Source: a virus. Taken from it: DNA of 35,521 nt. The notes beneath the pieces are model-generated. The model worked only from the letters and a program-made list of their open reading frames with translations. It ran no database searches and was not told the origin of the DNA. Made by a program: the position numbers and the translations under genes. The stretch's first letter is position 1. Every line of letters starts with the position of its first letter. Positions 1-35,521 of this stretch are shown here, in pieces. The stretch is taken from positions 1 through 35,521 of the IMG/VR virus record IMGVR_UViG_3300028548_002865; one strand, given 5' to 3'.

Positions 1-5
1 GCCAT
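1..5 (-). CDS. start codon of next late gene (partial, cut by window edge)
   Basis: Read on the minus strand, an ATG lies at 5-3, followed by two more bases before the window ends. An AGAGG ribosome-binding site lies at 18-14, eight bases upstream, and there is no other reason for such a site there. The gene follows terL by 26 bases and is probably co-transcribed with it. In podoviruses of this layout the next gene is often the portal, but nothing of the protein can be seen, so its identity is open. Confidence 0.55.
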
Positions 6-31
6 TTTACATTCCTCTTATTTTGGTTTAA

Positions 32-1717
32 TCAATAGCCAAATGTTGAGTCTACAGGTTGATATATTTTCTCTCTGTGAAACTGTCTCATTTGATTTAT
101 CGTGTCGTTGATGCGTGGTCGTGACATAATCAGGTAACGTAGAGCATCGTATGCGTGATCAGATGCATTAGTATCTACGTCTTCTGGGTTGCGCTTATCC
201 AGAGGAATACTTTGAAGCTCGCGTATCAGGTTAGGGCATGTATTAAATAATTGTATTTTGGGCCTACCGCTTTGCATGATCTTCAAGTATTCGTGGATTT
301 GAATCTTTCCTTGTATTCTGTTCTTATCCGCTCTACGTAGCTTGTGTCCAGCTCGTTGTAGAGTTTCTCCAATTGTTGGCCCTGTAGTTCCTGTGCGACT
401 CCAGCAAGCTGTGTCTAGAACTCCAGCAACCGAAAAGGGGTCTGCTAGTTCCATATTAGTTATTAGGTCTGCAAGCTCTGTGCCTAATAGTCCTTTCTGG
501 TACAACTCACGATATATAATAAGTGTCCCGTCACTTGGGTCTACTGCACCCCAAATGCAAGCACTTTCAGATGCGTAACCATAATCTATTCCTTTGATTC
601 GTTCCCAGTGTACAGGAATCTCAAAAGGCGTAATCACATGTATCTGCGGAACAAACTCTGTAAACGCTGCGCCTTCTGCAACGTCCCAGTTGCCGTCTAG
701 AAGCTGCTGTCGCTGCGTTGGTGGCAGAGCCTTTAGCATCTTCTCATATCTGCCGTCAGTGGCTAGAAACGGGTTGTCCTGAAGCCTAGCGGGTATGAAC
801 TTACGTGTTAGCCCGTCACTGCCTTCAAACGACTCATGCGGTGGTGCAGGGTCTATGTAACGCTTCTTTACCCAGTTAGCTCCAGCACCGCCGGGATTTG
901 CTGTGCAACGCATGTAGACCTGAATCTCTGAGTCTGTAGTACGAAGTCTAGAAGCCAAGTAGTTCCAAGCAAACTCAGTCGGAAGATGAGTAATCTCATC
1001 AAACCCTATCCAGCTATATGCTTGTCCCTGATACCGATAAACATCTGCATCTCGTTCCAAGAAGCCAAACTCAATCTTTGCACCGCTTGGAAAGTTCCAG
1101 AGCTTCTCTACTTCTTTGTACTTACAGCCCGGAAAAGCTTTAGGGTACAACTCGCGGCTCTTGTCTATTAGTTCTCGTAGTTCTGGCATAGAGCGTCTAA
1201 TGATCAACCCTCTATGGGCTGAGCGGTGTGCATAGCGTAATGGGTCTACTAACATCGCGTAGGACTTACCACCACCTGCTGCACCACCATACAACACATC
1301 TGTCTCGCTAGAAGCAAGGAAGTCTTCTTGTGGGCCTTCATTGGCTTTAAAGATGATGTCTTCTTGTGCTTCTTGCGCTAAACCTTTTGGCAGGTTCTCA
1401 AGCTCTGTAGCTTCTAGAACATTTCCTTCTGTGCCCGAAGATGTTGCATCAAGCTTGTTAAGCGTCTTATTTGTTGTTTTAATGCTTTGCTTGTAGCTTT
1501 CTACTTTAGCTTGTGCTGCCTTTAACTTCTTCTGCTTTTCTCGGACGACTTTCTTTGCGTCCATCTTTGCTTTAGTCTCAGAATGAAAGTTATAACCACG
1601 GCTTTTAGATCCTTTTGCTCTGCCTGTCTTCTTACGCGGTGTACCATCAACCTTGAGTATAAACTCTCCGGCATCATCCTTTGCGTAGTTATCTGGGTTT
1701 AGTTCCCAATCAGTCAT
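32..1717 (-). CDS. terL: terminase large subunit
   Basis: ATP-driven DNA packaging motor and nuclease, 561 residues. Visible motifs: Walker A GGAAGGGKS at residues 144-152, Walker B IGFDE with D240/E241, an ATPase coupling motif around CTANPGG (271-277), and an RNase H-like nuclease domain with acidic residues D378 (GIDYG), D435 (GVLD) and D520/D524 (SDHAYDALRY). Residues 27-95 before the ATPase are a Lys-rich, probably helical extension, longer than usual for the family. The start overlaps the stop of the upstream 75-residue gene by eight bases, which suggests translational coupling in a terS-HTH-terL operon. The family assignment is secure. The packaging mode (cos, pac or terminal repeats) cannot be read from the protein alone. 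Confidence 0.96.
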   Translation of the reverse strand: MTDWELNPDNYAKDDAGEFILKVDGTPRKKTGRAKGSKSRGYNFHSETKAKMDAKKVVREKQKKLKAAQAKVESYKQSIKTTNKTLNKLDATSSGTEGNVLEATELENLPKGLAQEAQEDIIFKANEGPQEDFLASSETDVLYGGAAGGGKSYAMLVDPLRYAHRSAHRGLIIRRSMPELRELIDKSRELYPKAFPGCKYKEVEKLWNFPSGAKIEFGFLERDADVYRYQGQAYSWIGFDEITHLPTEFAWNYLASRLRTTDSEIQVYMRCTANPGGAGANWVKKRYIDPAPPHESFEGSDGLTRKFIPARLQDNPFLATDGRYEKMLKALPPTQRQQLLDGNWDVAEGAAFTEFVPQIHVITPFEIPVHWERIKGIDYGYASESACIWGAVDPSDGTLIIYRELYQKGLLGTELADLITNMELADPFSVAGVLDTACWSRTGTTGPTIGETLQRAGHKLRRADKNRIQGKIQIHEYLKIMQSGRPKIQLFNTCPNLIRELQSIPLDKRNPEDVDTNASDHAYDALRYLIMSRPRINDTINQMRQFHREKIYQPVDSTFGY

Positions 1718-1937
1718 AGCGTTTGTCTGCTATCTTCTTTAAGCCCATGTGGGAGATAGTACGCCCTGTCTTGTGTTCTAAGAACATTGCGGCTTCGCGG
1801 AGACTCAGTGTCTTCTGCTTAACCATCTCTATCATCTTGTCTAGCTCTTCTAGCTGTTCGGGTATAGGCGTTAACAACTCTACGTTATTATCATCCAGCT
1901 TATAACCAAATGGAATAGTACTGCTAGATCTCCTCAT
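1710..1937 (-). CDS. small resolvase-like helix-turn-helix protein
   Basis: 75 residues. The middle (IPFGYKL, then a PEQLEELDKMIEMV helix, then SLREAAMFL and a TGRTISHMGLKKI helix) looks like the DNA-binding tail of serine recombinases: a PFGY loop, then a SLRE-type HTH. There is no catalytic domain. It starts with an AAGG site six bases before the ATG, overlaps the terS stop by 14 bases and the terL start by 8. The position inside the packaging operon suggests a DNA-binding role in packaging, possibly as a second small-terminase component. That role is inference; the HTH reading is by eye. Confidence 0.8.
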   Translation of the reverse strand: MRRSSSTIPFGYKLDDNNVELLTPIPEQLEELDKMIEMVKQKTLSLREAAMFLEHKTGRTISHMGLKKIADKRYD

Positions 1938-2319
1938 AATTACCTTCTATGACTGTCTCTTGCTTTGCGGGCAATATAAACAACCCACCAGTAGTATTAA
2001 CAGTTACATCGAGCCTGTCAGTCTTTCCTAGTCCTACGCGGTCTAGGATGGTCTGTGCTGCTTGTATACGCATGTTTGCTTGCGGTATAGGTTCAGCACT
2101 ATCCATAATATGTACTAGCTTTAGGGCGGCCTTTGGCGCGCTCTGTGCCAGTATGTTCGTAGCGAGGTCTAAGATCTCTGTCTTCAGAGCTTTAACAACT
2201 GAGGGGTAGCTGGTTGCACTATAGCCTGCTAGTTCTGCTGCATGCTTAGCATCTCCACCACATTCCATAAGGTGTTGCAGGAATGACTCTTGTTTAGTTG
2301 TTAAGGCTTTAGAACTCAT
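1924..2319 (-). CDS. terS: terminase small subunit (probable)
   Basis: 131 residues with the chosen start. The N-terminal part (LTTKQESFLQHLMECGGDAKHAAELAGYS) is the HTH typical of Terminase_2-type small subunits, which recognise phage DNA and load the large subunit. A helical middle and a short acidic tail follow. An in-frame ATG at 2337 would add six residues, but it lies only about five bases from the predicted transcription start of the promoter at 2377-2349 and has no ribosome-binding site. The ATG at 2319 has AAAGAAG upstream, so it is preferred. It is the first gene of the leftward packaging operon. Confidence 0.85.
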   Translation of the reverse strand: MSSKALTTKQESFLQHLMECGGDAKHAAELAGYSATSYPSVVKALKTEILDLATNILAQSAPKAALKLVHIMDSAEPIPQANMRIQAAQTILDRVGLGKTDRLDVTVNTTGGLFILPAKQETVIEGNYEEI

Positions 2320-2348
2320 TGTATCTGCTTCTTTCATTGTATTACTAC

Positions 2349-2377
2349 AGTATATACTCAGAATGAGCAGTTGTCAA
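2349..2377 (-). promoter_or_regulatory. sigma-70 promoter for the packaging operon
   Basis: On the minus strand, TTGACA at 2377-2372, a 17-base spacer, then TATACT at 2354-2349. That is a full -35 match and 5 of 6 at -10 with ideal spacing. Transcription would begin near 2342 and run left into terS. It stands back to back with the plus-strand promoter at 2419. Confidence 0.8.
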
Positions 2378-2418
2378 GTAGTTTATGCTAAAAAGTTATA
2401 AAGAATGTACGAAAGTGC

Positions 2419-2447
2419 TTGACAAAACCCCATTCTAGTCCTATAAT
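2419..2447 (+). promoter_or_regulatory. consensus sigma-70 promoter facing the early region
   Basis: TTGACA at 2419-2424, a 17-base spacer, TATAAT at 2442-2447: a perfect match at both hexamers. Transcription would begin near 2454. No gene starts on this strand until 3215, so the transcript has either a leader of about 760 bases or an embedded non-coding RNA. It is the strongest promoter found in the window and the likely driver of the early genes. Confidence 0.85.
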
Positions 2448-2725
2448 GAATATTAAGACCCCCGGGGTTATATAGACATATCAGCAGTCATCTTCTTGTG
2501 TATCTCCCTTCCCCGTTTCAGTCATGTGCATATATCTAAACAGCCCCACAACAGTTCCCTTTAAAGTCTTTGAAGCTGCCGCGCTAACTGGTATACACTC
2601 CAAAGCCTTCCAAAATGTATAACATTGTATATATATAGGGGGGAGGGGCCATGGCGACCTGCCCACCCTCTCCAAAGGCTCCATAGCTAAAAGCCCTACA
2701 CTATAAAGTCTCCAAAGTCTAGAAA

Positions 2726-2792
2726 AACTTTAAAAACTTTTTAGCTGAATCTATCTAGTTTACTAATTGCAAGAACTTTAAAGACTTTTTAG
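2726..2792. repeat. 19-bp direct repeat pair in the control region
   Basis: AACTTTAAAAACTTTTTAG at 2726-2744 and AACTTTAAAGACTTTTTAG at 2774-2792 differ at one base and lie 48 bases apart (start to start). The same stretch is flanked by two copies of TAGCTAAAAGC (2684 and 2799). Short direct repeats in AT-rich non-coding DNA suit protein binding at an origin or packaging site. No function is shown by the sequence. Confidence 0.6.
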
Positions 2793-3092
2793 TATTAATA
2801 GCTAAAAGCTATAAAGGCTCAATAGAATCAAGCATTTAGCTATAACTCTATTCCTACTATCTATAGTCGATACAGATTATTAGAATACCCGCTTTAAAGC
2901 CCTTCTAAGCTCTTTTATCCTTACCCGTCACACTGCTATCAAATAGCCCGCCAAATCCCTTAGACCTCAAAACGCCCATCTAGTCGCAACTATTTTCATC
3001 CAACCTATTGCAATCTAGTATTGTTGTATGCTATTCGCGCGCGCCCGCTCTTTATATGGTTTTATCCGGCCTGTTTTTGGTTCTTGAGTTGC

Positions 3093-3108
3093 TTATAATT
3101 AATTATTG
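3093..3108. repeat. degenerate copy of the 16-bp AT palindrome
   Basis: TTATAATTAATTATTG matches the dispersed element TTATAATTAATTATAA at 14 of 16 positions. It lies 106 bases before the first early gene and is followed by a second AATTAATT core at 3120-3129. This is the first of six copies in the early region. Confidence 0.55.
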
Positions 3109-3214
3109 GGGCCTCCTTAAAATTAATTAAAATAAAACTTGTACTTCCTTCAATTAGTCCGTAATGTACACCCATCGAAACAAACCAAACTAAATAACTA
3201 AAAAGGCCTTACCC

Positions 3215-3712
3215 ATGACTAACTTACTATTAAACGAGAAGACTATCCCCACATTAGCGCGCGGTTTTGTACAGGGCGTAAATAATAAGGTAAAAATGCA
3301 AGACGCAATTACCGAATCGATGCAAGCTTTTATAGCTGATAAAAACATGCAAGCAAAAACGCAGCTTGAAAATCTATGGCTAGCACTGGAACATAACAAA
3401 AAGGCGCTGGCTGTTTTGCGGTCGCAGTACAACACAATCAGCAAACGCGTCAAAAAAGCGAACGGTGCAGAGAATCCGGTCGCGCTCACAGTCACCGAGG
3501 GCGTATTGACTGAGGTTGTGCCGCGCAATAAAGCAGCAGCCGGTGAAAGTGCGGGCGAAAGTGAAAGCGTCACAGAATCGACCGCGACCGCCCCAGATCT
3601 GGCCTTAATATCAGCACTCGAAACACTAGACCGCATGCTAAAAGCTTGCAAGGATACCGAACAACGCGCAGCTTTAAAGCTTGCAATTGCTAGACTGGCC
3701 GCGACTGTTTAA
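3215..3712 (+). CDS. early protein of unknown function, 165 residues
   Basis: First gene of the rightward early block, with AAGG eight to ten bases before the ATG. The N-terminal half is helical and charged (residues 1-85). An Ala/Ser/Glu/Thr-rich low-complexity linker (about 105-130) follows, then a helical C-terminus rich in Ala and Leu. There is no signal peptide, membrane segment or Cys pair. The family is not recognised. By position it may act in host takeover, but that is inference. A 459-base frame on the opposite strand is a shadow of this gene. Confidence 0.75.
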   Translation: MTNLLLNEKTIPTLARGFVQGVNNKVKMQDAITESMQAFIADKNMQAKTQLENLWLALEHNKKALAVLRSQYNTISKRVKKANGAENPVALTVTEGVLTEVVPRNKAAAGESAGESESVTESTATAPDLALISALETLDRMLKACKDTEQRAALKLAIARLAATV

Positions 3713-3724
3713 AGGTATATATTC

Positions 3725-3750
3725 AAGCCCATGCGCGTATCGGTGGGCTT
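3725..3750 (+). terminator. hairpin after the first early gene (attenuator or processing site)
   Basis: AAGCCCA at 3725-3731 and its exact complement TGGGCTT at 3744-3750 give a 7-bp stem with a 12-base loop. It sits 13 bases after the stop codon of the first early gene. A T-run (TTTTT) follows only 11 bases later, so it is not a canonical intrinsic terminator. Partial termination or RNA processing is possible. Confidence 0.4.
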
Positions 3751-3764
3751 TATAGATATACTTT

Positions 3765-3780
3765 TTATAACTAATTATAA
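3765..3780. repeat. 16-bp AT palindrome, copy 2
   Basis: TTATAACTAATTATAA, one base different from the consensus TTATAATTAATTATAA. It ends ten bases before the ATG at 3791, directly upstream of the AAGG ribosome-binding site. Confidence 0.75.
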
Positions 3781-3790
3781 GGGTGAAACC

Positions 3791-3997
3791 ATGAAAATCA
3801 AAGTTGAATGTACGCTTGAAGTTGACCCAAAAGTAATAAAGCAATTAATGCAAGAAAGGTGTTTAGCTGATAGTGACGAGACTATTCGGTGCTTTATTAG
3901 GTCGCATGTATTATCTGCTGGCGTAGGGGTTTTAAGTGACGCGCTTTACTATGCTCATCTTCCAGATGCTATTGACGTAATCAAAACAAATATATAA
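3791..3997 (+). CDS. early protein of unknown function, 68 residues
   Basis: The start is set by AAGGGTGA seven bases before ATG 3791. A longer frame from 3731 runs through the hairpin and the palindrome and is rejected. The protein begins with a short beta-like stretch (KIKVECTLEVD), then is helical, with two Cys. It is not recognised. Its 22-base initiation region is identical to that of the next gene (4008), a local duplication. Confidence 0.7.
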   Translation: MKIKVECTLEVDPKVIKQLMQERCLADSDETIRCFIRSHVLSAGVGVLSDALYYAHLPDAIDVIKTNI

Positions 3998-4007
3998 GGG
4001 TGAAACC

Positions 4008-4157
4008 ATGAAAAAACGAGAATCATTTTATGCGCGCAGAAAAAAGCGTGAGCGCATGCGCGAGATTAAAAGCGTGGGTTTAATTTTACTTGCCACCATT
4101 CCATTGAGTGCAATGGCGTATATTGTGGGTGCAATAGTGATTGCAGGCCCGTTATAA
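4008..4157 (+). CDS. small single-pass membrane protein, 49 residues
   Basis: Residues 1-22 are very basic (KKRESFYARRKKRERMREIK). A hydrophobic segment (about 24-47, GLILLATIPLSAMAYIVGAI) follows, ending in GPL. This predicts one membrane helix with the basic end in the cytoplasm. AAGGGTGAAACC precedes the ATG, and the same 22 bases occur before the previous gene. The stop codon lies inside the palindrome at 4152. It is a typical early-phage inner-membrane peptide, perhaps targeting a host membrane process. Function unknown. Confidence 0.7.
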   Translation: MKKRESFYARRKKRERMREIKSVGLILLATIPLSAMAYIVGAIVIAGPL

Positions 4158-4167
4158 TTAATTATAA
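4152..4167. repeat. 16-bp AT palindrome, copy 3 (perfect)
   Basis: TTATAATTAATTATAA, a perfect inverted repeat. It includes the stop codon of the 49-residue membrane protein and ends 27 bases before the ATG at 4195. Confidence 0.8.
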
Positions 4168-4194
4168 GCCAAACTAAAAAAGAGAGTGTTTATC

Positions 4195-4890
4195 ATGAAA
4201 TTATTATCAACAAGTGCAAGCAATCCAAAAATTGCAAAGACCCAGAAAAAAGAGAAGGTTCAAACGCGGGTCGCGTCCCTGTCACTCTATCCCGATCACA
4301 TTATCTGCGCGGGGAGTAAGGCCGCAAAGTGTATGGATGGCTGCTTAAAATCAGCGGGCATGGGAGTGTTTAGCAACGTGAAGGCCGGACGCAAAGCAAA
4401 GACGGATTGGTTTCACGCCGATCAAGTGGGGTTCTTGGATCAACTACGCAAAGAGCTAGGCAACTTCGACAAACTTTGCAAACGCACCGGATCTGTGGGT
4501 GTAGTCCGGCTGAATACCATAAGCGATATTGCGTGGGAGTCTCTGGGCATACCACAATTATTTCCTGACCTGAGTTTTTATGACTATACGAAACGAGTCC
4601 AGCGGATCGGCAACACTCCGACCAACTATAAATTGATGTTTAGCTATAGCGGGGCACGGACGTATCAAAAGCAGGTCGCGCAGTTGCCGGACGGATACCC
4701 GATGGCCGTAGTATTCAGGCACAGTTTGCCAACGCATTTCATGGGGCGCGTAGTTATTGACGGGGATAAAAGCGACCTCGATAATCTGCGCGGCGGTCAT
4801 GTAGTCGTGGGCCTGTTAGCTAAAGGCAAAGCCAAAAAAGATACCAGTGGTTTTGTGGTTGATTCTAATCTAATCGCGGTCGGTGGTTGA
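4195..4890 (+). CDS. conserved phage early protein, 231 residues
   Basis: AGAGAG lies nine bases before ATG 4195; an in-frame GTG at 4186 is less likely. The protein opens KLLSTSASNPKIAKTQK and holds the strings SLYPDHIICAGSKAAKCMD and RLNTISDIAWESLGIPQLF. From memory these mark a widespread phage protein family of unknown function. There are Cys residues around 38-50. The fold appears mixed alpha/beta, soluble, without membrane segments. Palindrome copies flank the gene on both sides (4152 and 4894), so it forms its own cassette. Function is unknown; the family resemblance is fairly confident. Confidence 0.8.
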   Translation: MKLLSTSASNPKIAKTQKKEKVQTRVASLSLYPDHIICAGSKAAKCMDGCLKSAGMGVFSNVKAGRKAKTDWFHADQVGFLDQLRKELGNFDKLCKRTGSVGVVRLNTISDIAWESLGIPQLFPDLSFYDYTKRVQRIGNTPTNYKLMFSYSGARTYQKQVAQLPDGYPMAVVFRHSLPTHFMGRVVIDGDKSDLDNLRGGHVVVGLLAKGKAKKDTSGFVVDSNLIAVGG

Positions 4891-4893
4891 TCG

Positions 4894-4909
4894 TTATAAT
4901 TAATTATAA
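4894..4909. repeat. 16-bp AT palindrome, copy 4 (perfect)
   Basis: TTATAATTAATTATAA, four bases after the stop of the 231-residue gene and 11 bases before ATG 4921. The ribosome-binding site AAGGAA overlaps its right end. Confidence 0.8.
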
Positions 4910-4920
4910 GGAATAAGATT

Positions 4921-5226
4921 ATGTTTGATATATATTGCGCCCATTGTGGCGAACCGTGGGAACAAGACATGCTGCACGATGTGGAGGGCATGGACTATAT
5001 GCAAGCGGCGGGAGCCTTTCAGGTGCAAGGCTGCATAGTATTCCAGATACTACGCCAGCGCATTCAGGGTAAGGGCGGTGTGTGTTGGGCTAAGAAGGTC
5101 GTGAGTACTGAGGAGCTGGCAGGTATCAACGCAGCCCATGAGATGAGCGACTACCCCGAAGAGTGGGACTATGATATGGCGCGGTCTATATTTACGGGTG
5201 ACTTTAACATCAACGATATTTTTTGA
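4921..5226 (+). CDS. small Cys-containing early protein, 101 residues
   Basis: It begins MFDIYCAHCGEPWEQD, with a C-x2-C pair at residues 6 and 9 and further Cys residues near 38 and 55, so it may bind zinc. The central part is helical and the end is acidic and aromatic. AAGGAATAAG precedes the ATG. The N-terminal CAxCGEPW pattern is familiar from small proteins of other phages, but I know no function. It heads a run of overlapping small genes (4921-5624). Confidence 0.75.
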   Translation: MFDIYCAHCGEPWEQDMLHDVEGMDYMQAAGAFQVQGCIVFQILRQRIQGKGGVCWAKKVVSTEELAGINAAHEMSDYPEEWDYDMARSIFTGDFNINDIF

Positions 5227-5236
5227 GGGCAGGGCA

Positions 5237-5434
5237 ATGAGTAGATCAATACTGATTGAAATGAAATCGCAATACGGGAATGCTGTGATCTATCCAGCGT
5301 GTGACAATGCAATGACGTTTGCAAGGCTGGCTGGAACCAAGACGCTTACCAAGCAGGCGCTGGAGTTGATCGAGCAGCTAGGCTATACCATTGATACCCA
5401 TACCCCAGATTGGAGGGCTACCCATGATAGCTAA
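5237..5434 (+). CDS. small conserved phage protein, 65 residues
   Basis: The start at ATG 5237 is chosen because GAGGGCAGGG precedes it; a longer frame from 5171 lies inside the previous gene. The sequence (SRSILIEMKSQYGNAVIYPA, then FARLAGTKTLTKQALELIEQLGY) suggests a short beta hairpin followed by two helices. It resembles small early proteins common in phages. No function is known to me. It lies ten bases after the preceding stop and overlaps the next gene by 11 bases. Confidence 0.75.
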   Translation: MSRSILIEMKSQYGNAVIYPACDNAMTFARLAGTKTLTKQALELIEQLGYTIDTHTPDWRATHDS

Positions 5435-5624
5435 TGATTTTTTTGAATGGCTCAATACGGCTGAGTGTTTCGGCAGAGCTGACGGTGAGACTGTAGTGCA
5501 GGAGTTTGGTGCTGAGTATGAGATCGTCAACAGCCCAACCGATTACTATGCGCCTATCATTGTGGAGTTTACTGACGGGTCGCGTGTGGAAACTAATTAC
5601 AAGGGCGAGTTCGACATAGCCTAA
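5424..5624 (+). CDS. early protein of unknown function, 66 residues
   Basis: The ATG at 5424 has GGAGGGC seven bases upstream and is preferred to 5391. The protein is acidic: an N-terminal helix (NDFFEWLNTAECFG), then beta-type segments (EYEIVNS, PIIVEFTDGSRVETNY). It is not recognised. It overlaps the preceding gene by 11 bases, so translation is probably coupled, and is followed after four bases by palindrome copy 5. Confidence 0.7.
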   Translation: MIANDFFEWLNTAECFGRADGETVVQEFGAEYEIVNSPTDYYAPIIVEFTDGSRVETNYKGEFDIA

Positions 5625-5628
5625 TTAC

Positions 5629-5644
5629 TTATAATTAATTATAA
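5629..5644. repeat. 16-bp AT palindrome, copy 5 (perfect)
   Basis: TTATAATTAATTATAA, four bases after a stop codon and 12 bases before the ATG at 5657. The ribosome-binding site CGGAGA directly abuts it. Confidence 0.8.
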
Positions 5645-5656
5645 CGGAGAATGAAA

Positions 5657-5896
5657 ATGTTTATATCTAAAAAAGGTTGGACGCTGTTCAACAATGCAGA
5701 TGAGAAGGTAGTGATGGATGAGCTGTTGAAAACTAATGACGGTGAGCTATGGATCATTGAGGGTGGCAACCCACCACACAAGCCATCAAGTACTGGCAGG
5801 GTGTGGGTGCGACCACTGGGTGCTGAAGGAATGCAGCGCGAGTTCTTTCCCACGGTGTTTAACTTGGAGTGGAGAGAAGACAATGATTCTAACTGA
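5657..5896 (+). CDS. early protein of unknown function, 79 residues
   Basis: CGGAGA at 5645-5650 is six bases before ATG 5657; the ATG at 5651 touches the site and is too close. The protein is beta-rich and Trp-rich (FISKKGWTLFN, ELWIIEGGNPP, GRVWVRPLG, FNLEWRED). It has no membrane segment or Cys cluster and is not recognised. It overlaps the next gene by 14 bases. Confidence 0.7.
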   Translation: MFISKKGWTLFNNADEKVVMDELLKTNDGELWIIEGGNPPHKPSSTGRVWVRPLGAEGMQREFFPTVFNLEWREDNDSN

Positions 5897-6053
5897 ACGA
5901 GAGCTTAAAGCTTTGAGCGGCCAGCGCATCAAGACAGCGGGCGGTTATTACTTTGAAGAGGAGCAGGACAGGACAAAATACTGTCGGCATCCTGAGCAAC
6001 TAGACTGGACGCAGCCATGTCCTATATGCAAGCGGAGGGTACGAGTACAGTGA
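5883..6053 (+). CDS. small putative zinc-ribbon protein, 56 residues
   Basis: The start at ATG 5883 is set by GGAGAGAAG upstream. The frame is open further upstream, but only as a shadow of the previous gene. The C-terminal part has YCRHPEQ then PCPICKRR, that is C-x-H and C-x2-C, a plausible zinc-binding set. The N-terminal part is a short charged helix. The stop overlaps the GTG start of the next gene (GTGA). Function unknown. Confidence 0.65.
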   Translation: MILTERELKALSGQRIKTAGGYYFEEEQDRTKYCRHPEQLDWTQPCPICKRRVRVQ

Positions 6054-6220
6054 AACTATCAGACGTAACAGTGAAGGAGATCGCAGAGTTTAAAGACCTG
6101 TACAAGTGGGTGTGTAGTTTACCTATTGATGGTACAGACCGTAGGATTCTGATGGATGTTATTGATGTGAGCTGTAAGCTTAATACTAAACTACTGCACG
6201 AGCAGGGAAAACTGATATGA
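6050..6220 (+). CDS. early protein of unknown function, 56 residues
   Basis: GTG at 6050 overlaps the preceding stop as GTGA, and GGAGGG lies ten bases upstream. An ATG at 6017 in the same frame has no good site and would overlap more. The protein is helical and charged (VTVKEIAEFKDLYKWV, then LMDVIDVSCKLNTKL). Not recognised. The next gene begins with an ATGA overlap, so 5883-6390 is a tightly coupled string. Confidence 0.6.
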   Translation: MKLSDVTVKEIAEFKDLYKWVCSLPIDGTDRRILMDVIDVSCKLNTKLLHEQGKLI

Positions 6221-6390
6221 GTGTTAAAAAGAATTACTTAATTGATAAAGTTATACAGGAAATACAGATTGATCTGATGATGGGCGACACTGACCCTATC
6301 TGGGAGCTGTTGAAAACAGTAGATGAGAAGGTGTTGCTTGCTTACCTGCCTGAAGTTGAAGCCGAGCAGGTTCTAGTACTCAATGGTTAA
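6217..6390 (+). CDS. early protein of unknown function, 57 residues
   Basis: An ATGA overlap with the preceding gene sets the start; AGCAGGGA lies upstream. The protein is acidic and helical: VKKNYLIDKVIQEIQIDLMM, then DPIWELLKTVDEKVLLAYL and EVEAEQVLVLNG. It is too short for a typical track but uses the strand and spacing of its neighbours. Not recognised. Confidence 0.65.
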   Translation: MSVKKNYLIDKVIQEIQIDLMMGDTDPIWELLKTVDEKVLLAYLPEVEAEQVLVLNG

Positions 6391-6511
6391 GTGTAGCTGC
6401 GGCAAGACAGCCGATGTAATTGAACGTGGCGTGTATGTTTGCGCTGCTTGTTGGATAAAACAAAACCCTAATTGGAGATACATAACATGCAAGAATTATT
6501 TAAAGCTTTAG
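6383..6511 (+). CDS. mini zinc-ribbon protein, 42 residues
   Basis: It starts MVKCSCGKTADVIERG and continues VYVCAACWIKQ. C4/C6 and C20/C23 form a C-x-C...C-x2-C zinc ribbon with a beta-hairpin between. It overlaps the previous stop by eight bases and the next gene by 25. GCAGG lies upstream but at long spacing. Such mini ribbons often bind nucleic acid or protein. The call rests on the Cys pattern only. Confidence 0.55.
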   Translation: MVKCSCGKTADVIERGVYVCAACWIKQNPNWRYITCKNYLKL

Positions 6512-6855
6512 AAGTGTACATTGACGAGCGTATCCTCGTTAGAACTAATGATCTTGAAGGCTTACAGATACGAGATGCCAATAGAATCGCAGAGTTGGAG
6601 AGTCGTGTGAGAGGCCTTGAAGATAATTCTTTTGATAACAACGAGGCAAATATCATTAACATTAAAGAGAAGCTAGAAGACTTTGAGTACAGAATAGCTG
6701 AGCTAGAATGTACGATAGAAGATAAGGTCAGCGAAGATTATGTTGATCATCTGATAGAGGACGTTAAGAGTGCCTATGACTTGGACGCAGCAGCACACGA
6801 TGCAGTGGTCACAATCTTAACAAGAGAAACCTTTAAGCTAGTGCGAGGAGATTGA
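6487..6855 (+). CDS. coiled-coil early protein, 122 residues
   Basis: ATG 6487 has GGAGAT eight bases upstream, which decides the start over the upstream TTG at 6472. The protein is strongly acidic and almost wholly helical, with heptad-like runs (NRIAELESRVRGLEDN, INIKEKLEDFEYRIAELECT). It is therefore probably an oligomeric coiled coil through about residue 80, with a helical tail. Function unknown; it may be an adaptor or a DNA-mimic-like acidic protein, which is a guess. Confidence 0.75.
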   Translation: MQELFKALEVYIDERILVRTNDLEGLQIRDANRIAELESRVRGLEDNSFDNNEANIINIKEKLEDFEYRIAELECTIEDKVSEDYVDHLIEDVKSAYDLDAAAHDAVVTILTRETFKLVRGD

Positions 6856-6856
6856 T

Positions 6857-6988
6857 ATGTGGGCAATAGACTTTAGTGAGTTCGGCTGTACTCAGTACGC
6901 TGCAACCCTAGAAGATGCACATAAAATTGGTCAGCGTGGCGGGCCATTCTATATTATAACGTATTTAGGAGAGAACAATGACAGCTAA
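6857..6988 (+). CDS. early protein of unknown function, 43 residues
   Basis: GAGGAG lies eight bases before ATG 6857, one base after the preceding stop, and the frame overlaps the next gene by 11 bases. The sequence (MWAIDFSEFGC, ATLEDAHKIG, GPFYIITYLGE) looks like a compact beta-alpha-beta peptide. Not recognised. The strong site and tight packing support it as real. Confidence 0.6.
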   Translation: MWAIDFSEFGCTQYAATLEDAHKIGQRGGPFYIITYLGENNDS

Positions 6989-7202
6989 ACTGAAGATGCA
7001 GATAGATATTGAGCAGCCGATACAGGTTTATAAGGTAATGATGTCCGAAGTGAGTGGTTACTTCATAGATGTTGCGGCCTCTAGCCCTGAAGAAGCCCTA
7101 GAGTATGCCAATATCAACAAGAAATCAGGGGTGTACAAGCCTTATGGCCTACAAGTAGTGGATGTATCACCCGTTGAGGTTGTAACTGAGGACACTCCAT
7201 AG
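6978..7202 (+). CDS. early protein of unknown function, 74 residues
   Basis: AGGAGAG precedes ATG 6978. The protein has beta strands (MQIDIEQPIQVYKVMM, GYFIDVAAS), one helix (SPEEALEYANINK) and a final strand (YGLQVVDVSPVEV). It is an acidic small domain without recognised family. Last gene of the early string. The following 180 bases hold palindrome copy 6 and a sigma-70 promoter, so it probably ends an early transcription unit. Confidence 0.7.
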   Translation: MTAKLKMQIDIEQPIQVYKVMMSEVSGYFIDVAASSPEEALEYANINKKSGVYKPYGLQVVDVSPVEVVTEDTP

Positions 7203-7234
7203 TCTTTATAGAGTACAGAAGTTCTATTGTGTCC

Positions 7235-7250
7235 TTATAATTAATTATAA
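7235..7250. repeat. 16-bp AT palindrome, copy 6 (perfect)
   Basis: TTATAATTAATTATAA in the 180-base gap between the early string and the replication block, 23 bases upstream of the -35 hexamer of the promoter at 7274. This is the only copy next to a recognisable promoter and the last one seen. Confidence 0.8.
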
Positions 7251-7273
7251 CAAACAACACTGAATATATTTAG

Positions 7274-7303
7274 TTGACTTAGAAAACTTAAAAGGATTAT
7301 AAT
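7274..7303 (+). promoter_or_regulatory. sigma-70 promoter for the replication block
   Basis: TTGACT at 7274-7279, an 18-base spacer, TATAAT at 7298-7303: 5 of 6 and 6 of 6 matches. Start expected near 7310, giving a leader of about 70 bases before ATG 7383. AGTTGACT over the -35 (7272-7279) is repeated in inverse as AGTCAACT at 7318-7325, a possible operator pair. Palindrome copy 6 lies just upstream. Confidence 0.75.
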
Positions 7304-7382
7304 CTCCTTTCAGGATGAGTCAACTCAGGAATAAACTTATTTTAATAATAGTATGTTTATATACATACAACTGGAGATAGAT

Positions 7383-8348
7383 ATGAATAATATTACACCA
7401 ATGTTTGCAAACAACAGCGCGTTAAACACCATCAAGGCTAGAGGTTATGGGTCAGCAGGGTTTGATATAGGTGTTTCACCTTTGATGTATAACACAGAGG
7501 AAGGTGAGGCCGTACACTATCAGAGTTCCAAGTCTGTTATCTACCGCACTGATACGGGTTCAGAGTTAGGTATCCACGGTCATGGTTACAAACCTGTTGC
7601 ACCTAAACATATGATTGACGTAACAAGGAACATCATTGAGCGTTCTGACCTGTCCATCAATGGGATGGAGGAGACCATTCGTACATCACACAACGGTGCA
7701 AGAACCTTTGTTCAGTATCGTTTGCCAGAGCATACTTATAAGACCGCTGACGGTGACAGTGCGTCCCTTAGTCTGTTGTCCATCTCATCCTTTGATGGTA
7801 CTTGGCCGTTCATGATTAGTGCTGCTGCGATTCAAGCAGCCTGTACAAACCTTCAGGTCTTTGTAGGTGGTGAGGTGTCAGTGTTTAAAGCTAAGCACAC
7901 TAGGTCTTTGGACATTGAGAACGGTGGACGGGTGATTACTAAGTCACTCCAGTTGTTCCATCACGAGCGTGACCTGTGGCAGCAGTGGCAGGGTACAGAT
8001 GTTACCGCGCAGCAGGCGTTTAGATTCTTTGCTGAAGCATTGAAGTGCAAGGGAGCTTTGAATCTTCTGAGTGACACAGCTTCTACTCCGTTAGATCCAG
8101 TGACTGTCATGTACGCTATGCCTAGACGTAACCTGAACTTAGAATATATCTGGAAGCAGTACATCAATGTCTATTCTAAACGCCTTGGACATAACTACTG
8201 GGCCGTGTATAATGCACTGACTGATTGGTCAACGCACCACGGTGCAACACGCACTGCAAGCTCAGAGAACATTGCAGCTATTCAGAACGAGAGACAGCAA
8301 GTAGTACGGGATGCTGTTAGAACTAGCCACTACATGAAGGCGGCATAA
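7383..8348 (+). CDS. DUF932-like phage protein, 321 residues
   Basis: ATG 7383 has GGAGATAG upstream; the ATG at 7353 has none. The middle holds GYKPVAPKHMIDVTRNIIE, a domain with TFVQYRLPEH and LSLLSISSFDGTWPFMISAA, and RSLDIENGGRVI. These fit the DUF932/phage-plasmid-like family, which is common beside replication genes and of unknown function. No catalytic motif is evident. First gene after the promoter at 7274. The following gene starts one base after its stop. Family call moderate. Confidence 0.8.
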   Translation: MNNITPMFANNSALNTIKARGYGSAGFDIGVSPLMYNTEEGEAVHYQSSKSVIYRTDTGSELGIHGHGYKPVAPKHMIDVTRNIIERSDLSINGMEETIRTSHNGARTFVQYRLPEHTYKTADGDSASLSLLSISSFDGTWPFMISAAAIQAACTNLQVFVGGEVSVFKAKHTRSLDIENGGRVITKSLQLFHHERDLWQQWQGTDVTAQQAFRFFAEALKCKGALNLLSDTASTPLDPVTVMYAMPRRNLNLEYIWKQYINVYSKRLGHNYWAVYNALTDWSTHHGATRTASSENIAAIQNERQQVVRDAVRTSHYMKAA

Positions 8349-8349
8349 T

Positions 8350-8550
8350 ATGACAAAGACATTTGGTCAATACCACCTCAGTCTGAACCTGCGTAATGGC
8401 GTGGGTTTAGATCTGGAGTTCACTGATACAAGAGCTATCTGGGTTGTGATAAACGAAGGTGAGTACGAGGCAGCACAGTTCGAGGGTATTGTTTTATCTA
8501 TGCCCTTCTGTGTTGTTACACTGGGCCGCATATACTTAGCGGAGGAGTGA
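8350..8550 (+). CDS. hypothetical protein, 66 residues
   Basis: It starts one base after the preceding stop. Mostly beta-type (YHLSLNLRNGVGLDLEFTD, AIWVVINEGEYE, MPFCVVTLGRIYL). It is short, soluble and acidic at the end, with no recognised family. It is followed two bases later by a gene with a strong GGAGGAG site that overlaps its own 3' end. Confidence 0.7.
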   Translation: MTKTFGQYHLSLNLRNGVGLDLEFTDTRAIWVVINEGEYEAAQFEGIVLSMPFCVVTLGRIYLAEE

Positions 8551-8552
8551 TC

Positions 8553-8723
8553 ATGGCAACAGGACAGACACATGGCGGCAAAGGCAGTTCAGCTCGGCCA
8601 GTAGATAAGAAGAAGTTCGACAGTAACTTTGATGCGATCTTTAAGAAGACCTTTGCAGAACATAAAGACTATAAAGAAAAGGAGAAGAAGGATGTTCCAA
8701 CAGACTCTAATGGGAAGCCCTAA
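8553..8723 (+). CDS. hypothetical basic protein, 56 residues
   Basis: GGAGGAG at 8541-8547 is an excellent ribosome-binding site for ATG 8553. The protein opens MATGQTHGGKGSSARPVDKK and continues with Lys-rich helix (FDAIFKKTFAEHKDYKEKEKK). It is disordered at both ends. It overlaps the next gene by 32 bases in another frame. Function unknown. Confidence 0.65.
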   Translation: MATGQTHGGKGSSARPVDKKKFDSNFDAIFKKTFAEHKDYKEKEKKDVPTDSNGKP

Positions 8724-8886
8724 CCCTGATGCGATGGCTACTGCAAGGGCAGCAACAGATGTAGTAGAAGGTAAGGTTCCGCTCAGGACAGCGTGTAGTA
8801 TGTACAACGTAAGAGAGCAGGCAGTCATCCAATACATCATCGACAAGACTGAATACGAAACCGTTCGACAGATGAGGGAAGAGTAG
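8692..8886 (+). CDS. small putative HTH protein, 64 residues
   Basis: ATG 8692 is preceded by AGGAGAAGAAGG; the upstream ATG 8629 in frame reads through a basic shadow of the previous gene and is rejected. The sequence (DAMATARAATDVVEGKV then RTACSMYNVREQAVIQYI) reads as helix, turn and helix, with VPLRTACSMYNVREQAV as the recognition-type unit. It may bind DNA. There is no wing or dimer domain. One base separates it from the MazG-like gene. Confidence 0.65.
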   Translation: MFQQTLMGSPNPDAMATARAATDVVEGKVPLRTACSMYNVREQAVIQYIIDKTEYETVRQMREE

Positions 8887-8887
8887 A

Positions 8888-9217
8888 ATGATCCACGAAG
8901 AAGAATATATTAAGCATGCAATACAGCAGGTAGTCTCATGGCACTTAGCTCGTAACCTTATACACGGTTCAAGCGATAAAGATCAGGTGCTTAAACTTAT
9001 ACAAGAAGTAGGTGAGCTGTCGGATAGTATTTGTAAGGAGCAGTCACCCATTGATGACATCGGAGACATCATGGTTGTGTTGATTAACATCATCGTGCGA
9101 AACAACCTGTCAGTAACTGAGTGCTTGAACCATGCTTACAATGACATCAAGGATCGCAAGGGTAAGATGATAGACGGTATCTTTGTGAAGGAAGAAGACA
9201 TGAACGGCAACAAGTAA
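8888..9217 (+). CDS. MazG-like nucleotide pyrophosphohydrolase
   Basis: 109 residues of all-alpha NTP-PPase type. E40-x2-E43 (LIQEVGELSD) and D57-x2-D60 (DDIGDIMVVL) form the Mg2+-binding set; D57 stands where most MazG proteins have Glu. The family hydrolyses (d)NTPs or alarmones to monophosphates. In phages it may clean the nucleotide pool or modulate ppGpp. The short single-domain form is usual in marine phages. It precedes the promoter at 9221 and the SSB gene. Substrate cannot be told from sequence. Confidence 0.85.
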   Translation: MIHEEEYIKHAIQQVVSWHLARNLIHGSSDKDQVLKLIQEVGELSDSICKEQSPIDDIGDIMVVLINIIVRNNLSVTECLNHAYNDIKDRKGKMIDGIFVKEEDMNGNK

Positions 9218-9220
9218 GAG

Positions 9221-9249
9221 TTGTCAATTGATATTTAAAGTGATACAAT
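9221..9249 (+). promoter_or_regulatory. sigma-70 promoter ahead of SSB and replisome genes
   Basis: TTGTCA at 9221-9226, a 17-base spacer, TACAAT at 9244-9249: 5 of 6 at both hexamers. Start near 9256, about 30 bases before ATG 9287. It would boost the single-strand binding protein and the replisome genes downstream. Confidence 0.65.
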
Positions 9250-9286
9250 CCTTAAACATTTTTAAACCAACAGAAGGAAAAGCAAC

Positions 9287-9715
9287 ATGGCAATACTACA
9301 AGGCGCAGCATTTTGGGCATCAGTAACTACACCCAATACAACATTTGAACCTGTCTACTCCGTGAACTTAGTTGTGGATGAAGCAACTGCCGAAGACTTT
9401 AAGTCTCGTGGCTTCACCATTAAGCAGATGGACGAAGGCCCATCGGTTGTTATTAAGCGTAAGGTCAACGGCCCTAACGGTATGGTTCGACAGGCTCCAC
9501 GTTTAGTAGACGCAAACAAGAACCCACTCGATGCCCGTGTAGGTAACGGATCAAACGTGAAGGTTCAGTACAAAGAGTGGCAGTCAGAGTGGAAAGGCAA
9601 GACCTTCTACGGGTTGGACTTTCAAGCTATGCAGGTTATCGACTTAGTAGAAGTTGGTTCACCCGATGGCTCAGAGTTTGACGCACTCGATGAAGGCATG
9701 GAGGACGAACTGTAA
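9287..9715 (+). CDS. single-stranded DNA-binding protein, T7 gp2.5-like
   Basis: 142 residues. A beta-rich OB-type core (residues 1-118; FWASVTTPN, YSVNLVVDE, GSNVKVQYKEW, FYGLDFQAMQVIDL) is followed by an acidic tail ending EFDALDEGMEDEL. That tail is the hallmark of gp2.5-type SSBs, which use it to contact polymerase and helicase. AGAAGGA precedes the ATG. The stop and next start overlap (TAATG). Its place before the primase-helicase supports the role. Confidence 0.85.
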   Translation: MAILQGAAFWASVTTPNTTFEPVYSVNLVVDEATAEDFKSRGFTIKQMDEGPSVVIKRKVNGPNGMVRQAPRLVDANKNPLDARVGNGSNVKVQYKEWQSEWKGKTFYGLDFQAMQVIDLVEVGSPDGSEFDALDEGMEDEL

Positions 9716-9942
9716 TGGGCATTGTAACCGTAGATGACATGCAGTATGACTCAGACCTACTATCAGACGAGGGTAGGGCTATCCTGACTCACCTGATAGA
9801 GGCTGATAAGAGAGGACAAGAAGCCGCGATCACTGTTGGCTTAATGCAAGCAGCTACAATTAATTTAATAGCTGAACTTAAATCTAACCACCTCACGGAA
9901 GAGATGATTGCAACAGAGGAAGTTGAGCAAACCGAGGAGTAA
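9715..9942 (+). CDS. hypothetical protein, 75 residues
   Basis: The ATG overlaps the SSB stop by one base. The protein is helical and acidic (DEGRAILTHLIEADKRG, EAAITVGLMQAATINLIAELK) with an EEVEQTEE tail. No motif recognised. Lying between SSB and primase-helicase, it may be a replisome accessory; this is inference from position. Confidence 0.7.
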   Translation: MGIVTVDDMQYDSDLLSDEGRAILTHLIEADKRGQEAAITVGLMQAATINLIAELKSNHLTEEMIATEEVEQTEE

Positions 9943-9947
9943 GGCGT

Positions 9948-11630
9948 ATGCCTTTTGTAAAGTTCCACCAGCCGTGTAATGAATGCGGTTCAAGCGATGC
10001 AGCTTCTGTCAATGATGACGGGTCTGCATGGTGCTTTAGCTGCAACAAGTATTTTAAAGACTACAGCACATCGGAAGTGCAACAACCAGATACCGTAACG
10101 GACTTTGAAGTGTATCAAAGGAACAGCAAGATGGAACAGAGTTCATACCAACAAGCAAGCCCAGCTTCATTTAATGAATTAACTGACCGCAAGATAAGCT
10201 TAGCTACTGCTAAGAAGTACGGTGTTAAATCAACTATGGCGGGCGGTAAGATTGATAAGCATTACTATCCCTACTACAACGGCCACGAGTTTGCAGGTAC
10301 AAAGATTCGTAAAGCTAACAAGGACTTTGCATGGACAGGGAGTCCAAAGGAAGTAGGATTGTTTGGAGAGAACCTGTTCAAGGCAGGTGGTAAGTTTATA
10401 ACTTTAACAGAAGGCGAGTGCGATGCGATGGCTGCTTACGAACTTATGGGTTCTAAGTGGCCAGCCGTATCTATAAAGTCAGGGGCACAAGGAGGTGTCC
10501 GTGATGTTAAAGAGAACTTAGAATACCTAGAGTCATTTGATTCTGTTGTCATTAACTTTGACAACGACAAGGTGGGCAAGGAAGCAGCTCACGCTATTGC
10601 AAAACTATTAACCCCCGGCAAAGCTAAACTGATGACACTGCCTGTGGACTACAAAGATGCCAACGATATGTTGCGCCAAGGTAGACACGCTGCATATGTC
10701 AGTGCTTTCTGGGACGCTAAAGTCTACACACCATCCGGTGTATTGAATCTATCTGACCAGCTTGGTGCATACCAGAAGCTACGGACAGAAAAGAAAACAG
10801 CTATCCCTTACCCTTGGCAGGGCTTAAACAAAAAGCTAGAAGGCATGAGAGCTGGTGAGTTAGTTACTCTTACTGGTGGTACAGGTCTAGGCAAGTCATC
10901 TATTACTCGTGAGATCGAACACTGGTTGATCGAGAACACACAAGATAACGTGGGTGTTGTAGCTCTTGAGGAGAACTGGTCACGAACTGCTGAAGGTATC
11001 ATGGCAGTGGAGGCTAACGCTAAGCTTCACCTCGACAGTGTTAAGTCTACATTCACAGACGATCAGCTAGACCAATGCTTCAAGAAAGTATTCATGGGTG
11101 AGAACGAGGGGCGTGTATGGATTCATGCACACCACGGTGTCAACAACCTAGATGATATCTTCAGCAAGCTACGCTACATGATCATCGGTCTAGATTGTAA
11201 ATGGATTGTAGTAGATCACTTGCACATGCTTGTACTCTCTACGCTTGAGAACGATGAGCGTAAAGCTATTGACGGCATCATGCACCGACTACGTACTATG
11301 GTAGAAGAGACAGGGTGCGGTATGATCCTAGTGTCTCACCTCCGTAGAGTAGAGGGCAACCGTGGACACGAGAACGGTATCGAGACAGGGCTATCACACC
11401 TTAGAGGCTCGCAGAGTATTGCTCAGTTGTCTGACTGCGTGATTGCACTTGAGCGTAACCAACAATCAGAAGATGAGATAGAAGCATCGACCACTAAGGT
11501 TAGGGTGTTGAAGTCTAGGTACACTGGTGATGTTGGCGTAGCTTGTAGTCTATTGTATGACGGTAAGACAGGGCGCTTGAGAGAACTTGATAGCTATGAT
11601 GAGTCACAGTTTGATGGAGATATAATATGA
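9948..11630 (+). CDS. T7 gp4-like bifunctional primase-helicase
   Basis: 560 residues. Zinc-binding primase head: C10, C13, C29, C32 (CNECG...CFSCN). TOPRIM domain: ITLTEGECDAMA and VVINFDNDKVG, with the catalytic acidic residues. RecA/DnaB-type hexameric helicase domain: Walker A GGTGLGKSS at 310-318, Walker B with D423 (WIVVDHLHML), and an SHLRR arginine region. The C-terminal end has YTGDVG before a short tail. It unwinds the fork and primes lagging-strand synthesis with the family A polymerase encoded downstream. Length and order match T7 gp4. GAGGAG precedes the ATG. The stop overlaps the next gene (ATGA). Confidence 0.95.
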   Translation: MPFVKFHQPCNECGSSDAASVNDDGSAWCFSCNKYFKDYSTSEVQQPDTVTDFEVYQRNSKMEQSSYQQASPASFNELTDRKISLATAKKYGVKSTMAGGKIDKHYYPYYNGHEFAGTKIRKANKDFAWTGSPKEVGLFGENLFKAGGKFITLTEGECDAMAAYELMGSKWPAVSIKSGAQGGVRDVKENLEYLESFDSVVINFDNDKVGKEAAHAIAKLLTPGKAKLMTLPVDYKDANDMLRQGRHAAYVSAFWDAKVYTPSGVLNLSDQLGAYQKLRTEKKTAIPYPWQGLNKKLEGMRAGELVTLTGGTGLGKSSITREIEHWLIENTQDNVGVVALEENWSRTAEGIMAVEANAKLHLDSVKSTFTDDQLDQCFKKVFMGENEGRVWIHAHHGVNNLDDIFSKLRYMIIGLDCKWIVVDHLHMLVLSTLENDERKAIDGIMHRLRTMVEETGCGMILVSHLRRVEGNRGHENGIETGLSHLRGSQSIAQLSDCVIALERNQQSEDEIEASTTKVRVLKSRYTGDVGVACSLLYDGKTGRLRELDSYDESQFDGDII

Positions 11631-11974
11631 GCAAGGCACCATATGGAACTTACGCATTTCAAGAAGCACTTAAACAACTGAGACAGTTGAAGCCTGATCT
11701 GGTTTATTCTTGTGCGTATTCAAAGCAGGGAACAGTTTTCAATAGTTTCTTGATAGCTAAAAATAGAACACGCTTTAGACCAGTGGGTGTATTGGACTGG
11801 GCGCACTTCACTATGGCAGGGCTGAGAGTGGCAATACAGTATGACGTTTTAGATGAGTACTATTTAGAGATGCTTAAAGATCCTCGCAGCCCCTCTAATA
11901 CATGGAAGAATACAGAAAAAGAAAACAGATTAAAAGAAAAATACAGTCACAGCTTAGGTGAACCCCATGAGTAA
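11627..11974 (+). CDS. hypothetical protein, 115 residues
   Basis: Starts within the primase-helicase stop (ATGA) and ends inside the start of the polymerase gene. The sequence has QEALKQLRQLKPDLVYSC, FNSFLIAKNRTRFRPVG and a Lys/Glu-rich tail. It is not recognised. Position inside the helicase-polymerase pair suggests a replication role, but no motif shows one. Confidence 0.7.
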   Translation: MSKAPYGTYAFQEALKQLRQLKPDLVYSCAYSKQGTVFNSFLIAKNRTRFRPVGVLDWAHFTMAGLRVAIQYDVLDEYYLEMLKDPRSPSNTWKNTEKENRLKEKYSHSLGEPHE

Positions 11975-13739
11975 CTTAGTATTTGATATAGAAGCAGACG
12001 GCTTAGACCCCACGAAGATCCATTGTATTGTGGCTCAAGATGTGGACACGATGGACGTTTTTACATTCGACAACACCCAACTGCAAGAGGGCTACGACAT
12101 GCTCTCCTCTGCAACTAAACTAATTGGACACAACCTGATAGGCTATGACATTCCTGCCATCAAAAAGATTTCAGGCGTTGATCTGTTTGACAAGAAGATC
12201 GTTGATACACTCGTACTGTCACGCCTCTTCAAGCCAACCCGCGAAGGCAACCACGGTCTTGAGGGCTGGGGCTACAGGTTGGGCTTCAAGAAAGGCGACT
12301 TCGGACAACAAGAAGATGCGTGGGATGTATACACACCTGAGATGTTAGAGTACTGCAAGAACGATGTGCTTCTTAATACTAAAGTATATGAAGCTTTGAA
12401 GCTTGAGAGCCGTGGCTTTACTCCTCAGTGTGTGCAAATAGAACACGCAGTGGCACGGATCATAGATGTCCAACGTGACAACGGCTTTGTACTGGACGTT
12501 GAGAAGGTCATGGGGTTGATGGCTATGTTTGAAACCAAGCTGCATGACATTACAGTAGAGGTTCACGAAGAGTTCCGTCCGGTTGTGACAACGCAGATAC
12601 TCTCACCCAAGTTCACAGCTACTGGCGCATTAGCTAAGACAGCTACAGATCAGCACGGTAAGGGCACACGCCTGTCTGATGACGAGTACGAGCGTCTTAC
12701 TCTGGACATGGACACGAAGCCTATTGCACGACACACTGAGACAGAGTTTAACTTAGGCTCACGCAAGCAGATCGGCGAGTACCTGATTCGTTTCGGCTGG
12801 AACCCCACTAAGCATACACCTACAGGTCAGCCGATTGTAGATGAGTCCACGCTAAACAGGGTTAAGAACATTCCACAGGCCGCAATGATTGCCAAGTACC
12901 TAATGTTACAGAAGCGTTTAGCTCAGACTAAGAGCTGGATCAAGGAGCTTAACGAAGAGACAGGCAGAGTACATGGGTACGTTAATCCTAATGGTGCTGT
13001 GACTTCGCGCATGACGCACTCACATCCCAACATGGCCCAGATTCCAAGCAGTAGCTCACCCTATGGTACTGAGTGCCGCTCTTGTTGGACTGTGCCTGAA
13101 GGCTACAAGCTGGTGGGTATAGATGCTTCTGGCTTAGAACTACGTATGCTTGCACACTATTTAAATGACGAGGGCTACACAAATGAAATCCTTAACGGAG
13201 ACATACACACCACTAATCAAGAACTTGCAGGACTTGAATCTAGAAATCAGGCAAAAACTTTCATCTATGCCCTCTTGTACGGGGCGGGAGATGCTAAGCT
13301 TGGATCAGTGGCTGGAAGAGGTAGAGCTGCTGGTAAAGGACTTAGACAACGCTTCTTTGATAATCTCCCATCATTCAAGACTCTTACGGGACGAGTACAA
13401 AGAGAAGCTAAAAGCGGAGTTGTTAAAGCACTAGACGGTAGACGCTTGACTGTTCGCTCAGAACATGCCGCCCTAAATACTTTGTTGCAGGGTGCAGGAG
13501 CTATCGTAATGAAGAAGGCTTTAATTATTTTAGAGAAGTTGATAGTTCAGAATGGATTAGACGCTAAGTTCGTAGCCAACGTCCACGATGAATGGCAGAT
13601 AGAATGCAGAGAAGATCATGCAGACGCAGTAGGTAAGCTAGGTGTTGCAGCTATTGTGCAGGCTGGCTTAGAACTTAATCTTAATTGTCCACTAGACGGA
13701 GACTATAATGTTGGAAACAACTGGAGTGAAACTCATTAA
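11967..13739 (+). CDS. family A DNA polymerase with proofreading exonuclease
   Basis: 590 residues from ATG 11967, which has AGGTGA six bases upstream; an in-frame GTG at 11958 is part of that site. Exonuclease motifs: FDIEADG (D7, E9), GHNLIGYD, and YCKNDVLLN. Polymerase motifs: A, DASGLELR; B, RNQAKTFIYALLYG; C, VHDEWQIE. There is no 5'-3' exonuclease domain. It is the leading replicative enzyme. At 590 residues it is shorter than T7 gp5 (704), so the thioredoxin-binding insert may be reduced; that is inference from length. The 3' end overlaps the nuclease gene by 32 bases. Confidence 0.95.
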   Translation: MSNLVFDIEADGLDPTKIHCIVAQDVDTMDVFTFDNTQLQEGYDMLSSATKLIGHNLIGYDIPAIKKISGVDLFDKKIVDTLVLSRLFKPTREGNHGLEGWGYRLGFKKGDFGQQEDAWDVYTPEMLEYCKNDVLLNTKVYEALKLESRGFTPQCVQIEHAVARIIDVQRDNGFVLDVEKVMGLMAMFETKLHDITVEVHEEFRPVVTTQILSPKFTATGALAKTATDQHGKGTRLSDDEYERLTLDMDTKPIARHTETEFNLGSRKQIGEYLIRFGWNPTKHTPTGQPIVDESTLNRVKNIPQAAMIAKYLMLQKRLAQTKSWIKELNEETGRVHGYVNPNGAVTSRMTHSHPNMAQIPSSSSPYGTECRSCWTVPEGYKLVGIDASGLELRMLAHYLNDEGYTNEILNGDIHTTNQELAGLESRNQAKTFIYALLYGAGDAKLGSVAGRGRAAGKGLRQRFFDNLPSFKTLTGRVQREAKSGVVKALDGRRLTVRSEHAALNTLLQGAGAIVMKKALIILEKLIVQNGLDAKFVANVHDEWQIECREDHADAVGKLGVAAIVQAGLELNLNCPLDGDYNVGNNWSETH

Positions 13740-14262
13740 AACAGATTGCAATAAGTGTGGTGACTTTCTTGAAGACAGTAACTGGAACCCTTCTTTTAAA
13801 AGAAAGTCCCTTTACATCTGTCGTACTTGCAACCACCCTAACCGTGCAACTATTAACCCGAAGAGCAACCCGCTTAGAATGTTTGTTAACGGCAGGTATG
13901 TTTCTAAGTCCCACCCGTTGTATAAGGCGGGACGTTACTCTAGCTTTGGAGCTGCTGCATTCTCTGCGCTTGAAGGCTACGAAAAATCTATCGCGGGCTA
14001 TGTGTATGTTATCTCGAACCCCTCGTGGGAAGGCTGGTTCAAAGTTGGAATGGCTGTTGATGCATATGATAGATGCTCTCAGTACCAGACCTCCTCACCT
14101 TTCAGAGATTATGAAGTAGAGTATTGCAAACACTTTGAAGACAGAAGAAAAGCTGAAGGTGTTGCACATAAGCTATTGAAAAATGTAGAGCATAAAGGCG
14201 AATGGTTTAACACAGACCTGAGCGTTATAAAGAATGCAATTAAAACAATAGAAGGCGTATAG
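13708..14262 (+). CDS. free-standing GIY-YIG-type nuclease with zinc finger
   Basis: 184 residues. N-terminal zinc finger C14-x2-C17...C38-x2-C41. C-terminal domain opens GYVYVIS (97-103), then WFKVGMAVDAYDRCSQYQ, RKAEGVAHKLL and GEWFN. This matches the T5orf172/GIY-YIG nuclease fold seen in phage homing-type endonucleases. It overlaps the polymerase end by 32 bases. It could be a selfish element or a functional phage nuclease. The order of Cys finger then nuclease is typical of mobile endonucleases, but no intron was seen in its neighbours. Confidence 0.8.
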   Translation: MLETTGVKLIKTDCNKCGDFLEDSNWNPSFKRKSLYICRTCNHPNRATINPKSNPLRMFVNGRYVSKSHPLYKAGRYSSFGAAAFSALEGYEKSIAGYVYVISNPSWEGWFKVGMAVDAYDRCSQYQTSSPFRDYEVEYCKHFEDRRKAEGVAHKLLKNVEHKGEWFNTDLSVIKNAIKTIEGV

Positions 14263-14264
14263 CG

Positions 14265-15122
14265 ATGAGCTTACATGATTTAGTACCTGACATTTACAAC
14301 GAGCTTGAGAAGCTATCAGACGATGGCAAACCTTTACCGCTCACTGAAGAGAACATTGATCGGACTATATCAGGAATGAAAGAAGCCCTGATGTCGTGGG
14401 CAACACCACGGAAACGAGACTCCGCTTTCACTGTTCGGATGTCTAACGTAGGTAAACCTGCTCGTCAGTTGTGGTACGAGAAGCGTGATCCAAAAGGCCG
14501 TGGTGGTATTGACGGCCCGACACAGATTAAGTTCTTGTACGGCCACTTGCTTGAAGAGATTGTACTAATGTTGGTACGCATGGTGGACTATGAAGTAACA
14601 GACGAGCAGAAAGAAGTTACAGTTGATGGCATCGTAGGTCACATGGACTGCAAGATAAATGGTGAGGTGGTAGATGTTAAGACTGCATCACGCTTTGCAT
14701 TCAACAAGTTTAAAGAAGGGCGCTTAGCGCAGGACGATCCGTTCGGTTACATGGGTCAGCTTGCAGGCTATGAAGAAGCAGAAGGCACAGAGGGTGGCGG
14801 GTTCTTGGTGTTGAACAAAGAGAGCGGTGAGCTTTGTATGTTTATACCTGATGATCTGGATAAGCCCAACATTAAATCTTCTATTAGTCAACTACTGCCT
14901 GCGTTAGAGCTTGATGTCCCTCCTGCTATTTGTTATGATCCAGTACCAGATGGCAAGAAAGGCAACATGAAACTAGCCAAGGGTTGTAACTGGTGTAAGT
15001 ATAAGCACGAGTGCTTCAAAGACTCTAACGATGGACAGGGCTTGAGGACATTTAAATATTCAAATGGCTACACGCACTTAACTGAAGTAGTAGCTGAACC
15101 TAAAGTGGAAGAATTCTTATGA
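14265..15122 (+). CDS. PD-(D/E)XK exonuclease, RecB/Cas4-like
   Basis: 285 residues. Core motifs: GHLLEEI (E97/E98), GHMDCKI (D128), VVDVKTAS (D137, K139), and GQLAGYE (Q165). These are the classic nuclease residues of the RecB-type fold. C223, C241, C244 and C250 (C-x17-C-x2-C-x5-C) sit at the C-terminus, as in iron-sulphur PD-(D/E)XK enzymes. In T7-like phages a separate exonuclease degrades host DNA and processes phage ends; this protein could fill that role. It starts two bases after the preceding stop; the stop overlaps the next gene (ATGA). Confidence 0.85.
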   Translation: MSLHDLVPDIYNELEKLSDDGKPLPLTEENIDRTISGMKEALMSWATPRKRDSAFTVRMSNVGKPARQLWYEKRDPKGRGGIDGPTQIKFLYGHLLEEIVLMLVRMVDYEVTDEQKEVTVDGIVGHMDCKINGEVVDVKTASRFAFNKFKEGRLAQDDPFGYMGQLAGYEEAEGTEGGGFLVLNKESGELCMFIPDDLDKPNIKSSISQLLPALELDVPPAICYDPVPDGKKGNMKLAKGCNWCKYKHECFKDSNDGQGLRTFKYSNGYTHLTEVVAEPKVEEFL

Positions 15123-15424
15123 ACAGAAGACGCAGTAAACGCATAGAGCGACAGGCAGAGAGCTTGCTTATTCAGTGGCTCAAGGGTCTACTAACCGAAG
15201 AAGAAGCAGAGAAAGTAAACATGGGCAACTACAAGTCTATGTTGCCTGTACAGACACACTTCATGGCTCAGCGAACGATGTACTTAAACGCCTATCATCC
15301 GAAGTGGCTCAAGCGTAAAATAAAACAGCTTATAAAAATCTTCCCAGCCATTGAAATCGAAGATGTTAACTTGGAGATGATCACATGGAAAGTCAATCAG
15401 CGGTCGTTGGCACCATCCCAATAG
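15119..15424 (+). CDS. hypothetical basic protein, 101 residues
   Basis: ATGA overlap with the exonuclease gene. Strongly basic and helical: RRRSKRIERQAESLLIQWLK, LTEEEAEKVN, PKWLKRKIKQLIKIFP. It ends EMITWKVNQRS. It may contact nucleic acid. Not recognised. The last 40 bases overlap the next small gene. Confidence 0.7.
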   Translation: MNRRRSKRIERQAESLLIQWLKGLLTEEEAEKVNMGNYKSMLPVQTHFMAQRTMYLNAYHPKWLKRKIKQLIKIFPAIEIEDVNLEMITWKVNQRSLAPSQ

Positions 15425-15564
15425 AGGAATTAATAATTCAAGTAGGGCGGTGGTTAAACGCCGACCCTATTAACTCTATTACTGAAATAGATTCTTGGAT
15501 ACTTAGCGACATACTTGTTGTATTAGATGCAGAACTAGAACGAAGGGAGGCGACAGCACATTGA
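15385..15564 (+). CDS. hypothetical protein, 59 residues
   Basis: GGAGATG lies upstream of ATG 15385, and the stop overlaps the TTG start of endonuclease I (TTGA). The protein is acidic with hydrophobic helices (PIEELIIQVGRWLNAD, EIDSWILSDILVVLDAELE). Too short for many gene finders, but packed exactly like its neighbours. Function unknown. Confidence 0.65.
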   Translation: MESQSAVVGTIPIEELIIQVGRWLNADPINSITEIDSWILSDILVVLDAELERREATAH

Positions 15565-16031
15565 AAAAAGTTAAGAAGGGTTACCGTAAAGCACGGTACA
15601 AACGCCCAGTAGAAAAAGATGTAGTGAAAGGCTATGACTCTAACTGGGAATATGAACTACACTCAGGCATCTTAGAAGCGTGGAGCTTTCACGTTGATAA
15701 GGTTCCTTACACAGTTGACCACAAGTACGAACCAGACTTTGTAAGAGAGATTGACGGGAAGAAGATACTGCTTGAAGCCAAGGGAAGGTTCTGGGACTTT
15801 GCGGAATACAGCAAGTATGTCTGGATAAGCAAGGTTCTCCCAGATGATATTGAGCTAGTGTTTTTGTTTGCTAACCCTAGCGCCCCGATGCCTCAAGCTA
15901 CAAGACGTAAGGACGGGACAAAGAGATCTCACGGAGAGTGGGCAAGCTCCAAAGGGTTTAGGTGGTTCAGCGAAGATAGCATACCAGACAGTTGGATCAA
16001 CACAGACAAGCGAGAAACTTTCGATGACTGA
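15561..16031 (+). CDS. endonuclease I, T7 gp3-like Holliday junction resolvase
   Basis: 156 residues from a TTG start with GGGAGG nine bases upstream. Catalytic set E30 (SNWEYEL), D59 (YEPDFV), E72 and K74 (LEAKG) aligns with T7 gp3 E20, D55, E65, K67. The later SHGEWASSKGFRW also matches T7's GEW motif. It resolves branched replication and recombination intermediates before packaging and may help degrade host DNA. The stop overlaps the following small gene by eight bases. Confidence 0.92.
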   Translation: MKKVKKGYRKARYKRPVEKDVVKGYDSNWEYELHSGILEAWSFHVDKVPYTVDHKYEPDFVREIDGKKILLEAKGRFWDFAEYSKYVWISKVLPDDIELVFLFANPSAPMPQATRRKDGTKRSHGEWASSKGFRWFSEDSIPDSWINTDKRETFDD

Positions 16032-16185
16032 GATAGAGCATGGTAAAGATGAAAGACGAGACAGATACTTGCGCAAAAAGAAAAAGGTTCTGGGTAAGCC
16101 CGAACAAGTTACAGACCGACACAGTGCAGAGCCTTTTAAGCGCAAACGTAATATACCAACCAGAGAGAACTATGATGAGTATTAA
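16024..16185 (+). CDS. small Lys/Arg-rich protein, 53 residues
   Basis: ATG 16024 overlaps the endonuclease I stop. The frame is open further left, but only as a shadow of endonuclease I. The protein is highly charged (KDERRDRYLRKKKKVLGK, EPFKRKRNIPTRENYDEY) and probably unfolded alone. The last 11 bases overlap the DUF3310-like gene. Function unknown. Confidence 0.55.
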   Translation: MTEIEHGKDERRDRYLRKKKKVLGKPEQVTDRHSAEPFKRKRNIPTRENYDEY

Positions 16186-16519
16186 TGACGCAACACCTTT
16201 TGACTGGGATCGCTTACGCCAAGCACATCCGCCGCTTGAGTTAGAAAAGACAGGCTTAGAGCCTTGGGCTACGATGGCAGAGGAAGAGGCAGAAGAAGAC
16301 GTAGTAAACAACCCTAACCATTACAACACTGGCAACGTAGAGTGTATTGAAGCCATTGAAGAGTCGATGACTCCTGAAGCTTTCAGGGGCTACCTCAAGG
16401 GCAACTGCATGAAGTACCTGTGGCGCTATAACTACAAAGGCAAGCCCGTACAAGATCTTCAGAAAGCTCAATGGTACTTAGCTGAACTGATAAAGGAACT
16501 GGTGTTTGACCATGAGTGA
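16175..16519 (+). CDS. DUF3310-like protein, 114 residues
   Basis: ATG 16175 is chosen (16172 is the other possible start) with AGAGAG upstream. The longer frame from 16040 is a shadow of the previous gene. The C-terminal domain (NPNHYN, then GNVECIEAIEESM, FRGYLKGNCMKYLWRYNYKG and DLQKAQWYLAELI) matches DUF3310, a small helical phage domain often found near nucleotide-metabolism genes. The N-terminal part is acidic linker. Its neighbour nrdJ suggests the nucleotide pool, by inference. Confidence 0.8.
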   Translation: MSINDATPFDWDRLRQAHPPLELEKTGLEPWATMAEEEAEEDVVNNPNHYNTGNVECIEAIEESMTPEAFRGYLKGNCMKYLWRYNYKGKPVQDLQKAQWYLAELIKELVFDHE

Positions 16520-16560
16520 TAGCCCTACAATGGTAAGAGCAGTATCCAAATAGGGCAGTT

Positions 16561-16656
16561 ATGGTAAGCAGAGTGATCAGCCTCTGCAAAACAATGCAAG
16601 ATGAACTAGATTTTAAATTACAACATCAAGAATTCAGACGGGACTTAATGCCATGA
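16561..16656 (+). CDS. small peptide, 31 residues
   Basis: AGGG six to eight bases before ATG 16561, and the stop overlaps the next small gene. Sequence MVSRVISLCKTMQDELDFKL then HQEFRRD: a single charged helix. Real gene status is moderate, based on the ribosome-binding site and packing. Confidence 0.4.
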   Translation: MVSRVISLCKTMQDELDFKLQHQEFRRDLMP

Positions 16657-16745
16657 GTGATGTATACTTCTATATCAAGTGGGCAGTAATAGGATTTATA
16701 ATCGGCTGGCCCATCGGTTACGTAATAGGCACATACTTACTATAA
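16653..16745 (+). CDS. small membrane peptide, 30 residues
   Basis: It overlaps the preceding stop by four bases, with GGGAC upstream. Nearly all of it is one hydrophobic helix (IKWAVIGFIIGWPIGYVIG) preceded by MSDVYFY, so it is a predicted single-pass membrane peptide. It ends 18 bases before nrdJ. Function unknown. Confidence 0.5.
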   Translation: MSDVYFYIKWAVIGFIIGWPIGYVIGTYLL

Positions 16746-16763
16746 TAATTTTGAGGAATAACA

Positions 16764-18647
16764 ATGGATCAGTATCAACAGTTTATACACAAGAGCCGCT
16801 ACGCACGATGGATTCCAGAAGAGAAGCGCAGAGAAACATGGCACGAAACAGTCAACCGTTATGTGGACTTCTGGAAAGATCGTGGACAGATAGACGAGAA
16901 GACAGCGTTAAAGTTATTTAATGCAATACATAACCTAGAAGTCATGCCTAGCATGCGTTGTATGATGACAGCAGGTGTAGCACTAGACAAGGATAACGTA
17001 GCAGGGTTTAACTGTAGCTATCTGCACATTGATTCACCACGCAGCTTTGACGAGCTAATGTATGTACTGATGTGTGGTACTGGTGTAGGCTTTAGCGTAG
17101 AGCGCAACTACATAAACAAGCTTCCAGAAGTTGCTGAGAGCTTTCACAAGACCGACAGCGTGATCGTTGTGTCAGACAGTAAGATTGGTTGGGCCTCTGC
17201 CTTCCGTGAGCTTATCGCTATGCTGTATGCTGGTAAGATACCACAGTGGGACACAAGCAGAGTACGTGGTGCAGGTGAGCGTCTAAAGACTTTCGGTGGT
17301 CGTGCTTCAGGGCCAGAGCCATTGATTGATTTGTTTAACTTCTGTATCGAAGTGTTCCAGAAGGCACAGGGTCGTAAGCTAACATCCATTGAGTGTCACG
17401 ATATCGTATGTAAGATTGCAGACATTGTAGTTGTTGGTGGTGTTAGACGTTCAGCATTGATCAGCCTGTCAAACCTTTCGGATCAACGCATGGCTAAAGC
17501 TAAGTCAGGTCAGTGGTGGGTCAATGAAGGACACAGAGCGTTAGCTAACAACAGCGTAGCGTACACTGAGAAGCCTGACTTCCAAGCATTCCTGTCAGAG
17601 ATGCAGACGATGTACGAGAGCAAGGCGGGTGAGCGTGGTATCTTTAGCCGCGTAGCAGCACAGAAGATTGCAGGACGCAATGGCCGCAGAGATGAGACGT
17701 ATGAGTTCGGAACTAATCCTTGCAGTGAGATAATTTTACGCAGTAACCAGTTTTGCAACCTCAGTGAGATTGTTGTACGTGCAGACGATACACTAGAGAC
17801 ACTAAAGGCTAAGTCAGAGATTGCAGCTATCATCGGAACACTACAAGCTACGCTGACAGACTTCCGTTACCTGCGTAACTGTTGGAAGAAGAACACCGAA
17901 GAAGAAGCATTGCTTGGCGTGAGCATGACAGGCATTATGGATCATAAAGTAACCAGCCGCTCTGACGGCTCACCAATGTTAGCTGCGTGGCTAGAGGGAA
18001 TTAGAGATGTTGCTGTGGCTACTAATAAGAAGTGGGCTGAGAAGCTTGGCATTAACCAGTCTGCTGCTATTACGGCTGTTAAGCCGAGTGGTACTGTATC
18101 CCAGCTTGTTGATTCTGCTAGTGGTATCCATCCTCGTTTCTCTGAGTATTACATTCGCCGTGTACGTTCAGACAAAAAAGATCCACTTGCAGTCTTCATG
18201 GAAGAAAAAGGATTCCCAGTAGAACAGGATGTTATGTCTCCAAGCTCTTCAGTCTTTAGCTTCCCTGTGAAGGCTCCAAAGACTTCTGTGACTGTTAAAG
18301 ATGTAGGTGCTATGCAGCAGCTAGAACTTTGGAAGACTTTCCAGAACCACTGGTGTGAGCATAAGCCAAGTATCACTGTTTACTATACAGACGATGAGTT
18401 CCTGCAAGTAGCACAGTGGATCTGGGATAACTTTGACATCTGCTCTGGTATCAGCTTACTTCCTGTCAGTGACCACGTATATCAACAGGCTCCATACGAA
18501 GACATCACGGCTGAGCAGTACAAAGAACTTCTAGCTGCTATGCCAAAGGGTGTTGACTGGGCTGACTTAGGTAACCACGAGAAAGAAGATAACACTACAG
18601 GCTCTCAAGAGTTAGCATGTACTGGTGGCGCTTGTGAAATCGTCTAA
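16764..18647 (+). CDS. nrdJ: class II (adenosylcobalamin-dependent) ribonucleotide reductase
   Basis: 627 residues, single chain, close to the monomeric Lactobacillus type (739 residues). Active site: C84 (FNCSYL), C320 and E322 in NPCSEI, C331 eleven residues on, and a C-terminal redox pair C619/C624 in CTGGACEIV. Spacings equal those of the model enzyme (C408, E410, C419; C731/C736). The PSGTVSQLVDSASGIHPR loop is also typical. It makes deoxyribonucleotides for phage DNA using B12 coenzyme and needs no oxygen or NrdB partner. GAGGAAT precedes the ATG. Presence of this gene is a marker of cobavirus-type phages. Confidence 0.96.
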   Translation: MDQYQQFIHKSRYARWIPEEKRRETWHETVNRYVDFWKDRGQIDEKTALKLFNAIHNLEVMPSMRCMMTAGVALDKDNVAGFNCSYLHIDSPRSFDELMYVLMCGTGVGFSVERNYINKLPEVAESFHKTDSVIVVSDSKIGWASAFRELIAMLYAGKIPQWDTSRVRGAGERLKTFGGRASGPEPLIDLFNFCIEVFQKAQGRKLTSIECHDIVCKIADIVVVGGVRRSALISLSNLSDQRMAKAKSGQWWVNEGHRALANNSVAYTEKPDFQAFLSEMQTMYESKAGERGIFSRVAAQKIAGRNGRRDETYEFGTNPCSEIILRSNQFCNLSEIVVRADDTLETLKAKSEIAAIIGTLQATLTDFRYLRNCWKKNTEEEALLGVSMTGIMDHKVTSRSDGSPMLAAWLEGIRDVAVATNKKWAEKLGINQSAAITAVKPSGTVSQLVDSASGIHPRFSEYYIRRVRSDKKDPLAVFMEEKGFPVEQDVMSPSSSVFSFPVKAPKTSVTVKDVGAMQQLELWKTFQNHWCEHKPSITVYYTDDEFLQVAQWIWDNFDICSGISLLPVSDHVYQQAPYEDITAEQYKELLAAMPKGVDWADLGNHEKEDNTTGSQELACTGGACEIV

Positions 18648-18864
18648 GCGCGAGGCCAACATCTTGGGTTTCAGTATCCTTGTGAATCAGAAAGGTCATG
18701 TCGTGACAGAAATGTCCGGCATCACCGAGAAGGATTTGCATCTTGCTTTTAAAGGAGAGGAATTGGAAATTATAAGAAACATTGTACATCTTACGAAACC
18801 AAAACTAGAAGAACTGCATGATTTTCTAGAACGTGAGCTGAGTGCAATGAATCATCAGGTGTAA
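18625..18864 (+). CDS. hypothetical protein, 79 residues
   Basis: Last plus-strand gene. The GTG at 18625 overlaps the end of nrdJ; another GTG at 18634 has a GGTGG site five bases upstream and may be the real start. The protein reads NILGFSILVNQKGHVVTEMS (beta), then helix (ELEIIRNIVHLTKPKLEELHDFLERELS). A plausible small soluble domain, not recognised. It ends six bases from the stop of the first minus-strand gene. Confidence 0.6.
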   Translation: MALVKSSKREANILGFSILVNQKGHVVTEMSGITEKDLHLAFKGEELEIIRNIVHLTKPKLEELHDFLERELSAMNHQV

Positions 18865-18870
18865 AATGTA

Positions 18871-19080
18871 TTAAGTATGTATGAGTGTTGTCTCTGGGTT
18901 AACGTACTCAGGAACACAATAGGCAAGGACAGGTGTATGGTACTTTCTACGAGTACCTTGGATGGTAAGCTCTTCTGCAAACCATCTGCACCTGTCTAAG
19001 TCTTCCCAATAGCTTTTAGCTTTCGCGTCAACCTCCCCGTTAACAGAAACAATCAACGCAAATACAAGCTGCTTTACCAC
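18871..19080 (-). CDS. hypothetical protein, 69 residues
   Basis: Starts MVKQLVFALIVSVNGEVDAK, which reads like a weak signal or lipid-facing segment, then SYWEDLDRCRWFAEEL, and two Cys (CRW and YCVPEYV) that could form a disulphide outside the cytoplasm. I recall similar short proteins near lysis genes of marine phages, without a function. Last gene of the minus-strand late block; its start overlaps the end of the next Lys-rich gene. Confidence 0.7.
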   Translation of the reverse strand: MVKQLVFALIVSVNGEVDAKAKSYWEDLDRCRWFAEELTIQGTRRKYHTPVLAYCVPEYVNPETTLIHT

Positions 19081-19358
19081 TTAACTTTATCTGCCCAGTA
19101 AGCCGCAGACATTTTACCTTTAGCTATGTTCTTACCGTGACGGGCTTTAAAGCTTGCGCGTTTCTTCTTCATTGCTTCTGACTCACCGGCTCTGGGTTTG
19201 CCTGCGGTACTAGCTCCTTGTTCTCCAAAGCGGATTGTCTTAGTCTTGTCTCCGACTTTCGCCACAACCACATGGCTTTTCGTATCGTGGCTTGGTGTGC
19301 GCTTCGGTTTGTTATAGCCGCTTACTCCTGCGTTGGTTAGCTTGCTGTCCTTTTTCAT
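19074..19358 (-). CDS. small basic late protein, 94 residues
   Basis: Very basic: KRTPSHDTKSHVVVAKVGDK, then TIRFGEQGAS, and KKKRASFKARHGKNIAKGK ending AAYWADKVKW. It resembles a family common in marine phages (KSHVVVAK...RFGQQG...ARHG...YW..KVKW). The charge suits DNA or anionic surface binding. In minus-strand late genes it may be a minor virion protein. Function unknown. It overlaps both neighbours. Confidence 0.7.
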   Translation of the reverse strand: MKKDSKLTNAGVSGYNKPKRTPSHDTKSHVVVAKVGDKTKTIRFGEQGASTAGKPRAGESEAMKKKRASFKARHGKNIAKGKMSAAYWADKVKW

Positions 19359-19702
19359 TTTGTAACCTTCCCGCCTCTATTCATTTTTTTGTCTAGCTGA
19401 AAAACACCTTTAAACTTTTCTATGGTTGGGCGAGTGCCTTTTGAAACGCTATGGGCAGCCTGCGTAACCTTGTCAGCTGCTTTTCTTTGTATGTCTTTTG
19501 CTTTTGCAGCTAAGCTAGAGTCGCGCCGAGGTTTTGATGTCATCGGTGGCAGTGGTGAGGGTGCTGGTTTTACAGGCTTATAGCTTCCTCTTTTGACAGG
19601 CTCACCTGTAATTATAGTCTTAGAGTTTTTATATTCGGCTGGCTTGCCCTGTGGAATTCCTGCTTTTTTAACTCTATCTGTATTTTTAAAAATTGTTTTC
19701 AT
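19355..19702 (-). CDS. basic Pro/Lys-rich protein with C-terminal GGKV, 115 residues
   Basis: Mostly disordered: Pro- and Lys-rich up to residue 60, then a helical stretch (SSLAAKAKDIQRKAADKVTQ) and a tail FQLDKKMNRGGKVTK. The GGK/GGR-V ending also occurs three times at the end of the 1347-residue protein. It overlaps the next gene by four bases. Probably a minor structural or DNA-associated protein. Inference. Confidence 0.65.
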   Translation of the reverse strand: MKTIFKNTDRVKKAGIPQGKPAEYKNSKTIITGEPVKRGSYKPVKPAPSPLPPMTSKPRRDSSLAAKAKDIQRKAADKVTQAAHSVSKGTRPTIEKFKGVFQLDKKMNRGGKVTK

Positions 19703-19704
19703 TT

Positions 19705-19947
19705 CTAGCTCCTGTAAGTTTTAGTTTTCTTTGCAATCTTCTTGGGCTGTGCGCTGTGTTGCTTGCCTGCTTTTGTATCTTTCTTTTTCTTGGCGGTGGT
19801 TGCCGCATACTGTGCAGGTGTTAAAGCCTTGATAGCCTTCTTAGGCAAGTAACGCTCACCAGTTTTAGCACTAGGCTTACCTGACTTAGTGCCCCACTCT
19901 TGCTTAGTCCATTTCTTTAAAGACTTCTGTGATTTTGCAAGTGCCAT
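19705..19947 (-). CDS. small Lys-rich protein, 80 residues
   Basis: Sequence opens SLKKWTKQEWGTKSGKPS and continues TGERYLPKKAIKALTPAQYA, then AATTAKKKKDTKAGKQHSAQ. I know this W-TK..W-T-SGKPS...GERYLP pattern from small proteins of marine phages and large viruses, with no proven role. Very high pI. It overlaps the upstream gene (TAATG). Confidence 0.7.
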   Translation of the reverse strand: MALAKSQKSLKKWTKQEWGTKSGKPSAKTGERYLPKKAIKALTPAQYAATTAKKKKDTKAGKQHSAQPKKIAKKTKTYRS

Positions 19948-20120
19948 TATTTTTTCTTCCTTGCTTTTTTCTTAGCGGTGTCAGACAGCTCTTTCAAATG
20001 AAATAGTTTTACACTTGTTTTGCCGTGAGTCTTTCCAGAATGCAACGAACCGTCAGGCATCTTATGAGTGCCTCCTGTGTGCAGTGTTCCGTCTTTCTTG
20101 TAATGGTTTACGCCTTTCAT
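19947..20120 (-). CDS. small basic protein with Thr/His/Gly repeat, 57 residues
   Basis: Starts MKGVNHYKKDGTLHTGGTHK, then PDGSLHSGKTHGKTS: two tandem G-[TS]-L-H-[TS]-G-x-T-H units at residues 11-19 and 24-32. A Lys-rich tail (TAKKKARKKK) follows. The His-rich double turn might bind metal or phosphate. It overlaps the next gene at TAATG, with AGGAAG upstream of that start. Function unknown. Confidence 0.65.
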   Translation of the reverse strand: MKGVNHYKKDGTLHTGGTHKMPDGSLHSGKTHGKTSVKLFHLKELSDTAKKKARKKK

Positions 20121-20302
20121 TTGTACCCTCCTCCTTTAGCTTTGTATTCTTTAGCCAGCATCTGAGCCTTCCTAGCTGACCACTGTCCTGCTTTACCACC
20201 CTTAGTGCCCGCCTTGATACTGTTAAACAGACGTTTACGCAGTGCGGGTTTAGTGTAGTTTCCTGCTGCGTTTACTGTTGATTTCTTTTTAGCTGCTGCC
20301 AT
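20117..20302 (-). CDS. small basic protein, DUF5872-like motif, 61 residues
   Basis: The C-terminal half reads GGKAGQWSARKAQMLAKEY then GGGYK, a GK-x-GQWSARK...EY...GGGY signature. I recall it from DUF5872-type proteins (moderate certainty). The N-terminal half is AAAKKKSTVNAAGNYTK and basic. GGAG lies eight bases before the ATG. It belongs to the run of basic small genes at 19074-20302. Confidence 0.7.
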   Translation of the reverse strand: MAAAKKKSTVNAAGNYTKPALRKRLFNSIKAGTKGGKAGQWSARKAQMLAKEYKAKGGGYK

Positions 20303-20737
20303 TTAAATAACTCCAAAAGCTTTAAAAAGTAAATATAGAGCTAACGGTAAAACCACTAGACCTCCTGTCCCCCACAACAACGCTGACCAGAGCAACGCTA
20401 AGTTGGTTGCTCTTCTGTGTTTACGTAGGCGTTCTGCTTTATCTCTTTTCTGTTTACAATCAGATTGAAACTTTAACCAGTCTGCATGTAAGTTTGCACG
20501 GCCAGCATAGATCATCTGTTCTTTGAGCCACTCTTCCTGCTCTTTAATTTTTTCTAGTTGCATAAAACACTGGAGTTCGTTAGACCCTCCAGTGCGGTTT
20601 GCCTTCTTAGCTATTGCGGATTTACTGTCAAAGTATGTAGTAGCTTGTTCTGCTACGTCATACAGCTCCTTGCCGTTTGATAATGCTCCTTTAATGACTT
20701 GAAATGCCGCATTAGCTGCTGCAATTTCAGCTAACAT
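20303..20737 (-). CDS. membrane-anchored protein beside the holin, 144 residues
   Basis: ATG 20737 overlaps the holin stop (TAATG), with GAGGGAGAG upstream. An ATG at 20854 in the same frame lies inside the holin gene and is rejected. Helical residues 1-100 (EKIKEQEEWLKEQMIYAGRA, QKRDKAERLRKHRR) form a likely coiled region. Two hydrophobic stretches near the C-terminus follow (LALLWSALLWGTGGLVV, LPLALYLLFKAF). Position next to the holin and endolysin suggests a lysis or late membrane role. It is not a clear spanin. Confidence 0.75.
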   Translation of the reverse strand: MLAEIAAANAAFQVIKGALSNGKELYDVAEQATTYFDSKSAIAKKANRTGGSNELQCFMQLEKIKEQEEWLKEQMIYAGRANLHADWLKFQSDCKQKRDKAERLRKHRRATNLALLWSALLWGTGGLVVLPLALYLLFKAFGVI

Positions 20738-21120
20738 TATCTCTCCCTCTGTACGCCTTTGACTTTTTCTGCGGTACGCATAGCACCAAGTCCCAACATG
20801 CCCATCAAAACACTCGTAAGTAACGCACTGTCTACAGCAGGCACAGTGAACCATATACCTAGAATAGGACTAATGATCGTAGAATACAAAAGAGCAAACC
20901 CACATATCCAGCCAATCGCAGGTCTCCAACCGGCCACAAACAAACTCTTGTGTGCCGCTTCAGCCTTGTTGACTTCAAGCTGGCCTTTAGCCAACTCTTG
21001 TGCGTGTTTCTCTGCCATCGTACTTAGTTCAAATGCGATAGCATTCTTCTGATCTTTGTCTTCTATAAACTTATCTAGTAGCCCTGTTACAGGCCCAATC
21101 AACGAAGTTAAAATAGTCAT
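20737..21120 (-). CDS. 3-TM holin (GTA holin-like)
   Basis: 127 residues. Amphipathic N-terminal region and a charged helical stretch (KNAIAFELSTMAEKHAQELA, 26-45). Three hydrophobic segments follow: GWICGFALLYSTIISPILGIW, VPAVDSALLTSVLMG, and MLGLGAMRTAEK. This matches the GTA_holin_3TM family. Holins form membrane lesions that release the endolysin. The M15 endolysin lies directly upstream on the same strand (nine bases between), which supports a lysis cassette. Confidence 0.85.
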   Translation of the reverse strand: MTILTSLIGPVTGLLDKFIEDKDQKNAIAFELSTMAEKHAQELAKGQLEVNKAEAAHKSLFVAGWRPAIGWICGFALLYSTIISPILGIWFTVPAVDSALLTSVLMGMLGLGAMRTAEKVKGVQRER

Positions 21121-21129
21121 ATTGGTTCC

Positions 21130-21492
21130 TCAATAACACCACATTACAGGAGCTTTGTCAGCTCCGACAATCCTGCTATCCACATGGATGAAAGTACGAG
21201 CGATTCCAACGCCAGTAAATCCCATTTGAATAGCCTGTTCCACGATCTTGTATCTTTGATTTCCGTTACTAACTTTAATATCCGCTGCGATTCCTTGGGC
21301 ATGGGTTCCTGCTTTCTCCTTACGTTTCTCAATTGAGTGGTCTTTACTTCTAAAGCCACTAGTTATGATGAACGGGAACCCGCAAGCCTCTCTGAGTTGA
21401 TCAAGCTTATGAATGAACTCCGCGTCCATCTCGTTGTCGCCAGTTTCTTGGCAATCAAAATCTTCTAGTTTAAAATATTTAAAGTCGCTCAT
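21130..21492 (-). CDS. peptidase M15 endolysin
   Basis: 120 residues. Zinc ligands and acid: H64 in GTHAQGIAAD, D71 and H103 (FIHVD). ITSGFRSKDH precedes them. This is the Peptidase_M15_3 (L-alanyl-D-glutamate or D-Ala-D-Ala endopeptidase) fold that cuts peptidoglycan stem peptides. There is no signal peptide, so export depends on the holin. It starts one base into the stop of the large virion protein. Confidence 0.9.
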   Translation of the reverse strand: MSDFKYFKLEDFDCQETGDNEMDAEFIHKLDQLREACGFPFIITSGFRSKDHSIEKRKEKAGTHAQGIAADIKVSNGNQRYKIVEQAIQMGFTGVGIARTFIHVDSRIVGADKAPVMWCY

Positions 21493-24400
21493 TAGTTACA
21501 GTTCCTTTTAAGTGCGCTGAGAACCTTGCCGCCTGCATTCTTCTGAACCCTTCCCCCCGCTGCCATGTTTAGCGCACGTAAAGGGTCTTCAATGTCCATG
21601 TAAGCTGGCCCAGCACTTTCGTTATACGGCAGCCCTGTAATCTTATTGATGCGTTCATCAGGCTCAGAAGGAGCGTTAGCGACAGGCTTAGATATTTTAC
21701 CGCCTGTAGATTTACGCATCCTTTCCATGCTTTCAAGGGCTTCCTCAGTAGGATACTCAGGTGTGTGTAAAGGAACATTACTAAAAGATTGATAATCAAG
21801 TGACAAATTATGTTGAAGTTCTTCTAGTTCTTCAGAGCTATTAACAGGAGTCTTCATTACTATGCTCAGCATCTTACTTTTTGAAAGCGGCTCAGCCATA
21901 GATACACCAGATGCAAAACCTTCAATTTGACTTTTACTCATCTTAGCATCAAATAACATTTGCATTGTTTGTTCTTTACCAACTAATGTTTCAGCAGCTA
22001 CAATTTTTCTGTAAAGTTCTTGCTCTACTTTATACTTTGCACGTTGTCGTGCGCGGTATCTGTTTTGAAGTTCCTCAGTTGTTTTCTGATAGTCTGGAGA
22101 AGAGCTTACAAGATTTTTTAAACCTCCTTTATAGTCATTAACAGCAAACAACAGAGCATCTGCAACATCTAATTTTTCTAAGTTGACACTGGTTAAATTT
22201 TTCATCAGCTCTCTATTAAGGTCTTTAGTTTTACCAGTAGACCTGTTGCGTTCTCCTGAAGCTACGTCTATTAAATTTACTGCTGACGTAACAGTTCCCG
22301 GAGCTAATCTATCAAACACAAGATATCCTACATTGGCGGCTTTCTCACCGAAACTCATGCCTTCAGGAAACAGCTCTTTTCCTTTAGCTGAGCGACCTGT
22401 AGGGCTAATTACAGCAGACCCAACGTCTGTCAATAAATCAGCTAAGATTGTTTGACTTACAAACGGCTTGACGACAGACGCAGCGGCTTGGAGAGACACA
22501 TCTAATATGCGTGTATTGAGAGCGTCTCCTTCAAGATTCTTACTGAGAAGTTCATTTCTTATTATACGCAGAGGATCTTTAACGGCTGTAAAAGGATCGT
22601 GAGAAGCTGTATCAAAATACAACATATCTCCAGTTTCCTCGTCTGTATGCCATATCCTTGGCGCTACTTTTGACCACGGCTTCTCGGTTAAGATATGTGC
22701 AGCTTTTGCTTTTTCGTCATCGTTACCGAACATAAGTTTTGCAGAGGCTGCTGCACTATAGCCAACGGCTGTGTTTGTAACTGTCATGCCCGCTAGTCTT
22801 TGCGTTCCTCGCGCTACTAAAGTAGCATTACCTGAAGCCATTTCTTTACCAGCTTGACGCAGGATATTTACTTGTACTCTTATACTTTCGGCAGGGAAAG
22901 AAACAAAACTACCAAACGGTAAATCTTTTAAAGCTTTAATTCCAAAAGGTACACGATCATAATTAGCATAAGTGTTTTGAGTAATACGAGCTGCTTCAGC
23001 TTCAAGAACATCTAACGGTTCTCCAGTGTTAGCTTTCTTCAAAGTATCTAGCTCTGATAAAAATGTATTAATTTTATAGTAATCATCTGTTGCAACATAA
23101 ATATCTTCAACACGTTTTAACGCCGTTTCTCCTTTCTGAAAAACTTGTTTATTTATATCTCTACCGTAAGGGACGCTTTCGTCAACCCATTTAAAGCCCT
23201 CAGTTTTTTGCGCTCTATAACCAGTTTCAAGCAGCTCTCTATATTCATTTACTTGTACGTTAGTATTAATGATTCCTAGCCGCAGGTATTTTTCATACGA
23301 CTCATCGAGCGCCGCGTCTCCGCCTTGAACTATAGAGTTTCTCAGGTTTGAAAAAATTTCAAAAGTATCTTTACGCAACGGATTAACGCCATTTGCAGCC
23401 GACATGACTGCACCACCTGTTAAGTTTTTCATGTGGGTCATGTGGCTGTAGACAGTCTTCCATTTTTGAACAGTGCTTTGCACTCCTAGATACTTTCTGT
23501 ATGTTTCGTTTTCTCTGAGCTTTCCTATTTTACCTTGCTTATCTTTAATAGCTGTCAACATTTCTTTGCTTGTGTACATGCCATCTAGCTCAGAATTAGT
23601 CCCTGTTATTTTTTCACCGTACATGCCGTCAGGATCAGGGGATTCAGCTTTTCGGATGTACCCGCCCGATTCTCCTAAGTCTTTGAGAGTCCCAAAAAAT
23701 TTATTTGTTTCAGCCAGCTTTGTCATTTTACTAACTGTCAATATAATATTTTCTGAGGGTTCTTTTATTTCACCCATGAAAGCTCTAATTTCGTCTGGAA
23801 TATCTTTACGCCCTGTAAGCATCGCAGTGTTTACTTTTCGTATACGCTCTAAATAATTAGCAGTATCTTTTAGGTCGTTGTCAGTTAGCAGATCTTTTAA
23901 AAAAGTGTCAGCTTTGTTAAATGCAAACTCTTCAGAAAGATCAGGATCATTATTTTGAAACTGTTTAATTAAAAAATCTCTAGCGTCTTCGGTCACATCA
24001 TCAGAAGGGACATAGCCTTTATCTTCATATAGACGATAAGACCTTCTAAGATACTTTCCAGCTCCTTCTACAATTGCTTCTTTAAGATCATCGGGAACAG
24101 CCGAAGAATTAACAAGATCTTTAGACAGCCCGTCAATCTGATTTCGTGCGTTGACCAGTTCAGTTGCAATGTTTTTAGGCAGGTTAAATTGATTAACTAC
24201 ATCGCTTACTTGATCTTCAAAGCTCCACCCTTTACCAAAAGTAATATCAAGGCCATCATCAAAAAGACTTTGAACAGTTTCTAATACTTGCGGGCCTTCG
24301 TTAGTTTCAACAATATCGTCTAAGTGTTTTTGTAATCTATTAGCTGTATTTTCAGCTTTAGCAATTTGCTGGCGCTGTGCATGCATAGAGTTTTCATAAG

Positions 24401-25535
24401 CGTTATACGCATTTTTAGACCAGTACCCACGGCTTTGAAAAAACTGATTAGTCATTCTTTTTAACTTACTGCTAAAAGAGTTGCCGTTTTGCTGTGCCAT
24501 TTGTTTTGCTGCTTCAGGAGTTTCTTCGTATACAATACGGCCTTCGGTTTTTCCTAGGTCAGTTGTAAACTCAGCCTCGTCAAAATAAGAATCTTTTGTA
24601 CGAGGAGAAACAACAGACCCTAGTTTCCCTACTGCGGCAGTGACAGGTTTAAGTACAACATCTACACCTTTACCAACAGTCTTAGTTGATATGTCTTTAG
24701 CGGCTTTTAAATGCTCCATCATTATCTGGCCTTTTTCTGTATTTGTAAGCTTTGATACTTGCTTACCAAACAGTTTAGAAGACCACCAAGTTAACTTAGC
24801 CGCTCCACCTACAACTTCACCCAACACGCCAAGAGTCATTTCTTCGCCTACAAGCTTTAAACGCTTTTCAAGTTGAGTGTCGTCTTCGTCTATAGCCATG
24901 AACGAAACAAAATCATTTTGTAAGTTAGGAGGAAGCAACTCTTCGGCTACATTAAACAGGCTTTCAGTATCAGGATCAGCTAGTATTTGAGTAACGGCTG
25001 TAGCTCCTACTAGACCTTTACGAAACGTAGAAAGATCTTTAAGTTTTTTCATTATCGCAACGCGCCAAGCGCCTGCAATATAAGGTGCTACGCCCAGCAC
25101 CGTGCCCGCTGTTGTTTCAGTGTCTTTTATTTCTCCTTCAGGAGTAAACACTGCTTCGCCTGTAAGAGCTTGTAGCGGTGCCATGTTTTGTTTAGTGCGT
25201 AACTTAGACAGTACTTCATATTGGGCAGCTTTATTTTCAAAACCTAACATCCCTTTAGCTTCTTCTGCCATTTGCTTTACATTAACTATTAAATTAACAG
25301 GGTCTAAGTTTTCAGCGGTGTCAGCTACTACTCTGCCAACGTCAGCAAAAAAACTAGGCTCGTTCTTTTCTTCTACTTGTACAGTATCTACAGGTGCAGA
25401 AGGTGCGGGAGGCAGTGCTCTTAGATTTGTAAGTTGTTCGCTTGTTAGTGCAGTAGGCGCAGCAGGCGTTTTAGTTACAGGCGCTGCTGTGGGCAACGCT
25501 CTGAGAGCTTCAAGTTGTTCAGGTGTTAACGACAT
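21492..25535 (-). CDS. very large virion-type protein, 1347 residues
   Basis: Size and position (late block, next to lysis) fit a podovirus internal or ejection protein. N-terminus: two LTxEQLxxLRALP units at residues 3-15 and 30-42 joined by a Pro/Ala linker. The centre is helical, with no transglycosylase or catalytic motif I could identify. C-terminus has three GG[KR]-[IV] sites (1278, 1327, 1335) and ends KRNCN. It may be an ejection protein that enters the host with the genome. It could instead be an unrecognised tail or lytic protein. Function is inferred from context only. Confidence 0.75.
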   Translation of the reverse strand: MSLTPEQLEALRALPTAAPVTKTPAAPTALTSEQLTNLRALPPAPSAPVDTVQVEEKNEPSFFADVGRVVADTAENLDPVNLIVNVKQMAEEAKGMLGFENKAAQYEVLSKLRTKQNMAPLQALTGEAVFTPEGEIKDTETTAGTVLGVAPYIAGAWRVAIMKKLKDLSTFRKGLVGATAVTQILADPDTESLFNVAEELLPPNLQNDFVSFMAIDEDDTQLEKRLKLVGEEMTLGVLGEVVGGAAKLTWWSSKLFGKQVSKLTNTEKGQIMMEHLKAAKDISTKTVGKGVDVVLKPVTAAVGKLGSVVSPRTKDSYFDEAEFTTDLGKTEGRIVYEETPEAAKQMAQQNGNSFSSKLKRMTNQFFQSRGYWSKNAYNAYENSMHAQRQQIAKAENTANRLQKHLDDIVETNEGPQVLETVQSLFDDGLDITFGKGWSFEDQVSDVVNQFNLPKNIATELVNARNQIDGLSKDLVNSSAVPDDLKEAIVEGAGKYLRRSYRLYEDKGYVPSDDVTEDARDFLIKQFQNNDPDLSEEFAFNKADTFLKDLLTDNDLKDTANYLERIRKVNTAMLTGRKDIPDEIRAFMGEIKEPSENIILTVSKMTKLAETNKFFGTLKDLGESGGYIRKAESPDPDGMYGEKITGTNSELDGMYTSKEMLTAIKDKQGKIGKLRENETYRKYLGVQSTVQKWKTVYSHMTHMKNLTGGAVMSAANGVNPLRKDTFEIFSNLRNSIVQGGDAALDESYEKYLRLGIINTNVQVNEYRELLETGYRAQKTEGFKWVDESVPYGRDINKQVFQKGETALKRVEDIYVATDDYYKINTFLSELDTLKKANTGEPLDVLEAEAARITQNTYANYDRVPFGIKALKDLPFGSFVSFPAESIRVQVNILRQAGKEMASGNATLVARGTQRLAGMTVTNTAVGYSAAASAKLMFGNDDEKAKAAHILTEKPWSKVAPRIWHTDEETGDMLYFDTASHDPFTAVKDPLRIIRNELLSKNLEGDALNTRILDVSLQAAASVVKPFVSQTILADLLTDVGSAVISPTGRSAKGKELFPEGMSFGEKAANVGYLVFDRLAPGTVTSAVNLIDVASGERNRSTGKTKDLNRELMKNLTSVNLEKLDVADALLFAVNDYKGGLKNLVSSSPDYQKTTEELQNRYRARQRAKYKVEQELYRKIVAAETLVGKEQTMQMLFDAKMSKSQIEGFASGVSMAEPLSKSKMLSIVMKTPVNSSEELEELQHNLSLDYQSFSNVPLHTPEYPTEEALESMERMRKSTGGKISKPVANAPSEPDERINKITGLPYNESAGPAYMDIEDPLRALNMAAGGRVQKNAGGKVLSALKRNCN

Positions 25536-25549
25536 TTAAAACTCCTTAT

Positions 25550-27067
25550 TTATAATGAATCTATAAAAGCTTTAGCGGCGGCAGGGTCTGCATTATCTAA
25601 GAGTGCTTGATCTGCTGGCGTTAGCGTATTCCATATTACAGGGTCTACTTTATAAATATTTGTAGTTAAAGCTACTACAGGGGATGGTGAGCTGCTCAAC
25701 CCTGGAGGAACTCCAGCCACAGGAGAGCGTGGAGTTATACCTTTACTTCTTAGGTTTTCTCCGTATTCTGCTGCTACTGCTGCGTTAGTGTTCCACCTGT
25801 TATAATTTTCTTGTATTTTTTTCTGCTGGGCTTTGTACTCTGGACTACCTGCTTTATAATTACTTAACGATGCAATTAATGTAGATATACTTGCTGAATC
25901 TGTATATTGGTTTGCTAGTGTTGTTGTTAAAACTCCATCTTGAAATTTATCAACAAGATTAGAAGTGTTTGTTATGTACTTACTAAGCAGGCCAGCAATA
26001 TTAGAATATTCTTGAGGAGTCTTAATATTCATAATGTTCAAGTTTAACTTATCTTGAACTTCTGCAACAAAGTTAGAAAGAGCAGAAGTTTTAAGAAGAC
26101 CTTTTGCTTCCTTTGCTAAATTGTTAGTTACTTGCATAGCGTCAGCAGCATCTCTCAACCCTTCTGGACTATCAGTAAAATCAGTAATAACTTCTTGTGT
26201 TACAACTGTATCTGTTTCGTCAGTTATTGTATTTATTGTTTCTGTAGTTGTAAATTTAACTGCTCGTTCACTTACTACTTTTACTTCTTCTGTTTTGTTT
26301 ACCTTTAGGGTCGCTGTTTCATTTGCTATTGCTTCTAAGTCTTCAGCACCTATAGCGGTTGCAAAGTTATACGAAAGTAAAACATCTTTAGTTTGTGCAT
26401 ACCGCTTATCAAAAGCTTGCATAGCTTCGGCGCTTTTAGCCATGTCTCCAGTACGAATAGCTGACATTACTTCAGCGTCTTGTTCACTTTTTGACTGGCC
26501 TTTAAAAAGTCTGGTAGCTCCCCCAAGTATTGCACCACCCACAGTACTAGGACGAGCTTTATCTAGTTTAGAAGATAGCTCTGTATTGTAATCTTCAAAT
26601 GTTCCAATACTTTGTGAAAGTTTATAGCCTTCTTCTTGTTCTCTTGCTCGTTGTTCTGCTAAAGGTGTAAGTTGTTTTTTTATAAACTGATCTAGAAGTC
26701 TTTCGTCTCCTGCGATGTCAAGCCCTAGTGTAGGGAGAAGACCCGCTTTATATTTAGGTTTCATCTGATCATAATAATATGATGCACCGCCTTGCCCGCT
26801 TTTTAAGATTAAAGCTTGTTCATTAGCCAGCTCTTCTTTGGTATTAACGGCTGATTTATACTTTAATTTTTCTGCCATTATTTTTTCGTTCTTTTCAAAC
26901 GTAGCTCGCTTAGTTTCAAACACTGACTCAAGTCCAGTTTTAAGGCCCTTCCCTAGAAGTTTAGCAGCAGCATATTTTAAAGCGTTTCTTTCGCTATCTT
27001 TTTTATTTTTTTCATTATCTTTTTTAACATTTGAAAGTAATGATTTTGCAAAGTTATCAATAGCCAT
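25550..27067 (-). CDS. large helical virion-type protein, 505 residues
   Basis: Begins MAIDNFAKSLLSNVKKDNEK, very Lys-rich for 60 residues, then helical with a Gly-rich patch (STVGGAILGGATRLF) and a Thr/Val-rich segment (ETINTITDETDTVVTQEVIT, about 280-300). It ends VIWNTLTPADQALLDNADPA, similar in form to the LTxEQL units of its neighbour. A likely internal virion or adaptor protein by size and strand. No family recognised. Fourteen bases separate it from the 1347-residue gene downstream. Confidence 0.7.
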   Translation of the reverse strand: MAIDNFAKSLLSNVKKDNEKNKKDSERNALKYAAAKLLGKGLKTGLESVFETKRATFEKNEKIMAEKLKYKSAVNTKEELANEQALILKSGQGGASYYYDQMKPKYKAGLLPTLGLDIAGDERLLDQFIKKQLTPLAEQRAREQEEGYKLSQSIGTFEDYNTELSSKLDKARPSTVGGAILGGATRLFKGQSKSEQDAEVMSAIRTGDMAKSAEAMQAFDKRYAQTKDVLLSYNFATAIGAEDLEAIANETATLKVNKTEEVKVVSERAVKFTTTETINTITDETDTVVTQEVITDFTDSPEGLRDAADAMQVTNNLAKEAKGLLKTSALSNFVAEVQDKLNLNIMNIKTPQEYSNIAGLLSKYITNTSNLVDKFQDGVLTTTLANQYTDSASISTLIASLSNYKAGSPEYKAQQKKIQENYNRWNTNAAVAAEYGENLRSKGITPRSPVAGVPPGLSSSPSPVVALTTNIYKVDPVIWNTLTPADQALLDNADPAAAKAFIDSL

Positions 27068-27080
27068 TATTTAATATCCT

Positions 27081-27692
27081 TTATGCTTGTTGAAGTGTCG
27101 GCGGGGCCATTAAACTTGGAGCCGCTTCAGCTTGTTCTTGTGGAGCAGCGGGAGGTGCAAGCAAACTTTCAGCAGGGATCACAGGTAAACTCTCAATCTG
27201 CTTCATAATCTTTTGCGGTACTGCGCCCATAGGAACATTTCCTGACTTAGCAGCTTTTTTCAAACCTTCACTTTTTTTAGAATCAAACGTAATACCAAAC
27301 ATTTCTTCTTCGTCAATTTCGTCTTCTTCTTCTCCGCGATAAATAACTACGTCAATATCTGCGCGTTCGGTTAGAGCTAATAAGATGTATGCTAAAGGCT
27401 CTAAAAGCATTATCATCAAATCAGGATTCCACTTACCCCGTTGAAAACCATCAAACAAAATGACCTGCACTAAATCCATTATAGGAGTTTTATTTGCAAG
27501 TGCTTGCATAGTCTGCATGTAGGTTTGTTCTTCAATAATATTTAAAAACAAATACTCAACAGCTTCGTGAACATTATTATATTCTGTCGCTTGTTCATAA
27601 GGCGCAGGACTTTCTGGATCACGAGTTAATGATTGGCCGGGAATCGGACGCTTTCCTTGCGCTATGTACTGTGTGTATGCTTCGTCTGCCAT
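27081..27692 (-). CDS. acidic late protein, 203 residues
   Basis: Helical core: VHEAVEYLFLNIIEEQTYMQ, PIMDLVQVILFDGFQRGKW, LMIMLLEPLAYILLALTERA. A strongly acidic turn (RGEEEDEIDEEEMFG, about 119-133) follows, and the C-terminal third is Pro/Ala-rich and disordered. Despite hydrophobic helices it lacks clear membrane segments. In the late block it may link virion parts. Not recognised. Confidence 0.7.
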   Translation of the reverse strand: MADEAYTQYIAQGKRPIPGQSLTRDPESPAPYEQATEYNNVHEAVEYLFLNIIEEQTYMQTMQALANKTPIMDLVQVILFDGFQRGKWNPDLMIMLLEPLAYILLALTERADIDVVIYRGEEEDEIDEEEMFGITFDSKKSEGLKKAAKSGNVPMGAVPQKIMKQIESLPVIPAESLLAPPAAPQEQAEAAPSLMAPPTLQQA

Positions 27693-27694
27693 AA

Positions 27695-28993
27695 TTATTG
27701 TCCTAATCTCGATTTAAGGTTGGTTAAATATTCTTTATTCAAGTTGTATTGAGACGCACCGTTTCCCCAAGGATTCAAGTTAAAGAAGTCTTGATTTGCT
27801 GCATATGCTTGCGGATCAAAAGAAGCTGCTCTAGCTGACCTGATACCAGACGTTGCAGCAGTATCTTGAAGCTGTATATTTGACGAAGTTGTTCGATCAA
27901 TGTAGTCTCCCTGTTGATCAATGTTTGCTGCTTTTTTAATGTACTTTGAAGGCAAACCAGTAATTGTAGCAACAGTATCATCAATAGCGTCTGGTATTAT
28001 ATTGCCTGCTTTATCTATAGCGTAAGCTTTAGCCTCAGTAAACTTTTTAGATAAGTAAGACGGATCAGCTGCTTGGCCTGTAACATCTATATTTGATAAA
28101 TCTAACCCTTGTGCATCCATAAGATTAGGCGGTGGAATGTACGTTTGAGTGCTTGCATAAGATGCAGGAGTAAGATCAGGGGTTACAACACTTGTTGGAT
28201 TAGGGGTTACAACACTTGTTGGATCAGGAGTTACAACACTTGTTGTAGTAGCAGTTGTAGCAGTTGCTGGATCAGCTAACAAACTTGTATCAGCAGTCAC
28301 CACAGACGTTTGGCCCGGAGGAAGGTCTGGCCCTGTCGAGGATTTTAAAGTAGACGGATCGGCGCTTGTTAGTCCAGCATCTTCTGGAACAACGCCATCT
28401 ATGTCAGCAAAATCTCCAGTTTTAATATCTGGCTGTGTAGTAGACGCATTTAGTTTAGCCATTGTTTTATCTATGTAGGCTTGACCATATTTATTGTTTC
28501 CGGTAAGTGTGTCCATACTAAATAAATCGTTACCTGCTTTGGCTACATCAAGTACTGCGTTCTGTGCTGTTTTAAAAACATCTCCAAAGTTTGTCATTTC
28601 AGTAATGTCAATTTTATCAAGAGTCAACTCTTTTATAAACTCACCAGCGCCCGGGATTTTATTTAGTACCGTCCCGACAGTTTGCCCGATGACTTTTGTT
28701 ACGCCTTGGGTTACAGTTTTAAACACACTACTTGCTTTTGTGCCAATTTGAATAGCGGCATTTACAAAATGACCTGCGCCAGCAACTAAAGCGTTTGCTG
28801 AACCCATAGCAGTCACCGCCCACGTTCCGAGCATCTGTCCAAGTCCCGGCAAAAGCAAACCTAAACCTATTTGGCCTACAATGCCTAGCTTCCCCATGAA
28901 CTTACCCACGCTTTTAAAAGCAGATTTAATCCCTTTGCCAATTTTCTTGACTGTTTTTTTAACACCTTTCCAAACTTTGCTTAACCAACCCAT
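27695..28993 (-). CDS. virion-type protein with cationic amphipathic N-terminus, 432 residues
   Basis: The first 37 residues (GWLSKVWKGVKKTVKK, IGKGIKSAFKSVGKFM) form a Lys-rich amphipathic helix, like membrane-active peptides. A hydrophobic Gly/Leu segment (LGIVGQIGLGLLLPGLG) follows. The middle is helical. At about 249-272 is a Thr/Pro/Val low-complexity linker with a 24-bp tandem repeat in the DNA. Such N-termini occur in marine phage structural proteins (from memory). A membrane-inserting ejection role is an inference. A SD precedes the ATG. Confidence 0.75.
   Translation of the reverse strand: MGWLSKVWKGVKKTVKKIGKGIKSAFKSVGKFMGKLGIVGQIGLGLLLPGLGQMLGTWAVTAMGSANALVAGAGHFVNAAIQIGTKASSVFKTVTQGVTKVIGQTVGTVLNKIPGAGEFIKELTLDKIDITEMTNFGDVFKTAQNAVLDVAKAGNDLFSMDTLTGNNKYGQAYIDKTMAKLNASTTQPDIKTGDFADIDGVVPEDAGLTSADPSTLKSSTGPDLPPGQTSVVTADTSLLADPATATTATTTSVVTPDPTSVVTPNPTSVVTPDLTPASYASTQTYIPPPNLMDAQGLDLSNIDVTGQAADPSYLSKKFTEAKAYAIDKAGNIIPDAIDDTVATITGLPSKYIKKAANIDQQGDYIDRTTSSNIQLQDTAATSGIRSARAASFDPQAYAANQDFFNLNPWGNGASQYNLNKEYLTNLKSRLGQ
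28177..28248. repeat. 24-bp tandem repeat (three units) coding TSVVTP linker
   Basis: Three adjacent 24-bp units (28177-28200, 28201-28224, 28225-28248). The first two differ at one base; the third is degenerate at its end. Each encodes the 8-residue unit TSVVTPDP or a variant in the 432-residue protein. This is a recent or slippage-prone linker expansion. Confidence 0.75.
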
Positions 28994-29008
28994 GTGTATA
29001 TCCTCTAA

Positions 29009-32000
29009 TTATGATGTAAAGAAACCGTCAACAATACCAACAAGAAGACTAGACGAAGTAGATCCATCTCCACCTTGTGCGCCTGCTTCGTTTCCAAGAG
29101 CAACTGCGTATAGTTGTGTCTTCCGCGTCTCTTCGTTTTCGTATGAAGTCCGTATATAATCTGCTTCGTCTCTAAGCTGCTGCCACATTTGAGTTTGATC
29201 TAACGCAGACATGTTATATGCGTTCTGTACGTTTTGTTGGTTGGCTGCGTTCTGCATAGCCGTATCAGCAGAGTTAGCTTGTCTACGCCATGCAATATTA
29301 GATTGTTCTACTGCTTGAGCGTTGGCTGAGTTCCAAGTGTCGCGCTGAGTCTCAATAGAAACATTAAATTTATCTATGTCTGCATTTAGCTGAGCAGTAA
29401 AAATATCTGCTTGCTGTGTGTTACCAGCGTTAATAGCCTTAACACGGTTAGCTTCGCCTACGTTAAAAGACTCCATAGCATTCCTAGCAGTAGCATTAAA
29501 CTGTTTCATGTTATTTGACTGACTAATTACAAACTGATCTATTTGATTTTGAGACGTAGCTCCAAACTGTTTAGCAGCGTTAACAGCAGCTTGATCAGAC
29601 AACAAAGCTTGTTGCTGCAACTGCTGATCCATTATAATGCCTTGTTGATTGTTGTTTAAATTAGCCATGTCCATAGTCAAGAAGTTCTTAGCATTCTCTA
29701 CTGATACTCTAGTACGTGCATCAGCATTAGCAAGATCAGTCTGCGTTAACATTGTGGCGTTTTGCAAAGCTGATTGTTGTTCTGCACTAAACTTAGTAGC
29801 TGTCATAGTCTGCATGAACTTGCTGTTTGCCATTTCCATTTGTTGCTCGTTGCTCATCTTGCTCATATCAAAGTTAGCGTTCATTTGAGCATTAAACATT
29901 GCTGCGTTTTGCTCATTGCTAAGATTTGCTAAGCCCATTGCTTGAGCAAGCTGTGCGTTAACCTGTCCGGCTTGCATTTTCTTTTCAAAGATTTGAAGCT
30001 GTGCAACATTTTCAGCATTCATGCTTTCTGAATCAGCTTGATTCTGGAACGTCAAGTTAGCAAGCTGTACTTTTTCAGAGGCACTTAACTGGGCCATCTC
30101 TGCGCCCTGTCGTAAGTCCTCGTTCTTAGCCATCATGTTAGTATAAATAGTCAGCTCTTGAAGCTTCATGCGATTAGCTTCAGTCATGTTTGCACTGTCT
30201 GTAGCAGCTCTTTCAGAAAGATTAGCTAGTTCCATCTGTTGCTCGTTATTCAGATTTGCTAAATCCATCTGTTGTGCAAGAGACGCATTGGTCTTTTTAA
30301 AGTCTACAAGAGTATTAAGATTAGTTAAACGCTCTTGGTTTGTAGCAGTCATTGTGTCTTTAGACGCTGCGTTCTGTTCTGTCAAGTTAGACAGCTCTAC
30401 TTGTAGCTCAGTAGATAGGTTGGCTTTCTCCATGTCTTGTGACAACTCAGCTTGGCGCATAGTCCTAGCAATCTGAGCGTTATAAGAAGCAAGCGTAGAC
30501 TGTTGCTCAGCAGTTAAGTTTTGTGACCCAGCAGCATTAAGGGCTTGCAAGTTTGCCAAGTCCATCTGCGCGCCAGTATTCAAGTTAGCAATAGCTGTTT
30601 GCTGACGTTGCGAAGACTCTTGTTGTGCGCGCTGCTGAGCCATTTGAGCGTTAGTAAGGTTAGTTTCTTGCTGTTGTTGTGCAGTAGTCATCACTGCTTG
30701 TTGATCAAACGTGCTTTGTTGTACTTTAATCTGCTGTGCCATGTCTGCTGTTTGAGATGCAGCAGTCTGTTCGTTAGCAAGGTTCTGCATACGGACTTGC
30801 ATAACATTCTGTGCAGTAGACATGTTAGCTTGTTGTTCGTTGCTAAGGTTCTGCTGCGCTCGTTGCTGTAGAGCCTGTGCGTTGCTCTGAGCAATTGGAA
30901 GCGCACTCTGGATGATAGCATTAAATAACGCATCGCGGCCTACAGTGGACGTTGCTAAGCCTCTCTGAGCCATTCTAGCTTCGATGGCTGCAACGGCTGG
31001 TCTAGCCCACGCAGGAGTCTCGCCGTCTTCCATGCCTGCCAACAAGCCTTCCATCTGTGTAGATACAAGAGCTTCTGCTGGTAGAGCTGCAATAGCTGCA
31101 ACTGTTTGTGGATCAGCACCTGAGTCTAGTTGCGCTTCTACGCTTGCAGGATCTTGAGTAATAGCCGCTGTAATTTCTGCGGGCATGTTAGCAACAACTG
31201 CCATCATGTCTGCTGCGGCTGATGTACGCTCTTTGCCTGTAACTGCGCTCATCTGTGCAGCAGCGGCTGTAGGAACACCCCCAATCTGAGAAGCATTACC
31301 TTTAGGCGCTTCGCCTGTAATGGCTTGACGGCCTTCAAAGTCTACAGAAGGTACATTACCTAGTTCATTTTCTACGCGGCTTTTTGCTTGGCCTACTTGT
31401 GCAACACGTTCTCTAGCTAATACAAACTCTGGAATAGCTTCTAGGTCAACACCTTCTGTTGATACAATGTCTAACAGATCTTTTTGCTCTCGATCAGACA
31501 TTGTTTGAGCTATGCGCTGAGCCACTTGAGGATCACGAGCTTCAACGACTTTAAAGCGTTCGTCTGACGTAACGGCAGTTGCGTAGTCTCGTTCTGCTGG
31601 TCGATCTGCGGCTGTTCCCATTGCTGCACGTTCTGCTGCTGCATCGCGTTGAGCTGTTTTAACAGTCGCGGCTGTAGCTTGACCCGCCTCGGCCACTTGG
31701 CTTACTTCGCCTTCAGCAGCGTCAATAGGGCCAAGTTTTCCGCTTACTTCGCTAGCATCGTATGTCTTTGCTTTACCATCACCTAACTCAGCAGTTGCTG
31801 TAGACGCTGTGCCTTGCTTAGCGGTAAAAGTTGAACCATCAACACCATAACCCGCAGAAGCAGTAGGCGAAGGCCCTAGCTTTTCAACGTCTGTAGAAAT
31901 ACCCATAGACTGTAGTTCTTGTTCGGCTACTGCTCCTCTTTGTCCTCCAGCGGCTGCACGTTGTTGTTTAGTATAAATACCATAACCGCCTGCTTGACCA

Positions 32001-32707
32001 ATATCGCTTGGAACAGCCGTCATCTTATCTAGCGTTACGGCTTCAGGAGCGTACCGGTTAACTACAGGAGCTGTGCCTGACCCGTCATAACCACTGCCAC
32101 TACTGCCGCCACTGCCATTGTTACCGCCGCCGCCAGCGCCGTATGAAACACCAAAATTGTTATTTGGACGACCCATGTTTGCTCCTTGATTATTTATTTC
32201 TTGATAATTAATGTTTGATATTTCCTGCGCTATCGCTTCTTCTTGTTCAGGAGTCAACGAGGGCACTGGCTCTGATGTTGGTTCTGGAGTTGCATTAGTG
32301 TTTGAGGAGCTTCCATATCCAGCTCCTGTAGATAATTCATAAACAGGAGCGCGATAGTTCCCAGCCTCATCTAAACCGCCCTCCGATACTAATATAGGCT
32401 CTGCTTCAACAATGACCTCTTCAATTTCAGGTTTAGGTTCAGGTTCAGGTTCAGGGGTAGGCGTTGTCGCTGGGCCTCCGCCATAACCATAGCCTTGTCC
32501 ACCGAAGCCACCTTTCGAGATATCAAAATAATTACTTCCGGGCCTGTAGCCTCCCACATTAGTGGGGTTGTACTGATAGTTAGAAGGCCCGCCACCACCA
32601 GAAGAGCCGTAAGTCACGACTTCGTTTATACTGCCGCCGGAATAAGCCATAGCTCTATAGTTTTTTAGTTTCTTTAAAGCTTTTTTTGCATTTGTTTTTT
32701 TCATCAA
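29009..32707 (-). CDS. giant hendecad-repeat virion-type protein, 1232 residues
   Basis: Residues 1-80 are basic then Gly/Tyr-rich (GGFGGQGYGYGGG). About 80-200 are Pro/Glu- and Gly/Ser-rich, about 200-600 Ala-rich and helical. Residues 610-1192 are 53 gap-free 11-residue repeats (units such as LSNEQQANMST, LNNEQQMELAN, ATARNAMESFN). The last 40 residues end GIVDGFFTS. The repeats predict an 87-nm straight helix or a bundle with 11-residue (three-turn) geometry. In a podovirus late block it may be an ejection, tail-fibre or scaffold component. No known family was recognised. Confidence 0.8.
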   Translation of the reverse strand: MMKKTNAKKALKKLKNYRAMAYSGGSINEVVTYGSSGGGGPSNYQYNPTNVGGYRPGSNYFDISKGGFGGQGYGYGGGPATTPTPEPEPEPKPEIEEVIVEAEPILVSEGGLDEAGNYRAPVYELSTGAGYGSSSNTNATPEPTSEPVPSLTPEQEEAIAQEISNINYQEINNQGANMGRPNNNFGVSYGAGGGGNNGSGGSSGSGYDGSGTAPVVNRYAPEAVTLDKMTAVPSDIGQAGGYGIYTKQQRAAAGGQRGAVAEQELQSMGISTDVEKLGPSPTASAGYGVDGSTFTAKQGTASTATAELGDGKAKTYDASEVSGKLGPIDAAEGEVSQVAEAGQATAATVKTAQRDAAAERAAMGTAADRPAERDYATAVTSDERFKVVEARDPQVAQRIAQTMSDREQKDLLDIVSTEGVDLEAIPEFVLARERVAQVGQAKSRVENELGNVPSVDFEGRQAITGEAPKGNASQIGGVPTAAAAQMSAVTGKERTSAAADMMAVVANMPAEITAAITQDPASVEAQLDSGADPQTVAAIAALPAEALVSTQMEGLLAGMEDGETPAWARPAVAAIEARMAQRGLATSTVGRDALFNAIIQSALPIAQSNAQALQQRAQQNLSNEQQANMSTAQNVMQVRMQNLANEQTAASQTADMAQQIKVQQSTFDQQAVMTTAQQQQETNLTNAQMAQQRAQQESSQRQQTAIANLNTGAQMDLANLQALNAAGSQNLTAEQQSTLASYNAQIARTMRQAELSQDMEKANLSTELQVELSNLTEQNAASKDTMTATNQERLTNLNTLVDFKKTNASLAQQMDLANLNNEQQMELANLSERAATDSANMTEANRMKLQELTIYTNMMAKNEDLRQGAEMAQLSASEKVQLANLTFQNQADSESMNAENVAQLQIFEKKMQAGQVNAQLAQAMGLANLSNEQNAAMFNAQMNANFDMSKMSNEQQMEMANSKFMQTMTATKFSAEQQSALQNATMLTQTDLANADARTRVSVENAKNFLTMDMANLNNNQQGIIMDQQLQQQALLSDQAAVNAAKQFGATSQNQIDQFVISQSNNMKQFNATARNAMESFNVGEANRVKAINAGNTQQADIFTAQLNADIDKFNVSIETQRDTWNSANAQAVEQSNIAWRRQANSADTAMQNAANQQNVQNAYNMSALDQTQMWQQLRDEADYIRTSYENEETRKTQLYAVALGNEAGAQGGDGSTSSSLLVGIVDGFFTS
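29132..30880 (-). repeat. 53 consecutive 11-residue (33-bp) repeats
   Basis: Counting from AQALQQRAQQN, every 11th residue keeps register for 583 residues without one insertion or deletion. Thirty of 53 units end in Asn, and many run L-x-x-E-Q-Q-x-x-L-A-N. Units 15-19, 20-24 and 25-29 also form a higher 55-residue period. DNA periodicity is 33 bp on the minus strand. Confidence 0.9.
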
Positions 32708-32717
32708 TATGCCTATA

Positions 32718-33749
32718 TTATGATACTTGTTGAAAGTCTAAATCTTTTAAATATACATAAGCAGCTTTTAATGACTCTTCTGTAGCATTTTTCGGAAAAG
32801 AAACTTCGCAACCCTCTAATGTATGGACATACGAAGTATCTTTTGCAAGCTCGTCATATGCATAGTTTTCAGGATAATTTATTTTGAGTTCTGGTAGAAG
32901 AGTATGTTCATGTAGTCTTCCTTGTTTTTCCATCTTCTCTAAAGCTACTGAGTAATCATCCATCCAGTTAAAATCTTGTTTTACTCTAGACTCACGCATA
33001 ACAATCCCGACAGTACGTTCATCATAAATATAAGTAGCGGGCCTTTCGTCCGTAGAATAAAAAGTTAAGTAGCCTTCAAGAGCTTCGTGCTTTAAACGCA
33101 ACATCTGTAATGTATCTTCTCCGATTCTAAGGCTTTCATTAAATCTAAACTTAGCTGCTTCTCGGCTAAACCACGTTACGCGACAATGTATTTCATTGCC
33201 CTCGCTATACTTTTGCTGTCCTTTATAATACTTCAAGTGTAAACTTTCAAAGTACACGGCCTTTTCGTGGCTTAGCCCAGAAGTGTTTTTAAACATGTCA
33301 TAATAATCTACGCTTAGTAAATCTTCATAATCTCCAGTAAAGGGTTGGATAAGCGCCACACCATTTTCATAGTTTCTAAAAGACATCTGTTGTACTAAAC
33401 ACACTGCATCTGGAGGGGTTTCTAAACCTGCTAAGTGTTGATACATCCAAACACCGTGCCTAGTTAAAAAGTCATCTCCGTCTATCAACACACAGTATTC
33501 ATTGTCAGAAGCTAAAAAAATATCAAATACTGAGTTTTTTCCTCTAGCTGGGGTTCCATTACTGCTCGAAACATGATATACTATTCTTTCAGATTTACAG
33601 TAATCCTCTGCTTCCTTTTGATAATCTTTATTTAAAGTATTTATTACTACTTCTATTTGATCTTTAGGAATGTTACTGTATTCTACAGAGGTATGTCTCT
33701 GTAGAGCTTCTAAATTTTCAGACGTAAGTACATAAAACTTAAACTTCAT
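32718..33749 (-). CDS. GT-A type glycosyltransferase-like protein, 343 residues
   Basis: YVLTSENLEALQRHT opens, then a Rossmann-like half (IEVVINTLN), TPARGKNSVFDIFLASDNEY and VLIDGDDFLTRHG, where D90-D93 form the metal-binding DxD motif. The second half is aromatic and less conserved. This is a family 2-type fold. It may glycosylate virion or host surface. It lies between a holin candidate (and the tail spike) and the hendecad protein. Substrate unknown. Confidence 0.75.
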   Translation of the reverse strand: MKFKFYVLTSENLEALQRHTSVEYSNIPKDQIEVVINTLNKDYQKEAEDYCKSERIVYHVSSSNGTPARGKNSVFDIFLASDNEYCVLIDGDDFLTRHGVWMYQHLAGLETPPDAVCLVQQMSFRNYENGVALIQPFTGDYEDLLSVDYYDMFKNTSGLSHEKAVYFESLHLKYYKGQQKYSEGNEIHCRVTWFSREAAKFRFNESLRIGEDTLQMLRLKHEALEGYLTFYSTDERPATYIYDERTVGIVMRESRVKQDFNWMDDYSVALEKMEKQGRLHEHTLLPELKINYPENYAYDELAKDTSYVHTLEGCEVSFPKNATEESLKAAYVYLKDLDFQQVS

Positions 33750-33809
33750 TCTTTATCCTCTTTTAAATCACTGTACATCTCAATAAGATCTGCGGAGAGT
33801 ATCATACTT

Positions 33810-33824
33810 TTTACACAGTGTAAA
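33810..33824. promoter_or_regulatory. 15-bp perfect palindrome upstream of the glycosyltransferase
   Basis: TTTACACAGTGTAAA (odd centre) 60 bases before ATG 33749 in the 105-base gap to the holin candidate. On the minus strand it carries TTTACA at a plausible -35, but no good -10 follows at the right distance. A possible operator. Function unshown. Confidence 0.4.
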
Positions 33825-33854
33825 GAGTTTATTTTAAAAAACATCAATTAATTT

Positions 33855-34028
33855 CTATTTATCTTTATGTACAAGTTTCTGAATAGTTTCTGATTCGTAT
33901 ATCCTTATACCCAACCATATAATAGTAAACAAAGAGGCCGTAGGAGGGAGCCAAGCTACTAAAGAAAGTACTCCTGTTGAAGCGGCTACAATATCTACTG
34001 TTTCTTTTACTGATTCTTCTACGGCCAT
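33855..34028 (-). CDS. putative class II holin, 57 residues
   Basis: MAVEESVKETVDIVAASTG opens amphipathic, then VLSLVAWLPPTASLFTIIWLGIR forms two short hydrophobic helices split by PP, then a charged tail YESETIQKLVHKDK. The WLPP...TIIWxGIRIYESET pattern is known to me from small holins of T7-like phages (moderate). AAGGGA lies upstream of the ATG. A second lysis candidate distant from the M15 cassette. Confidence 0.7.
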   Translation of the reverse strand: MAVEESVKETVDIVAASTGVLSLVAWLPPTASLFTIIWLGIRIYESETIQKLVHKDK

Positions 34029-34040
34029 AGTAAGATCCCT

Positions 34041-34196
34041 TTACTGTTTAGCTTTGTTGTTTAGGAAAGCGAACTGCTCCAAAACCTTATAAGCCTTTGC
34101 AACAAACTCATCGTCTTTCGGGGTGTCTGTGTAGTTGCATACAACACTGGCAATAGACACCAGTGAAGTAGCAAGCACATACAGGTCTAGTAGCAT
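34041..34196 (-). CDS. small hydrophobic-N-terminus protein, 51 residues
   Basis: Residues 1-20 (LLDLYVLATSLVSIASVVC) are hydrophobic; the rest (NYTDTPKDDEFVAKAYKVLE) is a charged helix. It could be membrane-anchored. ATG 34196 lies two bases after the preceding stop and the stop is 12 bases before the holin candidate. Familiar from marine phages as a holin neighbour; function unknown. Confidence 0.65.
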   Translation of the reverse strand: MLLDLYVLATSLVSIASVVCNYTDTPKDDEFVAKAYKVLEQFAFLNNKAKQ

Positions 34197-34198
34197 AC

Positions 34199-34444
34199 TC
34201 ACGATGCGGTGTAGCCGTTGCCTGAGACTATGGCGGCATTTGTGGCTGTCATGTCTTCACTGCCCCAATCGTCCTTGGCTACCATTAACTCAAGGTGCTG
34301 AGTGTTGCGGTCTACACAGCCTTGGCGGTCTGCGGCATCTTCGTCAGCCATACAGTTGCCTGCGATTACGTCTGTGATTAAAGCTACGCTGTCACCCATT
34401 GCTGAGTAGTCTTGTGCGAGTTGTTCTGCTGTACGATCTTCCAT
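34199..34444 (-). CDS. acidic late protein, 81 residues
   Basis: Sequence runs EDRTAEQLAQDYSAMGDSVA, a helix, then ADEDAADRQGCVDRNTQHL and ending NGYTAS. Acidic and probably soluble, two Cys. AAGGATAA lies nine bases before ATG 34444. Between tail spike and small membrane protein genes; not recognised. Confidence 0.7.
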   Translation of the reverse strand: MEDRTAEQLAQDYSAMGDSVALITDVIAGNCMADEDAADRQGCVDRNTQHLELMVAKDDWGSEDMTATNAAIVSGNGYTAS

Positions 34445-34449
34445 TTTAT

Positions 34450-35521
34450 TTATCCTTCTAGGGTTTCTATTCTTGCGGTGAGTTCTTGGATTGCCTTAAC
34501 CAAGATTGGTATTAGTGCTGCTTCTGCTACTTCCTGAGAACCATCGTCTCTGTCATCCCAAAGCCTAAAGCCGTCCTTCAAGCCGCTGTCAGCATCAATA
34601 GCTGTTTTAACTTCTTGGGCTATAAAGCCGTGGTTAGTTTGAGTGTTCTTGAAGACTTCGGTGGAGTCAGCTTCATAGGCGCTAAAAGTTTCAGGTAGTT
34701 CACCAAGGGTCTTGTAGTTCCAAGTCCGTGGCCGTAGAGCATTGATAAAGCTAAGACCTGCTGTAGAGTCTGTAATGTCTTTTTTGTAGCGTTGGTCAGA
34801 TACTGTTGCCCATGTTACGTTTCCGTGTGCTGCTCTGATGTCAGAAGCTCCAGAGCCTAAAGTTGTGTATCCTGCGGCTCCTGCTACGTTATAACCCAAA
34901 GCATTTGCACCATTAGTTGTCGCGCTCGTTCCATGACTAAAAGCTCCTACAAAGGTGTTAAAATCACCTGTTGTGGTCGTTACTGCTTCTATTCCTGAAA
35001 CGAAGCCTATAAATACGTTTGAATCGCCCGTGGTTACGGACGCGCCTGCTGACGTACCAAGCGCGGTATTGCGTATGCCTGTGGTGTTTGCGGCTAAAGA
35101 ATCATTACCGACTGCTGTGTTGTTAGCTGCTGTATTATTTATAAGTGCTTGAGTACCAACAGCAGTGTTGTTACTGCTTGTTGTATTTGCCTGTAAAGCA
35201 TCCATTCCAATAGCTACGTTATTATTTCCAGTTGTATTACTGTCTAAACTGTCTTTACCCACCGCTACGTTACTAGTGCCTGTGGTGTTTGCGGTTAAAG
35301 ATAAAGCACCAACGGCAACATTAGAAGCACCTGTGGTGTTTGCGCCTAATGAGTTCCTACCAACACCAGTATTTTCACTACCTGTTGTATTAGCTTTCAT
35401 TGCTTCTCTACCAACAGCAACATTTAAGTCACCTGTGGTGTTTTTAAATAATGAGTTCAGACCAACTGCTGTGTTGTTTGAAGCTGTAGTATTTTTCTCT
35501 AAAGCCTGATGACCTAAAGCA
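34450..35521 (-). CDS. tail spike/fibre with NTTG repeats and S74 chaperone (partial, N-terminus beyond edge)
   Basis: The reading frame is open to the right edge, so the true start lies outside. Residues upstream of an internal Met continue the pattern. About nine 17-residue units N-T-T-G-x-x-N-x-A-V-G, as in YadA-type trimeric beta-helices, form the shaft. C-terminus: SDQRYKKDI with Ser at 34800-34798, then the WxYKTLGELPETF and HGFIAQEV segments, a Peptidase_S74 intramolecular chaperone that trims itself after trimer folding. This is the receptor-binding organelle. Confidence 0.9.
   Translation of the reverse strand, partial: ALGHQALEKNTTASNNTAVGLNSLFKNTTGDLNVAVGREAMKANTTGSENTGVGRNSLGANTTGASNVAVGALSLTANTTGTSNVAVGKDSLDSNTTGNNNVAIGMDALQANTTSSNNTAVGTQALINNTAANNTAVGNDSLAANTTGIRNTALGTSAGASVTTGDSNVFIGFVSGIEAVTTTTGDFNTFVGAFSHGTSATTNGANALGYNVAGAAGYTTLGSGASDIRAAHGNVTWATVSDQRYKKDITDSTAGLSFINALRPRTWNYKTLGELPETFSAYEADSTEVFKNTQTNHGFIAQEVKTAIDADSGLKDGFRLWDDRDDGSQEVAEAALIPILVKAIQELTARIETLEG
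35040..35521. repeat. 51-bp repeats encoding the tail-spike shaft
   Basis: About nine units of 48-51 bp spaced along 35040-35521. CCTGTGGTGTTTGCG recurs near 35079, 35279 and 35330 on the plus strand. The protein unit is N-T-T-G plus 13 residues; one unit has 16 residues. It continues past the edge. Confidence 0.75.

Follow-up and report, generated by a model that had tools for sequence, protein, structure and literature searches.

An 11-residue repeat protein with two hydrophobic seams varies in length almost only by 110-residue steps in HMO-2011-type podoviruses

Introduction

HMO-2011-type phages have been reported to be prevalent in the ocean, and we know of no described route by which these viruses, with tails of 9 nm, pass their DNA through the host envelope. 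The stretch of DNA analysed here (the window, 35,521 nt) is a 35.5-kb IMG/VR record of the HMO-2011/HTVC103P type, which encodes a terminase, a primase-helicase, a DNA polymerase and a ribonucleotide reductase. On its minus strand, which carries the structural module, one gene encodes a protein in which 53 units of 11 residues follow each other without a gap. What kind of repeat is this, how is it maintained, and could it take part in DNA passage? New here is an 11-residue phage repeat that has two hydrophobic seams and whose lengths change almost only in 110-residue steps, long 11-residue arrays themselves being already known. The family provides a concrete candidate for DNA passage, together with a testable sequence rule (two seams and an amide face).

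Layout of the repeat protein

The protein is divided as follows (coordinates in the window):

29009..32707, minus strand: whole open reading frame of the repeat protein, 1232 aa from TTG 32707 (1231 aa from ATG 32704)
31391..32707, minus strand: hypervariable N-terminal third (residues 1-439), a short Lys-rich start followed by Gly/Pro-rich low-complexity sequence
31010..31390, minus strand: conserved pre-repeat domain (residues 440-566), 64% mean identity
30881..31009, minus strand: N-anchor (residues 567-609, WARPAVAAIEARMAQRGLATSTVGRDALFNAIIQSALPIAQ...), gap-free, 85% mean identity
29132..30880, minus strand: 53 gap-free 11-residue units (residues 610-1192)
30584..30880, minus strand: constant proximal units 1-9 (residues 610-708)
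29924..30583, minus strand: variable array, units 10-29 (residues 709-928), four 55-residue super-repeats
29132..29923, minus strand: constant distal units 30-53 (residues 929-1192), including Phe/Trp at 11-residue spacing
29012..29131, minus strand: short variable C-terminal tail (residues 1193-1232)

The start codon is likely the ATG at 32704, one codon past the listed TTG. Conservation is uneven along the chain: the N-terminal third is indel-rich among relatives (mean identity to the window 0.06-0.32), the N-anchor that adjoins the repeats is the best-conserved segment, and distal units 30-53 are the segment common to all distant relatives.

An unbroken 11-residue period with two seams

The first-pass annotation, made from the sequence alone, had placed the repeat at residues 610-1192 with Asn at position 11 and a leading Leu or Ala, and its coordinates, frame and length proved right. 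Asn occupies position 11 in exactly 30 of the 53 units, and position 1 is Ala in 17 units and Leu in 15. The period it proposed was detected with a composition score of z = 21.1 against shuffles; among periods 2-25, none other than 11 and its multiple 22 had z > 1.8, and the identity autocorrelation peaked at 11, 22, 33 and 44. A phase tracker followed a single unbroken phase through residues 605-1166, the final two to three units (1167-1192) matching it only weakly. Tandem Repeats Finder reported no DNA-level tandem array of this kind at 29132-30880, and the repeat is therefore old and maintained at the protein level. The suggested rarity of long gap-free 11-residue arrays did not hold, as there is precedent in the tape measure proteins of two Clostridium prophages, whose 825-residue repeat sections align without gaps on an 11-residue unit (PMC3271669).

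Bulky hydrophobic residues fall on positions 1, 9, 7 and 3 (also 10 and 5) and almost never on 2, 6 or 11, charges occupy positions 4 and 8, and Pro and Gly stay at or below 3.5% at each of the 11 positions. A classical hendecad coiled coil, as first proposed, is not supported by the hydrophobicity power at the 11/3 angle of 98.2 degrees, which is 0.0 in the window (Kyte-Doolittle) and averages 0.5-2.4, depending on the scale, over 94 homologues; the hydrophobic band at this angle has p = 0.23. Power is instead strong at 130.9 and 163.6 degrees in the window and the 94 homologues, and the 163.6-degree signal implies two opposite seams. Placed on an 11/3 helix wheel, the units display two hydrophobic seams about 170 degrees apart, with a Gln/Ser/Thr face (positions 2 and 6) opposite a charged face (4 and 8) and Asn 11 beside the latter. 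Seven isolate relatives also have the two-seam pattern with no single hydrophobic face. At the level of sequence, the seams are established.

Homologues and length quantisation

A tblastn search with the repeat protein identified 27 phage records and 60 IMG/VR loci, and a profile search more than 560 loci, of which 80 were kept; four homologues came from bacterial assemblies. Proteins with the same phase, for which the first-pass annotation had proposed a search, thus occur far outside the window. The repeat protein received no family assignment from Pfam or PHROGs and is annotated as "hypothetical" in nearly all isolates. One homologue, in MW202701.1 (about 16148-17449), is labelled "huntingtin", an evident mis-annotation that was probably driven by its Gln-rich repeats.

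The window's protein carries the traits of the HMO-2011-type repeat family, namely the N-anchor, in-phase 11-residue units and conserved distal units, and its gene lies upstream of ~200-aa, ~500-aa and giant genes. HMO-2011 gp25, HTVC103P gp59, MQM1_018, CHOED_013, phiM6_25 and CRP-345 gp44 are true homologues, sharing with it the anchor or the distal units, the period and the gene neighbourhood. They contain fewer units (21-33 among the three for which units were counted) and lack the 55-residue super-repeats. HMO-2011 gp25 also has an extra Cys/Trp-rich C-terminal domain (FCWVAREVYGEGDPRWYAFRIWL...) that is absent from the window's protein.

Repeat lengths were compared across 94 non-identical full-length homologues, measured between two conserved anchors. 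Relative to the window, they differ by -352, -308, -297, -220, -110, 0, +33, +110, +220 or +330 residues: all 94 differences are multiples of 11, and 90 of the 94 are multiples of 110. A tree built from the flanks requires at least 22 length changes, a count that recombination could inflate, and several are forced by well-supported branches, among them the sister loci L007 (0) and L025 (+110). With 110-residue quantisation kept over this many changes, the family shows with unusual clarity how structural phase can constrain the evolution of a protein in nature. Four homologues keep the 11-residue rule and break the 110-residue one, L083, L148, L062 and L063 (+33, -297, -308 and -352, L062 being HMO-2011 gp25), and these may help to test which of the two constraints comes first.

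The 29 full-length homologues that match the window in length align without a single gap across residues 567-1191 (625 columns), whereas residues 1-439 of the same proteins show over 900 gap runs. The earlier claim that an absence of indels implies strong selection on phase is consequently sustained for the selection and not for the absence: relatives gain and lose 110-residue blocks, and indels therefore do occur, but only in phase.

These blocks are located in the super-repeats, four copies of which make up units 10-29 in the window and about 0, 2, 4, 6, 8 or 10 of which are found in relatives, depending on length. A super-repeat profile built from one half of the same-length group detected no copy at -220, one or two at -110, four at 0, six at +110, seven at +220 (eight slots, one of them sub-threshold) and nine or ten at +330, and the array began at unit 10 in every case. 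Hence, units 1-9 and 30-53 are constant, and super-repeats are added in pairs. Where the array is expanded, the best 55-residue stretches agree to 58-82% at a distance of 110 (in some cases 220) residues, whereas copies 55 residues apart are only 35-49% alike. Judging from this sequence pattern, the 110-residue step could be set by cassette recombination, by a structural need for pairs, or by both.

A late virion gene module

Downstream of the repeat gene, the window encodes the following proteins:

27695..28993, minus strand: next gene, 432 aa, with a cationic/hydrophobic N-terminus
27081..27692, minus strand: conserved 203-aa neighbour with a PIPGQSLT start, homologous to MQM1_020 (E = 1e-17)
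25550..27067, minus strand: 505-aa neighbour, whose slot corresponds in size to gp15/gp20-like ejection proteins
21492..25535, minus strand: 1347-aa neighbour, homologous to gp123 of Cellulophaga phage phi18:3

Gene order was compared between the window, HTVC103P, HMO-2011, MQM1, CHOED, Slicky01, phiM6 and CRP-345. The repeat gene is always the first of the last late block. After it come none to a few small genes and then genes for proteins of ~170-200 aa, 375-650 aa and, as the giant, 815-1670 aa, the set lying at or near the end of the block. Tail-fibre and spike genes adjoin the repeat gene. The late-gene setting first proposed for the protein is thus borne out, in a late virion gene module whose downstream set resembles the gp14-gp15-gp16 operon in sizes and order (PMC8954989). 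Among the module proteins, only the giant neighbour has a homologue proven by MS/MS: phi18:3 gp123 owes its virion-protein annotation to this evidence, and two further virion proteins (227 and 499 aa) are encoded directly upstream of it. This homology identifies the set as a virion module and does not by itself prove the location of the repeat protein.

None of the downstream neighbours matched a Pfam or PHROGs family, and in both the 505-aa slot and the giant slot the window and HMO-2011 encode proteins of different sequence. For the giants (21492-25535, minus strand, in the window; 13211-16597 in the HMO-2011 locus), similarity was not detectable, and the slot has therefore been swapped between unrelated giants. 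By eye, the 203-aa protein resembles HMO-2011 gp24, and it has the same place in MQM1 and HMO-2011. The 432-aa protein opens with a long cationic, amphipathic to hydrophobic stretch (MGWLSKVWKGVKKTVKKIGKGIKSAFKSVGKFMGKLG...), and its gene includes a recent 24-bp tandem repeat (28174-28275) encoding SVVTPDPT-like units. Upstream, a 343-aa protein (32718-33749, minus strand) that matched no Pfam or PHROGs family looks glycosyltransferase-like by eye (CVLIDGDDFLT), and the late module of HTVC027P holds an annotated glycosyltransferase.

Comparison with known phage systems

phiX174 is a tailless ssDNA virus whose 170-A tube spans the cell wall. Like the repeat family, its pilot protein H (PDB 4JPP/4JPN) is an amide-rich helix with hendecads, and the wheel profile of H hendecads 151-183 correlates with that of the family (r = 0.68, permutation p = 0.016), a comparison that involves only three H units; the corresponding value for a Staphylococcus tape measure was p = 0.94. 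Taken by itself, H shows the two-seam peaks as no more than a trend (p about 0.13). In the alignment, family positions 6 and 2 are matched with Gln 1 and Gln 8 of H, which we infer to be inward-facing residues, and the H tube is a decamer with a lumen lined by N/Q/R (PMC7354561). The two differ in extent, H having 3 hendecads followed by heptads within 121 residues and the family 21-83 units, and they share no sequence homology in a profile search of PDB sequences (4JPP/4JPN included), which returned no match at E <= 1.

Siphophage tape measures (TP901-1, Staphylococcus phage 69, Clostridium prophages) share with the family gap-free units that are changed as whole units and, in some of them, aromatic marks at 11-residue spacing. 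Unlike the family, the two tested tape measures have power of 38 and 46 at 98 degrees and little at the other harmonics. Tape measures also carry an aromatic marker in nearly every unit and contain 10-18% N+Q, against 24-36% in the family; both the single-face helix and the aromatic per unit were absent when looked for in the family. Finally, tape measures belong to long-tailed phages, whereas the imaged relatives of the family (MQM1, CRP-9 and CRP-13) are short-tailed.

T7 gp14/gp15/gp16 and P22 gp7/gp20/gp16 come from podoviruses, as does the family module, and share its downstream size order and late-module end, and, as in the T7/P22 arrangement, the repeat gene heads a small-medium-large set of late genes. 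Neither the repeat protein nor its neighbours belong to a gp14/gp15/gp16-like family in Pfam or PHROGs. Period 11 was not found in T7 gp14 or P22 gp7, and P22 gp20 has a short, weak one and no long 11-residue array. By these tests, the repeat protein falls outside the H, tape measure and T7/P22 families, and there are two kinds of 11-residue phage repeat, single-faced in tape measures and two-seamed in this family. This distinction may help to sort many unannotated phage proteins.

Predicted structure and size

AlphaFold models of residues 440-1232 and 567-961 were all-helical with no strand (mean pLDDT 48.6 and 54.4). At this low confidence they agree with the helical fold first proposed over a globular non-helical one. 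The second model, also of low confidence, runs a single 120-residue helix from the anchor to the end of unit 9 and interrupts the array every 55 residues; Foldseek with this model recovered an uncharacterised viral homologue only, and no solved structure. A beta-solenoid, suggested by alternating hydrophobics and an Asn ladder, was set aside on the basis of the scarce Pro and Gly and the strand-free models.

A rise of 1.5 A per residue would give the window's array a length of 87 nm, and arrays of 473-913 residues lengths of 71-137 nm. The straight 87-nm rod of the first-pass annotation found no backing in the models, both of which are low in confidence, break the 55-residue array and neither prove nor exclude a rod. 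Its remark that an extended rod would be longer than the capsid agrees with the ~70-nm heads of relatives, since MQM1 has a head of 70.6 nm and a tail of 9.2 nm (PMC10410586), and CRP-9 and CRP-13 have heads of about 70 nm and short tails (PMC8528129). A straight array of 87-137 nm would therefore not be accommodated as a rod inside such a head; if the head size of the relatives applies, the array must fold, assemble on ejection, or be outside the head. The length of the array relative to the head is the main problem for every model.

Possible functions

The first-pass annotation had listed an ejection conduit, a ruler and a fibre with no choice between them; our results favour a conduit-like role and speak against a tail-length ruler. 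As our leading, still tentative explanation, the repeat protein is a virion or ejection-module protein, building or lining a helical conduit for DNA with an amide face. Within the ejection module of HMO-2011/HTVC103P-type podoviruses, it would be a virion protein whose repeats form alpha-helices with two hydrophobic seams; since two seams per helix would allow lateral packing, copies are proposed to line up next to each other as a sheet or tube. The lumen would be bordered by positions 2 and 6 (Gln/Ser/Thr), and positions 4 and 8 (Glu/Asp/Arg) would point outwards, with Asn 11 by the charged face. On infection, the protein would act like H, providing an amide-faced helical passage for DNA, and its length would be tuned by 110-residue cassettes added or removed with the 11-residue phase kept. 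The two seams with no single face, the amide-rich composition and the near-absence of Pro and Gly suggest such a conduit, as far as the sequence pattern can indicate, as do the H-like wheel (from three H units only), the late-block position, the gp14-gp15-gp16-like sizes, the virion-type giant neighbour and the phase-keeping length changes. Against it stand the low AlphaFold confidence and the modelled breaks, the lack of similarity to any solved structure, a straight length that far exceeds the phiX tube and is too great for a ~70-nm head, and the dissimilarity of the 505-aa-slot and giant-slot proteins between the window and HMO-2011. The more specific proposal of marine dsDNA podoviruses with an H-like amide-lined conduit of two-seamed hendecads, its length set digitally by super-repeat pairs and evolved independently of H and of tape measures, is rather doubtful.

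The main rival, which we regard as unlikely, is a folded internal-core or scaffold protein, in which 55-residue helix-turn-helix pieces would stack as a compact bundle or alpha-solenoid in the head with no open DNA tube, super-repeats being paired because two keep the chain direction and the end positions. Such a fold would account for length steps of super-repeat pairs, for the 55-residue period of the AF2 helix breaks and for an array too long to fit the head when extended, and two-seamed helices suit helical sheets. The models behind it are nevertheless low in confidence, its turns would contain no Pro or Gly, and they give long uninterrupted helices for units 1-9 and most distal units; the 110-residue step could also arise from cassette recombination, given that similarity is higher between copies 110 apart than between those 55 apart.

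An external or axial tail fibre or needle, improbable in our estimation, would place parallel copies in a long rod outside the particle, with the array setting its length. The adjoining tail-fibre and spike genes, an N-terminal third as hypervariable as receptor-binding tips and the free length variation between relatives are consistent with this, but the most widely conserved part is the C-terminal distal repeats and not a tip, no beta-structured or chaperone domain was seen in the protein, two seams are unsuited to a thin trimeric coiled coil, and the description of the MQM1 virion gives only the 9.2-nm tail (PMC10410586). Least probable, and by some distance from likely, is a ruler homologous or analogous to siphophage tape measures with aromatic marks every 11 residues. 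Such units are known in tape measures (PMC3271669, PMC5099701), and distal units of the family do carry Phe/Trp 11 residues apart, up to six in a row in HMO-2011. The strong single hydrophobic face of both tested tape measures, opposite to the family's pattern, argues against this reading, as do the short tails of relatives and the absence of tail tube and tail chaperones among the gene neighbours. A tape measure with 41-A ring spacing (a 27.5-residue modulation) was dropped in view of the short-tailed relatives and of a spectrum opposite to that of the two tape measures.

Lastly, a small-GG-x-[IV] motif near Lys-rich sequence is present at the N-terminus of the repeat protein (32627-32647, minus strand) and recurs at the C-terminus of the 1347-aa protein (21516-21566, minus strand) and at residues 50-66 of HMO-2011 gp25, and could be a cleavage or packaging signal.
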